Source of the DNA: Corallium rubrum
Taxonomy: Eukaryota > Cnidaria > Anthozoa > Scleralcyonacea > Coralliidae
Direction of reading: 5' to 3'
Length of the DNA stretch: 64,000 nucleotides
Assembly: GCA_964035015.1 (NCBI GenBank)
Contig: OZ036001.1
Coordinates: 14,714,111-14,778,110, forward strand
The notes under the pieces are model-generated. The model was given only the letters and a program-made list of their open reading frames with translations, was not told the DNA's origin and ran no database searches. Position 1 is the stretch's first letter. The number at the start of each line of letters is the position of its first letter. This document shows positions 1 to 64,000 of the stretch, piece by piece. Made by a program: the position numbers and the translations under genes.

Positions 1-1
1 A

Positions 2-619
2 CTAGAGAAATTTAAAAGTATCATGCTTCAAAATGGTTATCCTATCAAATTTTTAGATAGTTGTATTCGCAAATTTCTTGAAAAAATTTTTTGTCCAGCG
101 TCTAAAATTACCATAGCACCCAAACGTATCATTTTATTTACACTTCCGTTCACCGGTCAACACTCCCTTCAAATTCGCCAACAAATCGTTAAGCTCTTTG
201 CTTCTGCTTTTCCACAAATTCAACTTCGTGTTGTTTTTAAACCTATTAGACGCCTTTCAAGTTTTTTCCGTTTTAAAGATCAAATTCCTTTTGCTTTAAG
301 ATCACGCGTAGTTTATAAATTTAAGTGTCATGACTGTGAGTCATTGTATGTTGGTGAAACCATTCGCCATTTACACACGCGTGCTTCTGAACACATGGGA
401 GTTTCGGCTTACACGGGAAAGCCTCTTTCTTTGAGTTCCTGGTCTGGAGTTTTAGCACACCACAAAAAAACTGGCCACCCTGTTTCTTTAACAGATTTTT
501 CTATTCTAAGCTCTTCTTCTTCCAATTTTGAACTCCTTCTTAGAGAAAGTCTGCTTATTAATAAGTTAAATCCTTCACTCAACGCTAAAATCAGTTCTCT
601 TCCTTTAAACTTATTTTGA
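2..619 (+). CDS. Penelope-like element, reverse transcriptase C-terminus plus GIY-YIG endonuclease (5' cut by window edge)
   Basis: The frame is open from base 2, so the protein continues upstream of the window. It matches, almost residue for residue, the last ~205 residues of the longer PLE at 58624-60012. The C-terminal half has the GIY-YIG nuclease core (SLYVGET, then RHLHTRASEH) after a Cys pair (FKCHDCES). In PLEs this nuclease nicks the target and the RT copies the RNA there. The only clear coding difference from the other copy is a length change in a serine run (TCT/TTC codons near 510). Intact at its C-terminus, stop TGA at 617. The start cannot be judged. Confidence 0.9.
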   Translation, partial: LEKFKSIMLQNGYPIKFLDSCIRKFLEKIFCPASKITIAPKRIILFTLPFTGQHSLQIRQQIVKLFASAFPQIQLRVVFKPIRRLSSFFRFKDQIPFALRSRVVYKFKCHDCESLYVGETIRHLHTRASEHMGVSAYTGKPLSLSSWSGVLAHHKKTGHPVSLTDFSILSSSSSNFELLLRESLLINKLNPSLNAKISSLPLNLF

Positions 620-763
620 TTACTGAAAACAATCTATCATACCTGTTACTTCACACTGTAATTTATTAACTGTCATTTCTACCCCTCTCTCAGTTACTCA
701 TTTCCTGTTATTGTAAATATATTAGCATATAAGTCGAGATAACCTTGTAAATAATTATTCACT

Positions 764-800
764 CTGAAGATGTTGCAGGATTAGCAACGAAACGTTAGTT
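764..800 (+). ncRNA. Hammerhead-ribozyme-like motif in PLE terminal repeat
   Basis: The conserved core CTGAAGA (764-770, fits CUGANGA) is followed by a stem II with arms TGTTGC and GCAAC. Then come GAA (789-791) and a minimal stem III, AC/GT closing a GTTA loop (792-799), ending in the cleavable type of residue (T800). Hammerheads with a 1-2 bp stem III are known from PLE terminal repeats. I could not draw a convincing stem I, so activity is uncertain. Confidence 0.6.
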
Positions 801-916
801 TTAATAAAAAATTTGAAATAACTCATGTCTCTTTCAATATGGGGCTTTTTAAAATTATATGCTGGGCTTTAATATTCCTGACAAGATTACGCTTTCCGCC
901 TGGTTCGTCTATTGCT

Positions 917-1247
<331 letters not shown>

Positions 1248-1249
<2 letters not shown>

Positions 1250-2348
1250 AAATCAGAATTAGTTTGAGTCCGCTGTATAGCACGCAAAGTTTGTGCTGTG
1301 ACACAAATTTATCTGTCTAGCAAAATTTATGGAAGATTCTTATTTTACACATGCAGTTCGTCAATACTATAGCTTTCGCTATGGGCTCGGGCTAGATTCA
1401 AACCGTAATATTTGTCGTAGGTTAAACTAAAGAATGAGCCGTTTAGTCCAAATACTAAACTGATGAGACGTTTTGAAATATTTTTTACAGTTGTCTGATT
1501 GCATGAGCGCATGCATGTACTTTTACTTCTAATTCTTTTAATACAACAATACCGCGGCCTAACCTTGGCAGGAAATAGAAAAAATACTTTGTTCTGATGC
1601 CGAAGAGATAACTTGCAAACATGATTATTATCATTGAACACTGTATAAGGACGTTATAGGCAGTAACTTGTGGCAGTTCTCGTATGCTAACCCAATCTAA
1701 TACCTATATCTTAATTAAGCCTAAATAAAATATACTACTCATTGACGACTATTAAACTTTTCCTAGCCTGCGCTGCAAATCTCGTCAAAGATTCCTGCGG
1801 CTAATGAGTAATTCTATCTCGGTCAAGTGTCAACTGATAAACCATTTTGGCGCCTGCGCTTAAACATTTGAATACTGTGCGTAAAGCCGTTGATACGGAA
1901 ACAGGATTCCTTGGTCCTCTTGAGTGGAGATTCAATGATTGAACCTGTTTAAGAAAGAAGGAAAAGTGCGCTGGTACTTGCATTTAAAGCTATAGCTCTT
2001 AGCTTCTCAGTTTGCTGACATGGCATTTACAAAGAAGCACAATAAGCTTGGATAATCGGTACCATGAGAGGTACAAAGGTTTCTCCTGTATGTAATCGCG
2101 TTACAGTGCTGCTTATAATCTGTATTACTGGCTTTTTTCGTAGTCCTATACATTACCATTTTGTGTAAATTCTTCTAATTGGCATCGCGTGTATTTACGT
2201 TAAACTGAATCGAATCCGCCAGATGACCAGATCGAGGTTAATAGTTTTGTCTATACTTGCTTTTTAAATATCCAACATATATTTTATTAGTACGAAAGAA
2301 CATTTTGTAGTTGTTATCCCAGAATCACTGTTGAGCGGCTTGAGCCTT
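1248..2348. other. No gene recognised
   Basis: About 1.1 kb of unique-looking AT-rich sequence. Short open frames here show no domain, coding bias or splice context that I would trust. Confidence 0.5.
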
Positions 2349-2558
2349 ATCAAACGAGAACGCAAGTCATCGCAAGTTGGCAGTCACGCTATCTCAGCCA
2401 ACCCCTCTGAATAATTTCCCAAAATATTATGAACCATGACAAAGTTAAAACTTGTTTAAAACACTCATGAAACCTTTATTTTGTTAATTTAGGTGTTCGA
2501 ACGACTGCCACAGAAATTTGTGACTGCCAACTTGCGATGACTTGCGTTCTCGTTTGAT
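2349..2558. repeat. Foldback element with 39-bp perfect inverted arms
   Basis: Arms 2349-2387 and 2520-2558 are exact reverse complements (each contains CGCAAGTCATCGCAAG or its complement). They enclose a 132-bp unique spacer. Reads as a small non-autonomous foldback or MITE. Confidence 0.85.
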
Positions 2559-2659
2559 TATAAAAGGGGTGTTTACATGAGGCCAGCCAGAACTCAGGAC
2601 GGACAGCTAGAGTTTTCCATTTTGGTTTTTGTTTACATGAGGTCGGCCTTGAAATTATA

Positions 2660-2979
2660 TACAGGGTGTATAAAAAAAAAGGCTACCCTTAGAAAATATA
2701 ATTAACATTCTTTTCAAATAACCTATTGTATATTGACAGCCCTGTGGTCAGTTGAACCATTTTTAATCGAACTGATATGAATATAATTAACATTTTTATT
2801 TCAGTTATGCTCCTTCATACGTTTAGAAGTTATCGTAATTTCCCAGGTGTATACGACCATTTGTTTTTTACGCATCCGTGACTTCAGAGGTGTCCAGGGC
2901 TGTCAACATACAATAGGTTATTTGAAAAGAATGTTAATTATATTTTCTAAGGGTAGCCTTTTTTTTGATACACCCTGTA
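2660..2979. mobile_element. MITE with ~85-bp terminal inverted repeats
   Basis: Starts TACAGGGTGTATAAAAA and ends with its complement TACACCCTGTA. The inverted arms run ~85 bp inwards (2660-2747 and ~2890-2979) with few mismatches. No coding capacity. Superfamily not assignable from the ends alone. Confidence 0.85.
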
Positions 2980-3322
2980 GACTTGGTTCCTCTGTTGCTT
3001 CAAGATTCATGTCAATTGTCTGCCAGCTTGTGAGTTGTGACCGCCAGAGAAGAATTATTTCATGTGGATTTGACACTAATCTCATTTACACAACGCGGCG
3101 TGAACTGAAACTGAATCTCAGGCCGGACTCATGAAAACGAACAACAGTAAAAACACTACAACCGACCAAAAATCAAACACCATATATATATAGATCAGTG
3201 CAAACACCCCCTAACTACATGTATCCGCGGTCACAGTGGTTCTAGTGTAATCATTGATATTCAATTGCGTATATGTTTCACGACTTCGCGTGTTCTGTAA
3301 TGATTTAATAGGATATACTTAT

Positions 3323-3424
3323 TTAACCCTTTATCGCCCAACGAATGTCTTTAGTATTTTACTCTGGCTAACGCCAGACGATTTTACTCGTCAACGGAGT
3401 GGCTACTGGGCGATAAAGGGTTAA
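3323..3424. mobile_element. Short MITE, TIR TTAACCCTTTATCGCCCA, copy 1
   Basis: A 102-bp unit ends in TTAACCCTTTATCGCCCA and its exact complement. Its core contains TCTGGCTAACGCCAGA, itself palindromic. Related cores occur at 3438-3538, ~21230-21310 and ~22345-22430. Confidence 0.8.
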
Positions 3425-3437
3425 TAGACTATCTCGG

Positions 3438-3538
3438 TTAACCCTTTATCGGCCAACGATGTCTTTAGTATTTTACTCTGGCTAACGCCAGACCATTTTA
3501 CTCGTCAACGGAGTGGCTACTGGGCGATAAAGGGTTAA
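3438..3538. mobile_element. Short MITE, same family, copy 2
   Basis: Direct second copy 13 bp downstream of the first, with a few substitutions and a one-base shorter left end (TTAACCCTTTATCGGCCA). The tandem arrangement suggests a local duplication or insertion into the same preferred site. Confidence 0.8.
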
Positions 3539-3600
3539 ATAAAAGTAAAATACTTTTGATGAATTATTTAGGCCATTTCAAGACCTTTCGAAATCTCTCT

Positions 3601-3640
3601 AGACCTTTCTAGACCTTTCTAGACCTTTCTAGACCTTTTT
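3601..3640. repeat. Four 10-bp tandem units AGACCTTTCT
   Basis: Perfect decamer repeats. Looser versions (AGACCTTTCGAA, AGACATTTG, AAGGTCTT on either strand) scatter over 3580-3805, so the whole stretch looks like decayed low-complexity sequence. Confidence 0.85.
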
Positions 3641-3811
3641 GTTCTAGCAGCGAAATGTCTTGAAAAGGTCTTTCGACCTGTCAAATTAGGATCACGGGCA
3701 AGACATTTGGAAGACATTTACTTTAGGCGATCTCTAGATCTTTCCCAGACAATTTTCTAGACGTTTTCAAGACTGTTTCAAGGTCTTTAAAAGGTCTTAC
3801 ATTTTCCTACG

Positions 3812-3818
<7 letters not shown>

Positions 3819-3848
<30 letters not shown>
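3819..3848. repeat. (TA)n microsatellite
   Basis: Pure TA dinucleotides directly abutting the left end of PLE remnant B. Confidence 0.95.
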
Positions 3849-3851
<3 letters not shown>

Positions 3852-3875
3852 AAAGAGTTAGAATGTTTTCGTCAC

Positions 3876-3908
3876 TACTCTGAGTTTCACGCGAAGAGCG
3901 ATCTTCAG
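3876..3908 (-). ncRNA. Hammerhead-like motif, left arm of PLE B
   Basis: On the minus strand: CTGAAGA, a CGC/GCG stem II, GAA, then AC/GT closing a five-base loop (TCAGA) and a final A. Same layout as the copy at 4793-4825, facing the opposite way. Confidence 0.55.
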
Positions 3909-3926
3909 GCAACTGACAGTTCGGCT

Positions 3927-4532
3927 TCAACTAGTCGTTAATATACTTGGCGAGTTAAAAATAGTTCTGATGACGTTGTTATCTGTTGGTCGTTTGTTGA
4001 CGTTCTTTAATCGGTGATTGATTGTGTGACGACACTTTGTGAAAATTTCCGATCTTTTATTTAAAAGAGTATTCTTGTCGGCCTTCATAATCATTAATTT
4101 TTCCTCCAGGCAAAGGTTACATCTTCGGGAACCATTTCGGTAAGCCGCGGCGCGTCGGACAATTGACCATTTTATATCAAAATCGGGTTTTTTTCTCTTT
4201 AAGTTCCAAACGTGCTTTGAAAGTTCCGTCTCGTTTGCGTGCTTTTCGTTGCGGAATGATTTTATATGGTTGCGATAACGTTGCTTGAAATCGTTGGCTG
4301 TCATACCGATGTATTTCTTGATTTCTCCGTCGTTATGTGTGGTTACTTCGGCTTGATAAATTATGCTTTTCGCTAAACAGTTTCCTGGGATTGGGCATTG
4401 TTGGCTGTTGCGTTGTCGACAGTTGCATTTCTCTACATTCATGCGCGGGTTATTTCTGTTCTTCAAGATGCGGTTGTTATGTCTCTGGATTGTGTTCTGG
4501 ATGTTTTCCATACAGCTATAGCTGACTTTCAC
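3927..4532 (-). CDS. PLE-type GIY-YIG endonuclease domain fragment
   Basis: The 201-codon frame has a Cys-rich lead (CNCRQRNSQQCPIPGNC), the GIY-YIG-like core (KYIGMTANDFKQRYRNH) and a C-terminal zinc-like stretch (CNLCLEEKL...C-H). This is the standard tail of GIY-YIG Penelope-like reverse transcriptases. The RT domain itself is missing: coding similarity ends near 4530, and the following ~120 bp to the right arm show no RT motif. Related to, but clearly diverged from, the fragment at 8761-9177 (both share TAD..L(L)NKRSE..TKCRH). Non-autonomous. Confidence 0.85.
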   Translation of the reverse strand: MKVSYSCMENIQNTIQRHNNRILKNRNNPRMNVEKCNCRQRNSQQCPIPGNCLAKSIIYQAEVTTHNDGEIKKYIGMTANDFKQRYRNHIKSFRNEKHANETELSKHVWNLKRKKPDFDIKWSIVRRAAAYRNGSRRCNLCLEEKLMIMKADKNTLLNKRSEIFTKCRHTINHRLKNVNKRPTDNNVIRTIFNSPSILTTS

Positions 4533-4792
4533 TGAATTTCGGTTGAATAGTCTATGTAATTTGTTGGATTGGGGGAAATGTTTGTCAATGAGGTTAAGAA
4601 AGTTTCGTCCTATGTTCGTCTTTACGTTCTTGCTGTAAGGGGGGTTGTACGGAAATTTTCACAAAGTGTCGTCACACAATCAATCACCGATTAAAGAACG
4701 TCAACAAACGACCAACAGATAACAACGTCATCAGAACTATTTTTAACTCGCCAAGTATATTAACGACTAGTTGAAGCCGAACTGTCAGTTGC

Positions 4793-4825
4793 CTGAAGAT
4801 CGCTCTTCGCGTGAAACTCAGAGTA
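4793..4825 (+). ncRNA. Hammerhead-like motif, right arm of PLE B
   Basis: CTGAAGA at 4793-4799, short GC-rich stem II, GAA, minimal AC/GT stem III, H17 = A4825. Inverted partner of 3876-3908. Confidence 0.55.
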
Positions 4826-4925
4826 GTGACGAAAACATTCTAACTCTTTTACATATAATACGCTCTACCTCTAATGGTATCGAGCACTCTTGGACCATCC
4901 GTCAGCTTTATAACATCCATGTTTA

Positions 4926-4964
<39 letters not shown>
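4926..4964. repeat. (TA)n microsatellite
   Basis: Lies immediately downstream (minus sense) of the SRCR exon donor. The duplicate exon at 12758 has a TA run in the same position, so the tract predates the duplication. Confidence 0.95.
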
Positions 4965-4965
<1 letters not shown>

Positions 4966-4966
4966 C

Positions 4967-5446
<480 letters not shown>

Positions 5447-5643
5447 TCAAATACTCCTTCATAGGAATTTCGAGCTCATAATCTAATTGTTATATAGTAA
5501 ATAAATAGCAGGTGACTTGGAGGATTCTTTCATGAATATTAATAATTATTTTTTGTCATCTTTCACACCAAATTCAGGAGCGATGATCGACGATTTCTTA
5601 CTGCGTATAAATAAAATATTTAAAAAAATTCTATTGTGCCAAC

Positions 5644-5946
5644 CTTGCCCAGAGCAACGAACTCCTGCATTTCCCCCATGGCCATAATTGTGCTTTCCCC
5701 AACCTTTGTGTGCACATTCAAATATCGACGACTCCGTACCAGAACATTGGATATTGTTCAGCCAAATCTGCTCTGCTCCAGGAACAACTGAAGATTCTTG
5801 ATAAGCAGCCTCAGCGTCAGTAAAACCAAGTTGTCTGCATACAACGCGAGCGTCATTTATACCCCACCCATCATCACATACTGTTCCCCATGTTCCATTG
5901 TAAAATACCTCGACACGACCGGCATTTAATAATCCAACAAGGCGAA
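5644..5946 (-). CDS. SRCR-domain exon (duplicate 1b), intact frame, one conserved Cys lost
   Basis: A 303-nt (101-codon) phase-1/phase-1 exon. Acceptor TTTACAG|TTCGCC, donor GGGCAAG|GTTGGC. Motifs: [55 protein letters not shown]. Class A SRCR domains have six cysteines. The one expected in HNCG is Tyr here (KHNYGHG). The paralogue 16605-16913 keeps that Cys but has lost its disulfide partner. Likely part of a multi-SRCR receptor or secreted protein encoded on the minus strand, but no signal peptide, TM exon or promoter is visible in the window. Confidence 0.85.
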
Positions 5947-6020
5947 CTGTAAACAGTAAAATATGAAAAAAAAGTTTTTGATTTGTTTCAGTGCTACAAA
6001 CAGTGGCAATTCATAATTAA

Positions 6021-6120
6021 CAATTATACAACGAGCCCAAGTTTTCTATGAGCGAATAGTCAACGAGGCGAAGCCGAGTTGACTATCGTTCATAGAAAAC
6101 GAGGGCGAGTTGTCTAATTG
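6021..6120. repeat. 100-bp foldback (hairpin) element
   Basis: Imperfect palindrome: CAATTATACAACGAG at one end, GAGTTGTCTAATTG at the other. The centre contains CAACGAGGCGAAGCCGAGTTG. Same style as the hairpins at 7226, 11840, 12591, 33500 and 33740. Confidence 0.8.
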
Positions 6121-6744
6121 TTTTAGTATAAATTTATCAGCAAAAGTTAAATAGATTCTCGACCATAACATATTCTTCGAGGCTCGTTTAATACTTTTTT
6201 TAACTGCCAACTACAAACGTTCAACAGTCATTTCGGACATATCTCCTTGGCCTGTACAGTAACTGATGGAAAAGCAAAGTTTTATTGCATAATTTAGCAT
6301 GGATTTTCATGTACAATAGTGAAACAATATATATCCACTCATTTGATTTGTAAAAGTGACAAAAAGTTGAAAGAAACATTCAATTTAGCATATAGTTTAC
6401 ATCACGAAATCTTGTCAACAGCAAGCGTAATTTTGAAATGTGTTTTGTTTGCAGTTATTTCGTTTTAAACGAACACAGATAAACAATTTAACGCTCTTAC
6501 CATTAATAATTTCCATTCTAACCATGTTGTAGCCGGGTTTTTTCTTCTGTAGAACGTATTGCTTCGCCTAAATGTTCAATTTCTTCTTTCATTTGCCAAC
6601 TCCGTTATAATTTGTTGTTGCTTAACAGAACAACCGCTGGCTCTAATGATCATTGTTCGTGCTATACTACACATTTTGTCATTGGTCATTTTTTTTAAAA
6701 GAATGACTTTCATTGGTTTATCCCAGAGGTTTATATCACTAATA
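6121..6744. other. No gene recognised
   Basis: AT-rich, no supportable ORF, no clear repeat. It lies inside the minus-strand SRCR locus, upstream in transcript order of exon 5644-5946, so it is probably intron. Confidence 0.5.
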
Positions 6745-7402
6745 ATATACATGACAAAATTACTGCATCCTGATTGATCGAGAGGAGTGCAATTTCAATG
6801 TAATACTGTGCAGAAAAGGTGTAATACAGTGCAGAAAAATGAAATACAGTGCAAATTTCAATGAGTATTAAGTATTCTGATTGGCTAATAAACAACCGGA
6901 AACTACTGGAAAGCCAATGAAGTGCCTATGAGGATTTTGAAGGATGGTTTTTCCTTCACGAGAAAATCCAATATGGCGACCAAAACATAAAGTTGTCGAA
7001 GAACATTTCGATGAAATACAGAGTGAATTTTGCTTTAATATTGTAATAAAAGTCCCTGCAAGAAGACTAGAAGAGGTTAGATGCTATGAGTAAAACGTTT
7101 GACGTATTTAGTGAACAAAATGAAGCAGTTTTCAACCATTAAAGCTTCGAGAAGTGGAGCAATGAGTGGTGATGTAACTTCGTAGCTAGAAGAACATTTG
7201 GTCTAACATTTTCATGTAAATTATTAATAAGTAATAGCATGGTTTCGAGTGCGATTTTGAAAAAAACACGCACTCGTGAGTTTTTCAAAGACCTCAAATA
7301 GCACTCGTCCTTCGGACTCGTGCAATTTTGATAGTCTTTGAAAAACTCACTCGTGCATGTTTTTTCCAAATTGCACTCGAAACCATGCTATTACCTATAC
7401 AA
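6745..7402. mobile_element. Dispersed non-coding element, copy 1, with nested hairpin
   Basis: Starts AATAATATACATGACAAAATT, contains repeated AATACAGTGCAGAAAA words, and ends with a ~175-bp hairpin (about 7226-7402) centred on CTCGTCCTTCGGACTCG. A shorter copy lies at 33252-33675 with the same beginning, the same AATACAGTGCA words and a nearly identical hairpin. Confidence 0.75.
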
Positions 7403-7930
7403 ATTATAAACTCCTGCAATAGCCAATGAAATTCGAGGATTTGCATTATAAACTTGTAAATTTATACTAATTAAGTATATAAATTTACGAGTTTCTGTCA
7501 GAAACTATTAAATTTCATGATAAATCAATGAAAAAGCTTCTTTTAACTAAATTTGATTAATTACAAAACGCGGAGTATGTGATCAGTAATGATCAATAGA
7601 GCTAGCGGTTGTTCACGAAGAAATTAAACAACTACGCGAAGCGGTACGTTTAGAAATTCAAAGCGCAGACGAAATAATAAGATGCCATAGCATGCAGGGC
7701 TAATTTTTCATCTTAGAAATACTGTCACTTAAAGCAGTTTCTTTTCCAGATATATCATCTAACTATTCTATATACAAGAATAAATTTGTGAGTTGCTATC
7801 AAATTCTTTAATTTGATTGGCTTATGCGGGAGCTTCTATCCGTTTTTATATCCATGATTTATACAATAGCTGGACTCTCATTTTATTTCATGTTTCCCGC
7901 TCGGAAAATCAAAAGCATGCATCCAAATAT
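7403..7930. other. No gene recognised
   Basis: Unique AT-rich sequence with no supportable ORF before PLE remnant C. Confidence 0.5.
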
Positions 7931-8480
7931 TACCAGGGTTAAGTCACGTTGGCCTGAAAAACAGAGAAAAAAATCTTCTCGACGTTTCGAGCGAAGGCCC
8001 TTCGTCAGGAGAAATTAGTAAACAACTCACATGTGGTCACGCGTTACAGGTTGTAACGATACTCGTCGTAAACAAGAAATGCGTCTCATTTACAAACTTG
8101 GTAGCATTCACCCTCACGGCCTCAATGAGCGATTCTCTTTCATTTAGCTCACTCCACCACCATATTCCACACCTTTTCCTTAACCTTTTTCTGATGATTT
8201 AAATAGTAATTTATAACCTGTTTCTTTGCCTATTTGCAGGTAACTGACCCACAAATTGGGTCAGCACCTGCACACAGGCTAAAATTACATATTAATTTAT
8301 TTGTTTACTTTGTTTTTATTGGCTTACATGTGTTCACGTGATTCCCATTGTAGCTCTGCTATAAATACGCGTGACCACATGTGAGTTGTTTACTAATTTC
8401 TCCTGACGAAGGGCCTTCGCTCGAAACGTCGAGAAGATTTTTTTCTCTGTTTTTCAGGCCAACGTGACTTAACCCTGGTA
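7931..8480 (+). mobile_element. Penelope-like remnant C, 114-bp inverted terminal repeats
   Basis: Arms 7931-8044 and 8367-8480 are reverse complements with near-perfect identity. The word CTGACGAAGGGCCTTCGCTC with GAAACGTC sits in each arm and resembles a hammerhead core with a degenerate stem III. The spacer carries only the last ~31 codons of a PLE protein and a short tail. Confidence 0.8.
8052..8147 (+). pseudogene. Terminal codons of a PLE/GIY-YIG protein
   Basis: Frame with no start reads ...RRKQEMRLIYKLGS, then IHPHGLNERFSF, and a TAG stop. The pattern E-x-x-x-I-x-K-L-x-S/T-x-x-P-x-GLNE is the usual extreme C-terminus of this class of GIY-YIG retroelement proteins. Everything upstream has been lost. 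Confidence 0.65.
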
Positions 8481-8484
8481 ATAG

Positions 8485-8556
<72 letters not shown>
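8485..8556. repeat. (TA)n microsatellite between PLE remnants C and D
   Basis: Pure TA run of ~70 bp. PLE C ends at its left side and PLE D begins at its right side. Confidence 0.95.
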
Positions 8557-8560
<4 letters not shown>

Positions 8561-8651
8561 CTTTAAACCATTAGATAGATAAAACTTTCATCAATATACT
8601 ACAATACTAAAAAACTAAAAAACTAAAAAACAGAGAACTAAAAATGTCGGT

Positions 8652-8683
8652 TACTCGAGTTTCACGCTCGGGGCGATCATCAG
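8652..8683 (-). ncRNA. Hammerhead-like motif, left arm of PLE D
   Basis: Minus strand: CTGATGA, CGC/GCG stem II, GAA, then AC-TCGA-GT and A. It has the textbook CUGAUGA core. Confidence 0.6.
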
Positions 8684-8760
8684 ACTAAAAAGTATAAAAT
8701 GCTATGGCGGTTTTATATTGGCAGCGTAAAATTTGTTTTCATGCCGGCACTTAGTTAACA

Positions 8761-9177
8761 TCGAGCGGGCATGGTGCATGCCTGACAAAGAACCTCGTCT
8801 ACAAGGCCACAATAACCACACAAAGCACTGCAGACAGCACAGAGACAAAAACCTACATAGGCATGACGGAGAATGAATTTAAAACAAGATTTAGAAATCA
8901 CAAGTCATCTTTCAACAATAGAAAATACTCCTCAAGTACCGCGCTCTCCAAATACATTTGGGAATTAAAAGAATCAAACGCCGCTTACTCAATCAAATGG
9001 TCAATTTTGAAACGCGCCAATGCCTACAAAAGTGGAGGGAAGCAATGTAATTTATGCCTAGCCAAAAAACTTTGCATTTTAAAAGCAGACAAATCCATAT
9101 TAAACAAAAGATCCGAAGTGTTAACTAAGTGCCGGCATGAAAACAAATTTTACGCTGCCTATATAAAACCGCCATAG
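8761..9177 (+). pseudogene. GIY-YIG endonuclease fragment of a Penelope-like element
   Basis: Open without interruption from 8761, in frame through the conventional ATG at 8863, so the first-ATG ORF understates it. It starts just inside the left arm and reads GHGACLTKNLVYKA, the core KTYIGMTENEFKTRFRNH, then LSKYIWELK, IKWSILKRA, CNLCLAKKL and LTKCRHE. Compared with full PLEs, the RT is missing entirely. The protein ends inside the right terminal repeat. Closely parallels 3927-4532 but belongs to a different subfamily. Confidence 0.8.
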
Positions 9178-9195
9178 CATTTTATACTTTTTAGT

Positions 9196-9227
9196 CTGAT
9201 GATCGCCCCGAGCGTGAAACTCGAGTA
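9196..9227 (+). ncRNA. Hammerhead-like motif, right arm of PLE D
   Basis: CTGATGA (9196-9202), TCGC...GCGT stem II, GAA, stem III AC/GT around TCGA, then A9227. Of the PLE-associated motifs here, this core is closest to the consensus. Confidence 0.65.
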
Positions 9228-9388
9228 ACCGACATTTTTAGCTCTCTGTTTTTTAGTTTTTTAGTTTTTTAGTATTGTAGTATATTGATGAAAGTTTTAT
9301 CTATCTAATGGTTTAAAGTCTAATATATATTAAAGCTCTACGTCTGTATTGAGCACTCTCAACGCCAGTGGTAGCATTACTTTGTTAA

Positions 9389-9390
<2 letters not shown>

Positions 9391-9466
<76 letters not shown>
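9391..9466. repeat. (TA)n microsatellite
   Basis: Pure TA run just left of the PLE-end palindrome at 9475. Confidence 0.95.
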
Positions 9467-9469
<3 letters not shown>

Positions 9470-9474
9470 TAAGT

Positions 9475-9595
9475 GGGCTTACCTCAAAATGTTGAGTGTC
9501 GCAACTGTCAGTTTCACGCGGGGCGATCTTCAGATTCTGAAGATCGCCCAATGTGCAACTGACAGTTGCGACACTCAACATTTTGAGGTAAGCCC
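9475..9595. mobile_element. Palindrome of two PLE terminal repeats with no body
   Basis: GGGCTTACCTCAAAATGTTG is mirrored exactly at the right end, and the two halves meet at a central TCTGAA palindrome near 9532-9538. Each half has the layout of a PLE terminal repeat of the B/D type. Nothing remains between the arms, as if an element were reduced to its two inverted ends. Confidence 0.7.
9503..9533 (-). ncRNA. Hammerhead-like motif in palindrome (left half)
   Basis: Minus strand CTGAAGA, CGC/GCG stem II, GAA, AC-TGACA-GT, T. The mirror copy at 9537-9569 has lost the GAA element (reads GCAAC), so only this half keeps the core. Confidence 0.5.
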
Positions 9596-9662
9596 ATGGT
9601 ATTGAGCACTTTCCGACATTCCCTGAACAAAATCACATGTGCTCGTTTGTATATGTACACCC

Positions 9663-9768
9663 TTACGAAAAATTCCTATAGGAATTCAGAATTCCTATAG
9701 GAATTCCTATAGAAATGAAATATTCCTAAAGGAATTCCTATAGGAATTAAATATTCCATACTATTGCA
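9663..9768. repeat. Cluster of ATTCCTATAGGAAT palindromes
   Basis: The 14-bp palindrome and its variants recur several times in ~100 bp. No gene; significance unknown. Confidence 0.75.
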
Positions 9769-9783
9769 TACATATATTATGAA

Positions 9784-10130
9784 TATATATATCATATCAT
9801 ATCATATCATATCATATCATATCATATCATATCATATCATGTCATATCATATCATATCATAATCATATCATATCATATCATATCATATCATATCATATCA
9901 TATCATATCATATCATATCATATCATATCATAACATATATCATAACATATATCATATCATATCATATCATATCATATCATATATCATATCATATCATATC
10001 ATATCATATCATATCATATTATATCATATCATATTATATTATATTATATTATATTATATTATATTATATTATATTATATTATATTATATTATATTATATT
10101 ATATTATATTATATTATATTAGATTAGATT
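9784..10130. repeat. Pentanucleotide array (ATATC)n passing into (ATATT)n
   Basis: Period-5 repeat in two homogeneous blocks, ATATC (about 9790-10015) then ATATT (about 10020-10118), ending in GATTA variants. Confidence 0.95.
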
Positions 10131-10624
10131 AGATTTTTGTATGCTTAATTAGTAGGAAGTTTGATGAAGAAATTCCTTACAATGGAAATAGATAATTATT
10201 ATGCCAAATTCAAATATGCGAATATATTAATTGTTGGATCCTGTATAGTACATAAATTGAAATCGAGTTCATCTGCATATTAATTGACGGCAATTATATA
10301 TATTTTTTGTAATTAATAAGGCAAGGTAAAATTTTATTAATAAAGATACTAATAATACTACTACTATTAACAATAATTTAATGATAGTATATATCCACAT
10401 AGTGTTTTATCTACATTAAGGTTACTGATTAATTACAAAACTACATTTATTTAACAGTACTTAGAGGCACATTTGGCTAGTCTCAATAGTAGAAATAGTG
10501 GTTGTAAATAATTGAATGCAATATTGTTAAATTTTATAAAATTTCTTAAAAAAGGTTTCCTTAGGATATATTAGGCTACACCCTCGGTTTGAGGTGGTTG
10601 TATTTACAATTAATTTACAATTCC
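10131..10624. other. No gene recognised
   Basis: Very AT-rich, no ORF or repeat I can support. Confidence 0.5.
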
Positions 10625-11352
10625 TTAATTATCATTAATGTGATAAGGAAGTGGGCAAAAGTACTGCCTCCTTTCCAAAGCTAGAGAAATACATTTTCTC
10701 TTAATTTGATGAGGATAAACTGCGATTTGCACTCCAGCACCTTCTACTTCAGCCAAGAAAAACCTATTTACATTGAAGTCGGCATCTTTATGTAATGGTC
10801 TGGCATGCACACCCATTGGTTGAATTAAAACGACATAATATATAGCAACTGCAGTTGCAATATTGAAGCTCCTCTATGTTACGTAAATATTCTGGCTTAA
10901 TTGCTAGGAGTCCTACAATAGTACCATACGTATATTGTTCATGTTCAAATGTTATATTGTGGTTTTTATGCCTTTTGGATCTAACATAATCCACACTTGA
11001 GTATATCTTGTTATTTGCAACAAATCTGGACTACTGCACACTGTTTTCTTAGTGTTACTCCTAATAAATTGTGTACTGCAAGTACTTGTGATGCAGTAAG
11101 CTGCACAGCCCTCTCTTTTCCAACTCCACGCACTCCTTCTGAAAGAGATACTTCATTGCTGGTAGATTTAACATCTCTTAGCCTCTGAAACATGTTATGG
11201 ACAGCTGGGCTAGTTTCCTCATCGATGCATCTCTTGGCCAGTAGAGCAACCTTTTTGGAAATTAGAAACGATTCTACAATTTGCTTTGGGATGTTTTGGG
11301 TGCCATGAAACATCTTATTCAGAAAATGGTTGTTTGTATATGTTACTGACAT
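10625..11352 (-). pseudogene. Degenerate minus-strand coding region, family not recognised
   Basis: Three minus-strand frames follow each other in order. The first (11352-11011) has a Lys/Arg-rich helical stretch (KKVALLAKRCIDEETSPAV, then MFQRLRDVKS). The second (10994-10788) reads KNHNITFEHEQYTYGTIVGL. The third, after a frame change near 10850, reads HKDADFNVNRFFLAEVEG and YFCPLPYHIN before a stop. The ordered frames and amino-acid make-up look like one ~240-residue protein with two disruptions. I recall similar uncharacterised, often transposon-linked, proteins in invertebrate genomes but cannot name a family or function. Confidence 0.45.
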
Positions 11353-11839
11353 ATTATTCTGTTTTGATCAGAGTTACCCAAGTAATTGTAGCTCTGATTG
11401 CAGTGAGTCAACCTGCCACCTTTGTTAATTACCCTTCTTTTTGATTTTTCAGATTATGCGTCATAAACATTTGGTGGTACAATCCAAGAGATGAAACACC
11501 ATATGGCAAAAAAAAAATAAACAAATCTTATAAAGTGCTGTAAACTTCAAAAATCATAAGAACAAATTATAAAACATAATTTATTATTAGTTTTAATAGT
11601 CTTATTTATTTTAATTTTTTGGAGTCAAACTTCCTTAATTGGCCCAGTCATTAACCTGCATTAATTTATTATTGAGTCAGTTTTCTTTGATGTGCCGCGG
11701 GCTGTATATAGCATACATTAGTATTCAAGGGAATACTAATTAGATAAGAAATGAAGAAAAAAACTAGGAAAATCTTTGTCCAAGGTAGAAAAAAAGACAA
11801 AACTTTGTTGGAAAACCTCCTCAATAATAAATTAAGTCA
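11353..11839. other. No gene recognised
   Basis: AT-rich spacer with no supportable coding frame or structured repeat. Confidence 0.5.
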
Positions 11840-11943
11840 GATAAATCCCTCGAACGTCGGGCTGTATGCGATATACAGCCCTCGTACGCTTCGCGTCCTC
11901 GGGGCTGTATATAGCATACAACCCGACGTTCGAGGGCTTTATC
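11840..11943. repeat. 104-bp foldback element
   Basis: Near-perfect hairpin: CCCTCGAACGTCGGGCTGTAT on the left is mirrored on the right. The asymmetric centre is CTCGTACGCTTCGCGTCCTCG. Confidence 0.85.
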
Positions 11944-12113
11944 TCTTACTTAGTTTATTCATGCATAAATTATCTTTGATGTGCCAGGGTTAATAAAAGG
12001 TTATTGACCTTGCATATTAAATGACCTCCTATATCGCTTTAAAACCACGTCTAGAATACTATTTTTTTGTTAAATAATGACAAATATCGTCTGTGGCATG
12101 AATAAACTAAGTC

Positions 12114-12215
12114 GGTTAGTGACCTCAACCTCAGTCGCTTTGCTGGTTATTAACCTCGGACCCGCAGTCCTTGGGTTAATAACCAGCGTAGTGACCTCGG
12201 TTTTGGTCACTAACC
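12114..12215. repeat. 102-bp foldback element
   Basis: GGTTAGTGACC...GGTCACTAACC with an inner inverted GCTGGTTATTAACC/GGTTAATAACCAGC pair around a CGGACCCGCAGTCC centre. Confidence 0.8.
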
Positions 12216-12274
12216 TTTACTAAGAAAATTACTTATACCATTATTTATAATATTTAAACTTATTTATTGTTACA

Positions 12275-12276
<2 letters not shown>

Positions 12277-12321
<45 letters not shown>
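12277..12321. repeat. (TA)n microsatellite
   Basis: Pure TA run followed by degenerate TATG/TGTA variants to ~12353. Confidence 0.9.
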
Positions 12322-12325
<4 letters not shown>

Positions 12326-12590
12326 ATATGTATATATGTATGTATATGTATATGAACAGCTCTCCATTTGTCAAATTCATTACTAATTCATGAGTTTTGC
12401 AGCCAATCCAATTTCAGAAATTACGTCACATGTATACCCCTGTAAACCCCATACAAACTAAAACCAATGATGTTAATTAGCTACAACCACTAGTGGATGT
12501 ATACTCTTCTGATACAACCACTAGTGCTTGTAACTAATTAGCATCTCAATATCCCAAAGGGATTTTTACTATTTATTCATTTCACAAGTT

Positions 12591-12689
12591 GTTTACAACA
12601 CTCGCGTCCTTGTTGTATTGAATATACAATCACTCGCCTTCGGCTCGTGATGGTATATTCAATACAACACGGCCGCTCGTGTTGTAAAC
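12591..12689. repeat. 99-bp foldback element
   Basis: GTTTACAACACTCG...CTCGTGTTGTAAAC arms, with an inner TGTATTGAATATAC inverted pair and a centre of CTCGCCTTCGGCTCG. Confidence 0.85.
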
Positions 12690-12691
12690 AT

Positions 12692-12693
<2 letters not shown>

Positions 12694-12750
<57 letters not shown>
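12694..12750. repeat. (TA)n microsatellite
   Basis: Pure TA; the paralogous position to the tract at 4926-4964. Confidence 0.95.
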
Positions 12751-12754
<4 letters not shown>

Positions 12755-12757
12755 TAC

Positions 12758-13078
12758 CTTTAGGAAAGCATCGAATTTTAACGTTGAGGCTATGTTTACA
12801 GAATCTATTTAACCCCCATCCGTCGTTTGAACATTGAAATATTGAAGATTCGTTTCCAATGCATTCAACGTCAGTTAGCCAGATCACTCCAGTTCCACGA
12901 AAAACTTCTTCATCCCAGTAAATGTCTTCACCATCAGGAAAACCAAGTTGCCTGCAAACAACTCGAGCATTGTTTATATTCCATCTTCCCGCACGTCAGT
13001 TACATACTGTTCCCCATATTCCATTGTACAGTACTTCAACGCGACCGTAATTTGATGAACCATCACTGAGTCGAACAA
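12758..13078 (-). pseudogene. SRCR-domain exon, one in-frame stop (duplicate 2a)
   Basis: 321 nt, acceptor TTTCGCAG|TTGTTC, donor AAAG|GTAATG, phase 1 on both sides. Reads [25 protein letters not shown], then a TGA introduced by a 6-bp longer stretch relative to 4967-5289. It then continues in frame through [39 protein letters not shown] and KIRCFPKG. The second half is healthy where copy 1a is broken, and the first half is broken where copy 1a is healthy. Flanks (to 13311) match 5289-5510, so this is a segmental duplicate. Confidence 0.8.
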
Positions 13079-14967
13079 CTGCGAAACAAGTGTAGACATA
13101 AAAGGAAATATGAATTCAACTTTTTGTTTTTTATTATCTAAACGTACAGTCAAGCGTGCATGTAGACGGCCCCGAAAAAAACATTTAGATTTAATATTCT
13201 CTCTTAATTTTTTATGAGATGATAGTTGACTCGAGATCCGCTTTCGTCAAATATTCCTTCATAGGAATTTCGGGCTCATAATCTAATTGTTAAATAGTAA
13301 ATAAATAGCAGTAGGCATGGGCCGACTGTCCAAAAGTCCTTCCGAAATAGTTATGGTATGTGCACATCGGGGAACCAAATGATTTTTTCACCATAAGTGG
13401 GTAATGTAGTGCTGATTTTATTTTTAATGTGTGTCAAGTCAGAAATTTGCACATTTTGTCTTAAATTCATTAAACATGTAGCCAGCTTCACGATGGCCGG
13501 CGGCCATCTTGGATGTAGGGGATTTGATCCTTTGAGAATTTCTGTGGAGTTGTTTCGTTGAGATATAACTTTCTTCAAGATATATAATGATAAAGCGTCA
13601 AAGTTTTGTAGTTTTACTTGGACAGTAGGAACCGATAGATGAAAATTGAGGTTCAGGATACTGCAAATGAGATAGAAACCGGAAGTAAACTTTCAAGGTA
13701 AAATATTTTGCTTTTTTTGTACAGTTTGTGACTGATATTATTTGTTGATTATCTACTACGTAACAATTGAGTTCGAAGCTCTTTATATTGCAAAATTCAG
13801 TTGCACAGTGGCGAAATTTGTTATCCATGCTGGAAGTGTTTACCACAAAAGATGGCTGCTATTTGTTGGTGGTTTTGCTTGCTCAAACATTAAAACAATA
13901 AATGTTGATATTATTGTAACCTGTACACTTTCAGTAAAGACCAATGGTTTTCTTGTAATGAAAATTCCAGCAAAATATATCAAAAGTACAATAAATATAA
14001 AATTTGTAAAGTGCTGCAGGCAATATTCACTGTATAAAATAAGATTGTGAACAACTTGAACAAAATGTTTTGAACCCCTTTATTACAAAAAGAATATCCC
14101 TCTCACAAAACTTTTAAAACTGCAGTCCCTTTGGCCCTTGCCCTCCTGATGCACAAAAAAAGAAATTATAACATATAGCTATGTTGAACCATGGCTGAAC
14201 AATTATGAACATTTATAAAATAGGTTGTGTCTTTCACACACTGTGATTGGTCAGTTTCTGTGTTTATACCTATGCAAACACAACTGTGATGTCAGGCACA
14301 TTTCTTAGTCTTATTTCATAAAAAAATAGACAATGGATGCCTGTGTTTACATGTACAGTATTACAGTCTGATGCAATCACTCGAGCAAGTTTTGGAGAAT
14401 TTGAGAGTACTTATGTAAACTCTCACCTACAGCTTGGGTTCATATAAAGTTTTGAATACTCCCAACTCACTCTTGTGTTTGCATTCAGGCTATTTTCTAT
14501 TTCTTAATTAATTTATCGGTACTGCTAAAGCACTAAGAGCTACTGTATTATTTTGGTAAATACAGTAAATTACTGAGTTGAAACAACAAAACAAAATTCT
14601 GAGTTATTTTCAGTATATTTTTGCATGAAAGGTTTGTTAGCTCATTGATTTTTCAGCTGTACAAGTAATAATCTAAACATATAAATGTAATGAAATTTCA
14701 TTGAAGGGTAGGTGTATTTGACATCATTAAAAAAAACACCATAAAATATATAAATAGATAATTTTCTTTAAGTCAATTTTTTTTAGTTGGTCACTGCCTC
14801 TGCCTGTTAAAATGATTTAAAAACAATCAGCCTCTCTAGAGCATAAATACCGAATAGTTCCTAAAGACATTATTTTACAAATATTTACATACTACTGTAC
14901 ACACTATTTTTTCTATTATTATTACTAAACTCTCTTTATAATGTACAGCACATGTACAAATGTATCT

Positions 14968-15126
14968 TAACATTCAAAATAATCTTCATTGATATTTTCA
15001 CCATCTTCAACTTCACCAGTGGGTTCTTCTTTATTGTTTCTGCATCCCTGGCACTTACACAATGCTGTGCAAGGCAAATTGTCCTTAACACACTTACAGT
15101 ACATGCACTTGTCCGGCTTCCTGTAT
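14968..15126 (-). CDS. Putative exon with CXC-like cysteine cluster, transposon-borne
   Basis: After a plausible acceptor (TTGTCATACAG|GAAGCC) the frame reads KPDKCMYCKCVKDNLPC, then TALCKCQGCRNNKEE, and ends at a stop after an acidic tail. C-x2-CKC-x5-PC-x3-CKC-x-GC-x-N resembles the CXC/tesmin-type zinc motif seen in DNA-binding and transposon proteins. It sits inside the 3.16-kb insert, so it probably belongs to that element, not to the SRCR gene. Phase does not match the candidate exon at 15666 directly, so at least one other exon, or decay, must be assumed. Confidence 0.4.
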
Positions 15127-15665
15127 GACAAGAAATAAACACAAAACATACAAACATAAATTTGATGTCATCTGGGCACTTCACTATTATAGTTAGAGAG
15201 AACAGAGAATCAACCTAAGACTCATGTACATTAATCCTATACATATGGGCAAGAGTATTTGGTGAAATAGAAGTATGCATGCAAGAACAATGAAATATTC
15301 ATTTTTTTTGTAGCTAAATGTATGGCACATGCTAACCCTTGTCATTAAACAATTTTATAATATAGATCTACACAAGTTCTAATGAAAAATAATAACGACA
15401 TTTGTCAATATTGGAATCGGTTCATGGGTTATAGAGTAAATGCAAGAATGTTGCCGGCCGATTTCTATGGTCTCAAGCATACAAGTCTCTCAAACAACAC
15501 AATTATATTATGCTAAAGAGAAAAACAAATTTCTGTATTACTGTAAGATTCCCATGGGACATTTATTTCTATACACGATAACAACTTGAATATTTTAATA
15601 AACACATTCAATTCAATACAATCATTGATCTGTTGTTGAATACAATAATTCTTAGTTTATCCATA

Positions 15666-15880
15666 CCTGCTTTGGTTAGTTCGTCTCTTTTAGTTTGTCG
15701 GTCTCCTTCCCGTTTATACATCTGTATATTACAGAATCTGGTGTAACATTGCCGATGGAACTTGCCTCTCCTCAGAACTCGATGTTTGCGAATAAATCGC
15801 ACGTGGAGTCCAAGATCAACTTCATATTCGACTCCGATTCCCGAGCTCTTTCGCCCTCTATACACGAAAATCTTTTCCAT
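15666..15880 (-). CDS. Putative first exon, transposon-borne, function unknown
   Basis: Begins with ATG at 15880 and runs MEKIFVYRGRKSS, GLHVRFIRKHRVLRRGKF, HRQCYTRFCNIQ, then KRDELTKAG with a good donor (AAGCAG|GTATGG). Basic, with an H-x3-C/C pattern like the N-terminal H-x-x-CY-x-x-F segment of uncharacterised invertebrate transposon-linked proteins. No function assigned. Confidence 0.35.
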
Positions 15881-16116
15881 TTTGCCGCAAATAAAATAAA
15901 CTTATACCACGACAAATATGTAAATGAACTCAATTTAACTTTTGCATTATTTACGACGTGCATAACACAGAAGTTCTTGGCTGACTGACCTGTATCTTCA
16001 GCCGCCACTGTTTACTGAAGGACTGAAAGTGATGATCTTCTACAAGGCCGCGTGATTGGCTCGTGATTTAGTAACAACGATGCTGATTGGCTACTTATTA
16101 ATAACATGGTTTCGGT

Positions 16117-16275
16117 TTCAGTTTACAACTGAAGATGTTACTGGTTAAGTAACGAAACGTCAATAAATATATTCTGGTTTTTTTTTCAAATGGTTTCCAA
16201 ACGCTATGGTATTGCATCTTAAAATTTTGAGCTGGGCTCTTATATTCATTTTGTGATTAGTTTCCGCCTGGTAAA
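16117..16275 (+). mobile_element. 3' end scar of a Penelope-like element nested in the transposon
   Basis: Order of words matches the end of PLE copy A: CTGAAGATGTTACTGG, GTAACGAAACGTCAATAAA, AAATTTTGAGCTGGGCTCT, then TTTCCGCCTGG. The hammerhead-like core is there, but the AC/GT stem III is not preserved. Confidence 0.55.
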
Positions 16276-16604
16276 TCACTTGCTACGATTCTGACAAATT
16301 TAGTCGAGAAGGTTCGTCGAATTTCCTACTTAATGTGCAAGTTTCCAGATTGACACACCCGATATTTTTCATTTGTTATATGTGTACTACATGTTTGTGA
16401 AAAAATGTTTTGGTTCCGCGATGTGCGCATCCAAAAATCACATTTCTTGAGGTCGGCCCATGGTCTACAGGTGACTTGGAGGATTCTTTCATGAATATTA
16501 ATAATTATTTTTTGTCATCTTTCACACCAAATTCAGGAGCGATGATTGACGATTTCTTACTGCTTATACATTTTAAAACATTTAATAAATTCGGTTGTAC
16601 CAAC

Positions 16605-16913
16605 CTTGCCCAGAGCAACGAACTCCGGCATCTTTCCCACGGCCACAATTGTGCTTTCCCCAGCCTTTGTGTGCGCACTCAAATATCGACGACTCCTTGC
16701 CAGAACATTGAACATTGTTCAACCAAATCTGCCTTGTTCCAGAAACAACTGAAGATCCTTGATAAGCAGCCTTGGCGTCAGTAAAACCAATTTGTCTGCA
16801 AACAACGCGAGCGTCATTTATATCCCACCCATCATCGTATACTGTTCCCCACGTTCTATTGTAAAATACTTCTACGCGTCCAGCAGTATTTTCTGACCCC
16901 ATAATACGGACAC
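16605..16913 (-). CDS. SRCR-domain exon (duplicate 2b), intact frame, one conserved Cys lost
   Basis: 309 nt, 103 codons, phase 1/1 (acceptor TTTTTAAG|GTGTCC, donor GGGCAAG|GTTGGT). Motifs: GRVEVFYNRTWGTVYDDGW, DARVVCRQIGFTDA, VQCSGKESSIFECAHKG, HNCGRGKDAGVRCSGQG. The WGTVC cysteine is Tyr here. Flanking bases 16468-16600 match 5511-5640, which shows common origin with exon 5644-5946. Confidence 0.85.
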
Positions 16914-16987
16914 CTTAAAAACAATATAATTTAATGTTTCTATTAAATGATGGATGAAACTAGAGAGGTTATTTTTACAAAACGAAT

Positions 16988-17060
16988 CCGGGGGTGGGGT
17001 TGGGGGATTTGGGTAGGGGGGGTTGGGTTGGGTGGGGGGTGAGGGGGGGGGGGTGAGGAA
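16988..17060. other. G-run tract with quadruplex potential
   Basis: Plus strand has at least eight runs of three or more Gs (GGGGGTGGGGTTGGGGG and similar) in ~70 bp. The proline-rich minus-strand ORFs here are composition artefacts. Confidence 0.7.
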
Positions 17061-17307
17061 TATTCTTCCACGCTCGTAGGGATAACGGGGGCACGCGATG
17101 GATCGAGGGGGTAAAAGGGAGTGGGGGGCAACGCGAAATAAAAACCATGTGTTTTGGCTGGGTGACGGAGAATTCTGATTGGTCAGAATATTGATTTTTG
17201 ATTTCAGGATTTATCATATTAGAGACATGTAAGCGAATGTATTGAGAAAGTATTGAATTATTTAAGCGCTATTTATTATATTTTGAAGAGTGCACAACAA
17301 ATTGCAA

Positions 17308-17713
17308 TTGGATCAGAGGCGTCGGAGCGACACTAAAAGTTGGGGTGCCCAAAATTTCTAGGGAGGTCCGGGGGTATGCTCCCCCGGGAAATTTTGAAAT
17401 CTAAAGTCTCTGAAATGCCATTTCCTGCATTTTAGGACAAGGATTTACAGAATTCTAAAGGTTCAAAAACGTCATAAAATACTCAAAAGACAACACTTTT
17501 CCGGACATTGAATATCTGTATTCAAATTTCTTTATTATATCTTCATTCAAAGTCGTGGGTTAGCTATGGTTAGTGACTTTGTTAATCATAAATTTATTAC
17601 AGGCCTTGTTTATTACTGGCCTTGTTAAAAAGTGGGGTGGCCCAAACATATTCTGGCCGCCCCACCAAAAAAGTGCCCCCACCCCGGGCCCCCCACTTCC
17701 GAAGCCCCTGAAT
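17308..17713. mobile_element. MITE-like repeat, TIR TCAGNGGCNTCGGA
   Basis: Begins TCAGAGGCGTCGGAG, ends CTTCCGAAGCCCCTGA. Subterminal GGGGTGCCC/GGGGTGGCCC blocks are inverted. No coding content. Confidence 0.6.
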
Positions 17714-17854
17714 TGGATATCTATTGCTTTGTAGAGAGAGATGTGATTTCAATTTTTCCAACTGGATTTGGTAAAAGTATGATATTTACCGTGTATGCTT
17801 TGGCGAAGCATGAGATGATGAAAATGTCTGGAATTGTAAAAAACAATCAAAATA

Positions 17855-17990
17855 TAGTAAAGTTAGATATACTGCCGAAACAGAGAACGCAGGAGTCTGA
17901 CGTTTCGAGCGAAGGCCCTTCGTCAGAGAGAAAGAGGGAAGGGCCTTAGCTCGAAACGTTAGACTCCTGACTATATTTCGATTGTTGTTT
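17855..17990. mobile_element. Palindromic PLE-terminal-repeat remnant
   Basis: CAATCAAAATATAGT...CAGGAGTCTGACGTTTCGAG and its inverted copy meet around GTCAGAGAGAAAGAG. The word GAAGGGCCTTNGCTCGAAACGT matches the arms of PLE C (7931-8480). A diverged single arm of the same family is at ~32020-32115. Confidence 0.6.
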
Positions 17991-18297
17991 CAACAGTGCC
18001 TACGTAGCATGCTACTTTTATTTCACTATTTGGAATTACGTTCTGTACTCGTGGTCTCTCCCTTAACTACACAGCAGTTTAACCCTCTGATGAACCATTT
18101 GTGGATATAGTACAACTACCGTATTTACTCGTTTAAGTGCATCACTATTATTAGCTCACGTTATGATTGGTTCTCTTAAACAAACATATTCGGCGAGCGG
18201 AATTCAAAAACGCATGGTGTTGCCCGCCTACCGCCCGCGCCCAAACTCCCTGTTACCGCCAGCTATGCAGGCTAGAAGAACCTCTCGAACAGTTCAT

Positions 18298-18600
18298 AGA
18301 TAATAGAAAATATACATGGTTTGGAAACCCGGCAAACTTCAAAGCAGTTAACGATCAAGCTACGATTCATGTTGAAAGGTACATGAAGGTGCCAAACCTT
18401 TGTTTTAGGTTTATTAATATTTAAATAATAGGGTTGAGTGATTGAACCCAAACGTTGCTATTGGATGATTGCTTCATTATACAGAAAACACAATATGTTC
18501 AGTAACCGTGAAAGTGCAAAAATTTCCATAAACCTGAACAAAAACATAAAACAATGACTTTTGTGAGCTTCCAAACCATGTTTAGTTTCTATTAACTATG
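18298..18600. repeat. Weak inverted repeat
   Basis: TAATAGAAAATATACATGG at ~18301 and its imperfect complement (CCATGTTTAGTTTCTATTA) at ~18577 enclose ~250 bp without a gene. Confidence 0.5.
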
Positions 18601-19284
18601 GTCTTCTCGAGTTCGAGCTCCTCCCCGATACCTTGGACATTAGATTTATGAAAAATAGACATAATAATATAACTGACTTGAAATCGAAGTAATTAGTAAA
18701 ACAGTTATAATTGAAATTAGTCAAGTTATTAAATATATAAAAAAATTTAAAAAAAAGATATAATAATATCTTATGTATTATAATTGTGTAAAATATATAG
18801 GACTTGAGCTGTGAACTGAGTTCAGGAGAGATGTAGCCAGTGTAGTTATCTCCCAAGTGTATTAAATGTCAGAAGTATTATTTTACATATATAAATTGTA
18901 CTCATTATATAGATATGCTGCTTGAAGTTAAAAAAGGCTGAAATAATGAAGGCTTATTAAAGTGCAAGGTCTGTTTTTATATGCTGACAATTATTTAGGT
19001 TAGCACAAGGTATGTTTTCCTTTGTTTTAGTTTGGAACAGGGCGCCATTTTTAGCAATTTATGTGAAACAGGGAAAAGTAATCAATTCCTGCATTTATGT
19101 ATTTCTAGTTACTAATATAATGATATATGATTATATACAAACTTCCGCCACGAGGTTATGTTTTCAACTCTGTAATGAAATTGGAAGGCTATGCAGAGTT
19201 TCGGTAATAAATAAAATAAAATTAAGAAAATATAAGGTGAGTAAATACAATCGTGCAAATATCTAAACACGCATGCATGCAAAC
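18601..19284. other. No gene recognised
   Basis: AT-rich; in transcript order this follows the SRCR exon at 19285-19602, so probably intron. Confidence 0.5.
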
Positions 19285-19602
19285 CTTGCACAAAACAACC
19301 GACTCCCGCGTCTTCAGTATGGCTACAATGGTGTTCTCCAAAGGCCGGATGAGCACAGTCAAATATCGAGGACTCATTACCAGAACAAGCAACTTCGTCC
19401 AGCCAGATTTTCCCAGTTCCATCGTTAACTAAAGATCCTTGAAATGCAGCGACGGGGCCAGTAAAACCAACTTGTCCGCAAACAACTCGAGCGTCATTTA
19501 TACCCCACCCAAAATCACATACTGTTCCCCACGTTCCATTGTAAAACACTTCGATACGACCAACATGATGGTCTGTATATGACGTGCCATTAATTCGAAT
19601 AT
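19285..19602 (-). CDS. SRCR-domain exon with full set of class A cysteines
   Basis: 318 nt, 106 codons, phase 1/1 (acceptor GATTTTTAG|ATATTC, donor GTGCAAG|GTTTGC). Motifs: GRIEVFYNGTWGTVCDFGWG, INDARVVCGQVGFTGPVAA, VACSGNESSIFDC, HHCSHTEDAGVGCFVQG. All six expected cysteines are present. It is the most divergent of the five SRCR exons (CGQVG for CRQLG) and the only one with neither a stop nor a lost Cys. First in transcript order within the window. The hydrophobic ORF stretch upstream (about 19610-19690) lies before the acceptor and is probably intron, not a signal peptide. Confidence 0.85.
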
Positions 19603-20029
19603 CTAAAAATCGTAATGCAACAAGAAAAGCAAACAAAATAAATGAATTCAAAATTACAACTTGTGTAACAATTCTAGTGAAGCTATACAATCAGTGACAT
19701 GACTATTGGGACACTTATAATAATATTTATGATGCCTTCCCCCCTCCCCTCTATTCAATGTTGCATATAGAAAAATAGTTTTATGTCATTGCACCATTCT
19801 TGTTCGTTCTTCATTCAATTACTACAACATTAAAAGGAGGGAGGGGTTTCAACGTGCTAAATTTGCAATATTTATTTAAAAAGCTCTTTATTTATTTGAT
19901 GTGTTCCCACCACCTTGACTTGTCACTGATTGTAGCCATGTTACTATACTGAGGCCTACAAAGTAAATGGTTTGAACCTAGCAGTATTATAACATGTTTG
20001 AGAAAGTTGCTCGTCTAGGATAGAGTATA

Positions 20030-20180
20030 GTCTTGACAAAGACTAACGTTTCGATGGCTTCCGCGCCGGTCATCCTCATGCAGAGTCCAGTGAAAACATT
20101 TGTCAGGTTCGCCTATATTTATATGATTGGTTCATTAGATACATATAAATATATACGTGAACCTGACAAATGTTTTCATT
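20030..20180 (-). mobile_element. Hammerhead-like terminal-repeat scar
   Basis: Minus strand reads ATGAGGATG ... CATCGAAACGTTAGTC: a stem II (GATG/CATC), GAAA and the AC-GTTA-GT mini-stem III, with the first core base C changed to A. Next to it GAAAACATTTGTCAGGTTC is mirrored ~70 bp away. Confidence 0.45.
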
Positions 20181-20587
20181 TGACTCTGAGATTACGTTTA
20201 CACGTTGTCTCATACGATGGAATTGTAGACTAACCCAGTTTTTGCTATCGTGCGCATGAGCAAAGATCATCTTTTGCCGGGGGTCTATACTTCATGTTAG
20301 TAACCCTATGCTGCAGAATAGGATATTCTTTTCATATCCAATCCTTTACCGCGCTATCTGTACAAAAAGTAGACCGGCTTCGTCGTTTACACGCTACAGG
20401 ACGAATTCGGAACCATGCACGTTAAAATCTAAACCTGGATTTTTCGTCCGGTTAACCGTACTCGAATTCGTCCGGTTTCGTGGGTCCCGTGTAAACAAAA
20501 GGCAGAATCGTACAAATTTATTATATTACTATTTTAAGTTTTTTTAAAGTTTTTTAATTTTAACTTTTTCGATACTTATCAGAACTT

Positions 20588-20760
20588 ATTCCAAAATGGC
20601 CGCCGAATTAAAATTCTTTTATATACATATAAATTAGCTCTTATGCATGGACTCGTTTTCATGTGGGAAATTTAAAATAACTTTACTTTAAAACGAAGTC
20701 ATAAGGGCTAATTTATTTGCACATAAAAGAATTCTAATTCGGCGGTCATTTTGGAATAAG
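20588..20760. repeat. Foldback element with ~60-bp arms
   Basis: CTTATTCCAAAATGGCCGCC on the left, mirrored by GGCGGTCATTTTGGAATAAG on the right. Both arms continue through AATTAAAATTCTTTTAT-type sequence. Confidence 0.75.
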
Positions 20761-20954
20761 ATCTATTGTATGAAAATGAGTGTGAAAACATTAGAAATTC
20801 ACGCTAGCAAAATCAACATTCGAGACAGCGGTTCGGTACGCGTTTTTACGGACCATGCGTAATTAGGATATAACAGAGCCATATAATAAATAATATTGCC
20901 GTCCTTAAACCCGTCTCTGCCGCTTAACTCATTGCCGCCTCGGGGTTAGCCAGA

Positions 20955-21215
20955 AGGCCTTGATGTTGTATTTTTGAAACTGGTTCTGGTTTGGTCTTAA
21001 GAGTGAAATGCCAAATATTACTTATAATATACCAAATTCTTTAGTTGACACAGCTGTGCAGCAGGCTTTGCTGTGCCATCAGAGCTGGGATGCACTAGTA
21101 TCGCATGCAGGCTCGCGGGTTCGATTCCTATAGCCGGAAGGCCTTGATGTTGCGTTTTTGCAACTGGTCTCTGTTTGGTCTTAAAACATATATATTCATA
21201 TAACCCCTTGACTTG
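20955..21215 (+). repeat. Diverged tRNA-derived repeat, related to the array at 57.1-58.4 kb
   Basis: Contains the same tail words twice (GGCCTTGATGTTG, TTTTGNAACTGGT, GTTTGGTCTTAA), the linker GAGTGAAATGCCAAATATTA, and a decayed tRNA-like part with a B box (GGGTTCGATTCC at ~21118). It thus has the order tail-linker-head-tail, as two tandem units would. Confidence 0.7.
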
Positions 21216-21224
21216 CAAGCGTGC

Positions 21225-21310
21225 ATGTAGACGCACCTTTAGTATTTTACTCTGACTAACGCCAGACGATTTTACTCGTCAAGGGAATAGCCCAAGTAGT
21301 CGAAGGGTTA
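21225..21310. repeat. Copy of the TTTAGTATTTTACTCTG MITE core
   Basis: ACCTTTAGTATTTTACTCTG...CGTCAAGGG...GAAGGGTTAA, related to 3323-3538. Another copy lies just past the pentanucleotide satellite (22345-22430). Confidence 0.65.
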
Positions 21311-21864
21311 ATCTCAATGCTTAACCCCTTGTCCGCAATTACAATATACTGATTAAACACAAACAGGACTATTTCAGAAAATCGTTTTTTATTAGATCAA
21401 CCGAACTATGGAACAGTCTGCCTTCTTATCTTAAAGTCTACTCTAACTAAGTTGTACTTTAAAAAGTTATCAACATACAGCCCTCCTGGCTCTACCTAAG
21501 TTATAATATCTGAACTCTAGATACATTTGCTATTATTATAGTCAATTATAGATTAGTTTTATATTTTTCGTCATGTTAGTCATTCCCATATATGTGTATG
21601 TGTGTGTATTATGTACATGTATATGTATATATGTGTATGTATGACTATTGAGTATACTGTTTAAGTTTATATTAAGTTGAGTATGTTGTTTGAGGAGTCA
21701 GGTCTCAATAGGGATGCAAGTCCTGTCCTTTCTCCTGTCACATCTATTTTATCTGTTGTTTTGTAAGCGTACGTTTTTATTGTTCTTTGATTGTTGTATT
21801 TGCTTATGTACTAGCAACCTTTGTATCCAATTTAATGTGATTATTTACTGTGACAAATTCAATA
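21311..21864. other. No gene recognised
   Basis: Unique spacer with a short GTATGTGT-type low-complexity stretch near 21590-21650. Confidence 0.5.
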
Positions 21865-22325
21865 AAATAAAATAAAATAAAATAAAATAAAATAAAGTAA
21901 AGTAAAGTAAAGTAAAGTAAAGTAAAGTAAAGTAAAGTAAAGTAAAGTAACGTAACGTAACGTAACGTAACGTAACGTAACGTAACGTAACGTAACGTAA
22001 CGTAACGTAACGTAACGTAACGTAACGTAACGTAACGTAAGGTAAGGTAAGGTAAAGTAAAGTAAAGTAGCGTAGCGTAGCGTAGCGTAGCGTAGCGTAG
22101 CGTAACGTAACGTAACGTAACGTAACATAACATACCATACCATACCATACCATACCATACCATACCATACCATACCATACCATACCATACCATACCATAC
22201 CATAACATAACATAACATAACATAACATAACATAACATAACATAACATAACATAATATAACATAACATAACATAAAATAAAATAAAATAAAATAAAATAA
22301 AATAAAATAAAATAAAATAAATAAA
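21865..22325. repeat. Pentanucleotide satellite in ten homogeneous blocks
   Basis: Strict period 5 with block-wise variants in order AATAA, AGTAA, CGTAA, GGTAA, AGTAA, CGTAG, CGTAA, CATAC, CATAA, AATAA. The long YVTLR/YGMVW reading frames on the minus strand are translations of this satellite, not proteins. Confidence 0.97.
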
Positions 22326-22344
22326 TAAATTGCGCATGTAACCG

Positions 22345-22430
22345 CACCTTTAGTATTTTGCTCTGGCTAAGCCAGACAATTTTATACTTGTCGAAGTAAG
22401 ACCACTGGGTAATCAAGGGGATAAACTCGA
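22345..22430. repeat. Diverged MITE core copy
   Basis: CACCTTTAGTATTTTGCTCTG, AAGCCAGACAATTTTA, then ACTGGGTAATCAAGGGG: same family as 21225-21310, on the other side of the satellite. Confidence 0.6.
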
Positions 22431-22810
22431 ATTTTTTCTTAACCATGCAAAACCGTTAGAACATGTAGTTATACTGAAATCATAATTTACAGTTTAATAG
22501 AATTTTTATTAAAATTATTTCAGCATTTGGAGTTACTATAATTTGTTTTTGTTATTTGGATGACCTTGGTTACAGTATAGTTGTACTGTAACGGATGTAT
22601 ACATAAGTTATCAATAATTAAAACACATTACTTGTAGTAGCTTGAGCCATCATAAAAATATGGATTAGGCATGCTACCCAATATGGAAGTGTAGAACACG
22701 ATAGAGCCATAGTAAAAAAAATGTCTAAAGAAAAAAAGAAAAAGCAAATTGTACAATTAAGTAGTATATTTATAAATATAACACAGTAGCTTTTTTAAGA
22801 AAGTCTTAAA
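22431..22810. other. No gene recognised
   Basis: AT-rich spacer before the composite foldback. Confidence 0.5.
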
Positions 22811-23640
22811 GAATGGACAACTTGCATTACAGCAATGCATCATGGGTAAAATGGTAGCGCTTCACTTGCAGGCGAAATGGCCGTCACGAAACGAGCATTT
22901 TGCTTATGAGAAGAATGGATTCTTTTAAGCACATGTTTTGTAGCGCAGGAGAATTTCGAAAAGGGCAATAAGCAGGTGAGTAAGCTTAGTGAACATCGGA
23001 CAGCTCACTATTTTGCCTCACAGCTTTGTGTGTGTTGTTGTTCTATCGCGATCTCGTGTTTTCTGAATTACCAAGTGTTCTGTAATGATTTTTTCGTTTG
23101 TTGAAATTGACAACTTTTGGCGATTGATGTCTGTCATTCGTTCGATTCAGAATGTCCTCTGAAGACAATGTTTTTAAAGAGTCTTTAATTTTTTTGGCAC
23201 GTAAACAACCCGGTTTTATCGGCAACGGCACTGGCACTTTGTAAAAACACCAAGAAGAAAGCACTTTTGCCTGACTTTCTACTGTTTTTCTTTTCTGTTT
23301 CCTTTGTTGTGGTCAGTTCATATCCTGTCAAATAAACCAGTAGGTTCTGGAACTATTGTACGCTGTAAATATATATTCATAACTATATTATTCGTTTAAA
23401 ACGTTGAAAATTTACTGAGTTTTGTTGCTGTGTTGTAGTTAACAAGCTTTGTAAAACACAGGGGTGGTACCACTGAGGCAGAGGGTGGCAGGGGTGCTAC
23501 ACCCCCTGTTGGGGAACCATAGCCCTCCAGGCTCCATCAGGGAAAACTTACCAATTTGTCGGTGAATCTGGAAGGAAAACTGTCTTTTTGTCAATTGGCA
23601 AAGAACTTTTTAACTAATTAATTAGCCAGACAAGTAATTA

Positions 23641-24212
23641 ATGCTTTTGTGAAATCCCCCTACTAGCCCCCATGTCAGGGACCTTAGCCACTGTGTCAGG
23701 GAATTCTTGGCACCATCCCTGGTAAAACCAAAGGACCAACATCTTCAGAAAGGAGGAGAAAGGAGGTGGAACATCTTACTGTATTCTTACATGAGCAGTG
23801 GGTGCTTACATGAGCAAAACTGATTTTACATGTATAAAGTCCACACAACACTCTGAATATATGAAAACAAACAAAACCATATTGAAACAAACAAAACTAG
23901 CTATATTACAAAATCTGCATTTATATGGTATAAAAGTCTTTTAATCATGTCCGTCAAACCCATCAAAGTCTGAATCTGAGTCCAAATCAAACAATATCCA
24001 GGTATAGGACATCTTTGCCTAATGCAGGAAAGCTGTCTGAAACAAGATCATCTTCGGTCCCTTTGTGAAGACGTGGTCAGTTGTACTGAGAGAATGTTTA
24101 AAAATAGCCTGGAAAATTACTTTTTCCTTAAACAGGGGGGGGTGGGGGTGGGGTGGGGGTGGGGGGGGTGAGTGCTTGCTTCAAGATGGGTGCTTACCTG
24201 GTCAACTACAGT
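23641..24212. other. Spacer between inner foldback arms, G-run tract
   Basis: No supportable gene. 24136-24172 is a run of GGGGGTGGGG motifs with quadruplex potential. Confidence 0.6.
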
Positions 24213-24595
24213 GATTACTTGTCTGGCTTAATCAGTTAAAAAGTTCTTTGCCAATTGACAAAAAGACAGTTTTCCTTCCAGATTCACTGACAAATTGGTA
24301 AGTTTTCCCTGATGGGGCCTGGAGGGCTATGGTTCCCCAACAGGGGGTGTAGCACCCCTGCCCCCATCTGCCTCAGTGGCACCACCCCTGTGTTTTACAA
24401 AGCTTGTTGACTACAACACAGCAACAAAACTCAGTAAATTTTCAACGTTTTAAACGAATAATATAGTTATGAATATATATTTACAGCCTACAATAGTTCC
24501 AGAACCTACTGGTTTATTACAGAATCATCCTCAGAAACATGAGAAAATTTTTCATGATGTCTTACACTGCTAAAGTCAACCGAAAAATTTCGGCT

Positions 24596-24665
24596 GACTC
24601 GAGCGGGATTTGAACTCGCACCTTCGGGATTCCGGTCCGCCGCTCTACCTGTTGAGCTATCGAGC
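24596..24665 (-). tRNA. tRNA-like unit 1 (isotype not assignable)
   Basis: Minus strand has an A box (TAGCTCAACAGG), a B box-like GAGTTCAAATCCC and a CTCGA/TCGAG acceptor core. The anticodon arm around GGACCGGAATCCCG does not give a clean 5-bp stem and 7-base loop with T33, so I treat it as a tRNA-derived (Pol III type 2 promoter) sequence, not a working tRNA. Confidence 0.45.
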
Positions 24666-24845
24666 CGCACAGGGATTGGAGGCAAGTTCTATCCAACTTA
24701 AGTGCACGAGATATTCTCGCGACAACTTAACGCTTATCCGTGAGGACGTGCAGTGTTTCAATTCTATTACAGAATCATCCTCAGAAACATGAGAAAATTT
24801 TTCATGATGTCTTACACTGCTAAAGTCAACCGAAAAATTTCGGCT

Positions 24846-24915
24846 GACTCGAGCGGGATTTGAACTCGCACCTTCGGGATTCCGGTCCGCCGCTCTACCT
24901 GTTGAGCTATCGAGC
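24846..24915 (-). tRNA. tRNA-like unit 2
   Basis: Exact second minus-strand copy, 250 bp from unit 1. Confidence 0.45.
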
Positions 24916-25002
24916 CGCACAGGGATTGGAGGCAAGTTCTATCCAACTTAAGTGCACGAGATATTCTCGCGACAACTTAACGCTTATCCGTGAGGACGTG
25001 CA

Positions 25003-25066
25003 TAGCTCAACAGGTAGAGCGGCGGACCGGAATCCCGAAGGTGCGAGTTCAAATCCCGCTCGAGTC
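25003..25066 (+). tRNA. tRNA-like unit 3, 5' truncated at the polarity switch
   Basis: Starts directly at the A box (TAGCTCAACAGG); the first six acceptor bases are replaced by the end of unit 2 (GACGTGCA). Confidence 0.4.
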
Positions 25067-25246
25067 AGCCGAAATTTTTCGGTTGACTTTAGCAGTGTAA
25101 GACATCATGAAAAATTTTCTCATGTTTCTGAGGATGATTCTGTAATAGAATTGAAACACTGCACGTCCTCACGGATAAGCGTTAAGTTGTCGCGAGAATA
25201 TCTCGTGCACTTAAGTTGGATAGAACTTGCCTCCAATCCCTGTGCG

Positions 25247-25316
25247 GCTCGATAGCTCAACAGGTAGAGCGGCGGACCGGAATCCCGAAGGTGCGAGTTC
25301 AAATCCCGCTCGAGTC
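25247..25316 (+). tRNA. tRNA-like unit 4
   Basis: Complete plus-strand copy. Confidence 0.45.
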
Positions 25317-25496
25317 AGCCGAAATTTTTCGGTTGACTTTAGCAGTGTAAGACATCATGAAAAATTTTCTCATGTTTCTGAGGATGATTCTGTAATAGAA
25401 TTGAAACACTGCACGTCCTCACGGATAAGCGTTAAGTTGTCGCGAGAATATCTCGTGCACTTAAGTTGGATAGAACTTGCCTCCAATCCCTGTGCG

Positions 25497-25566
25497 GCTC
25501 GATAGCTCAACAGGTAGAGCGGCGGACCGGAATCCCGAAGGTGCGAGTTCAAATCCCGCTCGAGTC
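25497..25566 (+). tRNA. tRNA-like unit 5
   Basis: Complete plus-strand copy, 250 bp on. Confidence 0.45.
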
Positions 25567-25746
25567 AGCCGAAATTTTTCGGTTGACTTTAGCAGTGTAA
25601 GACATCATGAAAAATTTTCTCATGTTTCTGAGGATGATTCTGTAATAGAATTGAAACACTGCACGTCCTCACGGATAAGCGTTAAGTTGTCGCGAGAATA
25701 TCTCGTGCACTTAAGTTGGATAGAACTTGCCTCCAATCCCTGTGCG

Positions 25747-25816
25747 GCTCGATAGCTCAACAGGTAGAGCGGCGGACCGGAATCCCGAAGGTGCGAGTTC
25801 AAATCCTGCTCGAGTC
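25747..25816 (+). tRNA. tRNA-like unit 6
   Basis: Last copy; one C-to-T change after the B box (AAATCCTGC). Its unit is cut short at 25865 by the outer foldback arm. Confidence 0.45.
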
Positions 25817-27134
25817 AGCCGAATTTTTCGGTTGACTTTAGCAGTGTAAGACATCATGAAAAATTTTCCTACTGGTTTATTTGACAGGATATGAACTGAC
25901 CACAACAAAGGAAACAGAAAAGAAAAACAGTAGAAAGTCAGGCAAAAGTGCTTTCTTCTTGGTGTTTTTACAAAGTGCCAGTGCCGTTGCCAATAAAACC
26001 GCGTTGTTTACGTGCCAAAAAAATTAAAGACTCTTTAAAAACATTGTCTTCAGAGGACATTCTGAATCGAACGAATGACAGACATCAATCGCCAAAAGTT
26101 GTCAACTTCAACAAATGAAAAAATCATTACAAAACACTTGGTAATTCAGAAAATACGAGATCGCAACAGAACAACACACACACACACATGTCTGTGAGGC
26201 AAAATGGTGAGCTGTCCGATGTTCACTAAGCTTACTCACCTGAAAACGTCGAGAAGAACCTCCCTTTGGGAACGTATTTATTAGCATATTCTTCACTCTT
26301 TCAGTAGCTCTATATTTCTGCTCTGACTTCGCTGTCCTTGGCACACAACCAAGGATGCAAAATCTTCTTATATTATTATAAGAAGATTTTTTTTGGACCA
26401 AATTTCTTCTTATATCTTCTTATATTATTATCTTTATATAATGAATTAAAATGATAAACATTTAATAAAAAAATGTTTAACACTTTGTAGTGTTAAATAA
26501 TTCTATATAGTCTGTACCTCACTACCTGTAGTCTGAATTTCACCTCAATTTCTGAAGTAATTCTGGTAATAACTCCATGTCCAATATGCACGAATTTATT
26601 GGTTAGGATTAGGGGGGGTGTTGGGTGTTGGGGTAAGGCTTTCATGTGACATCATCACATTTTTATTTGAAATCTCTATTTTTATTTTAAAATCTTCTTA
26701 TACAGTATTGTCTTAAACCTTCTTATAACGATTATAAGAATTAAGATTTTTGTTTTGAAAAAATCTTCTTATAATCATCCCTGCACACAACGTTCTATAT
26801 AGTCCCCCAAATACATTGCCCTTTTCGAAATTCTCCTGCACTACAAAAAATGTGCTTAAAAGAATCCATTCTTCTCACAAGCAAAATGCTCATTTCGTGA
26901 CAGCCATTTCGCCTGCAAATGAAGCGCTACCATTTTACCCATGATGCATTGCTGTAATGTAAATTGTCCATTAACAACAATTACGCAACGACAACTTACT
27001 ATTGCTCATAAACATGCGAGCTGTCCAAACCAACTAGGCGGAAGAAATATGATTTTAACTAGAATTACAAATTGTAAGTGAAATGCTACAAGTAAATACT
27101 GGGCAGCAGTACATCATAATACACTAATATATTA

Positions 27135-29062
27135 TTAAAACAACAAGTTCCATATACACACACACATATTTTTTGGGAGTTCTGAGGGTGTTGAGAGTGT
27201 TTTGGCCCACTGCCAGGAACTGCAAAGGCCCATTTCAACTTGGAAAAATTTTCCTCGGACAGACAATTTTTCTGTGACTTTCAGGCAGAATTTAGGGTTA
27301 TTTTGTCTAAGCCATAATAAGGCATCAAGAACTTTTTGCCTTCTGACATTGACATCTTTGAAGGTATTGTCTCTACCGCTAACCTTAACAATTATCACAG
27401 AAAGGTCTTTTGGATATCTTGGTAATGTAGATGCAAGTTCATTAACATTTTGGGGGAGATTCACACAGTGCCCAGAATAACCTCTTTGACCACCAGGTTT
27501 AACATAAACTCTCATTATAGGCAGAGCACGGGCAACTAACATCTCTCCTATTTGAGTCAAACCTTGTAACTGAGGAGGGATTGAAGAAGGGGTCATAGAA
27601 TTTTCTTTTGAAAACTTTTTAGGGTTTTTTTTGTCTCTAGTATATACATTGTGAACACACATAAGTGTCTGGTGACCTAGGTTTTGATTTCAATGACCAT
27701 GCCTCTTGACAAATGGTACATTGAAAAACTGAAAATTCAATTGAATTATGGAATTTTAACATAGAGGACTTTGCCCAACTTTGTTCATGTAGTTTACCAT
27801 ATTTGATAGAATCAAATTCGTTCAATAGTCTTTCTGAGAAAGGGCTAGTTGAGTTTTTTGCCGCTTTGTTTTCATGCCTTTTCTGACTTTTTCAAGCCTT
27901 TTGCTTCTCTCAAAATGTGATTGTTCTGATCTTTTTCTTTTCTGAATGGCATTATTTTTCTGTAGCCTGATTTCTCTCTCAGTTTCAGTTTCATTTGAAG
28001 TAATTCTTTCCTTATACTCTCTGGCTTTTTGAAGCCGGTTTATTCTTTGACTTTCAGTTTCCTTTGGCTTTTTTTTTTGCATTAGGTACATGAGTAACAT
28101 TAGGTTCAAAGCTGTGAATGTGAAACTCAACGGGTACAACCTCAAATAATTGACTATTTAACTCAAGTGAGAGGGAATACAAATCCTGTTCTAAGTTACA
28201 AATATTGACCAATTTCATAACAGCAGTGCCATTTGGATCAGGCATACCACAAGCATTTCGTGCATGAGAATCAAACACATAAATACAATCTGTACTGGTG
28301 CTTTTTATCAAAGCCATAATGTAGGCTTCTAATATTATAAATGCATAATTGTTGTTTGAAAAAGCATTCATCAAAGCTGAACGTAAAGTGAAGTACAGAG
28401 CCTCATTTTCGTGCTCGTTGAGCGTATTAATTCTCCCTTGATAAAACTCTTTGTAATTTATCAACCACAAGGGGTTGTTATTTTGTGAGTTTGGGTCTAC
28501 CACCGGTAGATCAGCACTTCTCACCCTAATAAGCGATTCAACATCCGCCCAGGGAGGCAGATCATTTGTTTGTGAAATATCTTCAGCTCAAAGAGAAGCG
28601 AATCATTTGCTTTGTGTCGTAATTTGCATATCATTTGTTTGTGTCTTAATTTGCATATTGTTCGTGTTAATACTGTCAACACAACAAGGCGCCACACTGG
28701 GCAGGTAGTTCAGGGGACAATGTCTCTGTATCAGGGATGGATCTACTTACAAGAGCATCGAGATAAAGTCGATCTCCTTCAGCGAGAATCTGATCTACAG
28801 TGGATGCGGTCCACTGTTCGATCGGCAAAGTCTGAGCATATAACAACGATAACAACGCTGAAAAACTCATAAAAGAGCATTGTCTTCCCCGTAAAATGTC
28901 ACTAAATCGTTCGTTACCTTGATGAATGCTTCCAGCAAGAAATAAGTTCAAACTTGACATGATAAAACCACTTACCTTTAATAGCTGCCTTGAGTTGAGG
29001 TTGGAAATAAAATCACAAACAACGAACAACGTGCTCTGATCACTGATCTCAAAGGCGGCCAT
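27135..29062 (-). pseudogene. Helitron-type OTU protease / DUF6570 gene front end, decayed
   Basis: Reading down the minus strand: a start region (MAAFEISDQS) with a perfect donor (TTAAAG|GTAAGT); an OTU-like protease N-half (RGRQCSFMSFSAL, TVDQILAEGDRLY); after a ~150-bp gap rich in ATCATTTG, the C-half with the His motif (YVFDSHARNACGM); a Lys/Arg/Glu-rich linker (KREYKERITSNETETERE-like); a Cys motif (FQCTICQ, YVCSQC); and a DUF6570 block ([38 protein letters not shown]). Frames change near 27830 and 27645. The same order of modules occurs in the Helentron at 44.5-48.1 kb, but sequence is diverged and Rep, helicase and endonuclease are absent. Confidence 0.7.
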
Positions 29063-29699
29063 TTCCGGTGGGTCCCATATACAATATGGTCACGGACTTG
29101 TTCCGCGATGGGGGGAGGGGGGTAGCCTTGAATCCGCGATAACACGTAAAAATAGGTCGAAATCAGAATTAGTGTTTGTGAAAAGATCTTGCACAGTATC
29201 AGGGAATTTAATAATATTATCCAGCTGTATACGTTTATAAAATTTGTTGTAACATATTCCGGGTGATTCCGATTCCAATACGATCGAGAAACGAGATTTA
29301 ATAATGCCGCCGCTGGCGTAGTTGATCGCGGTCGCAATTTCATGCATATGCGAACTTTCAGTTGGGCTAGATGGGATGAGCAGGGTTTGGCAGTGCTTTC
29401 CCCGCACGAGAAGGCCCCAACGCACGATAAGTCCCCTACCATATATGGTATGGTTGCCAGCGCCCTTTTGTATTTTTGTGCAATGGCACAAGTGGCGGTG
29501 TATTGCGATCATTTTATTTGATTAAAAGAATCATTCTTTGAGAAAATGACACACATAGTGATATATTATCAGGTATGTTTAATATTTGTTTCAGTTATCC
29601 AAATAAGAAAGTTTTTGTTCTCGTGATATTTTTTAGGAACATTTGTCTTGGAATTTAATAATATTATGAGTCATGAGTGAGATGGATCTTTGTATTTTT

Positions 29700-30881
29700 T
29701 GTTTCGTTCCCCGCAGGAACGAAACTGTTACTGTATTAGCTTTCCATTGACATCACAAAAGAAACTGTCATCACAGATGAAAATCGTCCAATCGTGGTGC
29801 AGTGTTGTTGACATAACTGTGATCTTATCCAATGAAATCAAAATTCCGCATAAAAAATTTAGTTGGAGGCGTGGTTAAACGCCAAAACGAAGTGAAAATA
29901 TTGCTGATCTAGAGTAATTTGAAGACGTAAACAATCCCGTGCGAAGCGAATCATCAATCTTGTGCTGTAGAAAGTATGAACTTTCCCCTCCTTGAACTCG
30001 AGAATGCGTTCGTTATGTATGGCAACTGCGCGTTCCAAAAGGTCAGTCGCACTGTTTCACGCGTGTCTAATAATTTTAAAATATAGCTATTTTATGAACA
30101 ATGTCAATAGTTTCAGGCTAGAAGTTCGTTATCATTCATTTGTGGCCCATCTAAATGGATTACTCTGATTCGAGAATTAAACTATGACCTATGACGACGA
30201 ACATGATGATAGTCCGTTATTGACCTAATTTATATTGATCCTTTTGGCCTTGGAAATTTATGGATTTGCTATTGGCGATTATTCAATAAATACCGCGGTG
30301 TCATAAATAAATCAGCTGCATGAAATTTAAATGCGACGTGCTAGCGTCTCGCGAAAGCAATTATTTTGGTAACGTTTTATTTTCCTCCTATAGACGGCCA
30401 GAAGAGTATTGCTACTGAATAGAAGATTTACGTTGCCGAAATAATTGCGTTCTCACGAAAATCGCGAGACCGCTAGCACGTCACATTTAAATTCAGTCGA
30501 ATTTATGCGACTGCGAATAACCTGAAATAATCAATAGAGCCTGCCCTCTGGACTGCGGAGGAGAGAGTAATCCGTCATGATCAGACGGTACAACGTCTGA
30601 AATGTGTGTTCGTTTTATTAGACGAAGCTTAAATTATTTTTTTGTAGTTTTATTATAATCTTCTCACTTCAGCATATTTCTAGTTTGTTTATATGCAAAA
30701 CAAAAATCGTCTGAATTAAATTTGCCGTATGAAACGCAGGCGCGTAGTAAACATTGTCGCGCCAGTCTACATGGGGGAAATAATTAGTTGAGCTAAAATT
30801 CGTCATTGCTGTTGAAACAGCCCCTCATAAACGACTGACCGGAACGAAACAGCTATTTCTTTTAAGAAATAGTTTCTTGTT
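29700..30881. mobile_element. Non-autonomous Helentron-like repeat, copy 1
   Basis: Nearly identical to 60466-61600. The left end is a hairpin (GTTTCGTTCC ... GGAACGAAAC). Near the right end GGAACGAAAC recurs, followed by a hairpin CTATTTCTT/AAGAAATAG and the terminal TTTCTTGTT. This matches the end plan of the 10.5-kb Helentron (left hairpin; right inverted copy, hairpin, TCTTGTT). No coding capacity. An internal inverted pair (GTGCTAGCGTCTCGCG with its complement ~135 bp later) is also present. Confidence 0.65.
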
Positions 30882-31025
30882 GTCCATGTGTTGGTATTCG
30901 CGAAATAGTGTAATGTTAGTCCTAAGATAAAAGCATTTACAAAGATTTTAAATAACTATTGCGAATCAAACTCATATAAATATATAGATATGGCTGAATG
31001 TAATATGTATACAGGTATGTAATAG

Positions 31026-31685
31026 CCTTATATCCAAACACCGAGACGTTTTTCAACAAACTTCGAGGTGTTTGGATTTCCTGATGAAACACTCCTCCGA
31101 GTGTGTGATATAGCATCTCAGCAGTATTTTAAGAGAAAATCAAGATGGAAGTGTGCTTAATTTATGTAATTTCTTCCTCCCCTGATTTCCTTTGTGTTTT
31201 CTTTCATGAATTATTAATGTGTTTGAAATGTCAGGATATCAAACAGAAATATTTGAATGTTTGTTTCAGTCAGTGCAGTCCTAGCTTCCATCTTTTTTCA
31301 TATACATGTAGTATGTATAATGGAAAATGTACATTATATACAGTACTACTAGTAAGTTCAATGAATATGGCATATGAGGGACTAGCAGGTTCCACTCAAA
31401 GTAAACCATGGTGGACAGACTTGCTATATTGGTTCAGTAGAAAACAGTGTTAAATATCCATCTCAAACCATTAATAATTCATGCAAAAAAACACAAAGAA
31501 AATCAGTACTGTGTTGGTGGTTTGGATATCGGAGGAAGAAATTACATAAATTAAGCAAACTTTTACCTTGATTTTCTCTTAAAATACTGATTTGTTTGGG
31601 ATACTATATCATACACTCAGAGGAGTGTCTCATCAGAATATCTAAACACCTTGAATTTTGTTCAAAAACCTTGGTTTTCAATATA
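31026..31685. repeat. Foldback element with ~160-bp imperfect arms
   Basis: CCAAACACCGAGACG...GTAATTTCTTCCTCC at 31034-31180 is mirrored at ~31530-31675 (GGAGGAAGAAATTACATAAA and following). The middle contains no gene. Confidence 0.75.
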
Positions 31686-33251
31686 TATTACACAAACCAT
31701 ATCTTTATTTTCTTTACTCTAAACTAAGTATATGATGGTTTACATTTGAATGGAGCCTGCATCACTTTGAAAAATGATGTGTGGTCATCATCTAGAAAGT
31801 CACCTATTTTATTTAGTGCTTCAAAGCTTGTCTTTACATGTATATCAACTTGTAGTCCACTAGTAAGCATATATTGGTTATATGCTAGGAAGTGTTAAAC
31901 AGATTTTTTCTTACTATTTTTTACTAATAATATACACGTAAAAAATATGCAAATCTCAGAATCTGTATTAAAATATTGTTCAAGGAAAAACCATAAAACA
32001 ACTCATATTTATAAAATTGAAATATAGTAAGGTTGGTGTACTGCCAATAGTAATACTAATAATACCCTTACATGTAGAGTCTAACGTGTTAAGCATTGAC
32101 CCTTCATTAGAGAGAAACCAATTAGTAAATATATTTATGTAGTAAATACAGTTACAGGTAACAGTGAATGTCTTCCTGTGGTGTTCTGTTTTCCAGTGAG
32201 CAACTCCTTGGGGAATTAGGCCTGACACCTACTTATAATCACGTGAAAGGTGCAGTTATTTAAACAAACCTCGAGGAAGTTACAGTAGGCTAGTTAATCA
32301 CCAGATTATTGCTCATTGCACCCAATTCCATCTGCCCAACTCAACCACTTGGTGCTATCCTTTCTTGGGAGGTTCGCTTTGATTGTCCTAACACATATTT
32401 AGTAGTTCTTTTAGCTATAGACTTACAGGTGAGGGTCACTGCATTTGTGTATGGAGCATATTCAGTCAGACATTTGGCTGTTCCAGGGTATTCAGGTAAC
32501 TCTCCCCATACTTTTTACCAGTGACAATGTAGTGCTGCAGAGTGGGAGGAGGGTTACCATAAGGGTTTTTCCAGATACAAGGTAGAGTAGGGTAACCTTC
32601 CTTATAGGTAGTAGAGCTTCCTTAAATAAATAGTGATGTAAATTTCCCATACAAATGCCATTAAACACTGACATTGTTTATAGCAGACCACTGAGATTTT
32701 GAAAAGGTATTAATTTACATCACAAGCTATTATGACTGTACATACTGTCATACTGTATTTTCAACTACATGGAATTTGTTTCAAAAGATTTATCATGTTC
32801 AACTGATAATTCAGGGTTGTAGACAGGTGACTGATAGTACATATTTAGTTTTAACAGAATCTAATTCTTAATCCTTTATCAATGAAGATATCAAATATTA
32901 AAGAATTTTTGTTTCATTCATGCTATAAGTACAGAATACTCAATCAAAGATGACAACACTATATATGTTTTATAAGAAATATTCTGCTGAGTAACTGAAA
33001 GTAACCACAAACATTGATCCCATTTGGCAAAAGTACTAATAATGTCAACCAAATTAATCTATCAAAATTAGAATCCAGTAATTTTGCCACATAGTATTTA
33101 AATTATCAAGAATTAAAAAATACAGCTAAAGTTAGGTTTGACTTATCACTTGTACGGTATGCTATTAAAATATATTAGAACATGTGACATGCCTTGTACA
33201 CAACATTATTCATATTGAAGCAATTTTAATATCCTAAAAAGATTATTAGGT
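31686..33251. other. No gene; one diverged PLE-end scar
   Basis: About 32020-32115 resembles the 17855 PLE-end sequence (ATATAGTAAGGTTGGTGTAC, GAGTCTAACGTGTTA). The rest is AT-rich with no supportable frame. Confidence 0.5.
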
Positions 33252-33675
33252 ACTTAATAATATACATGAAAAAATTTGTCAATTCTGATTGGCTGAGAGG
33301 AATGCAATTTTAGTGTAATTCAGTGCAGAAGAATGAAATACAGTGCAAATTTTGTAATTTTTTAAATTTGCACAAAAATTATTTTTTACTAGAAAAAAAG
33401 CGGTTCCTGTTAATTTTTTTTCTTCACGTATATTATTTGAACAAAGCATTTTGATTAGAAAGATCCCCTTTATGATAAAGTTTTTCATGTATATTATTAA
33501 TAAGTAATAGCGTGATTTCTCGTGCAATTTTGAAAAAACACGCACTCGTGAGTTTTTCAAAGACCTCAAATAGCACTCGTCCTTCGGACTCGTGCAATTT
33601 TGATAGTCTTTGAAAAACTCACTCGTGCATGTTTTTTCCAAATTGCACTCGAAACCATGCTATTACCTATACAAA
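33252..33675. mobile_element. Dispersed non-coding element, copy 2, with hairpin
   Basis: TTAATAATATACATGAAAAA at the left is mirrored at ~33475-33498. The following ~175 bp is the hairpin centred on CTCGTCCTTCGGACTCG, as in 6745-7402. Confidence 0.75.
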
Positions 33676-33739
33676 ATGTATCAGGATAACATTCGTGGTT
33701 GCAAAATCCTGGATTTGGACTTGCAGGTGATTATGTACT

Positions 33740-33840
33740 GTATAATAAACGAGCACGAGTGTTTTATCAGATATAAAGACACGAGGCGAAGCCGAGTGTT
33801 TTTATATCTGATAAAACACGAACTGCGAGTTTATTATACG
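33740..33840. repeat. 100-bp foldback element
   Basis: GTATAATAAACGAGCACGAG ... arms, centre ACACGAGGCGAAGCCGAGTGT, ending GCGAGTTTATTATAC. Confidence 0.85.
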
Positions 33841-34245
33841 GCTTCAAAAACAAACCACTTGGTAAGTTGATTGGCGGAGTTAGTTTGAAAAATAACCTTG
33901 TCTAGGCCGAGAAAATCAAAGCTAAAGTTTATGTAAATCAGGAGAAATCTTTATCACATATAAAGATACGATACGGTCGTGATTTTCTTTTGTGTTTTTC
34001 TCATGAATTATTAATGAGTTTTTGAAGGAAATGTAATGATTACAGCTTTTGATTTTTGTTAAAAGCTTTAACATTAGAACACTAAACACCTTTCTATCCG
34101 AGTCGTTGCCGTATGGCGAAAAAATTGTTTAGGGATAATAAACTATGAATGGCACTACGGACGGATAAAAATTAAAGTTACACAGTTGAACCAGGAAATT
34201 ATTTCGTCATCGAGTGCCCGCAGAATAATTTATTTTCGATTACAT

Positions 34246-34460
34246 ATGGCTTTAATTTCAGAGTCTTCAAAGCAACGGCAGAAATTGCGCAGAAAAATAA
34301 CCAAAGAAAAAGCAGACATGGAAGATTCATTCTCTAATTACAACAGAATGTCAGACGAGCCCCTATGGATGTGAAAGATATAACGAATAGAAATTTCCCA
34401 TGGAAAATTGGGTCACAGCCAGTCGTCGATGCATGTAATTATTCAAAAATAGTCGTTTTC
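34246..34460 (+). pseudogene. KDZ-transposase-like C-terminal exon, one frameshift
   Basis: The frame reads SKQRQKLRRKITKEKADMED, SFSNYNRMSDEP, and after a one-base shift near 34366 continues MDVKDITNRNFPWKIGS. K-x-R-x-K-I-x-x-E-x-x-x-x-x-x-x-x-Y-N followed by (N)FPW is the pattern I associate with the C-terminal region of KDZ (Kyakuja-Dileera-Zisupton) type transposases. An acceptor TTAATTTCAG at 34252-34261 could start the exon. The upstream catalytic region is not in the window. Confidence 0.5.
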
Positions 34461-34979
34461 TACGTTTGTTTGTCTGTCTTCTTGTTCCTATATATTGCAT
34501 ATTTTCATTATCTAAATTTATTATGTGTGTAGATGTTCGTGCGTATGTATGTATGTGTGTGTTCATTTGTGTATATGCATAGCATTTCGAGTCTGGTATG
34601 TATGTATGTACATGGACGGATGGATGGATGCATGCATGTATGTATGTATATGTTCAAGTGAGGTGCAAAATACAAGAGCTGTCCACAGTTGCTGATATAG
34701 TTGGCTAATACTGCTTATTAAAAATCATTTAATGCATATGCTTACTAAACATAATTGTTTGGCAGGATGAATATCCCTGGATGAACACATGTCCATTTGA
34801 GTAAGATTAAATGAACAAAAAACACGCAGTATCTGCTCACTTATTAGCTGCACTGTGCTGACGAGCCCCAATTTAGGGCAAAACAGCAGAGAAATTTTAA
34901 AACTAATGGATAAAACTGCCAAAAATTAAGAGCAGGGGCCTAAATTTTAATAAATGTTTATGTTTGTTGTGTGTTGTAG

Positions 34980-35150
34980 TACCTTTAGCAACAAAACGGT
35001 CAGCAGTAGACAAGCACATGGAACTTGAAAAATTTCGGGAAGAACTAACAGTTGTTCAACAGGAAATGATCCGTCTTATGGGCTACTACACAAAGAACAA
35101 ATTGCCGTCACTTAAAAGGAGTCGTGAAGAATTGCAAACTTTGTTGCGAG
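34980..35150 (+). CDS. Exon with predicted helical C-terminal segment, KDZ-like gene
   Basis: Acceptor GTGTTGTAG|TACC, donor TTGCGAG|GTAAAT. Encodes TKRSAVDKHMELEKFREEL, TVVQQEMIRLMGYYTKNK and SREELQTLLR: a charged helical segment like the R-x-x-EE-x-x-L-x-x-EM segment at the end of KDZ transposases. Ends in phase 1, which fits exon 43437-43581 exactly. Confidence 0.6.
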
Positions 35151-35744
35151 GTAAATCTCTCGTGATGGGTTTAATTTGTCCAATTGTTAGTCTCTGAAAG
35201 CCTTTTGATGAATTATAGAAAAGTATTGCACTTTACCTCTTCAAACAGCGTTTATGTTTTTGAATAATGGTGAACTATTGTTTGATTTAAACGTGCATCA
35301 TATAGTCCCTAGAATTATATTGTCGCGGAGATGGAGACGCGGCGAACATGAAAGCGGTTAACAATGACCTACAATTGACCGTACCGAAAAAAATGGCGAC
35401 TTGTACATTTAACCATATTCCTTTGCGTCCAGTAAGTATTGTTGCTTGCAGAATTATTGGAAAATATGGTTTAACAACGAACAACTTTGGTAGGAATGAA
35501 TTTCGTGCTTATTTAATCCATTTTACCATGAGAAACAATGTTTAGTTGGTATTTGAGTTGATTTGAGGTCGCAAAGCATTGTGGTTAAATGTACCGCCGC
35601 CATCTTTTTCGGTACTGTCAAACGTTGAGGGTGGCAAATAAGGTGTACAATCTTTTGTTTTACGGTCATTAATATTTATAAAGCAACGATGCTACTGGTA
35701 CCAAATTATTTGTTCAAGCGTTTTATAAGGTGAAATAACAGCAT

Positions 35745-36125
35745 ATCCTCTCATTTCGAAATGATGATTATCGTCATTTGTGAGATGTCGTTGAATTAAC
35801 AATAATCATCATTTTAAAAAAAAGAATTCCCTACCCCCAAACCCCAAACTCAACCCCCACCTCTAAACCTGACCCTAACCCTAACCACAACCCCCCTGAC
35901 AACCCTAACCCTAACCACAACCCCCCGTTGGACCTAACCCTAACCACAACCCTCCGGAAAAAAGTCCCGCCTCTCAGACCCCGACCACAACACCCCTAAT
36001 GGTTCTTTTGTACATGCAATTTAGTTTAACATCCCGCATGTGGGACAGGATCTCACTTGAGTATCATGATAATCATCATATTCGACTGTGTGAAGAAATG
36101 ATGATTATCATGATACTCAAGTAAG
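35745..36125. repeat. C-rich interstitial telomere-like stretch and 28-bp-arm hairpin
   Basis: 35866-35950 contains several CCCTAACCCTAACC words mixed with ACAACCCCCC. 36055-36123 is a hairpin whose arms include ATGATGATTATCATGATACT. The ATGATGATTATC word also occurs at ~35763, so the C-rich part may lie inside one larger repeat. Confidence 0.7.
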
Positions 36126-36198
36126 AGGACATGTTGGAAATAAGGTGCACAAACGTGAACAAAAACCTAGAACAAAGACTTTGACCGCGTTTCCAGAC

Positions 36199-36416
36199 TG
36201 TTGAGAACTGGATCCTAGTTTATTATTGACATCACGTGATTAAATTCCTGGAAGAGGTCTTCCTCGAACTGAACTCTGTTATTGAGAACTTGAATGTAGT
36301 CTGATGTAGTCTGATGTAGTCTGATGTAGTCTGATGTGGTCTGATGATGATGTAATTCTCGAAGTTGTCTGATTAAAGTTTAAACGAAGATTGTCTAGTA
36401 GTGTACGTTTTACACA
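36199..36416 (+). repeat. Left LTR
   Basis: Starts TGTTGAGAACTGGATCC, ends GTACGTTTTACACA. Contains a tandem TGATGTAGTC decamer (four copies plus a variant). Confidence 0.95.
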
Positions 36417-36417
36417 T

Positions 36418-36436
36418 TTGGTGCCGACTCCCGGGA
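36418..36436 (+). promoter_or_regulatory. tRNA primer-binding site
   Basis: TTGGTGCCGACTCCCGGGA, two bases or fewer after the LTR. Its complement ends ...GTCGGCACCA, a proper tRNA 3' end with CCA. I do not assign the tRNA species. Confidence 0.8.
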
Positions 36437-36511
36437 TTGGAAACTGGGATTATTTTGGAAGACGTTCGGTCTATTCTGAACTGAAATCTGAAGGAAAGGC
36501 GTGGCAAAATC

Positions 36512-39500
36512 ATGTCGGAAAAGAAGAAGAAATTGAAGAAATTGCTTAAATATCGCGATGGTCATCGCAGTTTTGTCCGGAAAACAATCGATAACGCTAA
36601 AGAATTGATCGCTGGAGAAAATCTTGTCGAGTTAAAGAAGTTAAAGCTCCTTCGTACCACACTTCAAAGCAAGAGTTCGGAGCTTCAAGTGTTGGATCGT
36701 GATGTAGTCGAACTGTTGGAAGATGACTCAAAGATTGACGAAGAAGTGTCAGAGAGTTGTGACTTTACCAGTGCCATTCAGGAGTGTATTGTCGAATTGG
36801 AAGCTTTATTGGTAGCAGAAGAAACACGAGCGAAAGGTCAGCAATTGAATGTACAAGCCATGGGAACATCTTCAAGTCAACTGCCAAAAGTTCAAGCTCA
36901 CGCAAGGCTACCGAAGCTATAACTGAAGAAATTCCATGGAAATCCCATCGAATGGTACCCATTTTGGGAGTCTTTCGAGTCAGCAGTTCACAAGAATCCA
37001 AATCTATCAGCTGTGGATAAATTTAATTATTTAAAATCACTTCTTATGGGAACGGCTCAAAGTGTCATCACTGGTTTAGCGCTGACGAGTGCAAATTACG
37101 ACAAGGCAGTTGAATTGCTCAAGAAAAGATTTGGAAATCGTCAAATTGTGATCTCCAGCCATATGGAAGCACTCACCAAAATTCCTAAGATAACAGAGAT
37201 TGGTGATGTGAAGCGACTACGAAACTTGTACGACCTAGTGGAATCCCATGTACGTGGTCTGGAAAGTGTGGAAATTTCCCCAGAGATGTATGGTTGCTTC
37301 TTGACACCCATCATTCTTCAGAAATTACCTGAGGAGTTCCGAATCGCAATTACACGCAATCTGGGATCTGATACGTGGGAACTGAAGGATATTCTGAGTG
37401 AGTTTCACAAGGAACTACAATTGAGAGAACAGTGTTTGCTTAACACCAAAGAATCGAAGGATTTGAAGCTACCTGGCTCAGGTCGTCAGAGAGGTGAGTC
37501 ATCCTATTCTACAGCAGCCTTATACTCGGATAACTCTAAAAATCCTCAAGGTTCCCGTGTATGGTGTTCATTCTGTAATGGAGACCATCGAAGCACTAAG
37601 TGCAATGTTGTAACAACTCCTGAGTCGAGAAAGCAAATTCTCAAGAAAAAGGGAAGGTGTTTTCTCTGCTTGAGAAGTGGACATTTATCACGTGACTGTC
37701 AAAGTCCTGTAAAATGCTTCAGATGTCATAAGGCTCACCATGTATCAATTTGTAACAACTCGGAACAACCCAGGGACACTCAGGAACCAGGTGAGGAACA
37801 ATCTGCCCAAACTACAACCAGTGCGTACTGTGGTGAAGAATTGAGAGGATCAGTTTTGCTTCAGACTGCAACTGCTGATGTGATACGTCCAGATGATGAA
37901 AGCTATTCAAGAAGTGTTCGTCTAGTCTTTGATTCGTGCAGTCAAAGATCTTACATCACAGAAAACCTCAAGAACAAATTGGCGTTACGAGTGATTGGTA
38001 AAGATTCACTTCTGATAAAAACGTTTGGAGAGTCTGATGCTAGGCTACGTTCATGTGAGATTGTTCAAGTTGGTATCAAGACAGCATTTGGAGAAACTGT
38101 GTATGTTCAGGTGTATGTAGTACCGGTGATATGTGGTCCACCTACTCAACCTCCTGCAGAACTTACTCAGTGTACCTATGAGCACTTACGCGGTCTTCCA
38201 TTGGCAGAATGGGCAGGTGTAAGAGATCGGACAGTTAGTATCCTCATTGGTGCTGACTACTACTGGTCCTTGGTTGAAGGTACCGTGATCAGAGGTGCCC
38301 CAAGTGAACCAGTTGCCCTAGCGACTAAATTGGGATATGTCTTATCTGGACCCACCATGGTCAGACCAGAGGATAAGGATGGCTACTCTGTGAACCTCAC
38401 TGCAACTCACGTTCTCAAAGTGGAATCAAGCATCGTTAAAGAAGATGCATTAACCTCCGAAGTAAAGAAATTTTGGGACTATGAATCTCTTGGAATCCAG
38501 GACCAGAACTCCTCTCTGTATGACAAGTTTATTGATGAAGTTGAATTTGTGGAAGGAAGATATCAAGTACGGTTACCCTTCAAAGAGGACCATGAACTGC
38601 TTCCAGATAATTTTGCCCTGTGTAAATCAAGACTTGCATCACTCCTGAAGCGTCTGGGGTCAAACCCTGAAGTAGCAAGGCAATACAATGATGTCATTCA
38701 AGAACAACGTGAACAAGGAATTATTGAGCCAGTGGAGCAAAGTATCAACAATGGTGTGGGCAAGGTCCACTATATCCCTCACCACGAAGTGATCCGTGTT
38801 GACAAAGAAACCACAAAGCTGCGTGTTGTTTATGATGCTAGCGCTCAGTCAGGAAGAAACACACCGAGTCTCAATGACTGTCTCTATGCCGGTCCACCTC
38901 TGTCTCCACTCATTTATGATATCCTCCTGAGGTTTCGCATCCATAGAACTGCCATCATAGGAGACATTGAGAAAGCCTTTTTGAATGTTTCAGTTGATCC
39001 AAGAGACCGTGACTATCTACGCTTTCTGTGGGTTGATGATGCCTCAAGAGAACACCCAAATCTTCAAGTATACAGATTTGCAAGAGTTGCCTTTGGTATC
39101 TCGTCCAGCCCATTCCTATTAAACGCCACGATTCGTCATCACCTTACCTCTACTGATACCCCCAGAGAGTTTGCTGAGAAAGTGTTGAAAAGTCTGTATG
39201 TGGATGATTTTGTAAGTGGAGATGATTCCAACGAGTCCGTCTTCGAGATGTACAAGAATCTGAAATCCTCATTCAACAACGGAGGTTTCAATATGCGAAA
39301 ATGGTCTTCCAACTCAGCAGTTCTACAAGAAAGAATCGAAGAAGTCGAACGTCAGCAGAAAGTCAGCGAAAGTCAGTCCGAAGATACTGAATATTCAAGT
39401 ACGACTGTGGAAGTCCAAGGAATTCAGGAAGAAGATCAAACCTTCTCAAGCTCACTATTCGAATCAGCAAGGAAGCCTGACACAGCAAAGTTGAAGGTCC

Positions 39501-42013
39501 TTGGAGTAGGATGGGATAATCAGAAAGACTTATTGTTTTTCGACCTAGCTTCGCCATTGGGAAACATCAGTGATGTTCCAGTCACAAAGAGAGTTATTCT
39601 TGGTACAACAAGCAAGCTGTACGATCCTCTGGGATTTCTGAGCCCTGTTATCGTTCTTCTGAAGATTATCTTCCAATCTATTTGCAAATCGAAAGTGGAC
39701 TGGGATGGCCCTGTTGATTCATTCCTTCATGAAAGGTGGTTGAAGCTCGTCCAAGACATGAAGAACGTCGGAGTCTTGGAGCTGAAGAGACATTACTTCT
39801 GCAATTCATCACTAGCAGAGTTACGAAGTGTTCAACTCCACGGATTCGCTGATGCATCGGAAAAGGCATATGGAGCGGTTGTCTACCTACGTGTTGAACT
39901 GAAATCTGGAGCTGTCTTCACTCAAATTGTGTCTTCAAAGACTCGTGTTGCACCAGTGAATGGGGACACCATACCTCGCCTTGAGCTATTGAGCGCCCTC
40001 ATTCTAGCCCGACTGATGAGCAGTGTCTTAACAGCATTTGACAGAACGTTAAAGATTGATTCTATTTTCTGCTGGTTAGACTCACAAATTGCCTTGTGGT
40101 GGATATGGGGGATGAAGAAAGAATTCAAGCAGTTTGTACAGAATAGAGTCGTGGAGATTCGTCGGCTTGTAAAGCCAGCACAATGGAACTATTGTCCCTC
40201 GGAATTGAATCCAGCTGATATCTGTTCTCGTGGATCGATGGCTTCGAAGCTAATTACCAACCACGTGTGGTGGAATGGTCCAGAGTTTCTTCTAAAAAGC
40301 AACGAATTCTGGCCAAGTATTCAAGGAAATTCGATGGAAGTCGCAAATGATGATTCAGATCCCCGTCTCGAGTTGAAGAAGGAAAAGTCAAGCAGCTTGA
40401 AGAAGCAGCAGAACAGTACAGTTCTGAACATTGTCTCTGAAAAAACGTCAAGAAGGAAGTTAAATCTCGAATGTCTCATTTCCTTGGAAAGATTTGGTAG
40501 TCTACGGCGACTGATACGAGTCACTTCATACGTCTTGCGATTTGTATCTAACCTCAAGCTAAGTAAAGCAAGAAAGGAGTTGATCCTTGGAGAAGTTAAT
40601 CAATCAGAACTCGACCAAGCAAGAGAACTTTGGTACAGGGAAGTACAAAGAACTGTGCTTGAAGATAAGAAGTTTGGTCAGGTGAAAGTCTCATTGCAAC
40701 TGTACGCAGATGAGAAAGGTATCCTGAGATGTGGAGGACGCCTTGAAAACGCGCCAATCCCGTATGCTGGTCGTTTTCCGATATTTCTTCCAAGATGTTC
40801 TCGCTTTACACACTTGGTCATCGAGGATTGTCACAAGAAAGTCATGCACAACGGCGTGAGAGATACACTTACTGAGCTTAGGTCAAGATTTTGGGTGCCC
40901 AAAGGAAGACTAGCTGTAAGGACGGTGATAAAAATATGTTCAGTTTGTAAGAAGATCGAAGGAAGAAGCTATGCTGTTCCTCCTCCTTCGCCACTTCCTG
41001 ATTTTCGGTTAAGCGACGAGTTTGCGTTCACTCGAGTAGGCGTAGATTTCGCTGGTCCTCTCTATGTCAAGGACGTATTCTCAAAGAAAGGAGAAGCGAA
41101 GAAAGCTTATATAGCTTTGTTTACATGTGCTACAACCCGTGCCGTCCATCTGGAACTAGTACCTAATCTGAGTGGAGAAAGTTTTATAAGAGCTCTGATG
41201 CGCTTTAAAGGAAGACGAGGGACACCTACCTTGATTGTCAGCGACAACGGGAAAACTTTTAAGGACGAAAAGGTGCAGACCTTTTGTCAACGTGATGGTA
41301 CAGAGTGGAAGTTCAATGTCGAAGCAGCCCCATGGTGGGGTGGTTTTTTCGAGCGACTTGTCAAGTCAGTGAAGTTATGTCTGAAGAAGTGTCTACGAAA
41401 TGCTCGATTGGACTACGATGAAATGTCTACCAGTTTGGTCGAAGTTGAAGCTGTATTGAATTCGCGACCCTTAACGTATGTTTATGACGAAATGGAAGAA
41501 CCGTTGACGCCTTCCCATTTGATCGTTGGCCGCAGAATTCTATCCGTTCCAGCAAAGAGCTCTTTCAACGAAGATGTAAATGAAGGAACAATCACAAGGA
41601 GAGTAAAGTTCTTGCAACGAACCCTTGATCACTTCTGGAATCGTTGGCGAGCCGAGTATCTAACAGAACTTCGTGAACATCATCGGTATTCCAAGAGAGC
41701 AAATTCACTCCGTAAGGTGAGAGTGGGAGATATAGTATGTCTACACGATCATAAGATCCCAAGACAAAGGTGGCGCCTGGGAAAGGTCGAACGCTTACTC
41801 CCCGGACGTGATGGTCATGTCCGAAGTGCTGTAGTAAGAGTGAAAGCGGGTAACTCCCCTACAGCTGAATTTAGACGTCCTTTGCAAAGGTTGTACCCCT
41901 TGGAAGTGGAGCAACATACCAAACCTGACATTCCTGTGGCACAAGGAGTGAACATTCCTATTAAAATAGTAAAGGACGAAGATATACCGCATGTAGTCGA
42001 GAACATTAGATGA
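36512..42013 (+). CDS. BEL/Pao gag-pol polyprotein with one in-frame stop
   Basis: ATG at 36512. The frame is interrupted only by TAA at 36920-36922 and then continues in the same frame to TGA at 42013. Order: coiled gag start; gag core (KKFHGNPIEWYPFWESFESA); three CCHC-type knuckles around 37564-37755; aspartic protease motif at 37931 (FDSCSQRS, Cys where Gly is usual); RT with GDIEKAF and YVDD (39197); RNase H (GFADASEKAYGA); integrase HHCC (ICSVCKK) and D,D35E (D at 41045, D at 41243, E at 41351); then the C-terminal domain usual for BEL. Length and order fit BEL/Pao. The stop may be inactivating or an assembly error. Confidence 0.92.
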
Positions 42014-42135
42014 GTACTGACGTTTTGATTAAGTTTTTGCATGTTATGATTAGGACGATTCTAGTTTGTCAATAGTTTTGTTACGATTTTTGAACACCAA
42101 ACTAGATTGATAATATCAATCAAGGCCGGGGAGTG

Positions 42136-42353
42136 TGTTGAGAACTGGATCCTAGTTTATTATTGACATCACGTGATTAAATTCCTGGAAGAGGTCTTCC
42201 TCGAACTGAACTCTGTTATTGAGAACTTGAATGTAGTCTGATGTAGTCTGATGTAGTCTGATGTAGTCTGATGTGGTCTGATGATGATGTAATTCTCGAA
42301 GTTGTCTGATTAAAGTTTAAACGAAGATTGTCTAGTAGTGTACGTTTTACACA
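42136..42353 (+). repeat. Right LTR
   Basis: 218 bp, base-for-base the same as the left LTR as far as I can compare by eye. Confidence 0.95.
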
Positions 42354-42381
42354 CAGACAATGTATTTCTAGGGACTATGAT

Positions 42382-42965
42382 TGTACAGTCGTTGGCACCT
42401 AAGCGTGTACACCACCCGTCAAAACATGTTCTAAATTTAAGTCAGAGTTAACCGTTTTGAAATCAACACCGTGGGATTGGTGAGATGTGATTGGCTAAGT
42501 GCACATTCATGTGACAATATTGTATTGGTTCGAATATATTGAATGAAAACCTAAAACCCTCCCAAGGTAAACATTTAACTTTGACGTTGACATAAAACAT
42601 GTTTTGACTGGCGGTGTACACACTTAGTACCCTGCGAGTCAGAGCCCCTTTCCGACCTACGCAGGCTTCGGGGGAAGGTGGGCTCTGCCAACAAACTCGA
42701 TATTTCTTTTTGAGCATGCGTGAACGGTTTCCAAGATACTATTTTGGGCCCAGGCTCTAACGCGTTACTTGCTATTTTCCTGCTAACGTGTGTTCATAAA
42801 CTAGAACTTGTTTGACCAGTTTAAAACCTGACTGACTCGCCCCAAGTTCGGGGCGAAGATCGAGTTTGTTGGCAGAGCCCACATTCCCCCGAAGCCTGTG
42901 TAGGTCGAAAAGGGGCTCTGACTTGCAGGGTACACACTTAGGTGCCAACGACTGTATATTGTACA
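42382..42965. mobile_element. Foldback element with long subterminal inverted blocks
   Basis: TGTACAGTCGTTGGCACCTA at the left, complement at 42940-42965. Inside, AGAGCCCCTTTCCGACC...GGCTCTGCCAACAAACTCGA (~42646-42705) is mirrored at ~42852-42926. No coding content. Confidence 0.8.
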
Positions 42966-43436
42966 GTTTTGAATTATATTTAGAAAAATTTCTACATGTT
43001 GTATTTTTCCAAAAATAACTAATAAAAAATAAAACAACATAACCTAATTTTTTTTTAACTTAAAGTCAATCACAAATAAGTTAAAATGTGTTAATTAAAC
43101 AAGTTTCACCGCAAAAGACATTTATACTTTCCATGCGATGTAAAGGTTGCTCTCAAATACTATAAATAACCTTATAAGTTTCCTACTTGCAGTTGACAAT
43201 CTTTGTGCACAAAGTGAAGCCCGCGTGGATCAAGCCAAGAGTTATTTCTTAATGCTACTTATGCCTTCTAAAAACTAAATAGCCGATTTTAAATAATTGC
43301 TGTAATTCTCTTGTACTGACCTCATCAAAACAGGAAAACGAAAAATGTTGCTGTAGCTAATAGGTGCACATCGTGAAATAGATTAACTGTTATTAATAAC
43401 ATAAATTCTTTCGGTTAATTTTTTAGACACAGCACT
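42966..43436. other. Intron sequence, no feature seen
   Basis: AT-rich remainder of the intron upstream of the terminal KDZ-like exon. Confidence 0.5.
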
Positions 43437-43581
43437 ATTCAACAACCAGCATGTCGTCAGAGGAAAGCTTGCACTTGTAAATGAAGGCATTGACTTTGCA
43501 ATGAAACAGGTTGCTGCAGGAATTGGCGCCTTTGCCCCAGTGTTGGACTGTCAATTGGACGTTTTTGAGGAACGTCTTTGA
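43437..43581 (+). CDS. Terminal exon of the KDZ-like gene
   Basis: Acceptor AATTTTTTAG|ACACAGC. In phase 1 it continues the previous exon (codon G|AC) with TALFNNQHVVRGKLALVNEG, FAMKQVAAGIGAFAPVLD, QLDVFEERL and a TGA stop. The matching phase, and the absence of stops in either exon, support splicing across an 8.3-kb intron now occupied by the BEL element. GAT/ATG-rich sequence follows as likely 3' UTR. Confidence 0.6.
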
Positions 43582-43837
43582 GGGAGTGTGATGAGGATGA
43601 TACTGGTGATAATGGCAACGATTATGATTCTACAGATATTATGATGCTGATGATTTTGATAGTAATACTGATGATGATAATGAATGATCCAAATTTATGT
43701 AATAATAATAATGGCGATCTATAATTCAATGCCGCCATTAATGATATTATAATAAAAACCGATGACAGACATATTTAACAAATTGTTTACTATTTATTTG
43801 TTATCGAATTATCGAAACTAATTATTGACAACAGTTG

Positions 43838-44304
43838 TGTAGAACATATAGCGTAACATGCTATAATGCCGATTTTATTACACCCCGATTATACTAATTA
43901 TTGGTAAAACATATAACGTAACATGATATAATCCATAATTACACCCCGATTTACTAATTATTGGTAAATTGGGTCAAACACATAACGTAACATGATATAA
44001 TCCATAATTACACCCCGATTTTACTAATTATTGGTAAATTGGGGTAAGTTTATGTGTCAGTTGGGTCAAACATATAACGTAACATGATATAATCCAAAAT
44101 TACACCCCGATTTTACTAATTATTGGTAAATTGGGGTAAGTTTATGTCTCAGTTGGGTCAAACATATAACGTAACATGATATAATCCATAATTACACCCC
44201 GATTTTACTAATTATTGGTAAATTGGGGTAAGTTTATGTGTCAGTTGGGTCAAACATATAACGTACCAGATATAATCCATAATTACACCCCGATTTTACT
44301 AATT
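43838..44304. repeat. 92-bp minisatellite, left block
   Basis: Tandem units of ATTGGTAAATTGGGGTAAGT...ACACCCCGATTTTACTAATT. The first units are more degenerate (an array edge). Interrupted at ACTAATT by the Helentron. Confidence 0.95.
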
Positions 44305-44305
44305 A

Positions 44306-44331
44306 CTCGGGCTACCTGTGGTAGCCGAGTC
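44306..44331 (+). other. Left-terminal hairpin of the Helentron
   Basis: Eleven to twelve base-pair stem with a TGT loop and one unpaired G. Confidence 0.75.
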
Positions 44332-44487
44332 TAGGTTTCGCGATTATTTTTTTTGTTTTTTTGGGTCGAGATATTGCCCGAAGAGGCTTTGCGAAACTGC
44401 AGGCATGTGACTATATCCATGTGATCCACTGGCTTCTTCCTTTTCGAATTTCGATCGAGTCACTCTAGCTAGTGGTTAGAAGTCGAA

Positions 44488-46026
44488 GTGTTTATGTCAG
44501 CTGCTTGCCTGCTTGCTTGGAAGAGGAAGTGTTTAAAGTCAGTTATGTTGCTGGTAAGTATCTTGTTCTTGAATACGCTCACAATGCTTACAAACGCACA
44601 CGCCGATCGCGGTAGACCTACTCTAAAAGATGCCGAGCGATTTCGAAACGGGTTGGTCCGCGAAGTCACCAATCTTACTATGAATGCCAGTCTTACTATG
44701 AATGCCAGTCTTACTATGAATGCCAGTCTTACTATGAATGCCAGTCTTACTATGAATGCCAGTCTTACTATGAATGCCAGTCTTACTATGAATGCCAATC
44801 TTACTATGAATGCCAAACTTACAAATCTAAAAACGAATATAAACTTGAATACAACGTACTTATGTGTGTTATTGAATTGCTCAAATCATGTGAATAGAAG
44901 CACAAAGAACATAAGCTTACTTGAAGCCAAGTTGCAAGTGACAGGTAAATATGCTGTGTTGATATTACCCGAGGAGACTCAACATTATATGAACGCTGTA
45001 TGGAATTCATGTATTGAGGTAACTTTATTAATATTTATGATTTGTTTTATTGTTGCCTATATTGTTTATTGTGTTAATACAAATGTCGTGCAAAATAAAG
45101 TCGATGTGATTCAACAGTTTATCGTTTCATCAAGTGACACTTATGAGAGAGACACAGTGTCTTTTGTCCATGAACAGTCACACATTGTTTTGCCAAATAA
45201 TTCAGAAAGCATGTTACTATCGAATAACCCTGCTTCACTTGACATTGTAGCTGTATATGAAAATGTAAAATGTTCCCAGTTATCAGTACAAGTTTCCGTT
45301 GATATTGACCCAGAGACTTTAAATACAAAGGAATGTAGATCTCGTTATGCTAAATTTATTGTGATTGAGGTAAAGTACAACCGCCATGTTGGTCGACGTG
45401 ATCGAGAACCTAGCAGGATCCCAGCTAAAAAACTCTCTCGCCTCTTGAATAAAAGTAGAAAATTACGTAAACAGCTTCGAAAACACATTAAAAGAAATGT
45501 ACCCAGGTCTTCTCATATCCATCGTTTGCTTTATGCATTTAGCCATGAACGAAAAAAGCTGCTGAGCAATCAAGTAAGGTATTTACCCCAAGTTAATAAA
45601 AAAACAAAGGGTTTACATGAAAAATCAAAACGACGTAGAAAACAAACAGCTGGACCGAAAACTTCTGTATTTTTATCTAAAAATATAAATAAAGAGAGGC
45701 ACAAGGCGTATACAAAACCACCATACCGAAATTATTTATTAATAGAATCAACTCCCTGTACTTACCTGAACTTAAACCACAGGGTGAATTGCTGCAAGTT
45801 CAATCTTAGTAGAGACATTGAAAAGAACCCAGGTCCTACTTTTATTGATCCTAGTAAAACTATCCATGCACCTTATAGTCAAGGTGATGTTGATGTATTT
45901 GGTCCAAATGCAGGACAGCAATGTGTAGCTATGAGTTTGTGTGCTTTGATACATAACTTCAGAAACAAATCAATGACAATAACTCAACCATACCACCTGG
46001 TGCAAATTATGAACCATTGGAAATGA
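44488..46026 (+). CDS. Helentron ORF part 1: secreted/membrane leader, 2A peptide, start of OTU protease
   Basis: 512 codons. From M20 a typical signal peptide (MLLVSILFLNTLTMLTNAHA). Residues ~62-110: eight LTMNAS-type repeats. Further N-x-T/S sites (NTT, NCS, NRS, NIS) follow to ~140. Residues 178-196: hydrophobic TM (VTLLIFMICFIVAYIVYCV). Residues ~300-410: very basic (RKLRKQLRKHIKR, KSKRRRK). Residues 443-450: DIEKNPGP, a 2A motif. Then the OTU start (DVDVFGP, GQQCVAMSLCALI) with the likely nucleophile C479. The frame ends prematurely: a one-base shift near 46013 moves the OTU domain into the next frame. If 2A works, a glycosylated membrane protein and the replication polyprotein are made separately from one frame. 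Confidence 0.8.
   Translation: MFMSAACLLAWKRKCLKSVMLLVSILFLNTLTMLTNAHADRGRPTLKDAERFRNGLVREVTNLTMNASLTMNASLTMNASLTMNASLTMNASLTMNASLTMNANLTMNAKLTNLKTNINLNTTYLCVLLNCSNHVNRSTKNISLLEAKLQVTGKYAVLILPEETQHYMNAVWNSCIEVTLLIFMICFIVAYIVYCVNTNVVQNKVDVIQQFIVSSSDTYERDTVSFVHEQSHIVLPNNSESMLLSNNPASLDIVAVYENVKCSQLSVQVSVDIDPETLNTKECRSRYAKFIVIEVKYNRHVGRRDREPSRIPAKKLSRLLNKSRKLRKQLRKHIKRNVPRSSHIHRLLYAFSHERKKLLSNQVRYLPQVNKKTKGLHEKSKRRRKQTAGPKTSVFLSKNINKERHKAYTKPPYRNYLLIESTPCTYLNLNHRVNCCKFNLSRDIEKNPGPTFIDPSKTIHAPYSQGDVDVFGPNAGQQCVAMSLCALIHNFRNKSMTITQPYHLVQIMNHWK
44673..44816 (+). repeat. 18-bp coding tandem repeat (8 units)
   Basis: CTTACTATGAATGCCAGT repeated; six units encode LTMNAS, the last two LTMNAN and LTMNAK. 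Most units create N-x-S/T sites (NAS, and NLT where N precedes LT). Copy number is probably variable. Confidence 0.9.
45814..45837 (+). other. 2A ribosome-skipping motif DIEKNPGP
   Basis: Matches the D-V/I-E-x-N-P-G-P consensus exactly, preceded by a Cys/Leu-containing stretch (CCKFNLSR). Known 2A signals separate products at the final G-P during translation. 2A-like motifs occur in some invertebrate retroelements. Confidence 0.85.
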
Positions 46027-46027
46027 A

Positions 46028-49000
46028 TTGTATTCTGCATTGTCAAGACTATCAGGGCAATCTTATTTATTGCTAACTGAATTACCCAGCATGGTTACAG
46101 TGCTAAATACAAATTATCAACTTGAGTTTAGTGAAAGTTACTCTGGTAGACTCCATACAACTACTTTGAGTGAAAACATCCCATATGTCATGCCCTTAGA
46201 ATGTGCTTTACAAGCTTTAGTACAAGAAAGTTATAATTCATTTCTGTTAACAATTGGATGTAGTACTGTATCCATCTATACTACTGCAAATGGTTTACTG
46301 AAAATATTTGATTCACATGCAAGAGATTCATTCGGTATGGCCCACCCTCGTGGAACATGTGTATTGTTGGAAGTAAATTCAGTTATTGACTTGGTAGAAT
46401 ATTTCAAAAATTTATACAAACCTGATGTTTTATTTGAGCTTAAAGGCATTAAAATTACTGTTGTACAATTTACACAAATTACAAATATACATACAAACAC
46501 ATCTGAATCAGGTCACTGTTCATCGACATGTGATAATAAGACATTTATTAATGACAATTTAAATTGTTCTCGGCAATGTTGTGCAATGTGCCTCTATTCT
46601 ATCTGCTTTTCTACTATTAAGGCATGTAGTTACTGGAATGATCTGACATTGAGTGCTGTTGCAGAGCATGGCATGTTCATTTACCAGGGAGCCTCAAATG
46701 GTGGAAATGAGTTTACATGTAATTATTTGCCAACTACAGTAAATATACATGGTGCTGATGTTGAGGTGGTATTTAATTCAAGGCAGCAGGACACATTGGT
46801 TACTAACTCTGTTTCTAGTAAACTGGCCTTTAAGAGTTTAATATTAGATAACACTTCAGAAAATACTGGGTTTTTGCTGTGGCTTCCAAACTATTGCTTA
46901 TCTTGCATTTTTCAACATAATACAAGGCAAATAAAGTATTTCTTGGTGGCATGCAATGAAAGGCAAACAATTAATTTATTTGAACAATTTAATGATACAG
47001 ATTTTCTCATTAATAGATTTTGCCATATTATCACACAAAAACTTAAATGTGAAGAAATACAATACAATATTCAATTTTTGTCATGTTCGTGTCAACTAAC
47101 AAAATCAGAGAGACAAAAAGTTGTAAGAAAGCATAAATCTACCACACAAAAAAGGTTACTTGCTGAGAAAAAAAGAGAAGAATATGCAAATTTGGAACCT
47201 GCTAGGAAAAAAATTATGCTTGAGAAAGCTGCTTTAGACTACAAAATTATGGATGCTATGGGAAAAAAAGATCTACTTGAAACAAAAACAAAAAAATATA
47301 AATCAATGAACCCATTGAAAAAGAAAGTTCTTGTTGAAATAAATGCACAAAAATGTAAATCAATGAACCCATTGAAAAAGAAAGTTCTTGTTGAAACAAA
47401 TGCACAAAAATATAAATCAATGGACCCTGTGGAAAAGAAAGTTCTTCTTGAAACAGAAACAAAAAAATATAAATTAAAAAAATGTAAATTATTAATGGAT
47501 TTACATGACTTGGATGATTATATTTCTAGGTTTTGCAGTAAAATAAAAGAAGGTCCTTATTATATATGTTCTGTTTGCAATCGGTTACTCTACAGAAAAT
47601 CAGTCATGTCATTAAATCAAAATAAGTACACAAATGCCCCTGAAACTCTGTTCACTGATGTAAAGTCATTTGATGAAAAAGAATACATTTGTAAAACCTG
47701 CCATTCAAAGTTGTCAAAGGGGAAAATTCCTTGCCAAGCAATATATAATAACATGTATGTTGATAACATACCAGTTGAGCTTGCATGTTTAGAAAAACTT
47801 GAACAAATTCTTATTGCACAGCGAATAGTTTTTGAGAAGATAATAGTCATGCCAAAAGGACAGCAAAGAAAAGTTAAGGGAGCAATTTGTAATGTGCCGG
47901 TTGAATGTGATGAGACATGTAAAGTTTTACCACGGCCACCAGAAAGATCGGGTATTATAATGTTGAAACTTAAACGTAAACTTGAATTCAGAGGTCATGT
48001 GTATTTTCAAGCAGTACGTCCTCAGTTCATTCTTGATGCTCTTAACTGGCTCAAGGTAAACAATCCATTGTATAATAATATTACAATTGATATTCAAAAT
48101 ATCAGTGCAAAACTGACTAGTTTAGAACAAGATAACAATACTTCAGGTATAAATTTTGATAAAAATCAAAAGTCCTTGACAGAAAACTGCAAGCAATACG
48201 TTACGAATGATGATGATACTGAGGAAAAAGATGACCCATTGAATGAATATAGACAAGCAACTAATGAGACATGTTTACAGTCTGTATTACCAGATTACCC
48301 TGTTACAATACAAAGTAATGAAAATTGTTCTTTAGGGAATGAAGTGTACAATATTGCACCTGGAGAAAACAAACACCCTGTATCACTAATGAGAGACATA
48401 AAATGTGAAGAGCTTGCATTTCCAGTGTTGTTTCCAAAAGGACAGTTTGGCTTCACAGATGATAGAAAGATTAAATTGTCACCAGTGAAGTACTTCAATG
48501 CTCGACTTTTGCATTATAGCGGAAGGTTTGCAACAAATCCAGAGTATCTTTTCTTTGCACAATTTATAATGGAACAAAAAAAAGTATCAGATAGTATTAA
48601 TATAGCCTTAAAAAAAATTCATGGCCAACCTGTAACTGCATCACAAATAAAATCAGATGTAAACAAGTTAAAAGGCTTAATTTGTCAAGATCAGGCATAT
48701 TTGTTTTTAAGGCAAATTCCAGGCACACCACCATACTGGCAAAAATTTATGTACGAAGTAGTAGCCATGGTAAAACAACTTGAGATTCCAACATGGTTTA
48801 TGACATTATCATGTGCTGATCTTAGATGGCCTGAGTTGTTTCAGATTATAGCTAGAACACAAGGGAAAAACATGACTGACGAACAAGTTGAAGCTTTGTC
48901 TTACAATGAAAGATGTTCAATGCTAAATCTTAATCCTGTTGTTGTTGCAAAGCATTTTCAATATAGAGTTGAAACATTTTTCACTGAACTTCTGCTTAGC

Positions 49001-50455
49001 CAAAATAACCCAATAGGCAAAATCATCTATTATGCACTCCGTATTGAATTTCAAATGAGAGGATCTCCTCATTTACATGCATTAATATGGACTTCTGATT
49101 GCCCCAAACTTACATCTGACAACAAAGAAGCTTACATACAATTTATAGATAACCATGTACAAACCTATCTTCCAGATGAAGAAACAGAACCAGAGTTACA
49201 CGAGTTAGTTAAAACTTATCAAAAGCACAATCATTCTAAAACCTGCAGAAAATACAAAAATATTAGTTGTAGATTTAATTTTGGTCAATATTTCACCAAA
49301 AGCACAATAGTAGCAGAACCTCTTAATAGTGATCTAGATGAAGGAATCAAGAGTAATATACTCGACAGGCGAACACACATTCTGACCTCAGTCAAACAGA
49401 AAATAGATGAAGTATTAAACCCATCCAAGCCAGATTATAATGAAACATTAAATGATGCAGACATTCTAAAATCAGTAGGTGTCACTGAGGATGAATATTA
49501 CTGGGCTCTATCAATATCACCAGACTCTGATTTTGAGTTGCATCTCAAAAGGCCTGTAGACAGCTGTTTTATTAACAATTACTTTGTTGCTGGTATAAAG
49601 GGATTTGCAGCAAATGTTGACTTGCAGCCTGTATTCAATCACTACAAATGCATAACATATGTGTGCTCATACTTTACTAAAGATGAAACTGAATGTTCTC
49701 AAGCTATTACAAATGCAGCAAAAGAAGCAAAAGCTGCTAACATGAATATTAGAGATGGCCTGAAAAAAGTTGGTGCTGCTTTTCTCTCTACAAGAGAAGT
49801 TAGTTCACAAGAATGTGTCTACAGATCATTGCCTGAACTTTGGTTGAGAAAAATATTTCCAAAAACAGTTTTTGTTAGTACAGATTTCCCAGAAAAGAGG
49901 GTACGTGTGACTAAGACACAAGTGGAGCTTGATGAACTAGATGATGAAAGTACTGATATCTTTAAGTCAAATATAATTCAGCGTTACAGCATTAGACCAA
50001 CAACAATTCCAGTTGTTGGTAAATTATGTCTGGCAGAATTTGCTGCATATTACTATAAAGATTATAAAATTGATTATAGTGAAACAAAAGATTCCCAACC
50101 TGATGTTCTAACAGATGACTTGGTTGAATCGCAAAGTACCATAAGTGATACAACACAGTGCCTTCCGAAAAAAATAAAATTAATTAACACCAACGAATAC
50201 ATGAAGTGTAGAAAAGTCAAGGCTGTATTAAGGTATCATACACCAAATAAAAGAAAAGAACCAGAATCTTATTTTCACCATTTACTTATGCTCTATTATC
50301 CATGGTGTGATGAAAGTAAACTAATGGCTTCAGATCAAACATATGCATCAAAGTTCTATGAACCTGATGTCCAAGCTATTGTTGAACACAACAGAGCAAT
50401 ATTCGAACCTGATGCAGATGCTGTTAGTGAGGCTCTTGAAGTATTAAAAGTCTAA
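46028..50455 (+). CDS. Helentron ORF part 2: OTU remainder, DUF6570, HUH Rep
   Basis: The first ATG-independent codon is an artefact; this is the continuation of part 1 after a one-base shift. Order: rest of OTU with the His motif (LKIFDSHARDSFGM); Cys-rich segment; a Lys/Glu tandem (KSMNPLKKKVLVE, ~23 residues, several copies at 47230-47480); DUF6570-like zinc region (YYICSVCNR, YICKTCHSKL); Rep N-terminal region; HUH-type motif (GSPHLHALIW, H1015 and H1017); and the tyrosine pair YVCSY (Y1211, Y1215) with FTKDE. Rep nicks and joins DNA in rolling-circle transposition. Ends early by a second frame change at ~50450. Confidence 0.85.
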   Translation: MYSALSRLSGQSYLLLTELPSMVTVLNTNYQLEFSESYSGRLHTTTLSENIPYVMPLECALQALVQESYNSFLLTIGCSTVSIYTTANGLLKIFDSHARDSFGMAHPRGTCVLLEVNSVIDLVEYFKNLYKPDVLFELKGIKITVVQFTQITNIHTNTSESGHCSSTCDNKTFINDNLNCSRQCCAMCLYSICFSTIKACSYWNDLTLSAVAEHGMFIYQGASNGGNEFTCNYLPTTVNIHGADVEVVFNSRQQDTLVTNSVSSKLAFKSLILDNTSENTGFLLWLPNYCLSCIFQHNTRQIKYFLVACNERQTINLFEQFNDTDFLINRFCHIITQKLKCEEIQYNIQFLSCSCQLTKSERQKVVRKHKSTTQKRLLAEKKREEYANLEPARKKIMLEKAALDYKIMDAMGKKDLLETKTKKYKSMNPLKKKVLVEINAQKCKSMNPLKKKVLVETNAQKYKSMDPVEKKVLLETETKKYKLKKCKLLMDLHDLDDYISRFCSKIKEGPYYICSVCNRLLYRKSVMSLNQNKYTNAPETLFTDVKSFDEKEYICKTCHSKLSKGKIPCQAIYNNMYVDNIPVELACLEKLEQILIAQRIVFEKIIVMPKGQQRKVKGAICNVPVECDETCKVLPRPPERSGIIMLKLKRKLEFRGHVYFQAVRPQFILDALNWLKVNNPLYNNITIDIQNISAKLTSLEQDNNTSGINFDKNQKSLTENCKQYVTNDDDTEEKDDPLNEYRQATNETCLQSVLPDYPVTIQSNENCSLGNEVYNIAPGENKHPVSLMRDIKCEELAFPVLFPKGQFGFTDDRKIKLSPVKYFNARLLHYSGRFATNPEYLFFAQFIMEQKKVSDSINIALKKIHGQPVTASQIKSDVNKLKGLICQDQAYLFLRQIPGTPPYWQKFMYEVVAMVKQLEIPTWFMTLSCADLRWPELFQIIARTQGKNMTDEQVEALSYNERCSMLNLNPVVVAKHFQYRVETFFTELLLSQNNPIGKIIYYALRIEFQMRGSPHLHALIWTSDCPKLTSDNKEAYIQFIDNHVQTYLPDEETEPELHELVKTYQKHNHSKTCRKYKNISCRFNFGQYFTKSTIVAEPLNSDLDEGIKSNILDRRTHILTSVKQKIDEVLNPSKPDYNETLNDADILKSVGVTEDEYYWALSISPDSDFELHLKRPVDSCFINNYFVAGIKGFAANVDLQPVFNHYKCITYVCSYFTKDETECSQAITNAAKEAKAANMNIRDGLKKVGAAFLSTREVSSQECVYRSLPELWLRKIFPKTVFVSTDFPEKRVRVTKTQVELDELDDESTDIFKSNIIQRYSIRPTTIPVVGKLCLAEFAAYYYKDYKIDYSETKDSQPDVLTDDLVESQSTISDTTQCLPKKIKLINTNEYMKCRKVKAVLRYHTPNKRKEPESYFHHLLMLYYPWCDESKLMASDQTYASKFYEPDVQAIVEHNRAIFEPDADAVSEALEVLKV

Positions 50456-51548
50456 TCAGGGCAATATTCATTCATTTGATTCAATAAATGACCAAGAAAA
50501 TGCAGATTTACAAGGTGAAATGCAAGATGACTCAATCCCACATGAATCATTTAATGAATAATTACCATCACATCTTGACTCAACACCACAATCCAATCAG
50601 CATACTTCCCCTGGAGTAATTACTTCTTACAACCGACCAACAGAGATCTCTGATGATATATTACGTGAAACTGTGAGGTCCTTGAACATTGAGCAACGTC
50701 ATGCATATGATACATTTCTGACATGGTGTAGGAATACAATGAAAAACATGAACAGCTTAAAACCTGTTGAAATACAACCAATCTATCTTTTCTTAACTGG
50801 TGGTGGAGGTGCAGGCAAAAGTCACCTCATTAAAACAATATACCATACAGCAGTTAAAACTTTTAGACATCCTCCTATGAACCCTGAATTACCAACAGTT
50901 CTTCTCATGGCACCAACAGGTGTGGCTGCAATAAACATTGATGGAACAACAATAAATACTGGTCTTGCAATTCCCAAAGAAACTGGTGATAATGTACCTG
51001 CAATGTCAGACCAAAAGAAAACACAATTGAGACTATCATTATCTGACCTAAAGCTAATCATAATAGATGAAATTTCTATGGTTGGAAACACAACCTTACT
51101 TCATATCCATCAAAGATTAAAAGAAATATTTGGCACCACCAGTTCTCTGTTATTTGCAGGAATTACTATTATAGTTGTAGGTGATCTATGTCAACTTCCA
51201 CCAATACGTAAGAGATTTGTATTTGACAATTTCAAAAATGATTCTTATAATCTATGCCATCCATGGAATGTCTTCAAAATGATAGAACTTCATGAAATCA
51301 TGAGACAGAAAAACCACCAAGCATTTATTGAACTTCTTAACAGAGTAAGAACTGCTACTCAAACAGAAGATGACATTAAGATAATCCAATCAAGATCAAT
51401 AACCCCATCTGATCCTAATTATCCATCAGATGCACTTCATATCTGGGCCAAAAATGCTCCTGTTGATGAACATAACAAGAAAAAACTAGAAGAACTTTCT
51501 GGATTCTTATTTATTCTTAAAGCTAAAGTCAATATCCAACAAATGTAA
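50451..51548 (+). CDS. Helentron ORF part 3: PIF1-like helicase, N-terminal half
   Basis: In the third frame the coding resumes at SNQGNIHSFDSINDQ, meets a stop (TAA, 50559), and is open from 50562 on. Helicase motifs: Walker A FLTGGGGAGKSHL, Walker B LIIIDEISM (D132 counted from 50673), then GDLCQLPPI. The frame is lost at ~51528 by a one-base deletion (AAAGTCAATATCC region), after which the protein continues in the frame of 51641. The helicase unwinds the donor strand during rolling-circle transposition. Confidence 0.85.
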
Positions 51549-52555
51549 GGAAACAAGATATTGATAGAGTATTAGCAAGAGGGCGGCCTGAAACAGGTGG
51601 ACTTGCTTATGAAATTCTGATTAAAGAAGGTGCTAGAATAATGCTTACAACAAATATCAGTATTCCAGATAGACTCATCAATGGACAAATGGGAACTGTC
51701 TTTAAAGTTGATGTCAATCAAAATAACCAAAAACCAACTGTTCTCTATATTAAATTTGATGACTCAAATGCTGGTAAAGACTTAACTAACACTTGTGGCA
51801 ACCCTTTTGCAAGAGAAAACAACGTAGTTCCCATTGAACCTGTATTAGCAAAGATCAAAATAAGACCAGGTAAAGCATCTTCTCCAGAAATACAGAGAGT
51901 GCAATTCCCTGTTACACTTGCGTGGGCATGTACTGTACATAAGGTTCAGGTTCAAGGTCTAACACTTGAAAAAGTTGTAATCAGTTCTGACTTGTTAAAA
52001 CAGAGAGCGTTTAACTATGGACAAATTTATGTTGCTTTAAGCCGTGCAACTTCTTTACAAGGTCTCTATATTTTAGGACAAATTGAGAGTAAACATATTA
52101 AAGCAAATCCTAAAGTTCTTGAAGAATACCAAAGACTACGGAATGAATGTATGGTTCCACATTCAACAACTCTATTCCAAGACAATTTCAATGTTTTGAC
52201 CATATCACTTTTAAATATAAGATCTCTCAAAAAACATAGCATCGATATTAAATTTGATTCAAGAGTTTTCCATAGTGACCTCATAGCTCTTACTGAAACC
52301 CAACTACTACCTCAGGATTTTGACAATGAAATTTTAAATAATCTCAGTCCTTTCAAACTCCACCGTCAAGATCATGATACTGATAAATATTCAAGTATGG
52401 CACTTTGCACAAGAAATACTGTAGAAGTCAGAGAGTGTGAATATTTTTCTTCACTAAATGCAATAAAATTTGACCTGGTTAATAGTAAATCCCAAGAAAA
52501 ACAACTTTTCTTTTGCTGTATCGAAAGCAAGCCTCCAACATCCTACAATATGTAG
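51530..52555 (+). CDS. Helentron ORF part 4: helicase C-terminal half and start of EEP endonuclease
   Basis: Open from 51530 (QYPTNVRKQDIDRVLARG, GRPETGGL, GARIMLTTN, DRLINGQMGTV). The late helicase motif reads TVHKVQVQGLTL, two residues longer than usual, because GTTCAG is repeated as GTTCAA at ~51945-51957. QIYVALSRATSLQGLYI follows. Then a fused endonuclease/exonuclease/phosphatase domain starts (TISLLNIRSLKK, LIALTETQL), as described for Helentrons. A further one-base shift near 52512 ends this frame. Confidence 0.85.
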   Translation, partial: QYPTNVRKQDIDRVLARGRPETGGLAYEILIKEGARIMLTTNISIPDRLINGQMGTVFKVDVNQNNQKPTVLYIKFDDSNAGKDLTNTCGNPFARENNVVPIEPVLAKIKIRPGKASSPEIQRVQFPVTLAWACTVHKVQVQGLTLEKVVISSDLLKQRAFNYGQIYVALSRATSLQGLYILGQIESKHIKANPKVLEEYQRLRNECMVPHSTTLFQDNFNVLTISLLNIRSLKKHSIDIKFDSRVFHSDLIALTETQLLPQDFDNEILNNLSPFKLHRQDHDTDKYSSMALCTRNTVEVRECEYFSSLNAIKFDLVNSKSQEKQLFFCCIESKPPTSYNM

Positions 52556-52836
52556 ATTGTTTGGCATACATGTTAAATAGTTATACAATTGACATGATTT
52601 TTGGTGACTTTAATATTAATTACTTGAATGACAATCAAGTTCAACCACTAAAATCTTTAATGGAATCTCTCAATTACACTCAGATTGTAACAAAACCTAC
52701 ATTTATTTCTTCTGGTAGCTTATTAGACCATGTGTATGTTAGATCCACAGTATTTCAAGTAATTGACAATTATGTAGTCAATGTGTATTATTCTGATCAT
52801 GATGCTATCAAAATCATAGTACAATATTGCAACTAG
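52513..52836 (+). CDS. Helentron ORF part 5: EEP endonuclease C-terminus
   Basis: Continues the nuclease: DMIFGDFNIN, LLDHVYVRST, YYSDHDAIKI, then stop at 52836. The GDFN and SDH motifs are the expected late EEP motifs, so the nuclease is complete across the two frames. Confidence 0.85.
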   Translation: MLYRKQASNILQYVDCLAYMLNSYTIDMIFGDFNINYLNDNQVQPLKSLMESLNYTQIVTKPTFISSGSLLDHVYVRSTVFQVIDNYVVNVYYSDHDAIKIIVQYCN

Positions 52837-53002
52837 AGAATAATTATATCTATCACATTAATTGAAATATTATATTAATTACATGTACATTAGTTATATC
52901 CAATTCTTTCTGGCAATTGTTATCAAGCAAGTTTATCTTACACCATGTACATAGTCTCCTCAGAGATCCATGGATCCATATTCACAAACCATATTTATCA
53001 AT

Positions 53003-53228
53003 AAGGGGTGGGCCATTAGAAATCTTGCAGGGAGGGGGTGACAATTCCTGTGCAAAGTGATCAAAAAATCCTGCAGGCAATATACAGATAATACTGACAA
53101 ACTGTTTACAACTTTCCTTTATTGTCCAAAAACAAAATATCCTGCAGAGCTTACATAGGACAAAAGATGTCAGGCTTAGAAATAATTTTTTTACCCCCTC
53201 CCAAGATTTCTAATGGTCCACCCCTGAA
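53003..53228. mobile_element. MITE inside the Helentron 3' region
   Basis: AGGGGTGGGCCATTAGAAAT...GGAGGGGGTGACAA mirrored by TTACCCCCTCCCAAGATTTC...GGTCCACCCCTGAA. No coding content. Confidence 0.8.
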
Positions 53229-53519
53229 TTAGTGCAGTTACACTGCACTTGTATACTTGGGATGGTGCACCTATACTCAGTGCCTCTCTCCTGAAAAGGA
53301 TTTGAACACCTGGACAACCTCAACCATTGGACAACAAATTAATGTAAGTAAAAAAGTATACTAAATCTCTATGTAAATGTCCTTTAATATTGCAAAGTTC
53401 CCAATTGCATCCATAGCTTAATTGCTTTTTAACCCACTTATTTTCTCTCTGCTTCATATTTTAGATAAAACTAAACATTTGATAGAATCATGAAAAGCCT
53501 CAGCAATACTGATATGCTG

Positions 53520-54180
53520 TTGAAGTTATGAGTTGGACCATTACAGCACCAACCACCAATTTATTATTCTGGTATATATATTAAATGACTTTATAACATT
53601 GATATATCTGGTATTAATGAAAGAGCAAACAAATTAACACTGGTCCCTGAAGTAAATGGCTTCTACGACCACACAGTTGGAGTTGTGAGTTGGACTATTA
53701 AACCATCAACCACCAATTTATTACTCTGGTGTTAAATGACTTTAACTAACATTGTTATATCTGGTATTAATGAAGGAGCAAACAAATTAACACTGGTGTC
53801 TGAAGTAAATGGCTTCTACAGCCACACAGTTGGAGTTGTGAGTTCGACTATTAAACCATCAACCACCAATTTTGTTACTCTGGTATTAAATGACTTTATA
53901 ACATTGATATATCTGGTATTAATGAAGGAGCAAACAAAGTAACAGTGGCGTCTAAAGTAAATGGCTTCTACGACCACACAGTTGGAGTTGGACTATTAAA
54001 CCATCAACCTCGAATTTATTACTCTGGTATTAAATGACTTTATAACATTGACATATCTGGTAATAATCAATGAAAGAGCAAACAAATTAACACTGGCATC
54101 TGAAGTAAATAGCTTCTACAACCACGCAGTTGGAGTTGTGAGTTGGACTATTAAACCACCAATTTATTACTCTGGTATTA
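53520..54180. repeat. ~140-bp tandem repeat, about five imperfect copies
   Basis: Each copy has GGCTTCTACGACCACACAG, TTGGAGTTGTGAGTTGGACT, AAACCATCAACCACCAATTT and TTAAATGACTTTATAACATT. Subterminal in the Helentron. Confidence 0.85.
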
Positions 54181-54751
54181 AAATTAATTGACGTATCAAT
54201 AGAAGAGCAACCCCAATTAATGCCAATATTAATGCCAATATGAATGCCAATGTATATGAATACCAAAAATATATTTATAAATGCTAAAAGCATATGTATC
54301 AATGCCAAAGTTATACAGTATATGTGAACACCAAAGTTATATGTAAGAATGCCAAAGTATGTACAATTGAACATGGTGATGCTAACTTGATATAATTATA
54401 GCATGAGCAGTGCTGTTGATAATGCTGTTGCAGCCTTTAAAATGAATGACTTCAGATATCGTTATGTGAGATCTGTGAACACCATCTAAACAGTTTATTA
54501 ACAATAACTAAAATATTAAAATGTAATATGTACACAAAATGTCACAATACCATACATATAGTTCGAGATATAGTTAAAGCAATGTCATGATGGCTTTCAG
54601 TATATGAATTCTACGTTGTCCCAATCTAGGTTGTCCATGCATGTAAGTTTATAATTGTAGTCAATAAAAAAATTGTTCTTTGTAAAACAAGTGAGTGTGC
54701 TTTCTAACTAGTAGCTTTCTAACATGTCCTCTTGACCATTGCCCATGCCCA

Positions 54752-54785
54752 GTAGCCCGAGTTAACGCCTAGCGGGCGTCTTGTT
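54752..54785 (+). other. Right end of the Helentron
   Basis: GTAGCCCGAGTTA, hairpin ACGCCTAGCGGGCGT, CTTGTT. The same arrangement ends the derivative at 62741 and, with other sequence, the repeats at 30881 and 61600. Confidence 0.75.
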
Positions 54786-57083
54786 ATTGGTAAATTGGGG
54801 TAAGTTTATGTGTCAGTTGGGTCAAACATATAACGTACCAGATATAATCCATAATTACACCCCGATTTTACTAATTATTGGTAAATTGGGGTAAGTTTAT
54901 GTCTCAGTTGGGTAAAACATATAACGTAACATGATATAATCCAAAATTACACCCCGATTTTACTAATTATTGGTAAATTGGGGTAAGTTTATGTCTCAGT
55001 TGGGTCAAACATATAACGTAACATGATATAATCCATAATTACACCCCGATTTTACTAATTATTGGTAAATTGGGGTAAGTTTATGTCTCAGTTGGGTCAA
55101 ACATATAACGTAACATGATATAATCCAAAATTACACCCCAATTTTACTAATTATTGGTAAATTGGGGTAAGTTTATGTGTCAGTTGGGTCAAACATATAA
55201 CGTACCAGATATAATCCATAATTACACCCCGATTTTACTAATTATTGGTAAATTGGGGTAAGTTTATGTGTCAGTTGGGTCAAACATATAACGTACCAGA
55301 TATAATCCATAATTACACCCCGATTTTACTAATTATTGGTAAATTGGTGTAAGTTTATGTCTCAGTTGGGTAAAACATATAACGTAACATGATATAATCC
55401 AAAATTACACCCCGATTTACTAATTATTGGTAAATTGGGGTAAGTTTATGTGTCAGTTGGGTCAAACATATAACGTAACATGATATAATCCATAATTACA
55501 CCCCGATTTACTAATTATTGGTAAATTGGGGTAAGTTTATGTCTCAGTTGGGTAAAACATATAACGTAACATGATATAATCCAAAATTACACCCCTATTT
55601 TACTAATTATTGGTAAATTGGGGTAAGTTTATGTGTCAGTTGGGTCAAACATATAACGTAACATGATATAATCCATAATTACACCCCGATTTACTAATTA
55701 TTGGTAAATTGGGGTAGGTTTATGTCTCAGTTGGGTAAAACATATAACGTAACATGATATAATCCATAATTACACCCCGATTTTACTAGTTATTGGTAAA
55801 TTGGGGTAACCTTATGTCTCAGTTGGGTCAAACATATAACGTAACATGATATAATCCAAAATTACACCCCAATTTTACTAATTATTGGTAAATTGGGGTA
55901 AGTTTATGTCTCAGTTGGGTCAAACATATAACGTACCAGATATAATCCATAATTACACCCCGATTTTACGAATTATTGGTAAATTGGGGTAAGTTTATGT
56001 CTCAGTTGGGTCAAACATATAACGTACCAGATATAATCCATAATTACACCCCGATTTTACTAATTATTGGTAAATTGGGGTAAGTTTATGTCTCAGTTGA
56101 GTAAAACATATAACGTAACATGATATAATCCAAAATTACACCCCGATTTACTAATTATTGGTAAATTGGGGTAAGTTTATGTGTCAGTTGGGTCAAACAT
56201 ATAACGTAACATGATATAATCCAAAATTACACCCCGATTTTACTAATTATTGGTAAATTGGGGTAAGTTTATGTCTCAGTTGGGTCAAACATATAACGTA
56301 ACATGATATAATCCATAATTACACCCCTATTTTACTAATTATTGGTAAATTGGGGTAACTTTATGTCTCAGTTGGGTAAAACATATAACGTAACATGATA
56401 TAATCCATAATTACACCCCGATTTTACTAATTATTGGTAAATTGGGGTAACTTTATGTCTCAGTTGGGTAAAACATATAACGTAACATGATATAATCCAA
56501 AATTACACCCCTATTTTACTAATTATTGGTAAATTGGGGTAAGTTTATGTGTCAGTTGGGTCAAACATATAACGTAACATGATATAATCCATAATTACAC
56601 CCCGATTTTACTAATTATTGGTAAATTGGGGTAAGTTTATGTGTCAGTTGGGTCAAACATATAACGTAACATGATATAATCCAAAATTACACCCCGATTT
56701 TACTAATTATTGGTAAATTGGGGTAAGTTTATGTCTCAGTTGGGTCAAACATATAACGTAACATGATATAATCCATAATTACACCCCTATTTTACTAATT
56801 ATTGGTAAATTGGGGTAACTTTATGTCTCAGTTGGGTAAAACATATAACGTAACATGATATAATCCATAATTACACCCCGATTTTACTAATTATTGGTAA
56901 ATTGGGGTAACTTTATGTCTCAGTTGGGTAAAACATATAACGTAACATGATATAATCCAAAATTACACCCCTATTTTACTAATTATTGGTAAATTGGGGT
57001 AAGTTTATGTGTCAGTTGGGTCAAACATATAACGTAACATGATATAATCCATAATTACACCCCGATTTTACTAATTATTGGTA
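54786..57083. repeat. 92-bp minisatellite, right block (~25 units)
   Basis: Same unit as 43838-44304, with recurring variants (GTGTCAG/GTCTCAG, GTCAAAC/GTAAAAC, AACATGATATA/ACCAGATATA, CCGATTTT/CCTATTTT) arranged in higher-order groups. For example, 56150-56520 and 56600-56990 repeat the same variant series. Confidence 0.95.
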
Positions 57084-57112
57084 CAGAACTCGCGATCAAG
57101 CTCTCGGCAACG

Positions 57113-57184
57113 GCCTCCGTGGCTCAGTGGTCAGAGCATTGCACTAGAATCGCAAGGTCGTGGGTTCAATTCCTGCCGGAGGGC
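57113..57184 (+). tRNA. tRNA-like gene, class I, apparent AGA anticodon (copy 1)
   Basis: CCTCCG/CGGAGG acceptor stem (6 bp), A box TGGCTCAGTGG, anticodon arm TTGCA-CTAGAAT-CGCAA (four pairs, T33 present, anticodon AGA), 5-base variable loop, B box GGTTCAATTCC. AGA would read a Ser codon, but the short variable loop is not that of tRNA-Ser, so it is more likely a tRNA-derived repeat. It has usable Pol III boxes. Confidence 0.6.
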
Positions 57185-57389
57185 CTGTATAGTTGCATTT
57201 TTCGCAACTGCTCCCGGTTTGGTCTTAAAATGTATATATTCTACACTCGAATATTCCTTCACCCTAAATCCTTAGAACATGCTGTGTAATCGAGTGAAAT
57301 GCCCAATATCATTTATAATATACCCAATTTTCTCCTGGCATTACCACCTTATTATATATACAGAACTCGCGATCAAGCTCTCGGCAACG

Positions 57390-57461
57390 GCCTCCGTGGC
57401 TCAGTGGTCAGAGCATTGCACTAGAATCGCAAGGTCGTGGGTTCAATTCCTGCCGGAGGGC
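57390..57461 (+). tRNA. tRNA-like gene, copy 2
   Basis: Same 72-base tRNA part, 277 bp from copy 1; tail GTGTAG instead of GTATAG. Confidence 0.6.
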
Positions 57462-57666
57462 CTGTGTAGTTGCATTTTTCGCAACTGCTCCCGGTTTGGT
57501 CTTAAAATGTATATATTCTACACTCGAATATTCCTTCACCCTAAATCCTTAGAACATGCTGTGTAATCGAGTGAAATGCCCAATATCATTTATAATATAC
57601 CCAATTCTCTCCTGGCATTACCACCTTATCATATATACAGAACTCGCGATCAAGCTCTCGGCAACG

Positions 57667-57738
57667 GCCTCCGTGGCTCAGTGGTCAGAGCATTGCACTA
57701 GAATCGCAAGGTCGTGGGTTCAATTCCTGCCGGAGGGC
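57667..57738 (+). tRNA. tRNA-like gene, copy 3
   Basis: Identical to copy 2 in the tRNA part. Confidence 0.6.
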
Positions 57739-57943
57739 CTGTGTAGTTGCATTTTTCGCAACTGCTCCCGGTTTGGTCTTAAAATGTATATATTCTACAC
57801 TCGAATATTCCTTCACCCTAAATCCTTAGAACATGCTGTGTAATCGAGTGAAATGCCCAATATCATTTATAATATACCCAATTCTCTCCTGGCATTACCA
57901 CCTTATTATATATACAGAACTCGCGATCAAGCTCTCGGCAACG

Positions 57944-58015
57944 GCCTCCGTGGCTCAGTGGTCAGAGCATTGCACTAGAATCGCAAGGTCGTGGGTTCAA
58001 TTCCTGCCGGAGGGC
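57944..58015 (+). tRNA. tRNA-like gene, copy 4
   Basis: Identical to copy 2 in the tRNA part. Confidence 0.6.
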
Positions 58016-58220
58016 CTGTGTAGTTGCATTTTTCGCAACTGCTCCCGGTTTGGTCTTAAAATGTATATATTCTACACTCGAATATTCCTTCACCCTAAAT
58101 CCTTAGAACATGCTGTGTAATCGAGTGAAATGCCCAATACCATTTATAATATACCCAATTCTCTCCTGGCATTACCACCTTATTATATATACAGAACTCG
58201 CGATCAAGCTCTCGGCAACG

Positions 58221-58292
58221 GCCTCCGTGGCTCAGTGGTCAGAGCATTGCACTAGAATCGCAAGGTCGTGGGTTCAATTCCTGCCGGAGGGC
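58221..58292 (+). tRNA. tRNA-like gene, copy 5 (last, unit truncated)
   Basis: Identical tRNA part. Its unit ends at CCTTAATAAATATATA where the TA tract starts. Confidence 0.6.
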
Positions 58293-58382
58293 CTGTGTAG
58301 TTGCATTTTTCGCAACTGCTCCCGGTTTGGTCTTAAAATGTATATATTCTACACTCGAATATTCCTTCACCCTAAATCCTTA

Positions 58383-58385
<3 letters not shown>

Positions 58386-58413
<28 letters not shown>
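58386..58413. repeat. (TA)n microsatellite
   Basis: Separates the tRNA-like array from the PLE. Confidence 0.95.
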
Positions 58414-58535
58414 ATTCGTAGCAATAGACGAACCAGGCGGAAAGCGTAATCTTGTCAGGAATATTAAAGCCCAGCATATAATTTTAAAAAGCCCCATATT
58501 GAAAGAGACATGAGTTATTTCAAATTTTTTATTAA

Positions 58536-58572
58536 AACTAACGTTTCGTTGCTAATCCTGCAACATCTTCAG
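58536..58572 (-). ncRNA. Hammerhead-like motif, inverted 5' repeat of PLE E
   Basis: Exact inverted copy of the motif at 764-800. Confidence 0.6.
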
Positions 58573-58623
58573 AGTGAATAATTATTTACAAGGTTATCTC
58601 GACTTATATGTTAATATATTTAC

Positions 58624-60012
58624 CATAACATTGGCACTCACTCTTATAATCTTGCTAAATTTCTTGTTCCTCTACTTCGCCCCATTTCTCCTACTTTTTA
58701 TACGATTACTGATTCTTTTTTATTTTTACAAGATTTATTTCAGTTGAAATTTGATATTAATAATGTAGTCATGGCCAGTTTTGATATTACTTCACTCTTT
58801 ACAAATATTCCATTAGATGAAACCATTGAAATTATTATTAACCAACTTTTCTCCCAGAAAACTCATTTTCAAAACTTCTCGCGCGAGCAATTTAGAGAAC
58901 TACTAAATTTAACAGTCAAAAATTGTCACTTTATATTTAACGGGAAATTTTATGAGCAAATTGATGGTGTTGCGATGGGTTCTCCGCTTGGCCCGCTTTT
59001 CGCTAACATTTTTCTGTCCTTTCATGAAACTAATTGGCTTGATGATTGTCCGCCTCAGTTTAAACCTCTGTACTATCGACGCTATGTTGACGATTCCTTT
59101 ATTCTTTTTCGGTCTCGCGATCATATTTTACCTTTCCTTAATTACTTGAATTCTCAACATCCCAGTATCCAATTTACACATGAAATTGAAAAGAATAACT
59201 CACTTTCCTTTCTTGACATCCAAATTCAACGCTTGAATGGCAAATTTGTAACTTCCGTTTATCGTAAACCAACGTTTACTGGGCTTTTCACAAATTTTGA
59301 AAGTTTCATACCACTTGTGTATAAAAAGGGCTTAGTAATGACTTTACTTTTTCGTTATTTTAACATTTCTTCCTCCTACACAATTTTTCACGAAGAACTA
59401 GAGAAATTTAAAAGTATCATGCTTCAAAATGGTTATCCTATCAAATTTTTAGATAGTTGTATTCGCAAATTTCTTGAAAAAATTTTTTGTCCAGCGTCTA
59501 AAATTACCATAGCACCCAAACGTATCATTTTATTTACACTTCCGTTCACCGGTCAACACTCCCTTCAAATTCGCCAACAAATCGTTAAGCTCTTTGCTTC
59601 TGCTTTTCCACAAATTCAACTTCGTGTTGTTTTTAAACCTATTAGACGCCTTTCAAGTTTTTTCCGTTTTAAAGATCAAATTCCTTTTGCTTTAAGATCA
59701 CGCGTAGTTTATAAATTTAAGTGTCATGACTGTGAGTCATTGTATGTTGGTGAAACCATTCGCCATTTACACACGCGTGCTTCTGAACACATGGGAGTTT
59801 CGGCTTACACGGGAAAGCCTCTTTCTTTGAGTTCCTGGTCTGGAGTTTTAGCACACCACAAAAAAACCGGCCACCCTGTTTCTTTAACAGATTTTTCTAT
59901 TCTAAGCTCTTCTTCCAATTTTGAACTCCTTCTTAGAGAAAGTCTGCTTATTAATAAGTTAAATCCTTCACTCAACGCTAAAATCAGTTCTCTTCCTTTA
60001 AACTTATTTTGA
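58624..60012 (+). CDS. Penelope-like RT (N-terminally truncated) with C-terminal GIY-YIG endonuclease
   Basis: The frame is open from the pLTR junction at 58624 (NIGTHSYNLAKFLVPLLRP) through the first alternative start at 58744. RT motifs: FDITSLFTNIP (A), GVAMGSPLGPLFANIFL (B), RRYVDDSFILF (C, ~59083), then FLDIQIQRLNGKF and VYRKPTFTG. Connector, then the GIY-YIG core (ESLYVGETIRHLHTRASEH) and a C-terminus with LLLRESLLINKLNPSLN. The RT N-terminal part is absent, so this copy cannot encode the full protein, but no stop or frameshift interrupts what remains. Confidence 0.9.
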   Translation, partial: HNIGTHSYNLAKFLVPLLRPISPTFYTITDSFLFLQDLFQLKFDINNVVMASFDITSLFTNIPLDETIEIIINQLFSQKTHFQNFSREQFRELLNLTVKNCHFIFNGKFYEQIDGVAMGSPLGPLFANIFLSFHETNWLDDCPPQFKPLYYRRYVDDSFILFRSRDHILPFLNYLNSQHPSIQFTHEIEKNNSLSFLDIQIQRLNGKFVTSVYRKPTFTGLFTNFESFIPLVYKKGLVMTLLFRYFNISSSYTIFHEELEKFKSIMLQNGYPIKFLDSCIRKFLEKIFCPASKITIAPKRIILFTLPFTGQHSLQIRQQIVKLFASAFPQIQLRVVFKPIRRLSSFFRFKDQIPFALRSRVVYKFKCHDCESLYVGETIRHLHTRASEHMGVSAYTGKPLSLSSWSGVLAHHKKTGHPVSLTDFSILSSSSNFELLLRESLLINKLNPSLNAKISSLPLNLF

Positions 60013-60204
60013 TTCATACACACGTTTTTCTTTATATTTTTCTATACTTGTCTTGACACATAACTGAAAACATTCTATCATACCTGTTACTTCACACTGT
60101 AATTTATTAACTGTCACTTCTACCCCTCTCTCAGTTACTCATTTCCTGTTATTGTAAATATATTAACATATAAGTCGAGATAACCTTGTAAATAATTATT
60201 CACT

Positions 60205-60241
60205 CTGAAGATGTTGCAGGATTAGCAACGAAACGTTAGTT
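60205..60241 (+). ncRNA. Hammerhead-like motif, 3' repeat of PLE E
   Basis: CTGAAGA, TGTTGC/GCAAC stem II, GAA, AC-GTTA-GT stem III, T. Same as 764-800. Confidence 0.6.
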
Positions 60242-60465
60242 TTAATAAAAAATTTGAAATAACTCATGTCTCTTTCAATATGGGGCTTTTTAAAATTATA
60301 TGCTGGGTTTTAATATTCCTGACAAGATTATATATAATTCGTCTAGACTGCTACAACCATTTTACTAAATTTGCAACACGATTCTTAACAAAATAAAAAA
60401 CTTTAGAGTCTTAAATCTTATTACTCTTACAAATTCTTACTTCAAATGTTCTTCGTTGAGTTTTT

Positions 60466-61600
60466 GTTTCGTTCCCCGCAGGAACGAAACTGTTACTGTA
60501 TTAGCTTTCCATTGACATCACAAAAGAAACTGTCACCACAGATGAAAATCGTCCAATCGTAGTGTAGTGTTGTTGACATAACTGTGATCTTATCCAATGA
60601 AATCAAAATTCCGCATAAAAAATTTAGTTGGAGGCGTGGTTAAACGCCAAAACAAAGTGAAAATATTGCTGATCTAGAGTAATTTGAAGACGTAAACAAT
60701 CCTGTGCGAAGCGAATCATCAATCTTGTGCTGTAGAAAGTAGGAATTTCCCCCTCGTTGAACTCGAGAATGCATTCGTTATGTATGGCATCTGCGCGTTC
60801 CAAAAGGTCAGTCGCACTGTTTCACGCGTGTCTAATAATTTTAAAATATAGCTATTTTATGAACAATGTCAATAGTTTGAGGCTAGAAGTTCGTTATCAT
60901 TCATTTGTGGCCCATCTAAATGGATTATTCTGATTCGAGAATTAAACTATGACCTATGACGACGAAAATGATGATAGTCCGTTATTGACCTAATTTATAT
61001 TGATTTTGGCCTTGGAAATTTATGGATTTGCTATTGGCGATTATTCAATAAATACCGCGGTGTCATGACGTGCTAGCGTCTCGCAATTTTCCCGAGAAAG
61101 CAATTATTTTGGTAACGTTTTATTTTCCTCCTATAGGCGGTCAGAAGAGTATTGCTACTGAATAGAAGATTTACGTTGCCAAAATAATTGCGTTCTCACG
61201 AAAATCGCGAGACCGCTAGCACGTCACATTTAAATTCAGTCGAATTTATGCGACTGCGAATAACCTGAAATACTGATCTGAAATACTGCGAATAGCCGTC
61301 ATGATCAGACGGTACAACGTCTGAAATGTGTGTTCGTTTTATTAGACGAAGCTTAAATTATTTTTTTGTAGTTTTATTATAATCTTCTCGCTTCAGCATA
61401 TTTCTAGTTTGTTTATATGCAAAACTCGTCTAAATTAAATTTGTCGTATGAAACGCAGGCGCGTAGTAAAAATTGTCGCGCCAGTCTACATGGGGGAAAT
61501 AATTAGTTGAGCTAAAATTCGTCATTGCTGTTGAAACAGCCCCTCATAAACGACTGACCGGAACGAAACAGCTATTTCTTTTAAGAAATAGTTTCTTGTT
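60466..61600. mobile_element. Non-autonomous Helentron-like repeat, copy 2
   Basis: Direct copy of 29700-30881, with small indels (for example the ATAAATAAATCAGCTGCATG stretch of copy 1 is missing after TGTCAT) and scattered substitutions. Ends: GTTTCGTTCC hairpin at the left, AAGAAATAGTTTCTTGTT at the right. Confidence 0.65.
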
Positions 61601-61744
61601 GCCACTCCTTGGATTGAAATTGTGGCCGCCATTTTGAAAAATCCGAGTACAAAAATCCGAATCCCGATGATTGTTCCGAAGACGACTCGGACCCAATATC
61701 TCGCGGTCACCTCAACTGCGAGTATCCCATCTAGCGACGACCGT

Positions 61745-62741
61745 CTAGGTTTCGGCTCCGTTTTGTCGATGTTTCGAAATGGCAAACATTACGTCATCCC
61801 GTCAGGCTTTGCGAAACTGAGGCGTGCTAAAATGCTAATCTTCGGGAGTTCTTTCTTGGCTTTCCTGATGTGCTTGGAGCTGTTCACTGAAATATACTTA
61901 ATTCTTGATCAGTAATGTCGCTGGCAAGTATCCTGATCTTATATACGCTCACAATTCTTACAATTGCACCGATTGCGGTAGACGGGCCGTACAACACTAG
62001 GTACCCGGACTACCCCGCTTTGCCGAGATCGTGCGTTTGTGACTATTTAATTTCTTGTTAATTTTCATCTTGCGTTTATATGAGAACCGAGGCAGTCCGC
62101 CAGCGGCCTAGCCGAGATGTCGCTTTGTGAATCTTCATGAATGCGTAGCGTGTAATTTGATCTGTCTGCATTCAGTTCAGCGTTGACTTCGTTCTCGCAA
62201 ACGTCTGATATGTTTGAAAATGCCGTGTAAACTTTACAGTTATGACTTGTGAAAGAGATTGACACTTTAGCGGACAGAAGGCCCTGCGGAATCGACGCTT
62301 TTATACCAGAACCGAAGCTGGAGCAGAAAAACCTGAGTTTTAATACACACCTTTAGACAGCCTTTACAAGTCATCTGTTGTCATCTTATTATATCTCTCC
62401 TGATTCTGGTTTATCTTTCCTAAACTCATTATTGTAGGCTTAGAAAAACAGCAAAGCAGCTGGTGTATAATCGCTGCCTGTAATTTACAAATACGACATT
62501 TCCCGTTGAAAGCCACATTCCCATTAATGCTTTGTTTACAATTTACATGCATTTCTCCACGGGGGGGGGGGGGGGGGAGTTACGGGGGGATTGCAAGTTG
62601 TTTGGCAATATAGAAGACCTTGCTCGGTTTGTTAAAAATTTTGCACTGTTTCGCACGGCAGGTTTTCTATATGTGCAAGGGGGCTACACCAAGGTTGCAG
62701 AAATCAGTAGCCCGAGTGAACGCCTAAGCAGGCGTCTTGTT
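61745..62741 (+). mobile_element. Deletion derivative of the Helentron
   Basis: 61745-61985 matches 44331-44620 (CTAGGTTTCG, GGCTTTGCGAAACTG, TGCTGGTAAGTAT/CGCTGGCAAGTAT, ATACGCTCACAAT). The right end GTAGCCCGAGTGAACGCC, AAGCAGGCGTCTTGTT matches 54752-54785. The whole replication region is missing. I could not find the left hairpin, so the left boundary is open. Confidence 0.7.
61915..62061 (+). CDS. Short ORF retaining the Helentron signal peptide
   Basis: 48 codons: MSLASILILYTLTILTIAP, IAVDGPYNTRYPDYPALPRS, CVCDYLISC, stop. Aligns with residues 20-~45 of the Helentron protein, then diverges. A classical signal peptide with no TM anchor, so any product would be a small secreted peptide. 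No family recognised. Confidence 0.4.
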   Translation: MSLASILILYTLTILTIAPIAVDGPYNTRYPDYPALPRSCVCDYLISC

Positions 62742-64000
62742 GAATATTAATATGATTTTGAGACTAGCATGGTAGCAAGAATTGAAATACAAGCTAAAGG
62801 ATTTTATCATGATTGGATAATGTAGACTACTTCATAAATTTATAAAATAGATAGTGAGGTCTGGCAATCATAATTATGTTATTTTATGTGAGAGACTGTT
62901 ATTTTATGTGAGAGACCATAGTTTACCCCTACCCTGGGTCAACTCTATTAGATGTGGTTACCAAACAAGTAAAAAGTTGTGCTGAGTAGGTGAGTTATCC
63001 CTACCAAATGCATTTACAAGGACGAAACATAACCCAGCTAGGGTAACCTAGCACCCGGGTTACCCTAGTGTCCTTGTAAATACAACAAACAAATAAACAA
63101 CACAGGAAATGTATGAGCTAGGGTAACCAGTATGCTAGAGTAACCAAGTGGCTAGGATAATACCTCCTGGTAAATAAGCCCTTAATATAGAGACTGAGTC
63201 AGGCCTACAACGTTTTTGAATTTGACATAGTATTTAAATATTTTAGGTCTGAGGCATCTGGGAATTGCCTATACAGCTCTGTTTCGAGCTCTTGCTTAGA
63301 GTGAAATGGTCTAACCTGCAGTATGGTTATCAGTTTCATATAAAATGTTTGAAATCATGAATCTTATTAAATATTTGAAGTAGATGTATTATGTATTATA
63401 TCTGTTGTGTATTTCTTGGTTAAAATAATTAAATCTGCTAAAATTTTCTGGGGCCGGGGAACATGACCGCCACCCTCCCCCCCCCCCCCCAAGAACCCAA
63501 ATATTTTGGAACTAAGGTGACAAAAATCCTAGATCCGCCCCTGAGCGACGAAGTTGTTAAACGATATGTGTCCGGTATGGACGACGCTACAACAGTAAGT
63601 TATTCATTGATTGAATCTTGGCTTCAGTAATTCGAAGACTATTAAAAGTGTTTAGGAAAGTTATCTGGACAAGATTGTTAACACCGGATTTATTATCGGC
63701 CAATACGTATGCATACATAGCGATGGCTTTCAATGTTTCGTGAATATGTTAAATTGTCGAAATAGCGCTTGTCTAACAATAATAAATTATCTTTAGAAAC
63801 TTGTGCATATAGTAGGATGATTTTCTAACAAGCTAAATGTTGTTTTAGCCATTTAATGTGGTATTGAATTCACCCCGGTTATTGAAGTTTTCAACCAGTA
63901 AAAGAGTAAAAGTAACACCCAGATGCGGTGTTGTTTTTATCCCAGAATTGGAGTAAAATTAATGGAGTAAAAATTATACCAAAAAGACGGTCCTGAACTT
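62742..64000. other. No gene recognised
   Basis: Contains TAGGGTAACC-type words (62930-63170), a C-run (63477-63490) and a possible short coding stretch ending at a GTAAGT donor (63543-63591, SDEVVKRYVSGMDDATT). The last is too short to support on its own. Confidence 0.4.

Follow-up and report, generated by a model that had tools for sequence, protein, structure and literature searches.

The window, the whole 64,000-nucleotide stretch of DNA analysed here, contains a 10,481-bp Helentron (44304-54784, forward strand) whose coding part opens, ~240 bp inside the 5′ border, with a predicted membrane module followed by an exact 2A motif and then by the enzymes of the element. We consider it reasonably probable that this copy, broken yet apparently recent, belongs to a Helentron lineage whose named relatives come from stony corals and which first encodes an accessory protein, possibly a membrane tether, then a 2A peptide and then VTD, DUF6570, Rep, PIF1 and EEP domains. 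The 2A peptide would most likely separate a membrane-tethered basic protein from a soluble DUB-Rep-helicase-nuclease. An earlier sequence-only reading of this DNA had suggested looking for the same order in other elements, and the search was positive, as a signal peptide/TM protein, a 2A and a replication polyprotein were found to be common to many of them. It is very likely that module, 2A and polyprotein are an inherited layout and that the architecture is a family trait.

Borders, coding frame and enzymes of the element

The host site is a 92-bp satellite array that stops at 44303 and restarts at 54785. When the 25 bases that end at 44303 were fused to the 25 that begin at 54785, the resulting 50-bp sequence, taken as the empty site, matched the window exactly seven times, while 14 alternative break-point pairs gave 0 occurrences. 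The joined flanks recreate the satellite exactly; the Helentron lies between T and T, and no target duplication is present. The subterminal inverted repeat (subTIR) is an exact 11-bp match between 44305-44315 and the inverted 54752-54762. SubTIRs, a 3′ palindrome, a TT target, a C-terminal endonuclease and, in some copies, tandem repeats are given as Helentron hallmarks in the available part of PMC4067079, and the ends and insertion of this element are Helentron structural marks as described there. A non-autonomous copy at 61.9 kb retains the same signal-peptide block, and it ends near 62705-62740 in an arrangement similar to the 3′ hairpin of the Helentron.

Table 1 Features of the Helentron, in coordinates of the window
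Feature	Position	Strand	Basis or remark
5′ palindrome	44305-44330	+	left arm ACTCGGGCTAC serves as the 5′ subTIR
Predicted signal-peptide codons, 20 aa, A-H-A before predicted cleavage; likely start Met	44545-44604	+	peak hydropathy 3.09
Conserved post-signal motif DRGRPTLKDAERFRNGLVREV	44605-44667	+	70% mean identity to window, 10 close relatives
18-bp tandem array, eight LTMNA[S/N/K] units	44669-44815	+	8.2 copies; unexpanded in close relatives aligned
Predicted membrane segment EVTLLIFMICFIVAYIVYC	45016-45072	+	hydropathy 2.81; AF2 helix
RSRYAKF motif and basic helical domain (RDREPSRIPAKKLSRLL...NVPRSSHIHRL)	45334-45528	+	77% mean identity, 9 close relatives
2A peptide HRVNCCKFNLSRDIEKNPGP	45778-45837	+	exact motif; predicted skip G/P at 45834/45835
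VTD (herpes-tegument-like, peptidase C76) deubiquitinase domain, frame-split near 46015	45835-46507	+	colinear with PF04843 region of P0003 and P0096
DUF6570	47717-48103	+	PF20209, E=1.1e-23
Rep region (Helitron_like_N)	48491-49087	+	PF14214, E=1e-32
PIF1-like helicase, first part (rest in another frame)	50775-51359	+	PF05970, E=2.6e-25; tblastn of P0104
EEP (AP-like) endonuclease, C-terminal part (upstream part in other frame)	52504-52809	+	PF14529, E=7.1e-5, below curated cut-off
153-bp tandem repeats, 3′ non-coding part	53519-54162	+	tandem-repeat scan
3′ subterminal inverted repeat GTAGCCCGAGT	54752-54762	+	inverted recurrence of 5′ arm
Short 3′ terminal hairpin (ACGCC/GGCGT)	54765-54779	+	read from sequence

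The Helentron contains an open frame at 44473-46026, and tblastn of related proteins (designated P0001 onward) placed frame changes near 46015, 50450, 51528 and 52510. Judged by these alignments, the window copy is frame-broken at four places, for which decay and assembly error are both possible, and the single ORF through the replication polyprotein that had first been proposed does not hold for it. The frame 44473-46026 ends inside the VTD because of the frameshift near 46015.

The enzyme directly after the 2A had been taken for an OTU protease. This assignment was rejected for the window copy, as no PF02338 match was present in the window proteins and relatives match Herpes_teg_N (PF04843) at this place, above the cut-off in P0003, P0009, P0096, P0104, P0107, P0111 and P0116 and just under it in P0098 and P0097 (residues 490-631, 24.0 bits against 25). 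The two frame-split VTD pieces of the window gave no Pfam profile match of their own at 0.1; the second is 80% identical to P0003 over 436-601. Candidate catalytic residues occur at matching places, namely NAGQQC at 45907-45924, with a Cys (45922-45924) assigned by position, and FDSH with Asp-Ser-His at 46310-46318. VTDs are described as thiol proteases with an Asp-x-His motif (PMC9741609, the part available), and the retention of NAGQQC and FDSH in the window fits this description. P0008 lacks a PF04843 match and carries an OTU at the same place instead, and an OTU is also listed for P0025. Since the DUB after the 2A can be a VTD or, as in P0008, an OTU, the first half of the element is modular.

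Further downstream, the DUF6570, the HUH Rep and the PIF1-type helicase named in the sequence-only reading were all matched by Pfam in successive pieces, so that Rep (PF14214) and helicase (PF05970) are both present in this Helentron. The EEP nuclease was upheld by alignment to relatives of its C-terminal part, where P0104, P0111 and P0116 align to 52827, the EEP end of the window, and where the window is 65% identical to P0104 residues 2415-2521; its profile match is weak and below the cut-off, as is that of P0104 itself (PF14529, 1.3e-5).

The N-terminal module and the 2A peptide

From the methionine at 44545, the module of the window copy consists of a signal-peptide-like 20-mer, the DRGRPTLKDAERFRNG motif, an N-rich stretch, a TM segment at residues 158-176, RSRYAKF, the basic helical domain, a linker and the 2A at residues 412-431. 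The signal-peptide-like start reads MLLVSILFLNTLTMLTNAHA, with D after the predicted cut, and none of the 176 other ATG starts outside the element that open at least 50 codons reached its peak 9-residue hydropathy. Signal-peptide calls were made by hydropathy and an A-x-A rule only, and 25 of the 176 unrelated starts pass the laxer form (2.0 and an A-x-A-like site), so single cases near the cut-off prove little. The membrane segment is the only one in the window copy, and 1 of 200 shuffles was as hydrophobic. The signal peptide and the 19-residue TM segment that had been noted were thus both predicted again, the latter at residues 158-176 when numbered from M 44545, and the basic region after the TM is present. 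P0124, P0134, P0145 and P0147 have their ORF-initial Met in the start column of the window, and P0143, near-identical to P0124, has a Met in the same column but an ORF that continues upstream (trimmed for alignment). A splice-donor-like CTG/GTAAGT lies within the signal-peptide codons at 44551-44559.

Conservation differs along the module. In a close-clade alignment of 16 chosen rows, mean identity to the window was highest in the 2A region (80%, n=6) and the basic domain (77%, n=9), lower in the post-signal motif (70%, n=10), the signal peptide (65%, n=5) and the TM (60%, n=13), and lowest in the ectodomain (43%, n=10). The residues R/G/R/T/K/E/F/G of the post-signal motif are nearly invariant over 21 sequences. 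DIEKNPGP is exact at 45814-45837, as first noted, and an exact D[V/I]ExNPGP was present in 67 of 71 relatives selected by pattern as spanning the basic domain to the VTD start; the other four (P0037, P0062, P0072, P0077) are each one residue off. Over 109 occurrences of the motif, the context retained L(-3) in 106, H(-12) in 97 and N(-9) in 85. The 2A is judged likely to be active.

These features are consistent with a mechanism in which the signal peptide would bring the ribosome to the ER and the membrane segment would halt transfer, so that the helical domain, which is strongly basic, would lie on the cytosolic face or possibly, after sorting, on the inner nuclear face. At NPG/P the ribosome would skip one peptide bond and the accessory protein would remain in the membrane, while continued translation by the same ribosome would yield similar amounts of a soluble DUB-Rep-helicase-nuclease. 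The chain split, the ER entry and the free second product are inferred from established 2A and signal-sequence biology (PMC4981915, in the portion available). The accessory protein may then tie the nucleic acid or nucleoprotein of the element to ER or nuclear membranes via its basic domain, and the ectodomain would be a spacer that changes fast. A tether is preferred because the strongly basic, well-conserved part comes after the membrane segment; the tethering role taken by itself is proposed tentatively.

The presence of a signal peptide and a 2A in one chain could also mean a dual-targeting switch, in which the efficiency of the 2A sets the share of replicase fused to the membrane anchor versus free, and the 2A signal sequences of sea-urchin NLRs offer a precedent (available part of PMC4981915). 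This is unlikely here, as the 2A lies outside the signal peptide, ~400 residues past it, and the strong conservation of the 2A and its context would suit efficient cleavage better than a mixture.

The ectodomain had been described as rich in glycosylation sites, with eight LTMNAS repeats. There are eight units, but only six are exact, followed by LTMNAN and LTMNAK. This array supplies seven or eight of the 12 ectodomain sequons of the window, compared with 0-4 sequons in ten close relatives, and at the array position the close relative P0134 carries a single LTMNAK unit and a single LTMNIN. Over 30 sequences, the ectodomains hold 84 sequons where shuffles predict 57; for the window alone the figures are 12 and 4.2, which accounts for ~8 of the 27 in excess. 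N/T-rich repeats of the LTLNAMNAN type are also found in relatives with neither signal peptide nor TM in the ORF (P0017, P0026, P0136, P0148, P0151). Glycosylation was rejected as the reason for the LTMNAS array, which is private to the window copy and has similar N/T repeats as counterparts where ORFs show no signal peptide or TM. The claim that a glycan-rich ectodomain is a selected trait is weak.

Structure models were built from two alignments. In the AF2 model of the module (63 rows; 62 of 119 relatives), mean pLDDT was 55, with block means of 34-51 in the ectodomain, 79-91 in the TM helix, 74-76 in the next helix and 74-95 in the basic helices. A second model, of the basic stretch (54 of 159 relatives), had a mean pLDDT of 66 and helix block means of 77-94, in agreement with the first. 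Confident helices are modelled for the TM and the basic domain only, and overall AF2 confidence is low. Neither Pfam nor the PDB sequences gave a match to the module, and fold searches of PDB and BFVD returned nothing significant for models that are low-confidence outside two stretches. No capsid domain was found among the Pfam matches of the window proteins.

Errantivirus-type LTR elements encode env, and the sequence-only reading had called the layout of the window element envelope-like. By such an account the first product would be a surface glycoprotein that moves the element or its vesicles between cells or hosts, as errantivirus env does. In the clade of the window, a signal peptide and TM together with an ectodomain that changes fast and is prone to repeats are in keeping with this, as are ectodomain sequons in columns near window residues 98-117 that recur in four to eight close-clade rows. 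The empty Pfam, PDB-sequence and fold searches (the last with weak models), the lack of a capsid domain among the Pfam matches and the many relatives that miss signal peptide or TM speak against it; none of these searches gave positive evidence for an envelope role, which is improbable. We hold it slightly more improbable still that a rolling-circle lineage uses an envelope-like or membrane-docking first product, 2A-released in step with the replicase, to leave or enter cells. If such a vesicle or surface route were true, these Helentrons would be partly infectious, which would explain spread between hosts.

Spread of the membrane parts among relatives

Protein searches, which scored only the ~8000 candidates sharing most words each, returned at least 159 different related proteins. 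Five of them carry organism names, all of stony corals (Acropora millepora, A. digitifera, Pocillopora damicornis twice and Oculina patagonica). Scans of viral contigs and genome contigs gave no nucleotide relatives of the coding part. P0097 is a single ORF of 2435 aa on a contig of 1.5 Mb with signal peptide, two TM segments, basic domain, 2A at 466, VTD, DUF6570 at 1253, Rep at 1522 and PIF1 at 2284, which stops within the PIF1 profile. P0116 (2576 aa) has two hydrophobic segments, a 2A at 277, PF04843, DUF6570, Rep and PIF1, and its residue 2572 aligns to the EEP end of the window at 52827. P0104 (2523 aa) extends from the basic domain to the EEP with no TM within the ORF. These three jointly span the whole layout; among the relatives examined, none runs from signal peptide to EEP in one ORF. 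P0098, P0102, P0103 and P0113 combine signal peptide, TM, 2A and VTD, and P0114 (1399 aa) lacks a TM and carries the RGRPT motif, the basic domain, the 2A, the VTD and Rep.

The spread of the membrane segment was followed in sets chosen by pattern. Among 55 sequences with an RGRPT-type motif and a basic domain (window included; picked from 160), a hydrophobic segment of at least 1.6 was present in 40, with one segment in 5, two in 33 and three in 2, and absent from 15. The first segment starts 69-131 residues past the RGRPT motif. In a 30-sequence set chosen from 120, 27 had a TM of at least 1.6, and in 25 of the 30 no more than 5% of shuffles were as high; all 30 carry net positive charge between the TM (or the basic domain where there is no TM) and the 2A or ORF end. 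P0001, a close relative, is absent from the 30-, 55- and 78-row sets because its basic motif reads QEPSR and was missed by the patterns.

A clear signal peptide (start cut-off 2.0, with an A-x-A-like site) was found in 12 of the 45 relatives with enough upstream sequence to be assessed, and in 8 of 28 after redundancy removal. No row had a signal peptide without a TM. A strict link between the two was rejected, with p 0.005 over the 45 rows and only 0.16 over the 28 non-redundant ones. The sequence-only reading would be contradicted by related full-length copies without the N-terminal module or the 2A, and this was seen in part: 14 of the 45 assessable relatives are without both signal peptide and TM, while the 2A is still kept. 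Across these sequences the membrane part of the module is common but not universal.

The core-domain tree took 78 of 160 rows, by pattern, 25 of which are without an assignable TM state. TM-bearing rows fall on both sides of the midpoint root, where support is weak. The TM state requires at least nine changes on this tree, six of them forced by starred branches, and 0 of 500 shuffles were as low. A row scored "no TM" may represent a truncated ORF, as for P0034, which was scored TM-less yet groups with the TM-bearing P0097 and P0100, and some of the changes on the tree arise from such truncation. Loss or replacement of the TM nevertheless seems to have occurred more than once, for example in P0028 and P0114 (RGRPT motif, no TM) and in P0007 (other N-terminus).

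The membrane part might thus be incidental, the selected product being only a 2A-released, cytosolic or nuclear nucleic-acid-binding basic domain, with the signal peptide and hydrophobic stretches as drifting N-terminal additions. The basic domain and the 2A vary least, several groups are without TM and signal peptide, and the five relatives noted above carry N/T-rich repeats without either. However, plain drift is not expected to preserve a TM that is kept in 40 of 55 sequences, at a limited distance of 69-131 residues after RGRPT, and on both sides of a weakly supported midpoint root, and we regard this explanation as possible yet doubtful. Membrane insertion in the clade of the window is likely.

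That Helitrons pick up gene fragments is known (PMC6431247 and PMC4067079, available parts), and the sequence-only reading had also raised a captured host exon joined to the 5′ end of the element. This candidate was rejected, since the place of the module is fixed in relatives: in 49 of 58 with the post-signal motif, as identified by pattern, the module continues into the basic domain, P0001 has a variant basic domain, and the remaining 8 end earlier or lack the basic domain. In addition, the non-autonomous copy at 61.9 kb has the same signal-peptide block, and no row carries a host-gene name, although most rows are nameless. Capture of a host exon is therefore highly improbable.

The sequence-only reading had proposed a type I membrane glycoprotein. 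The window has one predicted TM, but at least two hydrophobic segments are present in 35 of 40 TM-bearing relatives, so a simple type I arrangement does not hold across the family. The two-segment relatives also make the membrane side of the basic domain uncertain, as two segments with a cleaved signal peptide would place it in the lumen unless the pair forms a hairpin.

Comparison with known systems

RNA viruses and some non-LTR retroelements are known to use ribosome skipping at 2A peptides. Odon et al. in 2013 reportedly described 2As in non-LTR retrotransposons, and Rao et al. (Cell Rep 2025) are said to have surveyed eukaryotic and viral 2As systematically. In the open-access literature, covered by titles and the starts of abstracts, no report of a 2A or of a signal-peptide/TM protein in Helitrons or Helentrons was found; the Rao et al. 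2025 survey is outside this scope and may list such sequences. The words "transpos" and "helicase" are absent from the text of a 2026 paper on ~10,000 virus 2As (PMC12846837). A layout of membrane protein, 2A and enzymes was thus not found described for this class of DNA transposon in the literature searched, and such a layout would mean a DNA transposon investing in membrane function.

The closest elements are the VTD Helentrons of PMC9741609, which share the VTD deubiquitinase with the window element and can have an OTU beside or instead of it. In the available part of that paper, no N-terminal membrane protein or 2A is described for them, neither "2A peptide" nor "signal peptide" occurs, and "transmembrane" is used once, in a figure legend. 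The Helentrons of PMC4067079 share subTIRs, 3′ palindrome, TT target and C-terminal endonuclease with the window element, and the part available lists OTU, RPA, SET and hypothetical proteins as their extra proteins; the captured transmembrane gene fragment reported there from Phytophthora is a different thing from the module of the window.

Env-bearing LTR elements such as Burro (PMC6431247, in part) likewise are transposons coding for an envelope-type membrane protein. Compared with them, the module of the window stands first, in frame and 2A-split, and no sequence similarity or significant fold similarity was found. The 2As of non-LTR retrotransposons and sea-urchin NLRs (PMC4981915, portion available) have the same D[V/I]ExNPGP at the end of the peptide, and the sea-urchin NLRs combine a signal sequence and a 2A in one chain, as the window module does. 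Those 2As belong to retroelements and immune genes, whereas that of the window belongs to a rolling-circle DNA transposon and lies far from the signal peptide, past the TM and basic domain. A 2A at this place, parting a membrane protein from a DUB-Rep-helicase-nuclease, would give a DNA transposon two proteins of different location from a single frame.

Predicted signal-peptide codons of the Helentrons

The non-autonomous Helentron near the end of the window and the large Helentron have a 3′ end in common (36 bp, 92%), and the block containing the predicted signal-peptide codons of the large element (44539-44617) is also present in the non-autonomous copy (79 bp, 81%), where its translation is still MSLASILILYTLTILTIAPIAVDG. 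Among related proteins from the searches, the TLxxHTNAHAVRGRPTLKDVERFRNG motif was retained in P0014, P0018, P0036, P0090, and others despite preceding residues that are not hydrophobic. Retention of the motif without a hydrophobic start could reflect a signal-peptide exon located upstream or a different role for the motif.

Repeats and other mobile elements

Features of the window and their coordinates
Feature	Position	Strand	Details
tRNA-Ser tandem array	24515-25868	two copies -, three +	250-bp units, GGA anticodon
Older Helentron relic	27288-28467	-	VTD-like and DUF6570-like stretches, several frames
Long ORF	37013-42013		1666 aa
57-bp tandem repeats	47263-47474		3.7 copies
MITE-like insert	53004-53225		222 bp, 3′ non-coding part of large Helentron
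tRNA-Ser tandem array	57082-58382		277-bp units, AGA anticodon
Non-autonomous Helentron	about 61700-62740		5′ limit approximate

Inside the large Helentron, the MITE-like insert has inverted ends of 24 bp (96%), and the tandem repeats, whose unit length is a multiple of three, lie in a lysine-rich, DUF3106-like stretch with the herpes-tegument-like deubiquitinase (VTD) upstream and DUF6570 downstream. The VTD-like and DUF6570-like stretches of the older relic are 26-34% identical to relatives. The long ORF resembles a BEL/Pao-type retroelement in its motifs. Arrays of a 10-bp repeat that match each other, at 36294 and 42231, may show where its LTRs lie. The AGA tRNA-Ser array is immediately adjoined by the 92-bp satellite.

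Domain variation among related proteins

P0097, P0098, and P0100 carry a tandem duplication of the RSRYAKF stretch, together with the sequence around it, N-terminal to the basic domain. Both P0008 and P0025 carry the basic domain and the 2A; in P0008 an OTU protease follows the 2A in place of VTD, and OTU is listed for P0025 as well. This is a swap of deubiquitinase type, OTU for VTD, at one position.
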